Shown: positions 1 to 64,000 of the stretch, piece by piece
Layout of the letters: every line of letters begins with the position of its first letter
How positions within the stretch are numbered: the first letter of the stretch is position 1
NCBI GenBank assembly: GCA_950295325.1
Contig: OX485809.1
Span: 26,908,001-26,972,000, forward strand
Source: Polytrichum commune
Lineage: Eukaryota; Streptophyta; Polytrichopsida; Polytrichales; Polytrichaceae
Length of the DNA: 64,000 bases
Reading direction: 5' to 3'
Made by a program: the position numbers and the translations under genes
Notes under the pieces: model-generated
The model's input: the letters and a program-made list of their open reading frames with translations, nothing else
Database searches by the model: none
What the model was told of the DNA's origin: nothing

Positions 1-719
1 AGGTGAGATCATCAAGATGACAACAATACATCTCAACTTCAGTGCTTCATCTTTCACGTATTGACAGGAATCGACGCCAAATGCACCAAAATTCTCAGGC
101 CAGGTCAACATGACGCCACGATTAGGTACAATTTCCTGCAAAAAACGCATCAGAAGTGGACCTGATCCAATCCTCACACATGAAATTTCAAGCATCTTAC
201 ATCAATCTTACTTCAATGGTAGCAGAAGCCTACGAAATTTTGGAGCGAAAGGTCTTTGGAGTGGTCATGAGGATTCTGCATGTCATGTGTCATGGTTGGT
301 AGTGGACTATGTTAATGTATATGCACTTCATCTTCATTCATCGACTTCGTTTATCAAGAAAGATGACTCCTTATTAATGAAGCATTCCAGCACCATCTCA
401 CATTTGAAGCCACCCACGACACTCACTAAACCCTAAACCCTCACAAAGCCCACTGCAATACCAATGCTACTTAGCTGGGAGATCCATTTCTTGCCCCAAA
501 GACCACCAAAGTGAACCAGACAAAGACCATTCCCACATGCTTGCTACATTGTTGAATAAGCGCTGGATAGTAAAGCCACAGAGTGAAGCTCTGGGGTGCA
601 GGGTTTGGTATTGAAAATTCATCAAAACCGTCAGAGAGGTTTGATGTGATAACAGCAGAACTAATATTATGTGAATGCTGAAAATGTATAGCACTGATAA
701 GAGAAAGATAAATACCACA
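1..719. other. Intergenic, no supported gene
   Basis: No convincing coding region is visible. Short open frames exist on both strands, for example about 80 codons on the minus strand at 467-718, but none shows a recognisable domain or a matching splice partner. Two telomere-like units (TAAACCC twice) at about 427-441 are too few to mean anything alone. Confidence 0.4.
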
Positions 720-724
720 TTAAC

Positions 725-767
725 CTAAAGGAATGCAAACCCAAGCACAAACTAAAGGAATGCAAAC
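725..767. repeat. Short direct repeat (16-bp unit twice, offset 27)
   Basis: The 16-mer CTAAAGGAATGCAAAC occurs at 725-740 and again at 752-767. The right-hand copy abuts the candidate donor of the exon at 772-1076. Because the offset is 27 bases, read-through on the minus strand repeats the peptide VCIPL. Confidence 0.7.
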
Positions 768-771
768 ATAC

Positions 772-1076
772 CTTCTTTTTGCAACTTTCCGTTTTTTCGA
801 AGGCACCTCATGCACGGGGGGGATGAGCTCGGTGTCCCCACCAATCTCCGGGGCATCAACCGTAGTTTGAGAACCTCCAATGTCAGCTGATGCAGCTGGG
901 GATGGGGAGGCCCTAGGCGCTGGGGTGGAGGAGGAGTCCCCCAAGCTTGCCTTATCGGATTTGTTGGCAGCGACCTCCACCATTGCCGCAGTGGACAAGT
1001 CTCCCCTAGGTGTTATGAGCAACACCCTCTGCTTGAAACTTGGCCGTTTCGGGGTGGAAGAATGTGCTGGAGCCAT
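772..1076 (-). CDS. Possible first exon of an unrecognised gene with a basic nuclear-localisation-like tail
   Basis: An open frame starts at an ATG at 1076-1074 and encodes about 101 residues. It begins MAPAHSSTPKRPSF, has a Ser/Pro/Ala-rich middle and ends in a basic run, SKKRKVAKRR, which resembles a classical nuclear localisation signal. The frame meets a good donor, AAG/GTATGT, at 771-770. Reading past it gives a repeated peptide (VCIPL twice) that looks like intron. The family is not recognised and no second exon was identified to the left. It lies in a GC-rich island unlike its surroundings, with minisatellite DNA directly upstream, so it could equally belong to a mobile element or be a captured fragment. 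Confidence 0.3.
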
Positions 1077-1099
1077 CTTCGATTAATCAAGGCGGGACA

Positions 1100-1350
1100 G
1101 CTCGGCCAGCGAAGGAAGACCAACGGAGGAAGGCCAGCGGCGAAGGAAGGCGGAAGGCCAGCGGCGAAGGAAGGCCAGCGAATGCGGCCACTGCGAAGGT
1201 GAAGATGCATAGGCAATGCGACGAAGGCCACTGCCAAGGCGATGAAGGGCAATGCGGCCACTGCGAATGCGAGGGTGGCGACAGCGAGGGCAATGCGGCC
1301 ACTCCGAAGGCGAGGAAGGCGCAAGGCGACGAAGGCGCTTCGCAACGAAG
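1100..1350. repeat. GC-rich imperfect repeat tract
   Basis: The tract is built from imperfect GCGAAGG, GGCCAGCG and GCGGCCACTGCGAA motifs. It leaves several long overlapping open frames on both strands because stop codons are rare in such sequence. I regard those frames as compositional artefacts. Confidence 0.55.
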
Positions 1351-1373
1351 GCGAAGGCGGCGACAGCACAAAC

Positions 1374-1485
1374 ACGGGAGGGCAGCGACGGGAGGGCAGC
1401 GACGGGAGGGCAACGACGGGAGGGCAACGACGGGAGGGCAACGACGGGAGGGCAACGACGGGAGGGCAACGACGGGAGGGCAGCA
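1374..1485. repeat. 14-bp minisatellite, 8 units
   Basis: There are eight head-to-tail copies of ACGGGAGGGCARCG. The first two and the last carry CAGC and the middle five carry CAAC. Looser versions of the same motif reappear at about 1985-2030, which suggests that the whole island grew from one repeat motif. Confidence 0.9.
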
Positions 1486-1509
1486 CATACAAGGCAAAGA
1501 TGCAGAAAG

Positions 1510-1545
1510 AAGCACAAAGAAGCACAAAGAAGCACAAAGGAGCAC
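1510..1545. repeat. 10-bp tandem repeat, about 3.5 units
   Basis: The unit AAGCACAAAG is repeated head to tail directly after the 14-bp minisatellite. Confidence 0.75.
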
Positions 1546-2035
1546 ATACCTGTTGGATTCACAGCCATAACTCTCACGCCGCCACCCTCACCACTCACCA
1601 CCACGCCTCCTCTCTCTTGCATCCACAATTCAAATCCATCCCCAATGCCCATTAGTGATAGCAAATCGCAACAAACCCAAGAAATCCTACCTATATAACA
1701 CCCTAACACAACCATGCATTGAAGAGCCTCTCATCACGGTTCCCATCAACAGTGCAACAATGCAAGGCACTGTCTATCAGATCTGGAGGCCCGAGGCGAG
1801 GGGGTTGGCAATGGCAACTGGGCAAGCAATTGCAGGGTAGCGATGTGGGCAATTTGGATGGAGGATGAATGCACTACACTCACCTTATGTGCGGCGAGGT
1901 TGTTGCGATGGATGTGAAGGGATGGACGCCTCGGCAGCGAAGGTGGGCGAAGCGGAAGGGAGCGGATGCGAATGCTGGGAGGAAGGCGACGGGAGGGCGA
2001 TAACGGGAGGGCGGCGACTAGAAGGCGGCTACTAG

Positions 2036-2073
2036 GGGCAGATCTAGGCGATTTCAAACGCCTAGATCTGCCC
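2036..2073. repeat. Perfect 15-bp palindrome with an 8-base loop
   Basis: The arms GGGCAGATCTAGGCG (2036-2050) and CGCCTAGATCTGCCC (2059-2073) are exact reverse complements around the loop ATTTCAAA. The palindrome closes the GC-rich island; normal AT-rich sequence begins just after it. It could be the end of a mobile element or a cruciform site. Helitrons carry a hairpin near the 3' end, but no matching 5' TC or terminal CTRR was found. Confidence 0.8.
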
Positions 2074-2079
2074 ACTTAT

Positions 2080-3200
2080 TAAAGGGCATTTCGTACAAGA
2101 CCAAACATTATAGCAGAAATTACGATAAATCGCCACAAAATAATTCACTGCTTGTAGCTATGAAAAGGTACTAAACAAAGTGAACACATTCTGTAAGACA
2201 CTCTTCTTGCGTAACTCTGAATAGCAACACTCACTAATTGGGATAATTACTGTACATAACATTACTAAGCAACTTGGGTCCTCATAATATAACAATGGAT
2301 GTTGAGAGTACAGTCTGAATCTGAATCTCCTTGCACAACATTTCGAGCATCCCACTGTTATATCCTAAGGGCCTGCATATGGAGAATTGAATGTTGAATA
2401 CTATTATGTAGTGCATGGCGTTCCCCAACAATTCTCATATGTTTTCCAATGTTTCCAAGAGGTGGGAGGAACCACATGATATTGGAGGAACCATATGTTT
2501 TCCAAACTATGATGGTTACTATCTATAATACTATGAAAGCATGCCAGGTGGCCATTGGTGAGCCCACGGACCTTTTGCCATTAAGAGGTCACACAGTTAT
2601 TTCGTATGCCTGCAATAGGCCGCTATCCACTGGGTGTTAAGGAGGACGCGTCCCCATCCAGCTCTGGCGACTCACATGCCCCCATGGATTTGGATGGAGA
2701 TGGAACCTGTCCCTGAAATAATACATCGTACTCAATGCCACCTTATATTAAAGTGATCACTTGCTGCGCACCAACCTCAGTATTCTGCTCAGAGTAACAA
2801 CAATGACCTTCAACACCTTGAGATCAATTACTACTCATTACATCCATTCAGCCTTTACTGCAGGCTGCCGCAACACCAACAGGAGCTAACTTACAAGACT
2901 CGATAGTGGACAGTTCCATTTGGAATGGCTAGTTCTTTGGAGATTCGGATCCTCTACTACTACAAGTACTATTATTGTATCCATCTGGTTTAGTGCATGG
3001 ACCGAAGGGATGATATAGTGAGCTAGTAGACTAGCTAGAATTTACATATCATCAGCCCAGGCATCAGAGGTCGGAAAGCTTCAGAGGAATTGGGCATGCT
3101 TGCAGTCAAGGTCTTTCGAGTGACTGAGGTGGTGGCTGCTCTCGTTCTTTATACAGAGTTTGGAGGGATTCGTGAGCTCTCAGGATACACTTGTACGCAC
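2080..3200. other. Intergenic, upstream of GULLO A
   Basis: No gene is recognised. The region must contain the promoter of the lactone oxidase gene whose coding sequence begins near 3208. TTTATACA at about 3146 could be a TATA-like box, but nothing else supports it. Confidence 0.4.
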
Positions 3201-3207
3201 AAACAAA

Positions 3208-3408
3208 ATGCGAGTGTTGGTAGAAGAACCACTTGTGATGAGATGTGTGGAGGTGTTGATGTTGTTGGTCGGGTTACTAGTACTGCAAATGCCTTCGTTA
3301 GTTGTGAGGGCTGAGGTGGCTCTACCAGTGGAGCATTGTGATGCAAAACAAGGTGGCTGCTACCTCGACAATGCTTACAGGACTTGGCCAGACAGGATAC
3401 CTTGCAAG
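3208..3408 (+). CDS. GULLO A exon 1: signal peptide and N-terminal Cys segment
   Basis: This short exon makes the family assignment complete. Two in-frame ATGs lie at 3208 and 3238. The second directly precedes a Leu/Val-rich hydrophobic core followed by a small-residue cleavage-like site (VVRA). The segment GGCYLDNAYRTWPDR then matches the conserved start of plant GULLO proteins. It ends in phase 0 at AAG/GTACCG and joins exon 2 at the Ala-Ala-Asp that opens the FAD-binding domain. It has no counterpart in the visible part of the second gene copy. Confidence 0.8.
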
Positions 3409-6174
3409 GTACCGAAATGACTCCTTTCATGATAGTGGAGATCGTGGTGACATTGTTTGGAATAGCCTTGGTACATGTGTAGAATGACCACCTGGCAGCA
3501 TTGGATCCAGAGTTGCGTTGACACCGTGTCTGAGGTGATATTATCGGAGAGATCGATCCATCCTTTGTGACATTTTCCGAACGCAGATAGTGGGTCCCAA
3601 CGTGAGATGGGGGTTTTCTAAATTGGGGGCACTAGAAGCGGAGGGAAGAAAAACCTCCGATTTGTTGTCAATTCATTTATCCATATGAATCGTGCGGAGG
3701 AAGTATCACTTGCAGTTGTCCGTGCAGCGCGACTCCGTGGTCGGTAAGCTTCAAAATGACAATCAGCTAGTGTAGATTAGTGACTGTAGAAATTACACGA
3801 CAGAGACATGGAAGGCGATTGTGTGCACAGCACATATAAGAGAGCAACCTTATGCAAGAGGATTCCTTCTTTGTACCTGTGAAATCAAAACATCGCACTT
3901 TATGAGCTATGTGGCCGTGGTATATTTCACTTTTGTCATCGTGACAAGGATGCGTTGTTTTATTATCCTTTTGCTTAATCTTTTCGGCATGTGAGAGGGG
4001 TACTAGTGCTACTGAATCCATTTTCATCAATACCCACAAACTAAGAAAAGCTTTGGATTTATTATTTGGACCTGCAGGCAGCAGATGTGGTGTATCCAAC
4101 AACAGAGGAAGAGATCGTGGCTGCAGTGGCCACGGCTGTTAAGAACAACCAAAAGATCAAGGTGGCCACCAAATACAGTCACAGCTTCCCCAGGTTCGCA
4201 TGCCCGGGCTCCAGCTCGGGTGTCATCATAAGCACCAAAAACTATTCTTCTATAGTGAGTGTAGACACTTCAGCCATGACTGTGACCGCACAGAGTGGCA
4301 TCCTGATGCGCGTCCTAACCTTCGCCATTGCTGATTCCAATCTGGCTCTCCCATATTCCCCTTACTGGGATGCTCTCACACTGGGTGGAGTGTTGGCCAC
4401 CGGAGCCCACGGCAGCTCCCACTTTGGGAAAGGCAGTGCAGTCCATGAGTATGTGGTTGGGGTGCGTGTGGTCGTACCTGCCAATGCGTCTGAAGGATAT
4501 GCGAAGGTGGTCACCTTAAATGTACAAGATGAAGATCTGAACGCCGTGAAGGTGTCCCTGGGAGTGTTGGGCGTCATTTCCACGGTCACACTGCAATTGC
4601 AGCCTGCGTTTAAGAGGAACTTGACTTTGGAAGTTCGTGATGATGCGGGGCTGGAGGACAAGATCTTCGAGATAGCCAACACAGTGGAGTTTGGTGATGT
4701 CACTTGGTTTGCCTCCACACATCAGGCTGTCTACAGGATTGATCACAGGGTTCCCAACAGCACACCGGGAGACGGTGTGAATCGGTTCTTTGGGTTCCAG
4801 CCCATAAATGGCTTTGAAGTCGAGGCCGCAAGGTCCCTTGGTGAGTTTGACCATACCCCATGACACGAAGGATCACCAAATTTGTGGTGTTCACGTTGCG
4901 GAATGAAAGAGTGTAGAGATATTGCTACTTGGGCAAGTTTGAGCTCTTTATATCTTTCTTTCCTCCCTTCTGCAGGTAAGGGCAAATGTCCAGAGTGTGA
5001 ATTGGGCATCCTGAAACGAAATTATTCTTTGGCTCTATGGGTGTGGCATGGTCGAAACTCACCATGACATGAAGGGGCTTGACCGGAGGATAGATAAGAG
5101 GTTAAATGTGAACGTGCTCAGTCCTACCCTGCAAATTTGAAGAAGTGCAAATTGCACAAAATGCACGTCCCTCTTGTATCGAAATACCATGAGAGCATGT
5201 GAGGCCATGGATCGAAAGGAGCATTTGTAACCACCAAAGCCAAAATAAACAAAATAAACAAACTGCGACCCCGTTGCATAGATATTAATTTTGTATATAC
5301 AGGCACTCTTCAATTTGCGGATTTTCTCTGACATGGCTATAAGTGACTGACTTGTTTTACAGAGCAGAACGCAGAGCTGATAGGGAATCAAGGACCTAAA
5401 TGTTTGCTCGCCACGGCTAATATAGCCCAACAAGTCGCAGTGGGGTTTGGATACGAAAAGCATGGTCACGGTTTCGAAGGCTTTCCAGTCATTGGTCCTC
5501 AACACCTTATGCAGTCCTCAAGTGGATGTGAGAGGAGCCCCAAACCCGGTTATTTTTGTCCCTGGGACCAACGTATCAAAGGGCTGCAGTTCTTTGAGTC
5601 GTCTGCAGCAATCCCAATGCACAATTTGCAAGCCTTTATTCAGGACATGAGACTCCTCAGGGAGCAGAAGCCATACAGCTTTTGTGGTTTGGACGTGTAC
5701 ACCGGCTTCCTCATCCGCTTTGTGAAGGCTTCTAGTGGTGCGTACCTGGGCGCCCAAGAGGACGTGGCCTTGGTGGACTTTTTCTATTACCGAGCTGCGG
5801 ATGCCAACACACCCAGGCTAGACGAAGATGTATACGAAGAGATTGAACAGATCGCCTTCTGCAAGTACCAGTCAAGGCCACACTGGGGAAAGAATCGAAA
5901 CCACTTCTTAGTGGGAGCAGGCAAGACGTACAAAGCAATCGACAAATTTCTTGCTGTTAAAGATAAGCTTGACCCTAAAGGATACTTTTCTAGTGAATGG
6001 TCAGATTTGGTTCTAGGCATTACTAAGCCCGTGTCAAGTACACAACAACCTTCTTGTGCACTTGAAGGTATGTGTGTGTGCACGACAGATGCAGATTGTG
6101 CCCCTGCCCAAAACTATTTCTGTCGGCCAGGGAGGGTGTACTCTGCTGCAAGAGTTTGTCGCCATGAGGCCTAA
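3208..6174 (+). CDS. L-gulonolactone oxidase-like protein (GULLO A), three coding exons
   Basis: Secreted FAD-linked aldonolactone oxidoreductase of the plant GULLO family, implicated in L-gulono-1,4-lactone oxidation to ascorbate. Exons: 3208 or 3238-3408, 4078-4840 and 5363-6174. The donors (AAG/GTACCG, TTG/GTGAGT) and acceptors (CTGCAG/G, TTACAG/A) join in phase. Starting at 3238 gives 581 residues and a classical signal peptide (MRCVEVLMLLVGLLVLQ); starting at 3208 adds ten. After the signal peptide comes a Cys-containing segment with WPDR, then a FAD-binding type 4 domain (about 58-200) with the YSHS motif at 90-93. The C-terminal aldonolactone oxidase domain has HWGK at 485-488 and a Cys-rich tail (543-577), both typical of the family. 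The gene is convergent with myosin VIII A, 744 bases between stops. Its exact substrate cannot be told from sequence. Confidence 0.9.
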
Positions 6175-6918
6175 GAACCCAATGTGGCACTTGTTCCTTG
6201 AGTAGGAAAACTTGTACGCCAATGCAACTATGATAACTCGAGCATCATTTATGAATCATGAAGGACTTGTACAATATGAACCTCACAAGGGATCTAAAGT
6301 ACATCATCTCTGTCATTTGGAGTTCCACCAGTACACCACATTGTGCAGTATGGGCATGTATTCCTGTAGAATGGTCGGATACATCAATTTCAATTTCAGA
6401 GGGGAGAAGAAGTATGGTGTGTAGGCATCAAAACCAAGACATATTCACATAAAGAAAATCTCTTGAAACAAACAACATGCTCAAAAAGCATCAGCCACTG
6501 AGACACAAACTCACCGAATTTAAATTGAACATCCTTGAACCTGGAAGAAGTATGTACATGATCATCGTAATCAAAGTTACCCTCGTGTCAAGTAAACATG
6601 GACGCCTGAATGAGGTACCTTCTACTAACCCCAATTCCCCAGCATCACTATGATTAATCACACAAGAAATTGGTAACGGTAATACCAAGTTTCAACTAAG
6701 TCGGACTCATGGCAATTGGCAGCCTTGGGTTTTTTTTGGAATATTACTATATATTACTGCTCACCTTGATGGGATGTGGCTTTGGCAGATTATCACTTCA
6801 GCACAGAGGCGTGCTTCATTCAGAACGAATATAAGGCCATGACCAGCACCAACCAGCACTATCCTAAGACAATGAAAAATGGATATCTGTCGAGCCTAGA
6901 TATATTTCTGCAAAATGA
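6175..6918. other. Convergent intergenic region between GULLO A and myosin VIII A
   Basis: The 744 bases between the two stop codons must hold both 3' untranslated regions. No further gene is seen. Short open frames at 6212-6452 carry no recognisable motif. Confidence 0.6.
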
Positions 6919-9900
6919 TTAAGGGGTGGTTCTTTTCCCCCACCATTTCTTCTTTGACTTCTCTTTCTCCTTCTCCACAGAATCTGCTTGGCAAAGCTTA
7001 TGCAGTACCGCTTTTGTCTCTCGTAATCTCACCTTGAAGTCTTTCCTCCACACATCAAATCTTCCCTTCAACTTACGGAGCTCCTCCTCAGGGCTCAGGT
7101 GTGCCTCGGTTTGGCCTGACTTCACTTCGACTAGAAAATCAACGTCATCATTAAATACCTGCTTGCGATGCTCGTACTCTCCAACAAGCTGACTGACAAC
7201 AGCACGCCCAGCATCACCCTCACTCCGATTCGTTCCATATTCAGGCCCTGTTTGCAGATATTTGTTAGTGATCTGCTCTACACTTTTTGTACCATTTGTT
7301 CCAGCATCCTCCCAGTCAAAATCTTCTTCATCTGGAGGAAGCATACGCTGGTTGATCCTATGATGCTTTGCAAGTTTGGGACGAGATTCCACAGATTCTT
7401 CTTTTGGAGGCGTTGGCACAGTTGCCTCATCAGTTACCAAGCTCTTCTTTGCAGCTGCCAAACTAATCTGCAGTGATGACATCTGTTTCTGCCACACCTC
7501 CTCCATGGATGACATCTTTGCCTCATACTCCATCCACCGTGCCTCATACTGCTGAATTTTTTGAAGCAACAAGGCATTATCTTCCTCTCTTTCTCTTAAT
7601 GCTTGCTCAGCCATTACTGCCCTCCGCTGCAATTCCAATATATATGGAGAAGATACCTTAATGGTGGCCTCTTTCTCCTGTAGAAAACCAACCAGCCGAT
7701 GAAATCATCACTACGTGTCTGATCCATATCATCACAGTAAGCTCAATACCACTACTCACCTACATGAAAGCCCAGCAAGCTCAAACCAGAAAGCCCAGCA
7801 AGAGAAACTAAATCCTGTAACACACCAAATTGATGACAAAAACTAAGGAAAATATCAGGTATTTTCTTACAGGAGAAGAATGCATCAAATAGACAGCAAG
7901 CAACTAACCTAAAAGTTCCTGAACTTCTCAATAATTGCAACTCAGAGACATGTTCTTTCAAAGTGCAAAAATAGAATCTAGATGTCTGCAGGCTTGCTAT
8001 TAAGCCACATGCGAGCCACAACTGCAACAAAATTATGAGAAAAATGACAGATTTTATGATATAAGGTCACCACATACCTCCAATTCTAATGCCTCAGGAT
8101 ATAAACTCAGCACTCTGGCAGTTACAATCCCTGTCACCTCTTTCACACTTTCATATCCTTCATCTACTGCACTGGGAGCCACTGACTCCTCTGTTTCTCT
8201 AGTTTCATCACTAGCAATGGCTTCAGCTGCTAGTTTCTCCTGAGCTTCTAGTTTCCCGTTGGACTCTGTTATACAAATCTGCAACTGTCTCTTGGCCAAC
8301 CACATGCGAGCCACTGCCAGGTGCGAGTGTTGTCAGAAAGATTTCAAAATGCATAGTGTTTATAGAGATAAGGACCAGTCTAGGTTTTTGTTCATATCCT
8401 TGGCAAAGTTGAAGATCCTGGATGATAACAGTACATTGTTATCTTCAAAGAAACAGAGAACTCAATGAAAGATGGGATGAATACCTGATTGAACCTTCAC
8501 AATTTTCTCCACTCTTGTGTGACATGCACGGCATGCAGCCAGCCTTCTTGCGTGCTTTTGAATGTACACAGCTCCCCGATGCCTTCTGAGGAACTCCTCA
8601 AAGAGCCTTCGTGCTATGGCACCTCTCACCACTATCCATGCCACAATAATATACTAAAAACGATGGCAAAGGAAGAGAAATCATTTAAAAAATGCAGTAG
8701 TATCTTGAGATACTATATACCACTTCTAGAAGCAGAGAATTTAGGAATATTTACATCTTCTGAACTTAGTTTTTCCTATCATATGCTGAGTGGCAAAGAT
8801 TCCTCAATGCTTTTAATGAACCCATTCAATTGCCAACTTTATGACAAAAGTATTACACAAATCTTCATCTGCAACTCAACCATGAGAGAAAACAGACAGG
8901 CTGAACTTACAGGATTGCAGGTAAATTGTCATCTTTCGTTTCTGTCTATACATAAGGCGAACCTTGTAGCCCTTGTACAATGCTTGCAGCCTTGTCACAC
9001 CCTGCAAGGTTCTCTGCCTCAAATCCTCCAACATTCCAATCTGGACCATGTTGTGAAAATTACTGTCAGTAACAATGATTGTTGAGCTACAAAGCAAAAG
9101 CATCAGAGGCTTCAAGAACCTCATGAAAATGGACACCAAGGTGCAGAAATTTTAGAAAGCATATTGGACGAAGACAAGGTACAAAAAGCATACTGCAGCA
9201 AATTAAAGCACCAGAAAGAAGAAAATGAAAGAACATAACTGACAAAAGTACACTACAAATGGTTGATAACAACAAACACTTCTGTGGTCGCAGAACTGAT
9301 GCTGACAACATCACCAAAAAAGTTTCTGATGTGGATAAATTGCTGAAAATTAAAACTTGAACAACAAATGTAGAGATCTCACCTGTCCAGCACGAAAGAA
9401 CAATTTTGTAATTCCAACTTGATACATTTCTGAAGGGATCCCGAATTGGTGCAGAATTGCCACACAAATGCTGAGCGGATCCTCTTGGCTAATATGACTT
9501 TTGGGGAGTAAAAAGCCGTACCTGCATGCCAAAAGATTCTCAGAAGATTAGAGACATATTACAGAAAGCTCAATAAAATGTTCAATGAAACAGGTAAGCT
9601 TGTCAAGGACACACATATAATTGTAGACTGCAAATAAATCTACTCATTCTGCCTGAAGTTGAGTCTGTCGTACATTAGCAGGCATGTCAGAACACTCGGT
9701 GCTCATTGAAGGGCACACAGGTTAGAACCAGTACGACAAGTTATTGATTCCAGAATTTCTAACCTCTTGGCAAATTCATGATGAGAATGACGTGTAGGAT
9801 AGCCAGATCGCGAAATGCGGACCACCTCTAGGACCCCACAACATCGGAGCTGCTGTAGAACCAGCTCCTGTTCATACACATTTGGAAGCTGCTTTGCGTT

Positions 9901-12900
9901 CGGCTTTATGCATCGAATGAAATGTGGCTCAGTGGTCTCCAGTCTTTGCATTAAATTGTACAATTGACCCTGAATCACCACATTGTCAGTTGATACATGA
10001 AATATTTCTTCAGCTTTTACAAAACCACTGGGTCAGATTCCACACAATGCTGGAAAAGAGCATCATTGGTATGGTTGGAAAGGCCAAGTCCACAAGAACA
10101 TAAGTCGTGGAGGCCCCACAACTCTGGAAAAACCATTCTTGAGTTTCCTATAACTGTTTATAAAATCAGATGCCAATCATAGTTACAAAATCTCCAGAAG
10201 CAATCGGAGAAACTTTGCTACATTATAATACATAGCATAAAGTGTAGTATGCCTGCAAAATACTAAGTATTTGTGGGATTGTGGCTGAGACACACCTTGA
10301 ACTTGGTTGCAACACTCAGCTTTTGAGATTCTGTACTATTAGCCCTCCGAGTTGGGCTGAGCAACTTTTGCACACCTTCTCCAATAGAAGCGACAAATAG
10401 CTGAGGCAATGCACAATCACAGGAACCCAAAAGCTGCAATAGGTCTGCATGCAGCAAGTCCCTGTTCTTCTCAAGGAAGCCATTTGTTTCATACACTACC
10501 TGAAGCAAACAGCTAAAGTTAATTCGAGTTTGTTTTGAATTTCAACAAAAGAATCCACGACACTCCAGAGTATACTAAAGTGAACTAGTGCAAGACATAC
10601 GGCCTGGACACAAAATTAAGTTGACAGTGCCCAACCTCTACAAATGCACAACCTATAGCAGATAGAAAGGATTTTTGCACATAGAAGAAGGGTAGGGTCA
10701 GAATGTTCAATGAACATTTATCCGGAGCAAAAAAAATTGCCACAGTAAATACCACAATATGGAAATAGCTGCATACCTCTCCAGCATAGTGACAAATTCG
10801 AAACGTCCTCTCACGCTCTCCCCTGAAACAGAGGTTTCCTTTCAGATGTTCCTTCAGCTTATTTGCAAGCGTTATATCTGATGCTCGTGGAAACATGCAC
10901 TCTTCATCCAGCAATGAGATCATTCCCAATGGTCTCTGTCAAGTAATATGCACAAGAATTACCATCAAACTCTGCAATTTAAGGGTCACATAGAATGTGA
11001 GCATCCCCAATAATAGTTTGACAAAGTGACTAACCTCTAGAGAAAGACCAGTTCTTAGTCCTTCAATAACTAACTTATGATGAAGTATGTTGACAACTTA
11101 TCAATAACACTTGATCATCTTAAAAACCATCTTTATAACCTCTTGACAGAGTGACTCACTCTCTCAATAAGGTCGAGGCACTCCTGGTTGTCTTCAAAGT
11201 CCACCATTGTCCAATCAATACTCTCAGAGTTGTACTCCTGAAAGCTCACCACAACAAGTTGTCAACAAAACTCCAAAACGCTCATACACTCTTGTAAGAG
11301 AACGAAGTAAGAAAAAGTTAGAATAGAGAGGAGAACCCAAACTTGCAGTTCTTCAAAACACAAAGAAAAGATGGAATTCATTGACCAGTATCATATCATA
11401 CCTCTTGCTCAAGCTTGAAAAGATGGCGATTAAAATGTTGTTGCAACCTTTCATTTGCATAATTTATACACAACTGCTCAAAACTGTTTCTCTGCAACCA
11501 AAGTGGACAATATTTAAGAAGGTAAGTGGTAAGAAATGCTATAAATATACAAAACCCTTTCAGAAGATTATCCATGATCTTAAATCAAATATTCAAATGG
11601 ACTTGGAACATTCACATGACTACTCACGAACCAAAGGAATCAGATTCTGACAGGAATGCAAGTCACATCTTCTGTCTACAACAAAGCATGTACTGAATAT
11701 ATGATGATATACAATTGGATTGTGACTGGCCCAGTCAGTGAGATAACCTGAAAAGATTCAAAACCATAAATGTCCAGGATGCTAATTGACCTTCCTGTCC
11801 GCTTTTTGCCAACTTCCAATGACTTATTCACACGATCAACAAGCCAATCAAATAGGCTTGCATAAATAGCTTTTGCAAGCGCATCTCTGGAGTCAGTTGC
11901 CTGCAATACAAGAAAAAGATGAGAATAGCTTCACTCAAATCCAAGTTAGAATATCAAAACAAAAAACTGATAACACCTTGGCAAATGATTCCTTCTGGAA
12001 AGAGTTAACTTACCTTCTAATATAAGCCAGCAAACCAGCAAGTAGCCATTGGAATGCTTCCAACACAAATTCAGAAATGGTGGACACAATTTATTTCCAC
12101 GTCATCATAAAACTAACCCCTTCTTGACAATCAAGTGCAAAATTACCTGAGCGTGTGTCAATCTTTGTACAATATCATCACCCCCTGCACGGATCCTCCG
12201 AGTGGAAAGTGCCGCCACAAGCTCACTAACCTTGCAGTGAAGCAAAGTTGCAGCCACCTCCACCGCTGCTTGCACAAAAGAAACAACATTGTTACCTACT
12301 CTGTGACTATCCATTCAAGATTGTGGAAACCAAATGCTCCTTAAGCCAGCTGTGCTGGTACTGTTGACCACATCAAAGGTGGCTTATTTTGCAGCACTTG
12401 CAAGACTATCCAAGGCATTTTGGATTGATAAACATCAAACGAAGTAGACATGAGCAGCTTCACAGAGCCAAAATGTGAGTCTGACTGCTCTATTGATCAC
12501 TCTCTACAAGGTTTCAGTCTCCAAATGACCATCCTTAAAATATTGACAAAACCACAAAATTTCCATACAAATGCAACGGTGTCCCAAGAACCACCTTCAT
12601 GGTTATCAACAGTAATATGGTTGTCTTGCTCAACAACACAGAATGTGATATTTCCAATCCACAGGACAGCTGCAAGCATTTCAAAAGCTTGCTCCTGATC
12701 TTCTTCACTGATTTGTACCACGTTCATAGCACTCTGCAATGCAATATCCCCACTAATCACAACCAGATTTGTAATCAGGTCTACCGCCAGATAGAACAAA
12801 CCTATTCATATTAGCTGCAAGACAAGTTGTCAATAAATCTGGAACCATCCTCACCATAAGATGGACCTACAATGCTCAGAGAAAACATTTCTTCACTTGA

Positions 12901-15900
12901 ATACACACTGATTTTCAAAACATGATGAACAAACCCCAGAACATAAGAAAAAGTGCTTGCAGAAGACCAGGCGCACCCTCAAAAGTTCAAATTGCTTGGC
13001 ATCGTCAACCTTGTCAATAGCCATACAGCTACTTTGATTTAGATACCGATACTCCTTGGCAGGTCTTAGGTTCAGACGGTCTGCTCATAATATACCTCCA
13101 TGTGTCAGAATCAAGCATCAAACAAACTGGAAGACCAAATAAATGAAAATGATGAATTCAGCTGCATCGTTGAGAGAGTAATACCTCGCAATGAAGTGTC
13201 AGCTCCAGCACATAGCTGATAAAACACATGATATGATCGTTCACCCTCAGCTTGCTGTACAACCCTTGACTGTAATCACATTAAGCCACCACAGTAGCTG
13301 AAAAACAAGATGCTAGAACTGGAGAGTCTTCTCAGTTGCAAAAAATATTGAGCACTCAGGTTCAAGCATTTACAAAAAAAACAGTACTTCTATTGTTCAG
13401 TTATAGACATGTGATTTTAAGCATGCAACAATGCCAACTATGTCATTTCACACTAATCAGAAAATAACAATCTAAGAATTCAAGAAGTGCTTGAGAAGGG
13501 CAGCCATACCTTTTCGAGTAAATCTTCTCGCCCAAACATATAAGATCCAATGCAAAGGACATCCCGACAAATGCCAAGGTCAGAAGTGGACGATCTGATC
13601 CCAAGAATGTAATAAAATGCAGAAAACAAATTGACATAAAAAGAAGGCACTAACGAGCACACTCAGAAGAATATCCTTTAATTTCCACTTACAAGTTTGA
13701 ATCTTAGCCCCACATATTTTGCCAACTTTGTCAAAATAAATGTCAATCAGCTTCCCCTGTTAGCAAGGCAACAAAACTAATGAACATAAACAATCTTCCA
13801 AACTCCAATTCACAATGGTATAAAGCATGGCATACATTCTCCAGAAAAATTAGGTCCAGAGGCCACCACAAGAACATGGCCAAGTTTTACAGTCCCCTTT
13901 GCCCTCTCATTGTCTTGCTCATGTATGATAAAGAACAACAGACAGCATGCTCTGCAACTTGTGAAAAGAATGGAACACATCATTTCCTTCTGAAGGAATG
14001 GTGAACCCTATGAAGAAAACTCTTCTTACAAAGCGACTTGAATTGTCATTCCTCAAGGTTTTGGCATTGCCAAATGCTTCCAGGATTGGATTTGTTTGCA
14101 AGATTTCATTTTCGATCCCACCACCGCCTCCAAGAGCAGCGAGATACTGCATGGCAATCTTGGCTGTTTCTGTCTTCCCTGCACCACTCTCACCACTAAA
14201 CAATAATGTGAACAATACGTCCCTCTCGCACAAAAGTATAACACCACCACTTATACTTAAAAATCAAAAAGAAACAAAATTAAGACACAAAAAGCATCGT
14301 CTACATATAGGTGCCTTAACATTCCCTTTATTTCTCTACATTACATACTAAACAGTAGTCTTCATTATACGCTGTATACATCCCAACACAGAAGAACCAC
14401 AATTTTGTCACAGTGATATAAAATTATAAAGATGTATGTCAAGTACCTGATGATGATAGACTGATTTACACCACCTGCAAAACACAAAATTAACTAGTAT
14501 AAACATCCCATGTGTATGACCATTGAACCTAGAAATTGAATTGTTCAAGAATATGTGTCACTAGCAAAACAGTATCTTTGGTGTCAAAAGCATTCATCGC
14601 AATTAAGATAGATACATATGTTGTGATGCATTTTGTCAATAGTTCAAACCTTGAATCATTGCTCCAAAAGCACTATCTGCGGTCATGTACACATGAGGCT
14701 GGGAGCTTTCTGTAGTTCTCTTGCGATACGCTTGAACATTGTCTGGACCATATATGGGAACCTTCTTAAATGGGTTGACTGCAATTAAGACTGGACCGGC
14801 CCTAGTCTGCATAATTCCATGATATTGTTAAAAATCAATGCACCATTTTGACTTCCAATTGCAGACAAATATGGGCCTGATTTGAGCTATAAGTCATATA
14901 TCAAACAAGAAAATACACCACAAGCAAGTACATAATGGTTTTGACTTGAAGCTCATCTAAATCTTAGAAATATACATATATTTATGATTCAGCACCATAC
15001 CTCCTGGGAGCATGACAGGTCCTTTATTGTACAAATGACATTATAAAAGAGGACATAAGTACTTACATATATCTTATCAAGAGCATATCGGTAGTCTAAA
15101 TCGTGAAGAACTGAAGGCTCATTGAGGTAGCTAAGTTTGATGAGGTCATCAACTCCCTCCAAGATGTCAGGGTTTGCAGGTTGAATCTTTGCAGCACTCA
15201 CTCTAATCACCTGCACAATATCATCGAATCCCCAACCAATTCACAAGGCATTAAACAAAAACCTTCGCTGGAAAATGAAAGCATTCCTAGTCATAGACAT
15301 TCACTGGATTGGAATATCAGCAGTACAATTCTTACTTGCTGGTCAGATGTTCGGACAACAGCCTCTGTATCTTCTGCAGATAGAACAGTTCCAGAAGTCC
15401 AAATGTTTTCCAAGTTCAAGCACCAAACCCGTAAATTCTGCAAACACAACATCCCAACACAGATAAGAGCTTCAGTATTTAACAACACCCTGCAATTAGT
15501 TGAATAATACTGGGAAGCTTTATATTTGCATGCATGCATGTGCGTGTTGACCACTCCAAAATCCTGTTCTCTGCTCACATTTTCATACCAATGCAGTGGC
15601 GAATCATTAAGAGTTCAGCAAGAGTTGAGAAGCCTTAAAATTGTAATGATTATAACAATGTTGCAGTGGTCATGCCCTTTTAAATCTCAAAGCTATTCAG
15701 CCCGGAAAACTATACGGAAGAATCTAGCGACAACAATCAGGGCAAAGTTTTGAAGAGTAGGTGCATACCTTCTTTAAGCGTAATATACCGTCATCCTTCC
15801 ACTTCTTCCCAGATGTGACCACAGGGGTAGGGTTTTGTTGAATAGCTGTATCTAGAGCAGGAATATGTTCTGGCATAGAGAAGCTGAAACTAGATTGCTC

Positions 15901-16377
15901 CTGTGAGCTGATGTTCGATTCATCAGCTCCTCCCGAGAGCATGATGACACGACCATTTTCATAAGCCGGATCTCTACTGCTTTCGACTGCGACAAGCATG
16001 TCAAATGGACTTCGCGTAGAGACCTCGGACCCCATGACACATTTAGCTGAATAATGAGCATCAGCAGCAGGTAAACCCACTTTTCCAATGGGAGAGTCCA
16101 CATCAGCATCAACAACACAGAGTTTCCCCAACGATCCTGCGGTGGGTACTTTGGTTGGCATGGCAAGTGTATTCGTTACCGCCCCTGGATGCTTCCTAGC
16201 TCGCACTGACGAAGGCAATCTTGCTCTGGATGTTGGCCTTACAGGAAGTGGTGGCGGCCTAACATCCTGTTTGTCATAACCTAAATTTTCTTTCTCCTGC
16301 ATGTCAACACCCGTTCTGATCGACTCCAACATTTCTTCTAGTGTACTCCGAGGGCCGGAGCCCTTGGGAGGAAACAT
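6919..16377 (-). CDS. Class VIII myosin heavy chain, copy A (23 coding exons)
   Basis: Plant-specific actin-based motor; class VIII myosins act at plasmodesmata, endosomes and the cell-division site. The joined frame encodes 1343 residues. Exon 1 gives a 203-residue N-terminal extension with the class VIII signature ([11 protein letters not shown], then [17 protein letters not shown]). The SH3-like and motor domains follow: P-loop GESGAGKT at 348-355, switch I NDNSSRF at 396-402, switch [10 protein letters not shown] at 620-627, then the actin-binding region ending IRCIKPN. The neck (about 921-1040) has four IQ motifs. A coiled coil ([19 protein letters not shown] onward) and the class VIII tail end in [10 protein letters not shown]. 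All introns are GT-AG and every exon junction keeps frame. ATG at 16377 is chosen because [11 protein letters not shown] matches the paralogue. No truncation is seen. Confidence 0.95.
6919..16377 (-). other. Exon map of myosin VIII A
   Basis: Coding exons in transcript order: 16377-15769, 15437-15336, 15210-15067, 14806-14650, 14474-14447, 14195-14030, 13756-13693, 13523-13510, 13269-13185, 13080-12977, 12733-12595, 12265-12147, 11900-11748, 11491-11402, 11237-11160, 10935-10777, 10499-10296, 9969-9764, 9521-9383, 9040-8911, 8631-8485, 8313-8078, 7677-6919. Lengths sum to 4032 nt (1343 codons plus stop). The P-loop is in exon 6, switch II in exon 13, the IQ motifs in exons 20-22 and the coiled coil and tail in exons 22-23. 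Boundaries were set by eye from GT-AG sites, reading frame and agreement with copy B; each could be off by a few bases. Confidence 0.85.
13510..13523 (-). CDS. 14-nt microexon of myosin VIII A (exon 8)
   Basis: ATTTACTCGAAAAG lies between an AAG acceptor and a GTATGG donor. It supplies two bases of a Tyr codon plus Leu-Leu-Glu-Lys, the conserved LLEKSRVV strand that follows switch I in myosins. Without it exons 7 and 9 do not join in frame. The same 14-nt exon is present in copy B at 53384-53397. Confidence 0.8.
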
Positions 16378-16624
16378 ATTTAGTAGTATGATGATTCTCC
16401 CCCTTGTCAATCTTAGTCTTCAAATGAGCCCTCAAATGATGCCTACAACCATACCTGCAATATGGTAGGTAGGTATCCTCCTAATGCATTTTCTTCCTCA
16501 ATGTGATCATACCGTCCTCAGAGGCAACACGTTACTAACATCATCACCTTAGGCTGATTGATCCTGATGAATAGCTACCACACATGTCACATGCTGGAAG
16601 AAGCAAAGCAAAGCAGAGAGCAAG

Positions 16625-16750
16625 CTAAAGCTTCACTCCGACGAAATCCAACACCACCCCCATAAACCGCATCTTCTTGTTCCAATGTGCGCAAATCTCC
16701 AGACCGAAATTGAAGCAATTCAATTCCGGTCTGCCGCCACATTCATGCAT
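16625..16750 (-). promoter_or_regulatory. Upstream ORF in the myosin VIII A leader (41 codons)
   Basis: An ATG at 16750-16748 opens a 41-codon frame ending TAG at 16627-16625, about 250 bases before the main start. The peptide begins MHECGGRPELNCF and has HWNKK in its second half. The copy B leader has an equivalent 44-codon frame starting MHEYFARPKLEQF with HWSPK, and both have 18 codons after HW. Whether it lies in the mature mRNA is not shown. If it does, it could reduce translation of the main frame. Confidence 0.5.
16700..16733 (-). promoter_or_regulatory. Stem-loop in the myosin VIII A leader
   Basis: On the plus strand, CAGACCGAAATTG (16700-16712) and CAATTCCGGTCTG (16721-16733) are complementary except at one position, around an 8-base loop. 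The paralogous leader has a perfect 13-bp version at 50071-50101. The loop sizes differ, so the stem is conserved better than the encoded peptide. Confidence 0.6.
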
Positions 16751-16859
16751 CCTGGCACCTGATGTCCAATTCCACCAAATGACCCAACCCAGCCCCCCCG
16801 ATCGTTGATTAGCTCTTTCGAACTGGATCAAGAAGTTCTTCACATCCCGCAGCCAATTA

Positions 16860-17440
16860 AGTTACACCTCGACAACACAGCACACACCTTCACCTAACTC
16901 AAATCGATCAACAATCACAGGGTAGCCTCTCACGCAACCAATGTGATCTCGCCACATCTGCAGCACACCACTGGTGCAGCTCCACATTCCCCCCTCCCCC
17001 TCCTGTGCCCTAACTTAATAGATCGCATCAACCTACAGGCTCATGCAACCCAACCACTCCGCCTCGAAATCGCCTTCCCGCTGCCACCACTCCCCAACGG
17101 CCTCCAGCAGGTTGAATTTTGAGTCAATGCGCCGGAGATACTTGTAAGTGAGCAGGGTATATACCGAACGGAACTAAGTTTGACGAGCAGCAGCGTAGAC
17201 CGAGCTCTGCTCCGCTGCTTCAACCCCGTCAGTTACAAATGGCGCATTGAGTTAACCTGCGAATAGCACCACCTGTTGGAAGTGTAAGAAATTGTGCGGA
17301 GCGAGCAGCGGCTGTGGAATCTTTATGAAATTGATGGGAGGCGGGCTGCCGACCTAGGAAGCGAGGTCGAGACGAGCAGGGCATGGGCGTTCGAGCTTCG
17401 GTGGGGCCGTAGCCGCCATGGCTGTGCTGACACAGTCTCT
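16860..17440. other. Upstream region of myosin VIII A
   Basis: GC content is higher than in the spacer, and the region probably includes the promoter and far leader. Minus-strand open frames here (17041-17223, 17229-17507) show no domain. I see no defined promoter element. Confidence 0.35.
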
Positions 17441-17457
17441 CTCTCTCTCTCTCTCTC
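17436..17457. repeat. (TC)n microsatellite
   Basis: An uninterrupted run of about 11 TC units upstream of myosin VIII A. Pyrimidine-rich tracts are common near plant promoters, but no function can be assigned. Confidence 0.9.
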
Positions 17458-17599
17458 CCCTTTGTGTTTCCCAACACCTTCCTGGCTCTCTGTGCGCTGC
17501 AAGACATTCATCCAATGAGTCGCTTCACACTTTCATCCACTGTCATTCATGCGCCTCAGGCGAAGCCACTGGTCTTCATCGGTGAAAATTCGAGTATTG

Positions 17600-18080
17600 T
17601 GACCGGTCCAACCGGTGACATGTTCTGATATTTCAGCTTTTCTTTATTAATTTTTGGTATATTCTGTAGATTCTTATAAAATGATCTCAAGTCTTGAACT
17701 TCAACCAGTTGCTTCGTAAACTCAACCAATTCATTTGTAACTACAATAAATATGATATTTAGTGATTGATTAATATATAATGTTGTTACCACCCTACCCT
17801 GCTCAACACTAATTTTTAATTCCTTGACAATTAGTGTTGGAAGATATGCTAGAATTCTCTTTTTATCGTTGTATTTTTTTCATATCTTTACTAACACTAA
17901 ATCAAACATGTAACTTCCACATATTACCATAGTTGATATTTAGTGTTTGAGTTTACATTTAATGTTACTTACTTTCATAGGGTTATTGACATCTAGTGTA
18001 TCGTTTGTATTTAGTGTATCAAACACTAAATATCCTTTTTGGTGTAGTGGCCGGTTCTCCCCGTTCAAAGTTGACCGGTG
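17600..18080. repeat. Old dispersed repeat, interrupted by a CACTA-like insertion
   Basis: Sequence from about 17600 to 17739 (CCAACCGGT, later CTCAACCAATTC and TGTAACTA), continuing after 18049 (CCGGTTCTCCCC), matches 36985-37155 (CCAACCGGTT, CTCAACCGGTTC, TGTAACTAACCGCTGG). The other copy runs straight through, so the stretch between 17740 and 18049 was inserted here. Confidence 0.6.
17740..18049. mobile_element. Short CACTA-like non-autonomous transposon
   Basis: The right end reads TTTTTGGTGTAGTG, the mirror of CACTACACCAAAAA. The left end, AACTACAATAAATATGATA, aligns with the reverse complement of the right end, and both sides then share GATATTTAGTG. Internal copies of ACACTAAA in both orientations are typical subterminal repeats. 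A related uninterrupted site near 37135 supports insertion. The first base of the left CACTA has decayed. About 310 bp, no coding capacity. Confidence 0.55.
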
Positions 18081-18329
18081 GTTCTAGCATGAAAGGAAAG
18101 GCAACTTCATTCAATCAAGTAGCAGGTACCCACTTAAGTATGTAAGGATGAGCTCATTTATTGGCTCTATCATGAGGAAAGAGACCGAGCGGTGTGGTCT
18201 CCGAAATCGGTCAAAGTTTGGCAGCCAATCATAACCAATCCCATATTGTGTTAGAATTTTTTTTTTCAAGTGGAGCCTTGTGGCAAGTACTTGTTGAAGT
18301 GAAATGTTCTCTAAATAAGCCAAAGTTTG

Positions 18330-19700
18330 GTTGGTTTAGGGCCACGTGTGCAAGATAGTATTAGGATAGAGCACTTTTGTAACTAACCATTTCTCGACTC
18401 GTGCCTCTCAACCCTTAACCAATGTGCATCAAATGTACAAATGATTGCTATGCATCTCACCAAGTCTTCAAATCATTTTTTAAAAACTCGGGAGATTGAA
18501 ACTATATTAACTACATCATTTTAGCACTAATGTATTTTCACCTTAAACCCTCGACCCTTAAAAGAACATCATTGTATAATTGATAGGGGCTCGATGTATA
18601 AAGAAGAGAAGAAATGTTGACCTTAGTGGTTTGGCGCCACCCCAAGGTCTCGATGTACAATATCTATGTCCATAATTTCTACAAACCTCACTCTCAAGTC
18701 TTCATATTGTTCTTTGGAGATTGTGGGGGCTAGAAAATTTGAAGTATATTGTTTTATGTCTATAATTCAAAAAATAAAACCAAAAAACACTCATGTGTGC
18801 TATTCGTGAACAAACTATGAAGTATGTATTTGTATTTAATGCCACTCACATTGTGTATTTAAACACCACCTTACTAACATTTAGGTATTCAATTGACTCG
18901 AATAACCACACTTGGAGAATGAGTTAATTTTAGGTAGGGTTGATTTTGACACAATAAACTACAAACGAAAGTACCGTAGCTCTCTAGTAGCTCGGGCAAA
19001 GAGTAATTTATCTCAAAGGTGCCTAAATTTATGGGAAATTAATTTTGTTGAGTGTCCGAGAAAAACATTCAAGGGTGCCTAAAATCACAATAATGCAAGT
19101 GATAGGTTGATGGAAGTGTTTAGGTTAATTGTGGCCACCATAGATGAAATTAGGAAAACCATCCATGAATTATAAAATGACTTGGATGAAGTCTAACTTA
19201 TTTTAAATACTCTTTGACTATGCCCAATTTTAGAATATTATTTGAACGAGCTTCCTGACTTACTTTTGCACTTTAATTGATCATTAGGCATAAAGGTGCC
19301 CAACCTGCTAGAGAGCTATGGTATGTAGCTGAAGTTCAAGTTGTTTGCACAGTGAGGCCAAGTTTAGGCCACTCATCAGTCTAAGAATAAGTGTGCAAGA
19401 TACCATACTATCAATCTCTACCACAAAATCATGTCACGGGCCACATTTACATTGTACAATTTCAAGATATTGCATGTACAAGAGGTTGATATGGGCACTG
19501 CTTCACATGAGTCGTTCAGGCTGAATACACCATTGCAATGCTCTATTATGAAAATAACCAAAGCATACTTCCAAATAGAATTTGACTAATTCCCGGATCC
19601 AACCCCATGTACAAACTCAACTAAATATTTTGATGTTATGGATTCGCATTCTAATGGCATAAAACAATTCAAGTTGCAATGCAATGAACCACATTACAAT
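18330..19700. other. Gene-free AT-rich spacer
   Basis: I see no open frame above background, no RNA gene and no clear repeat boundary in this stretch. Confidence 0.4.
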
Positions 19701-19701
19701 A

Positions 19702-20082
19702 CTCTTCTAAATATGATATCATTAGTGTCACTAATTCTAATTGTCTTGCTCTAATTGTAAACCCAATGTAGTTTCGTCACCAAGATTAAATGTTAACCCA
19801 ACATTATTTCTCATTCCTTGATCATTTTGGGGTGGGTTATAGATTTACAATGTTGCAATTTCTATCACCTACCAAGCAAGTATTCATCCAAATTTGAATC
19901 ATCCGTGACAATATTTCCATCACAAGTGGCTGACAAGAGAAGATAGGATTTTGGCCAATGAATGAACTCATCCATCATCCGTGACAATATTTGTTCACTT
20001 CTTCATAATAAGTGTCATCGAAAAGAGTTTACCATAGTGACATAAAATACCATGTGACACTAAGTATCATATTTAGTGTACT
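19702..20082. mobile_element. CACTA-like short element (deletion derivative of the 41.4-43.9 kb element)
   Basis: The left end CTAAATATGATATCATTAGTG and the right end GACACTAAGTATCATATTTA form imperfect inverted repeats. Inside, TGTCTTGCTC ... ATTATTT ... TTCCTTG at the left and GTGACATAA ... CCATGTGACAC at the right match the two ends of the 2.5-kb element at 41421-43917. This copy keeps only the ends. Confidence 0.5.
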
Positions 20083-20413
20083 CATTTATTAAACGCGGTG
20101 AGTACCAATAGAACAAAATTTCCCACACATGCTATAGATTGTCGGGTCCCATTTGTTGTGGGATAAGTACTATTATATACACTTAAATTGTTCCAAAAAG
20201 AGAACACCGATGTACAGTTCATGCTTTCCTATTTTAAATAAGCCAAGAGATAAGCCTAGAGTATTCCCCGGACTTGGTCAATTTTGGAATCTTCGGCTAT
20301 ACACTTGGTCGAAGGAATCGAAATTCAAATTTAAATTTCTCAAAGCGGAAACAATATTCCACCGCCCACATGTAACTTTGGCAAGCTTAATAAGACTTGG
20401 TACTCGAGATCAA

Positions 20414-20922
20414 GGGCCACTTCACACACGAGACTGAGAGCCCGTGACCATTACACTTCAAGCACTCTCATTGGTGGAAAAGGCGGAGCCGGTCCAAGTT
20501 CGCTACTTCACACTACGCTTGAGGGACCAACGGAGTGAGTATGTGAATGCACGATGGATGTAAAGTCTACGTGGATTCCTACATGGCATCGATTGGATCA
20601 TGTTTCATGGTCGCTTGGATTATTTTCAAAAACCATCTCTTGGAGGTAGGTCTTACACAAAACCGGGAGACCATGGCACTCTGAACGCTCACAATCATTG
20701 ATTTATTATATTTTATCATGTGTGAGAGGATCCACATGAATAGAAATTCGTTGAAATAGCATATGGTTAAGGGCCCGGTCACGTATGACCTTCACACTAC
20801 GCTTGAGGGTCCGTGACCACACTACATGGTTTTGGAGGTGTCTTGGGACAACCTTTGGACACTTTCTTTTGGGCTCTCACAATTTCATGGTCACGGCTCT
20901 TGGCTCGTGTGTGAAATGGCCC
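20414..20922 (+). mobile_element. Tourist-like MITE, family 1, copy 1
   Basis: Terminal inverted repeats GGGCCACTTCACACACGAG / CTCGTGTGTGAAATGGCCC bound about 509 bp. The flanks are CAA and TAA, consistent with a decayed 3-bp TAA target duplication as in the PIF/Harbinger superfamily. Landmarks shared with other copies are CTCATTGGTGGAAAAGGCGG, GGACCAACGGAGT and ACAAAACCGGGAGACCATGG. There is no transposase. Confidence 0.8.
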
Positions 20923-20959
20923 TAAAACATGCCTACATCGAACACAACAATAATTTGAA

Positions 20960-22200
20960 CGCTTGGCTATAGTCTATATTTGAGTGGTATATATGTGGTT
21001 AGTTGTGGATCTAAGAATTGGCAACAAAATATACATGTGTTTAAAAGTGATTGGACTACAGTTCAAACTACGTTAATCATTTTAGGCTTAATAGTCAACT
21101 TGATTGGGGGAACATGTGTGACCACTTAATGAGCACGAGAATCTTCACTTTCGTTATGAATGAGATTATATTCATGAGCTCTGGAAATTATGAGACAAAT
21201 GGCTATGAGCACGATATGGATTTGCTAATCATCTTGTACTAAATATGTATTTCATATCCTACGAAAGGTGGGTAAAGAGAGAAAAGTATGCATCTCACGC
21301 ATGCAAACACTCTTAACTTATGGCAAGGAAGTGATTGTGAGGACATATGAATTGTGTAGTTCTTTTGTAGGTTTTTTCAAGAACAATTTTTGCAAGTATG
21401 ATAATATGAAGTATGGATTAGCATATACAATAACAAACACAACAACATTAGGATCACATGAATAAGAGAATATCGAAGTTCCCGAGAAATGTTCAAAGTC
21501 ACAAAGCTCATTTGGCCCTTCCGAGTCACATATGCCATCCCAAATTCGAGAGTGATGATCATTGACAATTTGTCGCTTTCGACCACTGATTCGCGTCTTG
21601 AATGGAATCGAGCACTTCTATCTTAAGTATGTGCATGCATGCAAAGTTGCGAGTGAGGTAATGGGTACTAAGATTGTAATATCATTCAAACTTGGATATT
21701 TGGTGGGTATGTCAAAATGAGAGAATCTTTGGATACCCAAAATTATTGTTTAGGGTCAATAGCATTCTAAACCATATTATTTATAAGATGATTTTGTCTA
21801 GGTATGAAAGTTCTTGCATGGTATATAGCCCCAAATGGTATTGAAACTTTTTTAAACATACTCAAATACCTATATGTTACTGCAAAAAGAATGAATTCCT
21901 CATTACAAATACATGTATAGTAATAATGAAAATACGATATTGTACCAATATAGGGGTTCACTGAGGTAATTTGCATGGGTAGAAGGTAACCTATACATAA
22001 AGGCAACCTCATTGCACAATGCGCTTATTAGTATATAGATCTTCTCACAAGTTGAGATTCACTTCAAAGTTGGCTTTGAAGTATGGAGGAAGAGAATGAT
22101 TGGATATCAGTGTATCTCTCATCCATCCAACATAAAAACTTGACCCCCCCCCTAGGGTTGTTGTTGCGTCATCTCCAATGACTTTAAGTAGATGAACTGG
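20960..22200. repeat. Dispersed repeat family 3, copy 1
   Basis: The sequence around GAGTGGTATATATGTGGTTAG ... GATTGGACTACA ... ATCCTACGAAAGG, and later CTCTCATCCATCCAACATAA, recurs at 35340-36240. Partial copies lie at 40575-40695 and 40979-41265. It is decayed, with no coding frame or termini identified. It is presumably a relic transposon. Confidence 0.5.
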
Positions 22201-22342
22201 GGGTAATGAATGGAGTGGATTGACCTCTAATCGTAGATAGATGAAGCGGTTGAGTTTGAGAACTAAGCAAGTTAAAGTTCAAGACTTTAAGAGAATTACC
22301 GATCATTTTAGAGGAATCTATAGAACAAACCTCAAATTGATA

Positions 22343-22975
22343 AAGGAAACTTCACATGCAAGACTGAAGGCCCGTGACCATTGCAATCCAAGAGCTCTCA
22401 TTGGTCGAAAGGGCGAAGACCATCCAAGTTCACTTCACACACGAAGGTGAAGGCCTAAAGGGCCAAAGAAGACTTTAGGGATGAAAAGTCTACATGAAGT
22501 CCTACATGGCGGACTATGGATAAGGTTTCATGGTCTCCCGGAATTTTCATTAGGCCCACCTCCAAGAATTCAATCTGACGCAAATTCCGGGAGACTGTGA
22601 TTTTTTTCTTTCCAACATGACAGATTGCAGGGCATATTCCATAACAGATTCTAGGACAAACAAAACACCACCAAATAATTCTCTCAAGTTGATAGAGTTT
22701 GAAACATATCATATTAAACCAAATCCTCCCCTCTTTTTCCGCCAACAAAATATACAATGGACTCGCAACATGGTCCATTCTCACTTCACACTATGCTTGA
22801 GGGCCCGCGACTACATAAAACGGCTTCCCAACACCCATGGTACAGCCTTTGGATGAGAATCAAGGATCCTCACCAGTGCAAGGCCATGGCTCTTAATGTG
22901 TGAAGTTGATGCCTAGGGTTTGGAAATGGCCCCTAATATAAAGCCGCCCTTAGCTCATGTGTGAAGTGGCCCTTA
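22343..22975 (+). mobile_element. Diverged family 1 MITE
   Basis: It opens with a weathered terminus (GGAAACTTCACATGCAAGACTGA), keeps CCCGTGACCATTGCA and the TCTCATTGGT landmark, and closes with GCTCATGTGTGAAGTGGCCC. The middle differs from other copies and includes a second terminus-like stretch (CACTTCACACACGAAGG), so it may be nested or rearranged. Confidence 0.5.
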
Positions 22976-23014
22976 ATGTTGGATGAATGAGAGGTACTCT
23001 CGGAGATGAAAATG

Positions 23015-23039
23015 CTCTCTCTCTCTCTCTCTCTCTCTC
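23015..23039. repeat. (CT)n microsatellite
   Basis: A run of about 12 CT units in non-coding spacer. Confidence 0.9.
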
Positions 23040-23049
23040 AGAGTTTGAC

Positions 23050-24560
23050 TCCGCTCTCTGAAACCTATTTAATGTGTCCTCATTCCCAAGCATGTGTCAT
23101 AAATCAACTCATTTCAAACCAACTTTGCTGCCATAAAGTCCTATTACTTTGTAGACCCGAGCTCTAGTCAACATTGTTCACGTGACACTCGGGAGCGGGG
23201 ACTTTGAATTGAAATTTTGAATGAGTGCAGATTCTGGAAGGGAAATACAAGGGGATCTAAAATGTTTTAAAAGCAACCGTGTACGCCGACATTGCAATAG
23301 TCATGCTTGAAGTCCTTCAAAAACTCGTGATTTGGTAAGGATATCTTGGCCCCCTTGTGATATGTTACAATGTTTAGGGAGTGTTCGAGTGGTGTCAAAA
23401 ACTTAAATTTTCGTGAAACGAAGAGCAGATGTTTGGCTTCGCCCACATGAGGGCTATGTAAAAACAAGTTTTTTGGGGCAATTGTTTGAAGGCATTGAGG
23501 TAGTTGGGCTGTCTGAAACGGCTACCGTATAGTTGGGCCCAACCAACACCTCAGACTACGTTGCACGCCTTCGTGATCGGGAGTGGCATTACTTATTACC
23601 GTAAACATTGGTTGCGATTTATATTCAACACCCCGTCTGGACTGATGGCTCAAAGTCTTTTTGATTGCAACCTTTTCCTTTGGAAAGGGACCAACACCTA
23701 GTTGCTTAGTAATGTTATGTAGCTCTATGTCCTACATGTATGTCACCACTAGATTGGTCCCATATGCTCCCACCATATACATAAAATTACTATTACATTT
23801 TATTATATTGATTTCAATATTTATGGCACGACTATATCTTATTGGTATTTTGACCCTAGTAGTCGATATGTATTTAACCAATAGCTCTATGTGTACATTC
23901 AAAGGGTTACACAATTAAGAGTTAACACCTTGCACCCAATACTGTTGTTTTGGAGGAGGAATTGGAGGGAATTGGAGGGAATACTTGCATAGTGGCCCTT
24001 GGGGTGATCCCCAAGTGTTGGCAAAGGGGGTATAGGGTACCCATTAGCGGGGAGTATGTCATGCATATTGCCCTTGTGTTTTCAACTAGAGTTGGGTTAG
24101 TGCTTGCATGTTGTGCAAGGATGGTGACATTGTCAACCCAATCAAACCACTTTCGATGTTAGACAATGCTCTCTTCATAACACTTTGTGCTTTAAATTAA
24201 ACTCTACATGGTTACTTGATTGATATTAACACATGCCCATCATTATGTTACACATTTCTTGTATCATAATATACATATAGGGTAGTAATTAATGGTGTCT
24301 TCGCCACTATTGTCTCAAGGCCTTTTCAAAGACATTGTTTATGGTATTTCGTGTTGCCGGCCTAATAGTGTCGCTTACCCCAATATGAGGCCTAAGTGTA
24401 GGCTGCACCAATAATCCTTTTTTTTTTGTCATTAGTGTAACCATATGACATCTGGCATTAATGTGCAAGTAATAATATGTAGGTAGTAGAATGCTAAAAA
24501 ATATTATGAAGTCTATTACTAGGTTACACAATGGTCAACAAGTTCATCATGAGTGTAATT
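23050..24560. other. Gene-free spacer
   Basis: Only short unrelated open frames are present. No repeat boundary, RNA gene or conserved motif was recognised. Confidence 0.4.
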
Positions 24561-24569
24561 ACACAACAC

Positions 24570-24997
24570 CACGGGGAGGTCACTTTATTGTAAAGTTGAA
24601 CAATCACGTGCGAACACTTTACATGTAAGAAATCCTATTTTTTACATAAAGCATCACCAAAATGGGTCAAACGTTTATCAACTTTTTTTCAAGAGTAGAT
24701 ATACATGGTACCTATTACAAAGTAAAAAGTAACTAAATTTGATTTATATATATATATAAACATACCGTTTCTAACTAGAATGATAGAGAACTGAACTAAA
24801 ACATTACTACAAAAATGAAGATTTAAAGTACTATAAAAATAAAGATTTAAAGTATATATAAAATATATACTATCAATGGTTATATATATGTAGAAAAAAC
24901 ATCATAAATTCTAAAAATATATATGGCATGTAATATAGGGGTAGCAAACTTTGTTCTCACGTGGTGTTCAACTTGACAATGGAGTGACCTCCCCGTG
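24570..24997. mobile_element. hAT-like MITE with exact 8-bp target duplication
   Basis: The left terminus CACGGGGAGGTCACTTTATT and the reverse complement of the right terminus, CACGGGGAGGTCACTCCATT, match over a longer inverted repeat (about 40 bp, a few mismatches). The element is flanked on both sides by CACAACAC (24562-24569 and 24998-25005). An 8-bp duplication is characteristic of hAT elements. The 428-bp AT-rich interior has no coding capacity. A decayed relative lies at 32107-32490. Confidence 0.85.
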
Positions 24998-25005
24998 CAC
25001 AACAC

Positions 25006-25720
25006 TTGGCATTAGTATGCTCAATATAAATTCCTCTTGCATATCAGATATATATATGCATAACATTTGCTATTAATAAGCTCAATATTATCTTCCTCTT
25101 GCATGCTAAATTATAACATATATGATATGACACTTGACATTCGTGTGCTTGAAAATATTTTTCCTTCTGAGATTAAATAACCATACCCTAAACAATGATT
25201 CACTCCCAAAATTTAATCTAAACAACAAATTATGTCATGTTGACATGTATCGGATGTGCCATTTTCTAAGGTTGCATACAATATGTTCACACCCTTGGCA
25301 AATAGTATACGTGACACTTAAACTCTACGAGCCGAGGGTGGATTTTTTTAGTCTAAGCAATCAACAATGCCAAACCATACCAACACACATGTTCACGTTA
25401 ATATCTTCCAATTTTGAGCGGTGGGTGGCTGCAATTTTGTGTAAATGGTCCTAATTTGACAACGCATACATCGATAAGGTCAAATATGTCATAAGAAGCG
25501 CATGTTTTCTTTAATAAACATTTGAATTACATTGAATTGTTTTAGACGATTTTGGGGGAAAATAAATCTTTGGCCATTGGGGGTTAATACCATAGATGTT
25601 GTAGTGCTCCCCAAGATCATGTACCACTGCTTTAGAATATGAGTTGGAGAGAGGTGTGATGATGACGTTGGAGATGCCCGAAATGATGGAATTGAGAGGT
25701 GATTGATGCAAGCACTATGT
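25006..25720. other. Gene-free AT-rich spacer
   Basis: No gene or repeat boundary is recognised. Short frames on either strand look random. Confidence 0.4.
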
Positions 25721-25727
25721 ACTAGAT

Positions 25728-26215
25728 ATTGTACACTTGGAGCCCTATCATAATTCGTAGCAGGGTGACACATATATGTTACCAAGCGTAGTGCTTGCCA
25801 TTTTGCATTGGTCGCTTCCTATTGTCTATATTAGTTGTGCTCGTGTCCAATGAAGACATGACACGTCAACAAGACATAAAATGGTGAGCGCTACAGTGAC
25901 ACAAATGTAGAGAAATTCATAATCTCATTGTAAACGGGTATCTATCTTACAATGTATCTCTCTATGATATCTATCTATTTGTGGCATCTATCTATGTTAT
26001 GATGATATTGTACACATGGGAACCTTGCTACAACTTGTAGCATGGTGACACATGTACGATATCAAACGTAATACTCGCCATGTCGTGAGAGCCGTTCACT
26101 ACACTTCACACGTTCGTGGTGCTCGTATCGAATGAAGACAGGATGGAGACATGAGATGTCAACAAGGTATGAGATAGCGAGCACTACGATGACACAAATG
26201 TAGACAAATCATAAT
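25728..26215 (+). repeat. Tandem duplication, about 280-bp period, two diverged copies
   Basis: The segment GTACACTTGG ... GTAGCAGGGTGACACAT ... TGACACAAATGTAGA (about 25728-25930) recurs at about 26008-26215 as GTACACATGG ... GTAGCATGGTGACACAT ... TGACACAAATGTAGA. The copies have drifted considerably. Confidence 0.6.
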
Positions 26216-26501
26216 GTTGGTGGAAGGTACGTACACTCTAAACTCCGTAATACCAACCTCCATAATGTCACACACCCTCTCTAATATCCCGAAACCGTAG
26301 GGAACGGATGTTCGTAGTTCAAATATCGCTCCTTATTGTCACATTTCTCTCTCTCATATCATGCAATTTGTCATTAATGCAAATCACCCAAGAAGTCAAC
26401 CCACACCCTTGCATTGCGCCACATGTCAACATGTGGAGCGTCACCCTCTTCTTCTTCTTCTTATGCCACTCATTGAATGTTGGTGCATGCGTCCACCGCA
26501 T

Positions 26502-27350
26502 CGCCCCGGAAGGCCAAGTGGAGTGGACCACACTAGCGTAGGTGACGGGAGAGAGAATTCAAACCGTCCTCACAACTCCTTCGTGTCATTCCATAGTGTC
26601 ACGCGCTACACTAATTCTATAGCATCATGCATCCATGTTAACACTACAAAACCTTGTAATATCACGTGCACTTTGGTTGCCACATACGTGATACTACGGA
26701 GTCTAAAGTGTATCTATCTTATGTTACGACACAATGCCAACTGACTAACTAGCTCGATCTTGCACTTCCCTAAGTTACGCCACATCGCCCGGGAAGGCCA
26801 AGTGGAGTGGACCGCATTAACGTAGGTGATAGGAGAACGAATTCAAATCGTCCTCGCATCTCCTTTGTGTCATTCCGTGGTGTCACACCCTACACTAATT
26901 CTATAGCATCACACATCCATGTTAACACTACAAAACCCCGTGATATCACGTGCACTTTGGTTGCCACAAGCATGATACTACGGAGTCTAGAGTGTATCTA
27001 TCTTATGTTACAACACAATGTCAACTAACTGACTCACTCGCTCTTGCACTTCCCTAAGTTACGCCACATCGCCCGGGAAGGCCAAGTGGAGTGGACCACA
27101 CTAGCGTAGGTGACGGGAGAGCGAATTCAAATCATCCTCACAACTCCTTTGTGTCATTCCATAGTGTCACACGCTACACTAATTCTATAGCATCACGCAT
27201 CCATGTTAACACTACAAAACCCCATAATATCACGTGCACTTTGGTTGCCACAGACGTGATACTACGGAGTCTAGAGTGTATCTATCTTATGTTACGACAC
27301 AGCGTCAGCTGCCTGATTCGCTCGCTCTTGCACTTCCCTAAGTTACGCAT
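26502..27350 (+). repeat. 284-bp tandem repeat, three units
   Basis: The units begin at 26502, 26786 and 27070 with CGCCCCGGAAGGCCAAGTGG or CGCCCGGGAAGGCCAAGTGG. Each runs through GTCATTCC...GTGTCAC, CTAATTCTATAGCATCA and TACGGAGTCTA to TTGCACTTCCCTAAGTTACGC. The spacing is exactly 284 in both steps. Similar open frames of about 70 codons occur in each unit, but 284 is not a multiple of three, so they are by-products of the repeat. This looks like a small satellite array. Confidence 0.85.
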
Positions 27351-27596
27351 TGGACTCGCTCGCTCGCTCACAGACAGAGTACAAAACTTATTTACTTACG
27401 GAGGGAGTTGGGCGGACTGACTGATGGACGGACTGACTGATTGATTGAGTGAGTGCAGGAGCTGGAGGCTCTAGTCCACCACCACATGCAAGCTTGCAGC
27501 AGCAGCCGCCTGTGAGCCGGCCGGGTGACCGACTGGCTACGTTTCCCAGGACTTTGGTCACAAAATGATGTTGGGAAGTGGCCATGAGTTCAGAGT

Positions 27597-27628
<32 letters not shown>

Positions 27629-27658
27629 GCCTTCCTTCCTTCCTTCCTTCCTTCCTTC
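27597..27658. repeat. Compound (GACA)n-(CTTC)n microsatellite
   Basis: About eight GACA units run directly into about seven CTTC units. Confidence 0.95.
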
Positions 27659-27742
27659 AGAATCGACGCAACGTGGTTGCCAGTTCCGCTGCACCCGAGC
27701 CTGCTTCTTCTGACGCAGTCCTCCACACTCGCTTCCGTCTAA

Positions 27743-28270
27743 GGGCGGGTTTAGACTTGGAGTCAAGGCTCAAAAATGGGTTGGGGTGAAAGAAATCCAC
27801 TCCTCTCATTGGTAGAGAGGTTGGGACTCGCCTCTTCAAGTTTACATCATGAGTTGGGGCCAATTAACAAATAAATTATTTTATTCATCATGACAATGGC
27901 CTCAAGCCTTGGAAAAGAGAGCTCCCAACCTTGTGGACTCTTTCCCTCTAGTTGAGGCCATTGTCAGAGCTTTTATTTGCTTATAGTAGTTTATTCTTTG
28001 AGCATTGAATAGGAGGGGAGAAATTCTAAATTTATTATACTTTAATCATTATCCATAGAATAGTTCATGAGTACATTGGAACCTCTCATAACCCTCTCAT
28101 AATTGCAGCCTCCAAATGGCCCCAACCCCACCTAAATAGGTTTACACATGAAAGCAATGAATGAAGTTAGGTTACTTTCTTATTAATGGCCTTGGGGGCC
28201 GATTTGCATGCCACATGGGACATATTGGCCTTCGTTCCCAATGGCCTTGGCCCCAAGTCTAAACAGGCCC
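27743..28270. mobile_element. MITE, family 2, TAA target duplication
   Basis: The termini GGGCGGGTTTAGACTTGGAG and (reverse complement of the right end) GGGCCTGTTTAGACTTGGGG are inverted repeats matching at about 25 of 30 positions. TAA flanks both sides (27740-27742, 28271-28273). The interior is non-coding. The next element starts directly after the right TAA. Confidence 0.8.
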
Positions 28271-28273
28271 TAA

Positions 28274-28769
28274 GGGCCACTTCACACACGAGCCAAGAGC
28301 CGTGACCACAAAATTGTGAAAGTGTCCAAAGGCCCCCGTCCCAACACACCTCCAAACTCATCATGCATGTAGTGTGGTCACGGATGCTCAGGTGTAGTGT
28401 GAAGTCATTTGTGACGGGTGCTCAACCAAATGCTATTTCAATGAATGCATGTTCATGTAGGTCCTCACACATGATAAAGTAGAATAAATCAATGGTTGTG
28501 AGCATCTGGAGTGCCATGGTCTCCCGGTTTTGTGTTGGGCCTACCTCCAAGATGTGGTTTTTGAAACTAGTCCAAGTGACCATGAAACATAATCCATTCG
28601 ATGCCATGTAGGACTCCATGTAGACTTTACATCCGTCTTGCATTCACATACTCCGTTGGTCCCTCAAGCGTGGTGTGAAGCGAACTTCGACCGGCTCCGC
28701 CTTTTGCACCAATGAGAGTGCTTGAAGTGTAATGGTCACGGGCTCTCAGTCTCGTGTGTGAAGTGGCTC
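28274..28769 (-). mobile_element. Tourist-like MITE, family 1, copy 2 (inverted)
   Basis: This is the reverse orientation of the family at 20414-20922. It starts GGGCCACTTCACACACGAGC and ends CTCGTGTGTGAAGTGGCTC, with the CCGGTTTTGT and ACTCCGTTGGTCC landmarks reversed. The flanks are TAA and TGA. It shares the single TAA at 28271-28273 with the neighbouring family 2 element. Confidence 0.8.
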
Positions 28770-28960
28770 TGAGTTATCGCATGTTGCCTGATGTGAGGTT
28801 CATGAGGAGGTAAGTTAATGGTGGCCGGTGCTCAGTGGGTAGCTTGGAGAGCCCGAAGGGGAAATCTACCCAGAATCGTTTTAAAGGTTTCCTTTCAGTT
28901 TAGCAGCTTATTGAAGAAAATCGGCATTTCTTACGATAGAGTTGATTGTTTGTGTCGTTA

Positions 28961-29461
28961 GGGCCACTTCACACACGAGACTGAGAGCCCATGAACATTA
29001 CACTTCGAACACTCTCATTGGTGGAAAAGGCGGAGCCGGTCCAGGTTCGCTTCACACTACGCTTGAGGGACCAACGGAGTATGTGAATGCGAGATGGGTG
29101 TGAAGTCTACGTGGATTCCTACATGGCATCGAGTGGACTGTGTTTCATGGGCACTTGGACTATTTTCAAAAATCACCTCTTGGAGGTAGGCCTAACACAA
29201 AACCGGGAGACCATGGCACTTTGAACGCTCACAACCGTTGATTCATTTTATTTTATCATGTGTGACGACCCTCATGAATAGATATTAATTGAAGAAAACA
29301 TTTGGTTGAGGGCATGGTCACATATGACTTCTCACTACACTTGAGGATTCGTGACCCACACTACATGATTTTGGAGGTGTTGTGGGACGGCCTTTGGACA
29401 CTTTCTTTTGGGCTCTCACAATTTCATGGTCACGGCTCTTGACTCGTGTGTGAAGCGACCC
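28961..29461 (+). mobile_element. Tourist-like MITE, family 1, copy 3
   Basis: It starts GGGCCACTTCACACACGAGA and ends CTCGTGTGTGAAGCGACCC. An exact TTA is on both sides (28958-28960 and 29462-29464), the clearest target duplication in this family and typical of PIF/Harbinger-like elements. Confidence 0.85.
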
Positions 29462-29464
29462 TTA

Positions 29465-32100
29465 GGACTAACGTTCACAAGTCCAAAATCAAAGGAAGAG
29501 GACATAAATGTGTGTGTTGGTATTGTTGGGCAACCATGACTACCTAGACAAAAATACTTGCTCGCCTTTTAGGAGTTAAGAGGCACTTTGTGGCTTGTTT
29601 ATACTAGTATCATTGGATCATGACCACCACTCTCTTGATTTTTTTCATTGGTTGAGAAATGAGTGGTGGTCTCACTTGATTTTATACAAGGTCATCCAAA
29701 AATAAGATTGGCCGTTTCATTAAAAGGGATCAAAGGGACCAAAGAAGTTTGAATGGATGAACAAAACTATGTGGACTTTTACATGGTATGCAATGGATAA
29801 TGTTCAATGGTCTACGCAATTCTACATCAAGCCCGCCCCGAGAAGGTGAGACTAACACAAAATCACAAGACCATCGAGCTTTAGAATCTAACAATCCTTG
29901 CTTTCTTATAACTTATTGTGTAAAAAGGGCCACATGAGTGGGATGTTAATGAATTAACCAAGGAGCAAAAATTATTATGATGTTGCTTGATCTTCATGTT
30001 GGTCTAAGTCTACATGTCATCCCATAACAAATACCACGAGAATTAGAGCCCCTTCATAACTAATTCACCCTTTCAAATGTGAATACACTTAATGGGTGCA
30101 CACAAGCATGCTTGTATCTACATTTCCTCCATGGGCAAGCCCTTAAGTTGTAACATGGTTAGTTGAGAAATATACACCCACTATAATTTGGGTGGGTGAT
30201 AGTGGTACAGGTTGCACCAAAAAATCATAACAATCATCTAAAAAATATCCAGTCACTTGTCCTAATATTAAAATGACAACAATCATCTAATCCTATCATG
30301 ATATAGTGGACGTGCCAATCTATGGGTGATGTATAATTGATTTCTTGTGCATTAATATTTGGTCTATGTATGGGTGCATGTTGCTATAGTTTACAATCAT
30401 ATGGCCCAAAATACACCACTTATTTCACTCAATTTAGACATGCAATTAGTCTGGTCCGTAACTAAAGTAGTATTGAACCTATTGTTGTAGGTGCCGAATT
30501 GTTGTGACTATTGTTGTTATTGAAGATGTCATTCCAGCTAGTATTTGCAACCCATAACACATTGTCATTTATTGAGCATATAAGTTAGTTACTATTGCAG
30601 TTGTCATCTCACACCAAAATTGTTCCTGCTAAACCATAAACAAGTCACACGTAACACACAACACCATACTAGGTAAATTTCCAAACACGCACACATTAAA
30701 AATATATAATTTGAATACACCCAAATTCACTCATATAGTAAACAAAGACACATACACCGGATTTACACAAACCCATAGGCATAGTTTTTTAGCTTAGGGT
30801 AGTACTAATAAGAATATAGGACAAAAAGACATATTAATAAAATTTGCATTCGTTGTTGTAATTTAGATTTTGGATAAAATAAAACCCATGGAAGCAGTCA
30901 TGGACGACTTAAAATGTGATTTTTGTACCAACTAGGTGTCTCACATAAGTTTTATTAGGACAATTCCATGTTAATCCAAGTAATTGAGGATGTTGATTGA
31001 CAACTCCTACACTCATTCAAGAATAAGAGGTTGCAAGTCTCTCAATCATAGTACATGCATTGGTGATAGTCTTTCAATCTCATATTATTTACCTTGGCAA
31101 TACTGTAGTATGTTAGTGAGTTCATTTTAATTGGATCTTGTGCGGTGCACAAGCATAAGTACAACCATTGACAATAGTCTTGCATAAAGTATATTGTTTT
31201 TGTCTCCTTGCCAAAGCCAAGGGCATTTTGATGTGGTCAATAGTCATGTGTTAATTAACCTCTTAAGTGTGACTTGAATTGATAGTACAATCACCCTTGT
31301 AGGGTTCCCAATCTTCTTTGATTGATTTTTTAATTCAATAAGACAATCAAGCAATAGTCTTTTACTTCAATTCCAAGTGGAAGTAACACTTATCTATCCC
31401 ATAACTTATCTATCCCATAAGACAATAGGCCAAACCATTGTTCAAGTTAAAGGGCCATAATCTTGGTTCATTTATACCATTTTCAAAATTTCAAATCGAA
31501 CACAATAACTCACTTTAGTTTTTTTTTAATAATTAAAAAAAAATCATTGGCAACTATTCAAGGCTATTGTTTGGTTGTGTTGATCATCATGATTCAAATA
31601 ACATAGATTTTCCCTTAGCATACATCAAAGTAACTTAATCACGTTTATATAAATATTTGGCACTTACTAATGTTCAATACCCAAGTGCCATATCTCCTTT
31701 CACCAAGGATTACTTTACCTTTCATAGATAATGGTCTTGCCCTTTTAGCTTCCAACCTGCCAAAGGTTAGGAAGACGAAAACCTTCTTCTCTTAACATAT
31801 TAAATGAGTGTTAATTCATCTTAACATCAAGATCACTCAAAAATAAGGAATTGCCTACCACAAATTCAATTTGCACATTCCCCATTGTTAATTCTCTCTT
31901 GGCACAACGTAATTGGGAGTTTCATATTCTTCCCCTCAAAGCATTCACAACAAAACTATGGTCTTTAGTCTATTCGAATGGATAGTTATCATATGAAGGA
32001 AGTCAACCTTCAAGACTAAGGTACCATTGTTTCATGACTGAGTTCATCCCTTCATATCAAGATTGCTCAATCAAATTGAATTGTTATTTTAAAGTCCACT
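29465..32100. other. Gene-free AT-rich spacer
   Basis: There are no long open frames, RNA genes or intact repeats. A stretch near 29715-29900 (GGGACCAAAGAAG, ACATGGTATGCAATGGAT, GACTAACACAAAATCACAAG) is a faint relic of the family 1 MITE interior. Confidence 0.45.
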
Positions 32101-32106
32101 ATAATC

Positions 32107-32490
32107 TCCGGGGGGTGCACTCCATTGTCAAGTTGAACACCACATGCGATAAAAACAAATATACTTTTAAAATAAAACATCCAAAATGGGTCAAAATTTT
32201 ATCAAAAATTTTATGAGTATATATACATGGTATCTATTACATAGTAAAAAATGGTAACAAAATTCGATGATTTTTTTATTTTATGAAACATACCATTTCT
32301 AACTAGAATGACAGAGAATTGAGCTAAAACATTTACTACAAAAATGAAGATGACTCAAAATTTCAAAAAGATATACAAAATATATTATCAATGATTATGT
32401 GTATGTAGAAAAAAATATCATAATTTTTAAAATGATCTATGGCATATAATATAGGGTAGCGAACTTTTATCGGACGTGGTTATAAAACAT
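32107..32490. mobile_element. Decayed relative of the hAT-like MITE
   Basis: The left part, TGCACTCCATTGTCAAGTTGAACACCAC, resembles the terminus of the 24570 element. Interior landmarks TACATGGTATCTATTACA, CATTTCTAACTAGAATGA and TATAATATAGGG are shared in order. The right terminus is poorly preserved. Confidence 0.6.
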
Positions 32491-32494
32491 AAGG

Positions 32495-34255
32495 GGGTGT
32501 GATTGCCCTGAGATATAATCACTTTGTGATTCTAGCTATATTGCAAATAGTTAGAGTTCTTATTGTGGACCCACAAACAAAATGACCATACTATGAATTG
32601 CAATCTTAACAACATGTCATCACACAAAGAGGAGTTACATACAAGGTCCATGAATTACTCCCATAAAACATGACTGCTCAATATGCACTTACAATAATAA
32701 AGTTCCAATTTAGGATACAAGTAGACAATCCTGTATGAAACCCTTGGTTACTATTCTAGCTTTTAGAAGTTCATACAATAGACTTGCAACTAAGGAATCC
32801 CTCCTTTAGTGCTAATGACAACATCTAAAAAACTCAAAGTTTGTTGAGTGGTGTCAATGTTTCATGAGTATCTTAGAGAGAGAGAGAGTTGTTGATACAT
32901 AACTTCGTTCATGAGCGTGTGTAGATTTCAACATACACCTCTTTTCCTATTAGACTATGGTCTTTATGATTACCACTTCATGATATTTGAAGACAATAGC
33001 TTAGTCAAACCTTCTCAATCACAATCTTCTAGTTCAATTGAGGTCATGTTCTCACCTAAACCATGTTTAAGCAAAAAATCAACACCACAATAACCTCCTT
33101 GTAAATTGTTTGTGGCTCTTGATAGTTATCACATATTGGACTTTAATAATTTGTTGATCCCCCCTCCTTGAACATTCACCTTGAATTTCATACAAGAAGT
33201 TGTTGTTCATTTACTTACATTTTTCCAAAAAAAAATCATTTATAGTTTTACTTCTTAATTAACTAGCTTTCTATAAGCGCACTATCCAAATAATGAATAT
33301 AAACAAATGAATGCAATATGTGGCAAAGTACATCTTCCTTGAGTAATACTTAAAATCTTAGAAACTAGTAATTGCATTTGACGAAGTACTACAATCTTCT
33401 TTCTAAAACAACACATTCTACAAAACCTGACTTGTTCACAAATGGAAGATGGTGGTTTAGGATGATAAGAAGAATCCTATCAAACCATTGACAATGACAT
33501 CGATATGTAAATAAGTACCAAAATAACCCATTCACTGAGGTTGACCATAATGGAATTATAAACATAGAAACAAATAAACATAATAAAACAAACTTTTGGT
33601 CATGCATGCATAATTATAGTAGATAAGTCCAAAAAATTGTATAAATCCACAAGATAAACATTTTCATGTGTGGCTCATATTGAAAGTTATGAATACCTTA
33701 ACTTCAATTGAAAGGTATTAAAGAAGAAACACATATTAGTCATCTTTTGAAAATGTATATGTATCAACATAAACTTCTAAATTATTAACCTAGTACCATA
33801 CCCTCAACCCATAGGGGTAACCCAAGAGTCATGGTCAACTAGTTTGGAGGACAAAGATGGACAAAACTTCTATCACACCAAATTTCTTCAAATATATATA
33901 TATATATATATATATGATGGATTTGTCATGGGATTAGTCATTATATACCCATCACGTGAACTAATGAATACAAATTATAGGTCCAATAATTGTGTATTTT
34001 TTTCATCCACCAAGCAAACTAATAATTACATAGAGGACAAATTTGCAGGTCATATGATATTATTGCCTCAAGTGATATGTTGTACATTAAAATGACCAGT
34101 TATAGTATAAAATTTAACATTGGTTCATGAAAACATAGTGCCAACATGGCTACTACTATGCACTTGTAACACCCAAAGGTGTCATTGTAAAGTTAGGCTT
34201 AAACCCGACATACCATGTGTCATGGGCCACCCATATAACCAACCCCCACTAGAAG
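32495..34255. other. Gene-free AT-rich spacer
   Basis: No gene is recognised. An (AT)n microsatellite lies at 33892-33915. Short frames are unsupported. Confidence 0.4.
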
Positions 34256-34259
34256 TTGC

Positions 34260-35160
34260 TACATCAAAATCCACAATACAATTCATAGAATTTACATAAT
34301 GTAATGATAATTATGCTGCATAATGCCTTGATAGAAACTATAAAATACAAACCACTCATCGACAACATTACAACAAGAGACTGTAATGTAGCCACATTCA
34401 TGGTCTTAGTTGCATGTGCAAGAGCCACCACACACATCCCATCAATGAAAAGCTTGGAAATAAAACTTAAGCTCCCTATCACAAAAATTAAGAATATATA
34501 TAAACAAATTAACACAATCGCCACACAATATGCACACTCCATATCAATTCATAAACAAAAACTTCCAAGACCCACCATACATCAACAAATCAAAAGTCAA
34601 AACATCAATGACTTAGACCAACTTTGTCAAACTTGTTATGCATGTAGAAAACAAACAATCCTTCGTAGACCTCCAGACCCGCCATGAACCATCACATCAA
34701 CAAAAAGTTGTTGTGAACAGCACAAACCAATATTTCAACTTAATTAGCAATCGCTTAGGGATAAGCCGTTGGTTGATATTGCATTTCATGCATGTACTCA
34801 CATAGCAACACAAAGTCACCTCGCTCCCATGTCCACCTCAAACAAGCTCCACAATAATCGAACCCGGACTGGAACAAACACCCGCTCCCAACGACACATG
34901 AACTTAATGACTTAGTTTACACTCACTACCAAAAACACACCCTTATATCTAATTTCTAGATGATACTATGTTTTTAGGCAATATCCCACTAACTATAGTT
35001 CCATGTAATTGGAAATTGTTGAAGGTTATTGATTACTAAACTAGTGTCTACTCACTGCAAAATGTGAAGTGGGTTTACAGCTAACGTCGTTGTGCTTCAG
35101 GACGTGGCCAATGATGTTCTACGAAATAGACGCTTTATTCACTCCGACCTCCTTTCAAAG
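34260..35160 (+). repeat. Diverged dispersed repeat with a conserved reading frame, copy 1
   Basis: This stretch aligns with 41790-42690 over about 900 bases. Both copies keep a plus-strand frame containing PSMKSLE(I/V)KLK(L/V)PITKI and KQINT(I/V)ATQ(Y/H)AHSI; most changes between copies are conservative, as if it once coded for protein. The opposite strand is also open and reads like a hydrophobic peptide, so the true strand is uncertain. The family is not recognised. Confidence 0.45.
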
Positions 35161-35339
35161 AGCGGAGTTCTTATTCTCGTTGGATTTGGCTTCCACACGT
35201 GCATGTTATCCAACCTCTAGCTTCCCAAGCAATACTTTCATGGTTGGTGGGTGATTTCCGCCGTACATTAACCCCACCTACCTCATTCATCACCAACAAA
35301 AAAATGCTATCAATATCTAGCCAACATGGATATCTACCA

Positions 35340-36240
35340 AGACACCTACATTTGAGTGGTATGTGGTTAGATCGGATCTAGAAACAAACACCATTAAAAC
35401 ACATGTTTGAAAGAGATTGGACTACATGCTCAAAATATACTAACCATTCTAAATTCAAAAGTCAACACAATCGGGTGACCTATACACCCATTGAACGAAC
35501 ACGAGGATCTTCACGCTAATAACGAACAAGAGAGATAATGCCAATCCCTTCGGTTGGAAATGAACAAGGTGTTCATACAAGCTCCAACAATTATGAGCGA
35601 ATGGGCATGGCCATGATTTGGACTTGCTATTTATGTCACACTGATTTCATGTTTTATATCCTACAAGAAGTGGGTGCAAAGAGGGAAAAAAAGTGTCTGA
35701 ATAACACGCGTCCATAACTGTGATTCGTATCGTTCGATGGGCAACTCAGAAACACTTCTCATCATTCACCGTCTCTGCTCTGTGTTGGAGGTTTCAGGTT
35801 GCCCTACTTCAAACAAATGCATCTCAAAAGCAGGAGTGAGTGAAGGAAGAATCTAACTTAGATTCGTGTAGAGCGTGCTCAAAGCCTGGTGGCTTGACAG
35901 TGGAAGCATCACCAGGAGAAACTCTTGCCAGCCCTGTCAATAACTTATTACTTGAACAAAAGGGGCATGATGATGACACCGCTACGTTTCCTGTGCTTTG
36001 TTTGGGCAGTCCATAAGCATAACAATAATAATTACAATAATCCTTCTGTACAGGAGTCGTTTGGGCACAAGTTACAAGTTACAACCTATCATCGATGTCC
36101 TACTTAACTCATACCTTTCTATCCACTTCACAATGATCTGAGGAGAGAGGGAATTATCGTATACGAGCATAGCTCTCATCCACCCCAACATAAAACCTCG
36201 ACTCCAAACAGTTTTGGTGCCGATTCATCTCAAACGATCT
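35340..36240. repeat. Dispersed repeat family 3, copy 2
   Basis: It matches 20960-22200 at GAGTGGTATGTGGTTAG, GAGATTGGACTACATGCTC, ATATCCTACAAGAAG and CTCTCATCCACCCCAACAT. No termini were identified. Confidence 0.5.
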
Positions 36241-36244
36241 TCCA

Positions 36245-36980
36245 GTACATCCATTCAAGGTCTTTAGAATTAACTCCGACGTCAAATGAGCAACAAAAAG
36301 TACTCTGCATGATGCAAATTATAATACTTTTACCACTTTGGCACTAATTAAGCAGTTTAGGATTAAACCAATATTTTAAGATTAACATGGGAAGTTTGAT
36401 CTTCCCTTTGAACCCGGGATTGCCGAATCTTTAAACATAAATTATGATGCTTATTCGCCTGCAAATAGCCGATGTGGTAGAGGTACTCTGGTACTATGGA
36501 ATGGTGTTTATGTGGGAGGAGTGAGAGGTACGTTTGTATACGATAATTCTCCCGTCTCTTATGATTCGAAAGTGGCAATGTGATGGAACGCAAGGGCCGC
36601 AACATCACAGCGATCTTCATGGCGATCTTCATGGACATGAGTATATCGATAGATAGACACCTAGTGTGTGTGTTTTCATGTACGACCAACTCTTCATTTA
36701 AGACGTCAGTGGACGTACGCCTCGGCGTGCCACCACATGACCTAAGTTAAGACCTGTTTTTTACATCCCATTTGCAGGCTCACATGTTTCGAGATTGCAT
36801 ATAAAGAAGAATACTTCTACCTACAACTGCATCAGTTTATTCAACATTTCAACGATCTTGTCTGGGTGCAACATGTGACCCAGATGCCTACTTTGCACCC
36901 ATTTAAAACTCTCACATGTTTGGACTTTGCATTCGAGCAGTGCCCGGGAAGTTTTTGGGTATAGTCGGTCAAGATCCTAG
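36245..36980. other. Gene-free spacer
   Basis: A minus-strand frame of 108 codons at 36363-36689 has no recognisable motif and no splice partners. I do not call it a gene. Confidence 0.4.
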
Positions 36981-36984
36981 TGAT

Positions 36985-37155
36985 TCTAAATCCAACCGGT
37001 TATATGTTGACATCTTCCAGTTTTGCTTTATTCATTTGAGGTATTATCTATAGATTCCTCTAAAATGATCGGAAATTCTCCTGAAGTCTCCAACTTCAAC
37101 CACTAATTTCTCAAACTCAACCGGTTCGTCTGTAACTAACCGCTGGTTCTTCCCG
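36985..37155. repeat. Uninterrupted copy of the repeat at 17600-18080
   Basis: It runs straight through the point where the other copy carries the CACTA-like insertion (TGTAACTAACCGCTGG), and so serves as a related empty site. Confidence 0.6.
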
Positions 37156-37169
37156 AGCAGTGCATTCAA

Positions 37170-37665
37170 GGGCCACTTCATGTGTGAGACTGAGGGCCCG
37201 TGACCATTGCACTTCAAGCACTTTCATTGGTGGAAAAGGCAGAGCTGGTCCAAGTTTGGACCGCACTACATTGGAGGGACCAACGGAGTAAGATGGATGC
37301 GAGATGAATGTAAAGTCTACGTGGATTCCTACACGGTATCCAATGGATCGTGTGTTCAAAGTCACTTGGATTGTATTTCAAAAACCACCCGTGGAGGTAG
37401 GCCTAACACCGGGAGACCACGGCACTCCGAAATCTCACGAATGTTGATTTATTATATTTTTATCATGCATGAGGACCCTACATGAATAGGAATACATTGA
37501 AATAGCATTTGGTTAAGGGTATGGTCACAAATGACTTCACATTACACTCAAGGGCCCGTGACCGCCCTACATGATTTTGGAAGTGTCTTGGGACATCCTC
37601 TGGACACTTCTTTCATGCTCTCACAATTTCATGGTTGCGGGTCTTCACTCATGTGTGAAGTGGCC
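37170..37665 (+). mobile_element. Tourist-like MITE, family 1, copy 4
   Basis: It begins GGGCCACTTCATGTGTGAGA and ends CTCATGTGTGAAGTGGCC, with the usual interior landmarks TTTCATTGGTGGAAAAGGC and GGGACCAACGGAGT. The termini are more mutated than in copy 3 and no target duplication is clear. Confidence 0.75.
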
Positions 37666-38128
37666 TTGAGAAAACATCAATGTATGATAGATTTTCAAAA
37701 ATTGTAGCACATACTAAACAATGTGCGTTCGTGATGTGGGCCCTGAAAATATAACCAAGAGATGCACAACCTTGCACGGGGAGACTTAGATTTAGGTTGA
37801 GCTCCCAACATCCCATAATTATTCTCCCATGGCCACAACTACTTAGTAACGTTATGGAGTGGAGCTAACCTGCTCATAACGGTTTAGATAAGGACTTTCC
37901 TACTCAATTTTATTCTTAGATCAAATCTAGGCAGTCGATCAATAGCTCTGTGACAATAATGTTGGTAGTTTTATGGCACTTCTTTAATCCTTTTATGCAT
38001 TTTACATTTTATGTGCTTTGATCATTTGACTACGTTTTCATCTTGGGTAATGTTGGCGGGTATCTAGCCTTCCTTTGCATGAGGATCATATACAACAAGA
38101 GCCAAGAAATCACGAGTTAAGAGAGTAA

Positions 38129-38624
38129 GGGGCGGTTTACACTATGGACCATGAAGTCGTCCCACGTAAGAGGCCTATTTTGCATGGGACGACTTCATGG
38201 GACGACTTCCATGGTCCGAGTTACTAAAATATTAGTTTTCATGGTTCATGGGCCCTTCACTAGGTGTAAACCGAATGTGGACCATGAAGAATGACCATGC
38301 ACCAAAAAGTGGAGTCATTAACTAAGTTGGAAAAAAAATCATTAAAAAAATCCAAAAAAATCATTAAAACGGCATTTTTCTGACATGGGCCCTTGCTATT
38401 TTTCCTAGACCACCTCTTTTGCTTGTCCCAACGGAAAACCCATTGGACCATGGCAGTGGATAGAGTAGGCTTAAAAAAACAAATTTGTGGACCTCAACCT
38501 CCGTGGTCACTCTGCCATTTTTTCCTTGGTGTAAACCCAAGTCGTCCCGGGACGACTTCAACGTCCAATCACATCGCTTAGATGGCCGTGGGACGACTTC
38601 ATGGTCCATAGTGTAAACCGCCCC
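38129..38624. mobile_element. MITE, family 4, perfect 38-bp terminal inverted repeats
   Basis: The first 38 bases (from GGGGCGGTTTACACTATGGA) are the exact reverse complement of the last 38. TAA lies on both sides (38126-38128 and 38625-38627). GGGACGACTTC is repeated several times near the ends. The 496-bp element has no transposase. The flawless termini suggest recent transposition. Confidence 0.9.
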
Positions 38625-39229
38625 TAAGTGAAAATGCCACAATCCAAATGTACTTGAATCCCATGCAATTGAACCTGTCTTCTTACTCTCAGACGGATAT
38701 GCTGAAGATGTGATGATTATAAGTTGGTACGAAAATTGAGCTATGACCCAAACATACTTAGACGTAGCTACATTGACATTCTAGCCCACCCCTTAGATAG
38801 CAATGAAATGGCGGCCCGGTCTTACTAGAAGAAAACTTGGCCATTGCAACCATCATTTGCAACTCGTGGCAAAGATTGCATACATAAAGTATTTTGGTTG
38901 TCAACCATAGGGTTTCGGTTATCCGTGGTTCAAAAATTCCAACCAAAAACCTTCAGTTGACAACCAAAATTATTTATTAATGTATTTTTTCCGTCACGAG
39001 TCGTAATGGCCAAGTCACAACGGATAATCAAAATGGACAAGTTTTCTTTTACTGTCTAGAAACTCACCTCTTTAAGTTGGGCCCTCACTGACATCACCCG
39101 AGGTGAAAATGCAAGCAATTCTATTATAGTAGGTAATTTTCATTTTTAGGATAGTTGACCCCATAATTAGCACAAGAGTTTGAATTAGTCTAAATCAACC
39201 ACTTCAAAATAATCAACCACAAACATGTT

Positions 39230-39240
39230 GGGGGGGGGGG
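39230..39240. repeat. Homopolymer G run
   Basis: Eleven consecutive G residues. Confidence 0.9.
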
Positions 39241-39390
39241 ATTTTCACTAAACCCCCTCTACCTCAATAAAAGTAGTGGAGGGGATGGGGGCAACTAAAA
39301 GAGATGGGTGTCTAGCCCTGGCTTGAAAGTGATTTCTCATTTCCCCTTTTTGATGATATCTATTCGTAGAGATGATATGACATATATCGC

Positions 39391-39464
<74 letters not shown>
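39391..39464. repeat. Compound (TA)n-(GA)n microsatellite
   Basis: About 12 TA units are followed by about 25 GA units, the longest simple repeat in the window. Confidence 0.95.
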
Positions 39465-39468
<4 letters not shown>

Positions 39469-39679
39469 ATTGTTTAGGGTCATAGTCACATACAATATTT
39501 GTGAGGGTTCCACTAAATTGCTTACAATGAGATGGAGTTATCATGACATCATTTATCAACACAAATGAATATTGACAATGATTAACTTTGTATATGCTAA
39601 CATTCAATGTGAGGAATGAGATAGGAGGAGTGCATTGGCAACTTCAAGTTTGCAAGGAACCTCTTCAAGTTTGTCCTCG

Positions 39680-40075
39680 GGGCATGTTTACATGAAAGTT
39701 TTAGGCCATGGCTCTTGAGAATCCTTGGATTCTCATTGGTTGACAATGTTGTAGGCCCCCACTTTAGGTTTACATTAGGACAATTTTGGACTACAACACA
39801 TAACATTCTCAATAGGTGAATTTTTTTCTACATGGAATCCCATATGACAAGTATGAATAATGTTGGGCAGGATTGGAGGAATTTTTTTTGGGACAAAACT
39901 TAAAGGTAAGCTTGGCATAATTTGTGGCGGGATTTTGGGTTTACACTAAAGGCATATGACTTCCAAATGACTTTGGGCTAAAGTCCTTGGACTTCTCTGT
40001 GCTCCCATCCAAAAAGTAGGATACGATAGTTATTTAAGAGCTATGGCCTAACATTTCTTTGGTGCAAACAAGCCC
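39680..40075. mobile_element. MITE, family 5
   Basis: The left end GGGCATGTTTACATGAAAG and the reverse complement of the right end, GGGCTTGTTTGCACCAAAG, continue into a shared TTAGGCCAT(G/A)GCTCTT. The right flank is TTA and the left flank TCG, so the target duplication is decayed or absent. No coding capacity. Confidence 0.65.
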
Positions 40076-40574
40076 TTAATATTGACATGAAAATTTCCGT
40101 ACATTTCACATAATTACACAAGGATATTATATTGAGAGAAAAAATCATTTTATAATATTACAATCATGACAATGATATTACATTAATCAACAAAATAATT
40201 CACTTCCATACCTAAAATAACCCCGAATCATCTTACCTTGATGTTGTGCTATTGGCGGTATAAATGGCATTGCCTTACATTGAGATAAGGTTGGCATTGT
40301 TCGTTGTTCAAGCTAAAATAATTTTGAATTGACCCTAAACCCTAAAAATTATTCGTTTCCAATTTTGGCGGAAATGAATACACGAGGCTATACCATCAAT
40401 TGAAGACCTATATTATCCACTTTAGCGAGTCACAACAAGTCAAATGATGAGACCTACAGTGTAGGAGGGTGAAGAACCATAAACTTGTTCTAAACCTCGA
40501 AGAATGATATTTCAAACCCCGTATCATAATCAAAGACACCAGTTTAGGTTAGTGGGACGAAGTGAATGAATTAA

Positions 40575-41265
40575 GATCTATATTTGAGTGGTGTGTGGTT
40601 AGTTGTGGATCTAATAGTAAACACCAAAAAAACATATTTCTTAAAGAGATTGGACTGCATGCTCAAATGTTACAAGTCATTTTATAGTCTTAGCACTTTT
40701 GACTTTAAAAAATCATAGCAACAACATGGGATATCTAGAATGTTCACATATTGTTGGTGAGATTTCATATTACATTTGCAGATTCAAGACAATCAAACTT
40801 TGGAATCCAAGTTGAGAATCATGGCAAACAATAAAAACAAACCATCGAAGATACGTCTACCTTACTCAAAATACCAACACTTGTGGCTCAAGACCGTAGG
40901 CTTATGGCAAAACTAGCTAAGCTACAAATATCTAGACAACCTTTCTTGAATTGTTTTTCTTATGAGGACACTTATCCAAGAGTTATACGTGGTCAGTTGT
41001 GCCCCCAATAATGATCACCTCAAACACATGTGATTAAAAGAGATTGGACTACGTGCTAAAAATATGATGACCATTATGGAGTCAATACTCCGCATAATTG
41101 GAGTTACTCCTATGACAATTTGAAGAGCGCTAAATTCTTCACGTGGATAATGATTAAGATATTCATACCAGCTCTACAAGTTATGACGAAAGTGGCTATG
41201 GCCTCCATATGGACCATCTTGTACCAATAGAATGTTTTGTAGATAGGTGAAGTGGACTAGTCGGA
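40575..41265. repeat. Partial copies of dispersed repeat family 3
   Basis: Two fragments, 40575-40695 (GAGTGGTGTGTGGTTAGTTG, GAGATTGGACTGCATGCTC) and 40979-41265 (GGTCAGTTGTG, GAGATTGGACTACGTGCT), match the copies at 20960 and 35340. Confidence 0.45.
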
Positions 41266-41420
41266 AAAAAAATTGACCATGGAAGGGTTGTCTTGTTGGG
41301 TGTGAAAGTGTTGAGGATGATTGTAAAGCATGACACTACCATAGAGGGCTTTGTATTCCGACCAAATTAATTATACTTTCATCAAGTTTACCACGTGTCA
41401 ACCTAATATTGGTTGAGATA

Positions 41421-43917
41421 CTACACTAAATGTTGTATTTAGTGTCCCCGATTATGTTTGTCTTGCTCAATACTAATGGTAAACTGCCCGTATAGTGCCA
41501 CCAACACTATATGTAATCTTAGCATTATTTGTCGTTCCTTGTAAAAACATTTGGACATTTCTCAATAGTGTAAAGATGAAGTTGTCAATGCAGTATTGAA
41601 AAGAGGACACAACTTCAAAATTACACATGTGAGGAAAGTAGAGAGTCAATATTATGCAATTATAGTTGCAACCAATGTCGAACAAACACTAAATATAAGA
41701 AAACACAATGTTATCTTTGGTAATGATTGCATAGATGTTTCAATTGGCAGACCCACATGTGATGGTTTGGCAAAAAAAGAGCAAATGCACTCATTACAAT
41801 CTATAGAATTTGCATTGATACATTTGTTGCAAAAACCCTCAACTGAAAAACTACAAAATACTAGGCACTCGTCAATACCATCATAACAAGAGGATGGATT
41901 GTAGCCCCACTCATGGTCATGGTTGTAGGTGCAAAAGCCATCACACACACCCCGTCTATGAAAAGCTTGGAAGTCAAGCTGAAAGTCCCTATCACAAAAA
42001 TTAATAGTACATTCAAACAAATCAACACAGTCGCCACACAACATGCACACTCCATACTAGTTCACAAAGGAAGATTAGAAAACCAAAAATATGTTGCAGA
42101 CCCCCAAGACCCACCTCATAGCATAAATCAAAGAAGAAAGAGAATAAAGAGAAGAACATTAGAAACACACACCTATGTTGTCAGACCCACATTACGTCTT
42201 GCAAATCAACAACCCATCGTAGACCTCCTAGACCCATCATTAAACAACGCAAAAAAAAGTTTTGTAGTGGCACAAACCACTATTTTAGCTCAAGTCACAA
42301 ATGCTTAGGGACAGGTCATTGGTTGAAACTACGTTTCTTACATAGCAACACCATGTTCCTTTACAACCACATCCACATGAATTGAACTTGGATCGGATAA
42401 TATGAAAATTTTACTCACTCCCAACCAATAGGGAGTTAATGGCCTGGTGTGCACTCATTGCCATAAACATACCCTTATATCCTACCTTCTAAAGATGTTA
42501 TCTTTTTGGACAACACCTTGTAGACATGGTTACACATTACTAGTTATTGTTGATGGTTATTGGTTATTACAAATCTAGGATCTACATCCTGCAATGGGTG
42601 AAGTAGTTTTTACATCTAACATCATTGTCCTTTAGGGCATGGACATGGATGTCTTACAAACATACACTCTAATCACTCCGGCCACCCCTGGAGACCAGAG
42701 TTCGGGAAGTTTTTGAAGCCTTAGTGGCTAATTGCCGGTAGTTGCTACGAAGGGTCGGATTTTTTCCAATTTACATTAGCAAGAGCCAATATTTTGTAAA
42801 ATCAATCGGCCAATTGCCTATATTTTCATATTTTCATTGGCCAATATCCGCTTAAATGGAATTCATATCGGCACTAATTGTTTAAAAAATGTATGAAAAG
42901 TTATTAGAAATCATTTCTTAGTACAAAATCTTGAATAAGTGAAAAGAAGGTATGTTCAAAACTTTAAATTTGAAGAGTCAATATCCTTGGCAAGAATTGA
43001 ACCTAGCAATGCCTTCACCGCTTGAAGGCCAACGGTCCCCCAATTCTTCATAGAAGCAATTGGATTTGGTCATGGAAAGGTTGCATAATTCAAAAAGTTT
43101 AAGGTTTAGGGTACTTCCTCAAGTGCATCATCAGATGCCCCAGACAAATAGCGCTCTGGATTGCTATACAAATAGCAAAACCTAGCAGCATCGATCCTTC
43201 CAAAGATCTACAACACTTGTTAGAATGTCATCAAAATCATTGTTGGGGCCTTCTATAGCAACACGCATCATACTTTCTAAGTTAGATGTAGACATTCGAT
43301 ACCCATGCTCATGACCCGGAGGGTATCGGTTACCATTTCCCGGGTATCAGCCAATATTTGAAATTTGAATACTTCTTCCGGCTGAAATCCAATAACTCAC
43401 AAGAAGAATCGGCTACATTTCCGGGACATTTTTTGGTCCATCGGCTAGTTGCCGGAGGATTGAAATTACAGTCGGATTGCCATCCGATGGTTGGAAATTT
43501 GGACCGGCCATGAGGATAAATCCATCGGCTGATAATGAACTAGCCGTCGGTTTTCCCCGACCATTGCTGGGGACTAAAGTTCTTCTTCTTCTACTTTGCT
43601 GCAATTATCTTACTAAGTGATTTTACATCCAAATTCTAATAAACCATGACAATATTTCATTATAAAATGCTAAGATACAAAATTGACCAAACTTTGTTTC
43701 ATAACTTGGCATGGATTTCGTTCATTATGCCATAAAGGGGTCGACGAGCAACGAGCACATGCAGCTGTGCATCAACAACCCCGTTCTGAGCAATGGGTGA
43801 TATAATAGTAAGTTTGGATGGCAATACTCATAAGCTTATTCATGAGAATGGTTACGAAAAAAGCTACCACAGTGACATAATATGCCATGTAACACTAAAT
43901 ACAATATTTAGTGTAGT
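41421..43917. mobile_element. CACTA-like non-autonomous element, about 2.5 kb
   Basis: The left terminus CTACACTAAATGTTGTATTT and the reverse complement of the right terminus, CTACACTAAATATTGTATTT, differ at one of the first 20 bases and continue to AGTGT. The interior contains the repeat shared with 34260-35160 but no recognisable transposase. The short element at 19702-20082 shares both ends. Assignment to CACTA rests on CACTA-containing termini; a target duplication is not clear. Confidence 0.55.
41790..42690 (+). repeat. Diverged dispersed repeat with a conserved reading frame, copy 2
   Basis: It aligns with 34260-35160. The plus-strand frame at about 41913-42308 carries PSMKSLEVKLKVPITKI and KQINTVATQHAHSI. 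It lies inside the CACTA-like element, so it may be a remnant of that element's own coding region. The function is unknown. Confidence 0.45.
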
Positions 43918-43919
43918 AA

Positions 43920-45955
43920 AGGTGAAGACAGTGTATTAAGGTGCCCTCTACGGTATTATTGATATTAAGACAGTATGAAGTTCTTGAAGACAAAGTTGAT
44001 ACTATTTTCAACATCCACACTACAGACAGTAGTAATAAGTAGTGCAAAGTAGATGTGTTCATAAATCCGCCTTTCCCTGCTAATTCAAACTTTTCTGTCG
44101 TTGGATTGGGGGAATTGGAGCGCCTGGATTTCAAATAGGCCAATGAACAGTTCGCCGGAAGTCTAGGGTCCACCTTCTGGATGAATAATAAGCGATGGAC
44201 GTGGCCCCTCCAGGCTGCTTTCGTCCACTGTCGTCTGTCGAAAAGAGCACTAATCAGTCACTGTAGCAACGACGAATTCGGATGTGGGCATTATATAGCG
44301 GATTTTCAAATGAGCCAATGGGGAAGCCCAGATGCACCGGGCCCACATGACGAATGAATATTGGTAGATGAACGGTCACATTCAGCCACACGTTGGCCTT
44401 ATGAATTCTGGACGCTGGATGTGGTCGTTACGAGGATGCGCTGTATAGTCGTTCGGTTTCGTTGATGGATCGGATGAAACGTCTGGCGGGGCGTGGGTCC
44501 GGGCCCACCACCTAAAAGGTAAGAGGTCTGGACAGACGTTCGTCGAGCTTCCGTTTCCGGTGGCGAATTAGATGTAGCCAGACCGCATGGATGAATGACA
44601 GGGCGATGAATGCTGTCGCTCTCTAAATTCCCTGTCCTCACAACGCACATGTCTATGGGGATTTTAAAACATTATAAACAGAAGGGGCCCACTACGGAGA
44701 TGAACGAGCCACTAGGCCCAACTGTCCCACGCTGGTGGGAGAGGAAGGGCTCATGGATTCGACCTCATTTTAACAATTATAACTGTACCAAAAGAAAGCA
44801 GTTTATAATCTAGGTAACTCAATACATGTTCAATTCTTTTGATGCAGTTATAAAACATGGCTTACTATTGTGAATCGCGACGAATCCAACAAGAAAACGG
44901 TAGAACCGTGAGGCTCTGTCCTTTATTATGAAAGACTATAATTGTAGTTGTTCACTTTGCTCATGCCAATTCATGGCTATTCACTATACCAAACCTTTCT
45001 TGGATTTTGTGCACCTTCTCTCAAATACAGGTCAAGGATTGAAGCTACTCATTTATCACCCAATTTTTAAAAAATAAATAATCAAGAACTACCGAAATAA
45101 CTATAGTTAACTAGATTTCTTTCAATGCATTTTAGGGAGCACTATATATATATATAAACTATAGTTAACATCCACATTACATAAAGTGGACCAAAAATAA
45201 CAAGAACAAGTAACATCCAAGTGTGAACACAAAGTGGTTAGGAAATTTGCTCTTGAAACGAAGAAGTTGATGCAGAGTCTCTGTCCTATAGACATAGCCA
45301 ACAAATCCTTACATAAAAACCAATTCTACTTCGCACATGCACCCCACGCCACCCAATTGTGCAAATTGCTATTGCTCTCGAGGTTGTCCCGATTGACCCT
45401 AAAACCTTAAGGTTTTCCCTCCGGTTTTTCGACCGAAGAAATCCACCAAGACCCACCACAAGATTGGAGATCCCTCAATCCCATAAACTAACCCGAACTC
45501 CAAATGTCGAACCCTGCAATGTTGATGTCCAACTTTTACAAGACAGATATAGAGACAAGTTTACACACAAAGCGGTTAGAATTGCACTCTTTTCACTGCC
45601 GTTCGGTCCGATGAAGAAATTCACAAGGTCCACTAGGTCTAACGAAAGACTGCTCTGGCACGTGAAATTCTCTCAATGGACCCTGCGGTTCACTTACCGT
45701 TTGCTTCTCCCATCGTTGCGCCTTTAAGGTTTAGGGGATCTCAAACCGTAAACCTTAATCCCTAGCTCCCACCACTGGAATCTCAAACCTCAATAAGGAA
45801 AGCACCTTAAACTCAATGTCTATGTGATTACACTTTACCTCATCCCTCTCGGACATAAGGAAGAATCCAAGGTCAGCTAAGTAACATTTCTCATTATTGT
45901 GAGGATATGAAGAATTCTGTGAGGAAAAGATTGGAAGAGGTGTCCATAGAGATAT
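43920..45955. other. Spacer without a supported gene
   Basis: GC content rises at about 44090-44780. A 122-codon plus-strand frame at 45359-45727 and shorter frames elsewhere have no recognisable domain. The segments at about 45180-45250 and 45530-45590 resemble each other weakly, which suggests another decayed element. Confidence 0.4.
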
Positions 45956-45961
45956 CATTAT

Positions 45962-46475
45962 CAAGCGATTGACTCGACATCTGAAACACATTATTTCACA
46001 TCCTCAACCATGAGACGCAAACTCTTCCAAGAAAGACCGACAGATTTATAATTTCAAAGTTCGTCATTGACAAGGTGACCTCCAAAGCAATGAAGAAAGA
46101 AGAGCAGAGGCATGCAAACAAATATGAAAGCAGAGAAGGAAATTGGAGGAAAATGATGGAGGAATCCTACACACTAAAGAATTAGATCAACACCTAAACC
46201 ACCAAGAGTAGATAGAAGGGGCAGGAACAAGGGCTACTACAACTACTTCTATTTACAAGCAATTGACTCGAAATCTGAAGCACATTCACATCTTTAGCGA
46301 TGAGAAGCAGACACTTCCAAGAAAGACCGACAGAATTTTAAAATCCAAAGTTCGTCATCGACAAAGTGACCTCCAAGGCGAAGCCAAAGAATAGCACATG
46401 CATACAAACAGAACTTGCAAATAGGGGTGAAAGACGAGAAGGACGAAGCAGGAAAGTGGAGGAAAATGATGGAGA
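45962..46475 (+). repeat. Direct duplication, about 296-bp offset
   Basis: The segment with ATTGACTCGACATCTGAA, CTTCCAAGAAAGACCGACAG and AGTTCGTCATTGACAA (from 45962) recurs from about 46258 with ATTGACTCGAAATCTGAA and AGTTCGTCATCGACAA. Both copies run into GGAGGAAAATGATGGAG. Confidence 0.65.
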
Positions 46476-46479
46476 ATTG

Positions 46480-47390
46480 TGATAAAACTAAATCGCTCCC
46501 AAAGCTTGCAGGAGAGAGAGTAGCTACGAAACCAAGGAACCCTTGGATGTACCAAATTGGCTGTATTTACCGCCACACGGAACGAAAGTTAGATCTGTTG
46601 GTACCGAATTGAAGCTATTGATCAGAGGAATCGATCGCAATACATCAATCGCATCGACGGTGACCAAGAACGGCGAAATCGGGAGGATAACGCAAAAGTG
46701 TCAGTGCTGTAGTGTCGACGAATTTGCATTTGAATGATGTGTCAAAGCAAGCATTTCCTAACCCCAAATCTCTTCAAACTTCGTTAACTCGCAGACCCCA
46801 AGCATATGAGCTACTCGTCCGCCTGTCCTTTTCTTTTCCAAGCAGATATTCCTAACTTGCATCTTCCTTTCAGCTGCTCTCTTTCAAGTTTCCATCCACC
46901 AACCTTGCATTTGGAACTCTGAGCTCCAAGATTTATCACCATACTGCATAAACTACTATCACTTGCAGACTTGCAGAGATGTGAAGCAACCATATAGTAG
47001 AGTACATTGCGTAAGTATAAATTAATTGTGTAGGTGAATGCGTCTACAAAACAAAAAGCGAGCAATTAGTGTGAGGCATCAAACATGAGATTGTGAGATG
47101 AAGGTGCAGAGTGTCACACCACATTACGGAAGCTATCGATTCCTGTCATCAGATTGCGATGCAATGTGATGCGATCCGATCGATTGATTGTAGGGGAACG
47201 TGGCTGACGAAGGCAAGGGAACATGATGGGAACATGTGGGCGACGTGGCCGGCTGAGAGGGCGCTATTCTTGTAGCACTTTTGAGAGCCTTCCCCTCAAT
47301 GACAATAGGTAGATGAAGGCTTCTTCACTTGTCTTCAACGAATCATTAGGATTTGTTTCCTTGTTCAGACCCTTCTCAAAACTTGGTTCA
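46480..47390. other. Gene-free spacer
   Basis: Only short frames are present. No RNA gene or defined repeat is recognised. Confidence 0.4.
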
Positions 47391-47394
47391 TTTG

Positions 47395-47766
47395 CACTAC
47401 ACTAAATAATTGTATTAGTGTGGGTGGAAAATTAGCGTGAAAAATAAATTAGCTTGGGCCACACTAATTTTCTAGTTAAGGTGGAATTAGCTAGCGTGGG
47501 TCCAAGACCCCGGGTCTTCCCCTAACACTTCATGAAGACTTCCGAGCAACACATTTAACATTATTTATAGGACAAAAGCAACACAAAATGAATTAATTAC
47601 CTACATCATTTTTTAAGAAAAAACAATCAATGTGGCCACACTAATTTTGTATTATAGATTTAGTGTGGGTTGAAAATTGATGTAGCACACATTAATTCTT
47701 ATTATGAAAACTATCATGGGCTCTAGAAAAGTATTGTGGCCACAATGATAGGACTCTTTAGTGTAC
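47395..47766. mobile_element. CACTA-like short element
   Basis: It begins CACTACACTAAATAATTG and ends CTCTTTAGTGTAC, with repeated CACACTAATTTT and AGTGTGGGT motifs in both orientations inside. The terminal match is short, so the right boundary is approximate. Confidence 0.45.
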
Positions 47767-47769
47767 ATA

Positions 47770-48525
47770 CCATATTGCCATGGCAGTTTTGGCAATGTGG
47801 AATTACTTTGAAAAATCTTTAAAATTTTGGAATTCGTTTTTGGGAAGAAAAACATAAAAATATTATGGGGTGTTGTAGAGTAGAAAGATGAGTAGAAACT
47901 GCCCGCCTTGGGTCCATGGTAGTATGCCTCTTCCATGTAAAACAATTTTTAGTGTTATGACAAAACAACAACAAAGGAGCCACATTATGACACGAGAGAA
48001 ATGAATTATTCTCAAACCACATGATTCGATTACAAACTTGTGATTGCACCACAATATGGCGAAGGAGAAGTCTTTATTGAAGGAGGTTGTTCTCTTATAT
48101 GTAAGTATACAACCGGTTCATGTTTTCCAAACATTTTGGCACTCAACATCTAGCATGTTTGGGAGTCATTTGGCATACTTGCTATGAACACTCATCTAAA
48201 TGTCAATTCAAGTATAGTTGTAAGTTGTGCTTCCTCCACGTGGTTGACATGGTTAGGACATGGTTAGAATAAATTGGTGACTGCAATACTTAGTAGGCAA
48301 TAGTTTTTACCACTTCCACATTATATAATCGATTTCATGTGTCATATTGAGATTATTTTAACATGTAAATTAGAGTGATCTACATGACTTCTTTTGTTAC
48401 AACAAGTGTCCCATTGCACACTCTATTGTTGCCACCAACTAATTGCAAGAGTATTTATTTGGGTTAATGATAATTAAGCGTGGGGCACAATAAAGTGTAT
48501 ATAGCATAGTGTCATCATCTCAGAT
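47770..48525. other. Gene-free spacer
   Basis: No gene is recognised. Frames of up to 77 codons on the minus strand have no motif. Confidence 0.4.
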
Positions 48526-48529
48526 TGGG

Positions 48530-48760
48530 AACCCTCCATGATGCACCTATGCTCTCCATGTTATGGATAAAAACTACACGATGACTTTAGCCTTTGTTGG
48601 TATACATGAGGAGCTATTTGTTGTAAAGCCGTCTTCTCTAAAGCTCACAAAGCATTGGCAAAGATGGGCATGACATTGTTAGCTAGGATAATCATTGCAT
48701 GTTGTTCTTAGAACTCCCTTTCTTGTTGCACTTCCATTTATGTGGTTTACATGGTTAAAT
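48530..48760 (+). repeat. Decayed copy of the sequence at 49120-49360
   Basis: It matches the downstream copy in order: TTATGGATAAAAAC, GAGGAGCTATTTGTT, TCGTCTTC as CCGTCTTC, AGCTCACAAAGCA and GTTGCACTTCCATTTATG. Many C-to-T and G-to-A changes at former CG sites break the frame, as expected of a long-methylated copy. Confidence 0.55.
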
Positions 48761-48999
48761 GAACCAACAATCAACATACAATTGTCCCCCACCCCACATA
48801 TTGGCCAATTAGGATGGCATTGCATGATTGAAAAGAGGATGACTTTCATACAACACAATCCTCGTCGTACTCAATTTGAATTATAAAACTCTATGTTTGA
48901 AGGACTTAGAAGGGATGAATCCCGTATGGTCACGTCAATTCAATACCCCTCAGACCTCATAGCCCTTGAGAGTTACCTAATCCATTATTCCTTTGACGG

Positions 49000-49087
49000 T
49001 TGGGGCGAACCAACTCGTACACTCATTCCTTGGAGGCAAGGGTTTAGGCATCCAACAAGGAATGAGTGTATGGGTTGGTTTGCCCAA
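49000..49087. repeat. Imperfect inverted repeat, about 34-bp arms
   Basis: TTGGGGCGAACCAACTCGTA onward (49000-49033) is complementary to 49052-49087, which ends TGGGTTGGTTTGCCCAA, with a few mismatches and an 18-base loop. It could be the end of a foldback element. Confidence 0.7.
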
Positions 49088-49169
49088 ATCTTCCTTTGGC
49101 TAATCAAAAGAAAGAACACAATTGGGAATCCCCCTCCATGGTTCACCTGTTGCATAGGTAAACAATTTT

Positions 49170-49478
49170 ATGGATGAAAACGGCACGACGAATGTGACCT
49201 TGGCGGGTGAATGTGAGGAGATATTCGTTCGAGAGTCGTCTTCGCCGGAGCTCACGAAGCAGCGACGAAGACGGGCGAGACTCCGTCAGCTGAGGGGCAA
49301 CGATTTTGTGCCGTTCTCGGCAACCCCTTTGTTGCCGCGCCTGCATTTCCATGCCATTCGCCGTTGCACCGACCGGGTCGGCCGAACCAAAGTTAAAGTT
49401 TTAGTAAGCATCCCACCGCCTGCTACGCGAGGCACAGACTTTCTCACACAATCGCACCCACCTCAACAGTCATACTGA
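49170..49478 (+). CDS. Short GC-rich open frame of unknown function (102 codons)
   Basis: The frame encodes MDENGTTNVTLAGECEEIF and then a strongly basic stretch (KQRRRRARLRQLRG). Base composition differs sharply from the AT-rich spacer, and a decayed duplicate lies 590 bases upstream. It is not recognised as any family. It may be an exon fragment, a piece of a mobile element, or part of the upstream region of myosin VIII B. Real expression is doubtful. Confidence 0.2.
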   Translation: MDENGTTNVTLAGECEEIFVRESSSPELTKQRRRRARLRQLRGNDFVPFSATPLLPRLHFHAIRRCTDRVGRTKVKVLVSIPPPATRGTDFLTQSHPPQQSY

Positions 49479-49479
49479 C

Positions 49480-50054
49480 CTCCTCTCTGACATATTTCGG
49501 TGAGATATGTATTATAATCGACACATTTTTGGCCTTCCTACTTTGCTTACTGCGGTGAGAACCACTTCTGCACGAAACAGGAGCACAATCCTAAGCTCAG
49601 TCGAATGTGGAGGACGACGTTGGAGTTCAGAGGCGGATTTGTCAAGTTTGCGGTGGCGACAAGCTGCTGACATGGCTGCGTTTTAGTGGACCTTGTGCAG
49701 AGATAGCAGTGCTGGTAGGTTCGGGGTTTGTGGAGGGAGGGATCTAACTTAGGGTGGGACAGGGTTGAGAGTTTGCAGAGCTGGAGGAATGCAAGGGAAT
49801 TGTGGCGGAGTTGGAAGGGAGTTTCACATTGAGTTCGAAGTGGAAGGAAGTTAATTAGTTGTGGTTTTATATTGAACAGAGGAGAGCTTTGTAGGTTTTG
49901 AGGATGACGAGCAGGCAAACTGTGGTGGTGATCCCGTGAGGAGTAGCTTGTGATCGTTAAGTTATGGATGCTGACCCTGGTTTTAAAAGGAGTGGTGCCC
50001 GCTGAAACGTATTGATTGAGCGGCTTCAAGGAATTGCCGAACGGCTGTTGCAGA
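49480..50054. other. Upstream region of myosin VIII B
   Basis: The region presumably contains the promoter and transcription start of the myosin gene. A 201-codon minus-strand frame covers it but has no domain and overlaps the conserved leader, so it is not called. No defined promoter element is seen. Confidence 0.4.
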
Positions 50055-50189
50055 ATGCATGAGTATTTCGCCAGACCGAAATTGGAGCAATTTCGGTCTG
50101 GTGATGATGTGCACCGAGTTGGTGTGCATTGGAGCCCGAAGAGGCTGTTCATCGATGCTCTAAGGAGTTCAGGGAGAATGAATCTTTAG
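50055..50189 (+). promoter_or_regulatory. Upstream ORF in the myosin VIII B leader (44 codons)
   Basis: ATG at 50055, TAG at 50187-50189, about 236 bases before the main start. The peptide begins MHEYFARPKLEQF and contains HWSPKR. Copy A has MHECGGRPELNCF and HWNKK at the matching place. Both frames end with 18 codons after HW and stop at CTTTAG. In the middle, around the stem-loop, indels shift the frame and then restore it. Presence in the mature transcript is inferred. Confidence 0.5.
50071..50101 (+). promoter_or_regulatory. Perfect 13-bp stem-loop in the myosin VIII B leader
   Basis: CCAGACCGAAATT and AATTTCGGTCTGG are exact reverse complements around GGAGC. The stem ends 325 bases before the main ATG; in copy A the equivalent stem ends about 322 bases before its ATG. 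Confidence 0.7.
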
Positions 50190-50425
50190 CTGCCTTTGTC
50201 CAGCACGAGGATAGGCAGACTTGGATGATAACACAACCTATCTAGGATGACGATGTTAGCTTTGGCGGGATATCGGGTTTGTTTAGCAATGTCTTAACTC
50301 GGCGTCTTGGTACATGACATCCTTGGGGAAGACATCCTTTGCTTACATGCTGGCGGGCAGTTGACTACATGTCGATGATCACGGACTAGAGGAGGTGAAC
50401 TTTTGTGGGAGTTTCCTTCATCAAG

Positions 50426-53400
50426 ATGTTTCCTTCCAAGGGGTCAGGTCCTCGGAGCACATTATTAGAAATGCTGGATTCAATTAGCGTACAAGAGAAG
50501 GAGACAATGGAGGTATTACCGCCACCACTTCCTGTTAGGCCATCATCCAGAGCTCGCTTGCCATCTTCAGTTATTAAAGCTAGGAAACACTTAGTTCTGG
50601 ACCACGTCACCCTACCAACAAGCAAAGGCTCGACTGTGACCAGCACACCGGAGAAGAATCATCACATGTGTGATTCCCCAATCGCAAACCTGGCCTCCTC
50701 TGCCAACTCTGAAATGTGTACCCCAAGACCATATAGCAGTCAACTGGCATTGGACTCTTGTAGTGGTGATGATTCAGCAATTGGAAATGTTCAAACGGTG
50801 TCCAGGGTCATGGTGGATGAAGGAAGTTCTGATTTGGTCACATCCCCATCTTTCATTCCTGGTGCCTGCAAATTGGCGGAGGCGAGGGAAGGCGAGGGAG
50901 GAGCTGCAGTGTCGGATTGCAGAGATATTGGGTATGATTCTCAACAACCGGTAGTCATCTCAGCTGTCCAGGAGGTTGAAGTTGGGCAACCCACTTTTAG
51001 TTTTCTTACCTCAGAATCCACTTCTCCTCCTCACACTCCTGTTCAACAAGACCCTGTTGCTGCTGTTCCTATGACTCCTCCCACGACTGGCAGGAAGTGG
51101 AAGGATGATGGTACATTACGTTTGAAGAAGGTATGCAATGCAACTATTCTAAACTCTTCCTGGTTGTTCTCCTTCGTGCACCCTTTTGGTCTCCTATCAT
51201 CCGTCAAGTGGATGCCAGTGTTACCCATCAAAAAGAGGTGCAAAATTTGCACTTTTTACTCAGCGGAAGTGTATGCCTCCTCAGTGTGATATGAGTGCAT
51301 TAGATACCAATGCAGCATGTACTTGAGTGACGGAGTGCAGCTTAAGTGTAATGTCAGGGTTGAAAGTTGTAGAATGATTACGTTATTGGGTTACTGATCT
51401 GATCACCTTCATGTATTTATAAGGACATCATATTCATTGCGTGCACCCTTTCCAACTCCAGGACACTTTAAATTACCTCAATTTCTCTGAATACTAATGT
51501 AATATTGGTTTTTGCAGAATCTGCGGGTATGGTGCTTGACCTCGGGGAACATATGGATTGCTGGAGTTGTGATATCTGCAGAGGATACGGAGGCTGTTGT
51601 CCGAACTTCTGACCATCAAGTAGGTCTTAATTCTGTTCCTCTTTCCAGTTGATACCTTTTCACAAAAAAAGCACATTCACTTATCTCTCAGCAAGTTTGC
51701 TTTACTAAGTGGATGTCTTACATTTTGCAGGTGATCAGAATCAATTCCACCAAACTGCAACCAGTAAATCCTGACATACTGGAGGGCGTGGATGACCTCA
51801 TCAAACTTAGCTACCTCAATGAGCCATCAGTTCTTCATAATCTAGACTATCGATATGATCAAGATATGATATATGTATGTGTATATATATGTATATGTAT
51901 GTGGAATCAGGTTCCTGCATTGTCTCTGCCTGTTTGTAACTTTGAGCTACATAAGAGGATGTCCTAAGATGTTAAAGAGCAAGACACTAAGCTCAAGGCA
52001 AGGTGTTCTGATTCACCGTTGTCCTTGCTAACTGAATACTTGGATTACATGAACCTAGGTTCACTCTCATTCTGGATATGAGAGAGTTTACTGTCTCGTC
52101 CTCCTAATTTTGTTATGGGTTTGTGCAGACAAGGGCTGGTCCTGTCTTGATAGCGGTTAACCCTTTCAAAAAGGTTCCTATATATGGTCCAGACAATATC
52201 CAAGCTTATCGAAAGAGAACTTCGGAGAGCTCCCAACCTCATGTGTACATGACAGCCGATAGTGCATTTAGAGCAATGATGCGAGGTGCATTCTCTCTCT
52301 CTCTAGTGGAGGGCATGTGTTTGGAGTAAGAGAAATATCTGGAATATATGTTAATGCATATCACAGCTTCCAATTCTGTTGATGCAAGTCTTGTGTTCCT
52401 AATTGCTATGATCTCTGTGTATATGCAGATGGGATCAATCAGTCTGTCATCATCAGGTACATGATAAACCTTGTTGGAAGTGAATCCAAATTTTGAGGAA
52501 GAAGATTTTGGCCTTAACAACAGCCTTGGAGATGACATACTGCATAAACATATCAATTAACTAATTTGAGATCTGTATTTAGAAAATCCTGTTATTGGTC
52601 CTGTATTGAAAGTACAGGTACAAACATCTCACAAGTCTGGTTGTACATGTAGAACAGTTCTTGTGGGTAGTCCTCTTGAGTGTTCTTGAGGTATCATTTC
52701 ATGAGGACAAGCTCTTTACTATGTTATGTAGTGGTGAGAGTGGTGCAGGGAAGACTGAAACAGCAAAGATTACAATGCAGTATCTAGCTGCACTAGGAGG
52801 TGGTGGTGGGTTAGAAGATGAAATTTTGCAGACAAATCCGATATTGGAAGCTTTTGGCAATGCCAAGACATTGAGGAATGACAATTCTAGTCGTTTTGTA
52901 AGTAGTCTTGCTGTCTATATTCGACCAGATATTGTTATCTAAAATTACATCTGGCTATCATTGAAAGTAGTTTTGCATCCATTAATAGTTGATGGATTCT
53001 CTCTGAAAACATTTTGTATTGCAGCTGAAACTCATATCAAAGTACCTTGACAACTTTGCATGTAATGTCTATCATGTAGGTTTCTGGCGCTAAAGTTATT
53101 ATTTGCAAGTTGTTGCTTATATTTATATTATTGTCTTGGTGGCAGGGGAAGCTGATTGACATACATTTTGACAAAACTGGAAAAATTTGTGGCGCTAAGA
53201 TTCAGACTTGTAAGCCCTCTGAATATGGATTATTTTTCCTGCAATTATGTCTGAGATCCTGTAGTTGCTGTTTTTTCTGATGATCTTATACGTTTCTGGC
53301 TTCTTTATTTATTAGAAGTGAACCACCTACTTCTAACCATTGTGGTGTATTGTGAACTGGCTTTCCTATCTGTGTGCGTGAAGATTTATTGGAAAAGGTA

Positions 53401-56400
53401 AGGCTCCTTAGCCTCACACATGTGAATCAGTATCTGATTTAAAGAAAACTTTCCTTTCAAAGGATTTTAACGCTGATAGAAATTTTCCTGATTTTGGGAC
53501 CCTTATTGTGTGATTTTGAGAACAGTGTCTGCTAGTAACTCACCCTTCTAGAATGCCTTCCACTTATGATCTTCGTGGCTGATACATTGAATGGGTTTTT
53601 GTGGCAGTCAAGAGTTGTTCAGCAAGCAGAAGGCGAAAGGTCATATCATGTGTTCTATCAGCTCTGTGCTGGCGCTGATGCATCATTGCGAGGTATTTCA
53701 TACGTTTGTGGTTTGTCTGGGTCTGGCACTTGTTTCACTGTGACAACTTTGATGTGAGATGTCTGTGAATCAAGCTAGAACATCCCTGCAACATTTTTGG
53801 GTGACATTTCTGGTATATATAATTTGTTTGAATTTGCTTCTGATGTATGTCTGTTCTGTATGACCAGAACGTGTGAAATTGAGATCTGCCAAGGAGTATC
53901 GGTATCTAAATCAAAGCAGCTGCATGGCTATAGACAAAGTTGACGACGCTCAACAATTCCAATGTTTGAGGGTGTGTTTAGACTTCTGCCACTACTTGTG
54001 TTTTGAAGTTGAATATGTACCTAGATGTTGCATTTAGGGAACTAAATTTCTTTCAGTGTAAGGAAATTCTAACTGCTGCTTCAATAAATCTGTACTTCTG
54101 GTGTCTGATAAACATTAGGTTATAGGATTCTCTGGTTGAGAGAAAGGGTGTGATTAGGGAAGGACATGTGTTGCAGAATGCTATGAATGTGGTGCAAATC
54201 AGCAAGGAAGATCAAGCTCAAGCTTTTGAAATGCTCTCAGCTGTTCTGTGGATTGGCAACATCACATTTCGAAATGCTGAGAATGACAATCATGTAGTTG
54301 TTGACGAAAATGAAGGTAGGTCTCATGGCACTATTGTATGTCTTGGCAACTTTCACCTTTCTGATGGCAGTCAACAGAAAAGTCTTTGGTGTTAATGTTT
54401 GCCTACAAATCACCTGCTAACAGTGCTGACTTGTCTTCTGGAAGAATGAGTGAGGCAGAATGACAACTTGAGACCTAGTGTAGAGCTTTGTCACTATGGA
54501 ATGCAAATTATTGGGCTATAAATACTCTACAGTTGGGAGCCCATGTTCAGAGTGATTCTTTGGAAGAAATGTCATATGAAGTGCATTTTTTCATGCACCA
54601 AGACAGGGTCAGAGTGAGTTGGTCTACTCTGAAGCCTTACAAGTTTTTTTAAAGTACGTTCCATCTCATTTAAGCTGATTTTTGTGTAAGCAGCACTGGA
54701 AGTAGCAGCTGCTTTGCTCCACTGCAATGTTGAGAAGCTCGTGGCAGCACTTTCTACACGAAAGATTCGAGCAGGAGGTGATAATATTGTACAAAGATTG
54801 ACTATTTCCCAGGTATTGTACTATCTTGCTTTTATTGGATACAAAGTGCTGAAGGATTGAAGACAGGCATCTCATTGAGTCACCTTTTGGGTTGAGAAAT
54901 TTGAAGTACAGGGAACTTACATTACTGATGCAGCTTTGTTATGCTAGGCCTTAGTTTCACAAACTTCTAACTCTTTCTGTTATTGTTGCACGAGCTGTGG
55001 AGAAAAAGAGTAAGGCTAATCTTATGCACATATATTGCTGCAGGCAACTGATTCCAGAGATGCGCTTGCCAAAGCTATTTATGCAAGCTTGTTTGACTGG
55101 CTTGTTGAGTGTGTCAATAAGTCACTCGAGGTTGGCAAGAAACGGACAGGAAGGTCAATCAGCATACTGGATATTTATGGTTTCGAATCTTTTAAGGTTA
55201 CTTTACTATCTCTGCAGTCAGCAATGTCTATTTTGGGTGTCTGGATGTTGGCTGCTACTTCTGCAGTTAAAAGTCCGAGGGTTTCAAATCCTACATGCCT
55301 CATTTAAATATGAATGTGACTACTCTTCATTTTGACCAATCCAGTGTATGTGATGGAGATGACAGGTTGAGCGACTCTGTCTTGCTGGATTAGCATGTTA
55401 TTTCTTGTAATGTGTGACATTGCTAATTAGCATCTAGTTGAGATGATTATGCTATGTACAGTGTTGTGACTTTTTGATGGTTTATGTACAGTGTTGTGAC
55501 CTTGTGATTCTTATTTTGGTTATGACAGAGAAATAGCTTTGAACAGTTGTGTATAAATTATGCAAATGAGAGGTTGCAACAGCATTTCAACCGTCATCTT
55601 TTCAAGCTTGAGCAAGAGGTATTGTGGATAATTGGAATGTAATCTGCATAGCAATGTGTGGTTGGTCTTGTAAGAACTTACCACTGCCAGGCAATCTTTC
55701 CCTATATATATTCATTATCAGGTTATATCTTTGGGAGTGCTCATGACTGCATGTTATAGTTTTTATAAGACAGTTAATTGGGAACCACTGACATGAAGCA
55801 GTTTCTATTTTATACAGGAATATAGTGCTGAAAATATTGATTGGACAAGAGTTGATTTTGAAGATAATCAGGAGTGTCTTGATCTCATTGAGAAGGTAAA
55901 ATACTACACTGGTGCATGGAAATTTTGGGATGGTAGTATTTGTCTGACTCTAACATGTCTATTGGATACTTCCCCTCATCTGATTGTGAACACTGTAAAT
56001 GCTTGATCACTTACAAATTATTCAAGTTCAGATCCCTAGCTTCTTAATTATGCTGAGGAAAGTTGGGTCATGTAACCCTGCAGAGACCATTAGGAATGAT
56101 CTCATTGCTGGATGAGGAGTGCACTTTCCCACGAGCAACAGATCTGACTCTTGCAAATAAGCTGAAGGATCATCTTAAAGGAAATATATGTTTCAAAGGA
56201 GAGTGGGATAAGACGTTTCGAATATTTCATTATGCTGGAGAGGTACAACTCAGCTTCTTGATTCTTGGCCACTGTTATAACAAATATTGGATTTGCTTAT
56301 TTGGGATGAGTTTGTGTTAATATTATTGTTTCTTGCCTCCCCTGGAAGTTTGGAATCGAACCTTGGGAAAGAGTGGATTTGTTGAGCAACATTGGGAATG

Positions 56401-59400
56401 TCATAGTTTCATTCATTAGATTGGTGAATCGTAACATAATGGAGGACAAAGCTAATCTGCAATATTTCTTGGAGACCCTCTTTCGTCCAGTTGCATGTAT
56501 TATTGGGTTGACATTCTTATATGTGCTCTTGTTCCAGGTATTGTATGAAACACATGGGTTCCTTGAGAAGAACAGGGACTTCCTGCATTCAGATCTGTTG
56601 CAGCTGCTGGCTTCGTGTGATTGTGTATTGGCACAACTTTTTGCAGCTTCTATTGGAGATGGTGTTCAGAAGATGCAAAGTCCAACTCGAAGGGTGAATA
56701 GTGCAGAATCTCAAAAGCAGAGTGTTGCTACAAAATTTAAGGTGTGTGCCACCTAAATTTTTCAGGTTCAGTATCATGGATACCTCACAAGTTCATACTT
56801 AATTGAGGACTTAGTGATAATCAGGTGCTTGTTTTTAGTGGTAGGCCACCCATGTCATTACCTTGAATGACATGTGTGGAGGATGATTGTAAGCTCTCAT
56901 TTGGTATAAGGAGTTTTTGTGCTTCTCAGTTCTAGCTGTAGAAAAATATATGTCACTTGTGTCGGCCAATTTCACTTGTTTCTCTTCATTAACTAACAAT
57001 GTGGGGGCTCAGGGTCAACTGTACAAGCTTATGCAAAGACTGGAGGAAACTGAACCGCATTTCATACGATGCATAAAACCAAATACACAGCAGCTTGCAA
57101 ACGTCTTTGATCAGGAGCTTGTCTTGCAGCAGCTCCGCTGTTGTGGGGTCCTTGAGGTCGTTCGCATTTCACGGTCTGGATACCCTACACGCCATTCACA
57201 TCACGAATTTGCCAGCAGGTTTGATTATGCAAACTTTTGCCATTTGGTTTCTGAAACTGTGTCCTGGGGTTTGTGGATTTCTTCAGTGGTTCTAATGAGA
57301 ATGGCAGGATGGACTATGTATGCTAATCTTGTTTCAATTTGCTTGCATAGTGTATACGAACTTTTGGTTTATGTATTGAGGAGTGTGTGCTCACAGTAAA
57401 TCAATCAATATCTGGATGCAGGTATGGCTTTCTACTTCCAAGAAGCCTATCTAGTCAGGAGGATATGTTAAGCATATGTGTTGCAGTTCTGCACCAATTC
57501 GGCATTGCTCCAGAAATGTATCAAGTTGGTATAACAAAGTTGTTCTTTCGTGCTGGGCAGGTAAGACCTACCTGTCAGTTAATCTTTGTTTGTTCGATTA
57601 GTGGATTATCACAGTATCATCAAATTGATAGGTGGTTTTCTGCTGGGTTATTTCCACATTATTTACATAACAAAGCAAACCGCCTACATTTTTATTTGTA
57701 ACATGTCCATTACCTATTATTGGCAAGTTGTTTGGATGTTTCCTGTCCGTGCACTTATTTCACTTGGAGGATGTGGTCACTATTTTTGTTGCTTCTTGTC
57801 TACAACCTCTAGGGTTTGGGTTTCTAGCAATTTGGGCTATGGATCTTAGTTGTGGACTATGTTATTTGCCGATTTGAGGACTTTTATTTTGCCACAGATT
57901 GGAGTGTTGGAGGATGTGAGATTGAGAACTCTTCAGGGTGTCACATGCCTTCAAGCATTGTACAGGGGGTACAAGGTTCGATGTCAGTATAAAAAGCGAC
58001 GCAAGACTACAATCTTCTTACAATGCTGTGAGTTGATCCTGGCTTGTTCTTTCAATACCATCTTGGGTCCTGAGCCTCTTTTGGTGCGATTTTGATGATT
58101 TTTCGACATGTCCCTTGACCACTTATTGCTTTTTTTACTTGAATCTAAAATTTATATATCAGGTTTGGTTGCTGCTGACAGGAGGACTGGCAGAGTTGGG
58201 AGTTAGGATGTCTAGTCTTCTATCATATTTGTTGGAAGGGCAACAAACTTGGTCGAAATTGAGTGCAATGAAATATGGTCAGTGGTGAACTTCTGCCTAC
58301 TTGCTGACTTAATTGTAGATCCTGATTGAATTGGAGTATTGTTCCTGTGGTATGCCAGTGGTGAGGGGTGCAGTAGCAAGGAAACGATTTCAGCAGATTC
58401 TGGAAAGGCATCGGGCAGCTGTAGTTATTCAAAAGCATGCGAGAAGGTTGGCTGCATGTCGATTGTATCAGTCATTGAAGGCAAAGGTTGTCAAGGTTCA
58501 ATCAGGTATTGTCCATCATCCAATGACATAATCCTCTTGACTGTTCTTTTTAGAAGGATTGCATACATTGGAGAATGGTGGTTTCCCAACTATTAGGATT
58601 TCCTAGTTGTCTTAAATGGAAACTTGGATCTGGCAGTGGTTCGCATGTGGTTGGCCAAGAGGGAGTTACAGACACTCAAGAGAGAGGCTGAGAAGCTTGC
58701 AGCTGAGGAAAAGGTAGCTGCTGAATCTAGAGAACAAGAGGCAGTGGCTGGCACAGAAGCAGGAGACGAGCCAGAATGTGTGAAGGAAGTTACTGTTACA
58801 GCAGTGTCTGAAGTTCTGATTACAAATCCTGAGGCCCTTACGACTGAGGTACATGTGCATCAAATTTGTAGTTCTTGCTGCTTTTGAGTGTAATTTTGCT
58901 CTTGTGTCTGCATGGTCTGGCAAACCATTCTAGAGATGGACTGCATTCTCTCTAAGATCTTTTGTCTCTGGATCGAAATTATCTGGTGTGCAATTCAGGG
59001 ATTATCGAGTTCTCTTGAGGTTTAATATTTCCGAAGAGGTCTAGCATCAAAGAGGTCACTGTTTTGAAGGGATAGAACATGTTATTTTCTGTTCTTGTAG
59101 TATTGGTTGACATTGAAATTCAGTCCTTATTACGATGAGGACGTGGCATTCATTGTGTTCTATCTTGTAGGTGTTGAAAGAGGCAACCATCAAAGTGCAA
59201 CCTTCATATCTGTTGGAATTACAGCGACGGGCAGTCATGGCAGAGAAAGCCTTGAGAGAAAAAGAAGAAGATAATGCCTTGTTGCGTCAAAGACTGCAGC
59301 ATTATGAGGCACGCTGGATGGAATATGAAGCAAAGATGTCATCCATGGAAGAGGTGTGGCAGAAACAGATGTCATCACTGCAGCTCAGTTTAGCGGCTGC

Positions 59401-59926
59401 AAAGAAGAGCCTGGCAACAGATGAATCCATCTTGCCAACACCTACGAAGGAAGAACCTGTGGATCTTCGAGCCACACTATCCAAACATAATTATGCTGTC
59501 CGGCGTCTGATGCCTCCAGATGAAGAAGATTTTGATTTTGATGAAGATGCATCACACTTTACAAAGAGCCCTGAGCATGTTATGAACAAATATTTGCAAA
59601 CAGGCCCCGAGTATGCATCAAGTCGAGGAGATCTTGACACGGGGCGTGCTGTAGTGAGCCAGTTGGTTGCAGAATATGACCACCGAAAGCAAGTCTTTAC
59701 AGATGACGTTGATTTTTTGGTGGAAGTAAAGTCAGGTGTGACTGAGGCGAACCTTAATCCTGAGGAGGAGCTTCGGAAGTTGAAGGTTAGGTTTGATGCA
59801 TGGAAGAAGGACTTCAAACTAAGATTACGAGACACAAAGGTTGTCCTGCACAAACTGTGCAACGGGGATTCATTAGAGAAAGAGAGGACGAGGAAGAAGT
59901 GGTGGGGCAAGAGAACCACCCCTTAA
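50426..59926 (+). CDS. Class VIII myosin heavy chain, copy B (23 coding exons)
   Basis: Plant class VIII myosin, an actin motor with roles as given for copy A. The joined frame encodes 1366 residues. Exon 1 supplies a 235-residue extension with [10 protein letters not shown] and [17 protein letters not shown], then RKWKDDG and the SH3-like segment. The motor has P-loop GESGAGKT at 380-387, switch I NDNSSRF at 428-434 and switch [10 protein letters not shown] at 652-659. The neck (about 953-1060) carries four IQ motifs ([48 protein letters not shown]). A coiled coil starts near 1060 and resumes at [13 protein letters not shown]; the tail ends [11 protein letters not shown]. The start is the ATG of [11 protein letters not shown], matching copy A. 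It is convergent with GULLO B, 1056 bases between stops. No frameshift is seen. Confidence 0.95.
50426..59926 (+). other. Exon map of myosin VIII B
   Basis: Coding exons: 50426-51130, 51518-51619, 51731-51874, 52129-52285, 52429-52456, 52732-52897, 53146-53209, 53384-53397, 53608-53692, 53868-53971, 54177-54315, 54694-54812, 55044-55196, 55529-55618, 55818-55895, 56084-56242, 56538-56741, 57013-57218, 57422-57560, 57898-58027, 58359-58505, 58637-58848, 59171-59926. The sum is 4101 nt (1366 codons plus stop). Exons 2-21 have the same lengths and phases as in copy A; only exons 1, 22 and 23 differ in length. Exon 8 (53384-53397, ATTTATTGGAAAAG) is a 14-nt microexon. Boundaries were read by eye. 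Confidence 0.85.
53384..53397 (+). CDS. 14-nt microexon of myosin VIII B (exon 8)
   Basis: ATTTATTGGAAAAG sits between a GTGAAG acceptor and a GTAAGG donor. It encodes the end of a Tyr codon plus Leu-Leu-Glu-Lys and is required to keep frame between QT (exon 7) and SRVVQ (exon 9). Confidence 0.8.
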
Positions 59927-60982
59927 ATCGAATTTGGGAGAATCTGGCAGTTGGTTTCTTGCCAGTTGAATTATTTGTGGTCTGTGTAGCATTGAGACTG
60001 GTGGTCCTGCTCATCCGGCACATATCTTGTGAAAGCAACATCTCTTTATACTGCATCGATACCTGCTGACCAAATCCTGCTAAAGCACAGGCATCGAGGT
60101 TGGTGGTAACATAAACGACTAAGCCTTTAGGACCTCTTTTCGGATCGATAAACTGTTTTATCGATATCCTGTGTGAGAAACATAGTGATGTTGGGTGTTG
60201 ATGTTCGAAAGTGCATACTAATTACAACAGGCATCCATGTGGTCTTGACACGAGGGGAATCAAGGGGATTGGCATGTATATACTTCTGGTAGGTGAGGAT
60301 TGGGCCTTTGAATCCCTTGTGCTGTAATTTGCAGACTAATAGTCTGGTGGATGAAGTTCTGCGAAATTTGTAATTCTCTGGTGAGAGCATGCATGCATGT
60401 TGAGGCCCAGGGCTGGATGGATACATCCTGTCGATGTATTAGCTTCTTTTACTTGACAACGGAAGATACATTCTGTTGTTTCCTTGAATAACAATTGGAC
60501 ATGAGTTGCCTGCCCTACAAGCATTATTTCTGAGCTTAGAACTCAGCAATTCATGTATTTAGCCATGTAAATGTAAGAGATGATAGAAATAGTGTGAAAA
60601 GATGTGTTGGATTATTTCCAGCCAGTGCAGCTTGATGATATTTTGAGCAATTCGAAAAAAGATTCGGCCTCCATTGTTGATAAAAAATGGTGACATGCCT
60701 GTTTGTCAACTGTGCTACCTTCAAGAGGATTCACTGCCATATTGGTTATTTCTTTTTGGATTTTTATGTGGGTCTTCGTTGGATTTGTTTGCCCTTCTTT
60801 GTTTGCTTTGTTCATCCGATACTGATCGGTGCAATCATACTAGCACATGGACACTCGAACTACTTCAAACCCTATAGGGCATGTTCTTATCATGGCGGCC
60901 ACAAATAACACATGTTTCTTGTCAATGAAGAATACTTTTCATGATGTTTTGATATTTCTTTTGGCACACGAGTTTCTCCAAC
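59927..60982. other. Convergent intergenic region between myosin VIII B and GULLO B
   Basis: The 1056 bases hold the 3' untranslated regions of both genes. Just beyond the GULLO stop, TTTGTTCCTTGAG is shared with the region after the GULLO A stop. Frames seen here are short and unsupported. Confidence 0.55.
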
Positions 60983-63222
60983 TCAAGGAACAAATGGCAA
61001 GTCAGGTTCATGGCGACAAACCCTTGCAGCAGTGTACACCCTCCCTGGCCGACAGAAGTAGTTTTGGGCAGGGGCACAATCCGCATCTGTCGTGCACACA
61101 CACATACCTTCAAGTGCACAAGATGGTTGTTGAGTACTTGACATGGGCTTAGTAATCCCTAGAACCAAATCCGACCATTCACTAGAAAAGTATCTGTTAG
61201 GGTCAAGCTTGTTTCTAACAGCAAGAAACTTGTCAATAGCATTGTACGTCTTGCCTGCTCCCACTAAGAAGTGGCTTCGATTCTTTCCCCAGTGTGGCCT
61301 CGACTGGTACTTGCAGAAGGCGATCTGTTCAATCTCTTCGTATACATCTTCGTCTAGCCTGGGCGTGTTGGCATCTGCAGCTCGGTAATAGAAAAAGTCC
61401 ACCAAGGCCACGTCCTCTTGGGCGCCCAGGTACGCACCACTAGAAGCCTTCACAAAGCGGATGAGGAAGCCGGTGTACACGTCCAAACCACAAAAGCTGT
61501 ATGGCTTCTGCTCCCTGAGGAGTCTCATGTCCTGAATAAAGGCTTGCAAATTGTGCATTGGGATTGCTGCAGACGACTCAAAGAACTGCAGCCCTTTGAT
61601 CCGTTGGTCCCAGGGACAAAAATAACCGGGTTTGGGGCTCCTCTCACATCCACTTGAGGACTGCATAAGGTGTTGAGGACCAATGACTGGAAAGCCTTCG
61701 AAACCGTGACCATGCTTTTCATATCCAAACCCCACTGCGACTTGTTGGGCTATATTAGCCGTGGCGAGCAAACATTTAGGTCCTTGATCCCTTATCAGCT
61801 CTCCCTTCTCCTCTACAAGAGATTGCAATAAATTAATTCAGTCAGTTACAACAACACCATAAAATCAGAAAAATTGATCATTGTCCATATGGTGAAGTTG
61901 GGATGGGGAGATGGGTAAGACTAATTTCAGCTTTGAGCCTTTATGAGCCCGTGGAGTCAAGATAAAGTAAGCAGGTAAAAATAAACACTTTTATTTTGCA
62001 CCTACTTCTCGGAGGACATGAAGCACGCGATTAGTGTGAGATGATTAGCAGATCCAAATCATACCCTTCGCCACTTTTAATTTTGAAGCTCGTATGAATA
62101 TCTTGTAGGCGTCCCCAATTATGTTAGCTATTATGTCTAGAATTACATGTAATCCAATCTCTTTTTTCCATGTGTCTTTTTTTTTGTGTGTCCGTTCTTA
62201 GATTTACAACCAACTAAACACCACTCTAATATAGGTGCCCATTTAAATCAGACACTAAATTAGGCACATCTACCTTTCTACCTATTTCAATTCATGATGC
62301 GCTGTTTATTCCATGGACATTTGCCCTTCTGTACAGAAAGAAAGAAAGAAGTACAAAACCGAAGAGTTCAAACTTGCCCAAGTAGCAACACTGAACTCTT
62401 TCATTCCGTTCAGTTGAAACCACTACATCCTTGATGTCATGGGTTATGATTAGACTCACCACTGGTCCTTGCAGCCTCGATTTCCAAGCCAAGTAAAGGC
62501 TGGAACCCAAAGAACCGATTCACACCATCTCCTGGTGTGCTGTTGGGAGCCCTGTGATCAATCCTGTAGACAACCTGATGTGTGGAGGCAAACCAAGTGA
62601 TATCACCAAACTCCACTGTGTTGGCTATCTCGAAGATCTTGTCCTCCAGCCCCGCATCATCACAAACTTCCAAAGTCAAGTTCCTCTTAAACGCAGGCTG
62701 CAATTGCAGTGTGACCGTGGAAATGACGCCCAACACTCCCAGGGACACCTTCACGGCGTTCAGATCTTCATCTTGTACATTTAAGGTGACCACCTTCGCA
62801 TATCCTTCAGACGCATTGGCAGGTACGACCACACGCACCCCAACCACATACTCATGGACTGCACTGCCTTTCCCAAAGTGGGAGCTGCCGTGGGCTCCGG
62901 TGGCCAACACTCCACCCAGTGTGAGAGCATCCCAGTAAGGGGAATATGGGAGAGCCAGATTGGAATCAGCAATGGCGAAGGTTAGGACGCGCATCAGGAT
63001 GCCACTCTGTGCGGTCACAGTCATGGCTGAAGTGTCTACACTCACTATAGAAGAATAGTTTTTGGTGCTTATAATGACACCCGATGTGGAGCCCGGGCAT
63101 GCGAACCTGGGGAAGCTGTGCCCATATTTGGTGGCCACCTTGATCTTTTGGTTGTTCTTAACAGCCGTGGCCACTGCAGCCACTATTTCTTCCTCGGTTG
63201 TTGGATACACCACATCTGCTGC
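60983..63222 (-). CDS. L-gulonolactone oxidase-like protein (GULLO B), 5' exon not in window
   Basis: Paralogue of GULLO A in mirror orientation. Exon 2 is 63222-62460 (763 nt, as in copy A) and exon 3 is 61812-60983 (830 nt; copy A 812). The donor GTG/GTGAGT and acceptor TTGTAG/A give the same phase. It covers the whole FAD-binding and aldonolactone oxidase domains, including HWGKNR and the Cys-rich tail. It ends RVCRHEPDLPFVP, six residues longer than copy A. The FAD-domain motif reads YGHS where copy A has YSHS. Exon 2 begins at an acceptor (CTGCAG/GCAGCAG), so a signal-peptide exon is expected beyond 63223, but none is seen up to 64000. Function as for copy A. Confidence 0.85.
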
Positions 63223-64000
63223 CTGCAGGTACAAATGAACATAGAAAGTTCACTTAGAGTCTGGGTTTGGGTCGCCCTAACCCCATTGAAACGAGATTCA
63301 TGAGCACTAATACGTCCCCTCTCCCATGCAGAAATTATGAAGCAAAAGAATTCAAAAAGAATTCAACAACAAGAGATCCAGATGACCCACATGACAACAA
63401 AAGTGGAAGTATATATTCAACGGCCACTGGCTCAAGTCACGCAAATTAGTGAATGTACTGTTGAAGAAGGTTGTTCTTTTATATGTGTGTGTGGTGAACA
63501 CAAACCTCCTTACATTTCTCAAGCATGTAACTATTATGGTGACTGATTAATCTACTTGGGAGTCATTTTCTCTACTCGCCATGAGCAACTATCCACACAT
63601 CGGTTCCAGGTCACTTGGTTAGATGAACAGATGACCAATAGGAGGTTATTTGTTTCTCTGTTTCTAATGCTCCAATGTAAAAATACCCCATCTTAGCACA
63701 TTGGACCCATGGACCCATAACCAGATCGTCAAACAAAGAATCTGCAATGGTGGTATATGATAGGGTTGATTATTAGAACAGGGTGAAACGAAGGCTTGAC
63801 GTGGATTTTGCAAACTATAGTGAAACTGAAAACCTGAATTGAACATTAAGGGGATTGCGAAGGTCGTGAACTTGTCACTACACTACAATATACACCAGGG
63901 ATGCATTTTACATCATCAGGTAATGGAGCACGGCAAGATCAATGAGTCCAATACAGCACGTGTACTGTTTAGATACTGATCTTTCGCACAGTTTATATTT
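63223..64000. other. Probable intron 1 of GULLO B
   Basis: The 778 bases after the exon 2 acceptor lack a recognisable signal-peptide exon. The matching intron in copy A is 669 bases. Either the intron is longer here and exon 1 lies outside the window, or exon 1 has been lost. Short open frames show no motif. Confidence 0.45.

Follow-up and report, generated by a model that had tools for sequence, protein, structure and literature searches.

How can two copies of one gene be identical, silent sites included, over blocks of their exons that flank a clearly diverged intron? The question was raised by a pair of GULLO genes in the window, the whole 64,000-nucleotide stretch of DNA analyzed here (C7:26908001-26972000), which is part of a 408-Mb plant genome. 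Contigs C1-C7 of this genome resemble seven chromosomes (42-78 Mb where the length was seen), and C8 bears plastid psaA/psaB. The best PDB matches of the PsaA protein were 8htu and 6l35/7ksq/7kux/7xqp, which are structures of Physcomitrium photosystem I; taken with the seven chromosomes, they suggest a moss, perhaps one of the Polytrichaceae.

Gene content of the facing arms

Two arms face each other (3016-16380 and 64834-50423), each consisting of a GULLO gene and a myosin gene that we take, from the sequence of its coiled-coil tail, to be class VIII-like. The arms are separated by approximately 34 kb and the GULLO genes by approximately 55 kb. Beyond the arms, further homologous genes were not found within 20 kb outside the window, and the 104-kb stretch covering the window contained no N bases. 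The GULLO-myosin arms are an old inverted duplication. Identity between the arms was 68-92% in the myosins. A large palindrome of the mammalian X/Y type with arm-to-arm conversion was rejected, because it needs more than 99% identity along whole arms and homogenization was found here only within GULLO exons.

GULLO copy A lies on the plus strand, with exon 1 at 3208-3408, exon 2 (763 bp) at 4078-4840, intron 2 (522 bp) at 4841-5362, and exon 3 (812 bp with the stop codon) at 5363-6174. Copy B lies on the minus strand; its exon 1 (64475-64684 in window coordinates) falls just past the window end, followed by intron 1 (the part inside the window is 63223-64000), exon 2 (62460-63222), intron 2 (61813-62459, 647 bp), and exon 3 (60983-61812). 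Exons 2 and 3 of the two copies are partners. The myosins, used as control genes, occupy 6919-16380 on the minus strand (arm A) and 50423-59926 on the plus strand (arm B). The predicted GULLO proteins have 591 amino acids (copy A) and 600 amino acids (copy B), and the frames of both are open across all three exons. Copy A scored 709 bits against TIGR01677 (curated cut-off, 383.1) and passed the cut-offs for PF01565 (FAD_binding_4), PF04030 (ALO), and PF22906 (GULLO2-like C-terminal domain). By these sequence matches, copy A is a predicted plant GULLO-type FAD oxidoreductase (sugar-lactone oxidase), with oxidation of L-gulono-1,4-lactone as its predicted activity.

The spacer between the arms contained a 285-bp tandem repeat and several copies of a 0.5-kb repeat in both orientations, 80-92% alike (spacer repeats at 26496-27348, 20410-20921, 28273-29466, and 37166-37665); these repeats are probably remains of mobile elements. 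A decayed GULLO pseudogene with frame breaks and stops was also observed on C7, approximately 10 Mb from the window (C7:37281500-37288500). It was approximately 70% identical and not homogenized.

Silent divergence along the GULLO copies

The preliminary description of this locus had claimed that 4228-4635 is identical to the minus-strand copy, that most of exon 3 is nearly so, and that the end of exon 2, the whole of intron 2, and the start of exon 3 are diverged. All three claims agreed with the alignment. Positions 4228-4635 (plus strand) matched 63072-62665 in every base (408 bp, with flanking mismatches at 4227 and 4636), and none of the 104.7 silent sites differed. In exon 3, 6 of 547 columns differed between 5387 and 5933 (plus strand; dS 0.048, also the value for 5395-5898), and the tail beyond approximately 5934 (5934-6174, less or not recently converted) was diverged (dS ~0.25). 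No replacement divergence was found in either core (dN = 0). The junction between the cores (4803-5386), which comprises the end of exon 2, intron 2, and the start of exon 3, was unconverted, with differences of 26% near the exons and approximately 60% in mid-intron. The two introns, of 522 bp and 647 bp as first described, were mostly unalignable, and their ends were homologous.

Outside the cores, dS between the copies was 0.19 in 4078-4227 and 0.06 from 4635 to approximately 4800; it was 0.056 for exon 2 overall. Exon 1 was not homogenized (dS 0.39, dN 0.13). Within the junction, the diverged coding stretches were ~45 bp at the end of exon 2 and ~24-30 bp at the start of exon 3 (dS 0.13, dN 0.28), and the 24 codons in the coding part of 4801-5394 carried 13 replacement changes against 2 silent ones. 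The junction is either a linker that evolves fast, relative to an unlinked GULLO paralog on C2 too, or divergence shielded from conversion.

A hidden Markov model (HMM) was run on the full pairwise alignment of the copies, and three states were preferred over one, two, or four by BIC. The three-state model assigned low divergence to 4070-4802 and 5387-5933, and in the four-state fit these zones narrowed to 4228-4698 and 5387-5798, at 0.2-0.5% difference. An exon-2 core with a low-divergence state at 4228-4698 sits within a wider and weaker zone. It had been claimed at the outset that the borders lie within exons rather than at splice sites, and this held for the identical cores and for the side toward the junction, but not for the outer left edge of the weak exon-2 zone, which fell at the splice acceptor (4064-4070; the exon starts at 4078).

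Among silent-identical runs in the GULLO coding sequence, the longest comprised 132 silent sites (4228-4764). Chance is excluded, because this run was never reached in 20,000 permutations (maximum, 101.5; P < 5e-5). At the silent rate of the myosins, the probability of no difference in 105 sites is approximately 1e-27. The myosin pair had a dS of 0.68 over 617 codons, or 0.77 when the C-terminal exon was included, far above the exon cores of the GULLO genes (0 and 0.05), and a search for an unusual silent-identical run in this pair found none (P 0.42). The absence of homogenization in the neighboring myosins, also part of the preliminary description, was thereby borne out.

Raised GC in tracts, attributed to GC-biased repair, is a common but not obligatory mark of gene conversion. 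GC3 was 0.57 in both cores and ranged from 0.38 to 0.66 elsewhere in the GULLO gene, so that it was not clearly raised in the tracts and gave no clear signal of GC-biased conversion. Polarization with an outgroup gave 46 B-derived and 27 A-derived sites outside the cores, copy B being the more derived there, and was uninformative on the direction of conversion within the identical block. Upstream of the genes, a small island (3016-3061, plus strand, against 64834-64793) had one small indel as its only difference in 43 columns, in surroundings diverged by approximately 22%. Its counterpart was not found upstream of the unlinked C2 paralog, and the island is either a promoter segment that has been conserved or a conversion patch of very short length.

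Homogenized exons in other clusters

Other clusters of the same genome were compared. The chalcone synthase (CHS) and lipoxygenase families were picked before their divergence was seen; the sample was tiny, and its loci were chosen for being clustered. On C6, two GULLO-like genes in inverted order (39.22 and 39.35 Mb, 126 kb apart), unlinked to the window pair, shared a homogenized block of ~400-450 bp within an exon (C6:39221670-39222119, or L047 3171-3620, against L048). The dS was 0.03 in this block (L047:3171-3590) and 0.50 in the rest of the same exon (permutation P 6e-4), 0.15 in the preceding exon, and 0.37 in the last exon. The domain region that holds the block corresponds roughly to that of the exon-2 core of the window.

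The CHS array on C3 (C3:8879200-8894700, L057-L060) packs four copies into 15 kb, one of them inverted and the other three direct. Exon 2 had a dS of 0.07-0.18 and exon 1 (~170 bp) was 83-87% identical, whereas similarity in introns and flanks was no better than random. A CHS trio on C5 (17.92, 18.04, and 18.05 Mb, L061-L063; 0.01-0.13 Mb apart, with the middle copy inverted) had a dS of 0.03-0.13 in exon 2 and 75-85% identity in the upstream exon-plus-intron sequence. Unlinked CHS genes of one subfamily, on C2 and C3, differed at a dS of 1.5-1.8. No homogenized exon was found in the inverted lipoxygenase pair on C2, whose members lie 30 kb from each other and were 67-74% identical throughout. 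The CHS pair on C2 (3.54/3.56 Mb) was uninformative, being a recent whole-gene copy, introns too. At C5:52055304-52180481, five PAL-type genes of one exon each were noted, lying in both orientations, four of them with exactly equal Pfam scores; they are a candidate for complete homogenization.

In the clusters examined here, homogenization of exon cores was confined to linked copies and spared introns and short exons. We tentatively extend this to the whole genome of this moss, with more doubt than confidence: exons rather than genes may be its units of concerted evolution, with linked paralogs overwriting each other's long conserved exons, introns acting as firebreaks, and short exons escaping.

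Origin of the mosaic and comparison with known systems

Ectopic, DNA-templated gene conversion between the linked GULLO copies, recent and likely more than once, is very probably the best explanation. Patches of low silent divergence between the paralogs were bounded by normal divergence, and the comparison with the C2 paralog showed that the low divergence was not due to constraint at those sites. The mechanism that we infer starts from the old inverted duplication that left two GULLO-myosin arms, after which parts of exons 2 and 3 would have been copied from one GULLO gene to the other. Strand invasion presumably requires a few hundred nearly identical bases. Purifying selection would hold long conserved exons above this homology threshold, and introns and flanks would drift below it through indels and differences of 25-60%, so that tracts would end in or near exon ends. 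Exon length as the sole determinant was ruled out by the C-terminal exon of the myosins, which is 757 bp long yet unconverted (dS 1.07, lower protein identity), and by the lipoxygenase pair. Inverted order is not special, nor a requirement, because the direct-order CHS copies on C3 show the same pattern.

That conversion was repeated, as the preliminary description proposed, is plausible in view of blocks at dS 0, 0.05, and 0.19-0.25, which suggest several events. The difference between the cores (0 versus 0.05) had a P of 0.06, so that one patchy event could also account for both, and the intermediate zones (dS 0.19-0.25) did not differ significantly from exon 1 (P 0.2-0.37). Exon 1 was itself only marginally below the myosins in divergence (P 0.06), so that any count of conversion layers would be approximate.

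Conversion templated by RNA or cDNA, in which spliced message is reverse-transcribed and the product recombines with the other copy's exons, sparing introns and flanks, could explain why homogenization ends at exon edges and why identity in the C3 CHS array starts at the first exon base next to unrelated introns. We nevertheless consider it improbable. The junction of exons 2 and 3 in GULLO is the very part left unconverted, both copies retain their introns, and neither tracts across exon junctions nor precise intron loss was found; unlinked paralogs were not homogenized, although cDNA requires no linkage; and identity in the C6 tract reaches ~24 bp into the intron. An assembly or polishing artifact that equalized the exon copies is less probable again. 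Copies that are nearly identical and separated by 55 kb are known to endanger assembly, but the graded divergence (0, 0.05, 0.19-0.25), the presence of unique sequence no more than a few hundred bases from each core, the absence of N bases from the 104-kb stretch, and the similar mosaics in three further clusters located on different chromosomes, each of which shows scattered differences, argue against it.

The preliminary description had preferred gene conversion to protein-level selection and to a young duplicate of the entire arm, and both preferences were upheld. Purifying selection on protein and silent sites, acting without exchange, fits the conserved protein sequence of the exons and the dN of 0 in both cores, but the same silent sites vary freely relative to the unlinked C2 paralog. 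The dS between that paralog and both copies was 1.35 in the exon-2 block, where 28 of 54 four-fold sites differed, and approximately 1.2 in the exon-3 block. Silent-site constraint is therefore ruled out, and the abrupt steps in silent divergence within single exons also speak against selection, which we regard as highly improbable. A recent arm duplication with later replacement of the introns would explain why the exon cores appear young and has practically no likelihood, given that exon 1, both introns, the UTRs, the exon ends beside intron 2, the end of exon 3, and all myosin exons are old and that the ends of intron 2 are homologous.

If conversion keeps overwriting exons, dating by silent sites would make clustered moss genes appear far too young; duplication ages and claims of recent expansion based on coding Ks would then be wrong, and the true age would have to be read from introns and short exons. 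If exons are indeed the units, long-lived tandem genes would hold nearly identical coding cores together with unrelated introns and promoters. Mosses are noted for efficient gene targeting. The clusters offer a view of moss homologous recombination as it occurs in nature, and with them the amount of uninterrupted homology that ectopic conversion requires in a plant could be tested directly.

Exons are the usual site of reported conversion (PMC3966223). In the copepod Tigriopus californicus, conversion between GOT1Sd and GOT1Sr is, as in the GULLO pair, largely restricted to exons, and a long intron of unequal size is now unalignable; the homology-threshold reading adopted here is the one given for those genes (PMC3728101). 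One GOT1S copy is decaying to a pseudogene (PMC3728101), whereas both GULLO copies keep open frames, and a diverged neighbor gene of the GULLO pair supplies a background rate. Arabidopsis RPL9B/RPL9C are likewise plant paralogs in linkage (11 kb) that share identical blocks, with exons 96-97% identical and some introns without significant identity, but they are direct tandem copies and their identical block spans the promoter and intron 1 (PMC4679983). Mammalian BMP8A/B, an inverted pair 235 kb apart, also have a mosaic of partly concerted exons; their tracts, unlike those of GULLO, take in introns and were traced across many species (PMC2720389). Concerted evolution of moss genes has already been proposed (PMC3045890, citing Lang et al. 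2008): in Physcomitrella, hexokinases and genes in tandem arrays are reported as families that evolve in concert, which is attributed to gene conversion. In the accessible part of that report, the case rests on trees and overall similarity, and an exon/intron mosaic is not reported (PMC3045890). No prior account of conversion confined to exons was found for GULLO or for moss CHS in the literature searched, which lay mostly outside subscription journals. Ectopic conversion with exon-intron mosaics is thus already known in animals and plants, and the GULLO pair is a clear new example of it; what may be new is exon-confined homogenization in several unrelated clusters of one moss genome.
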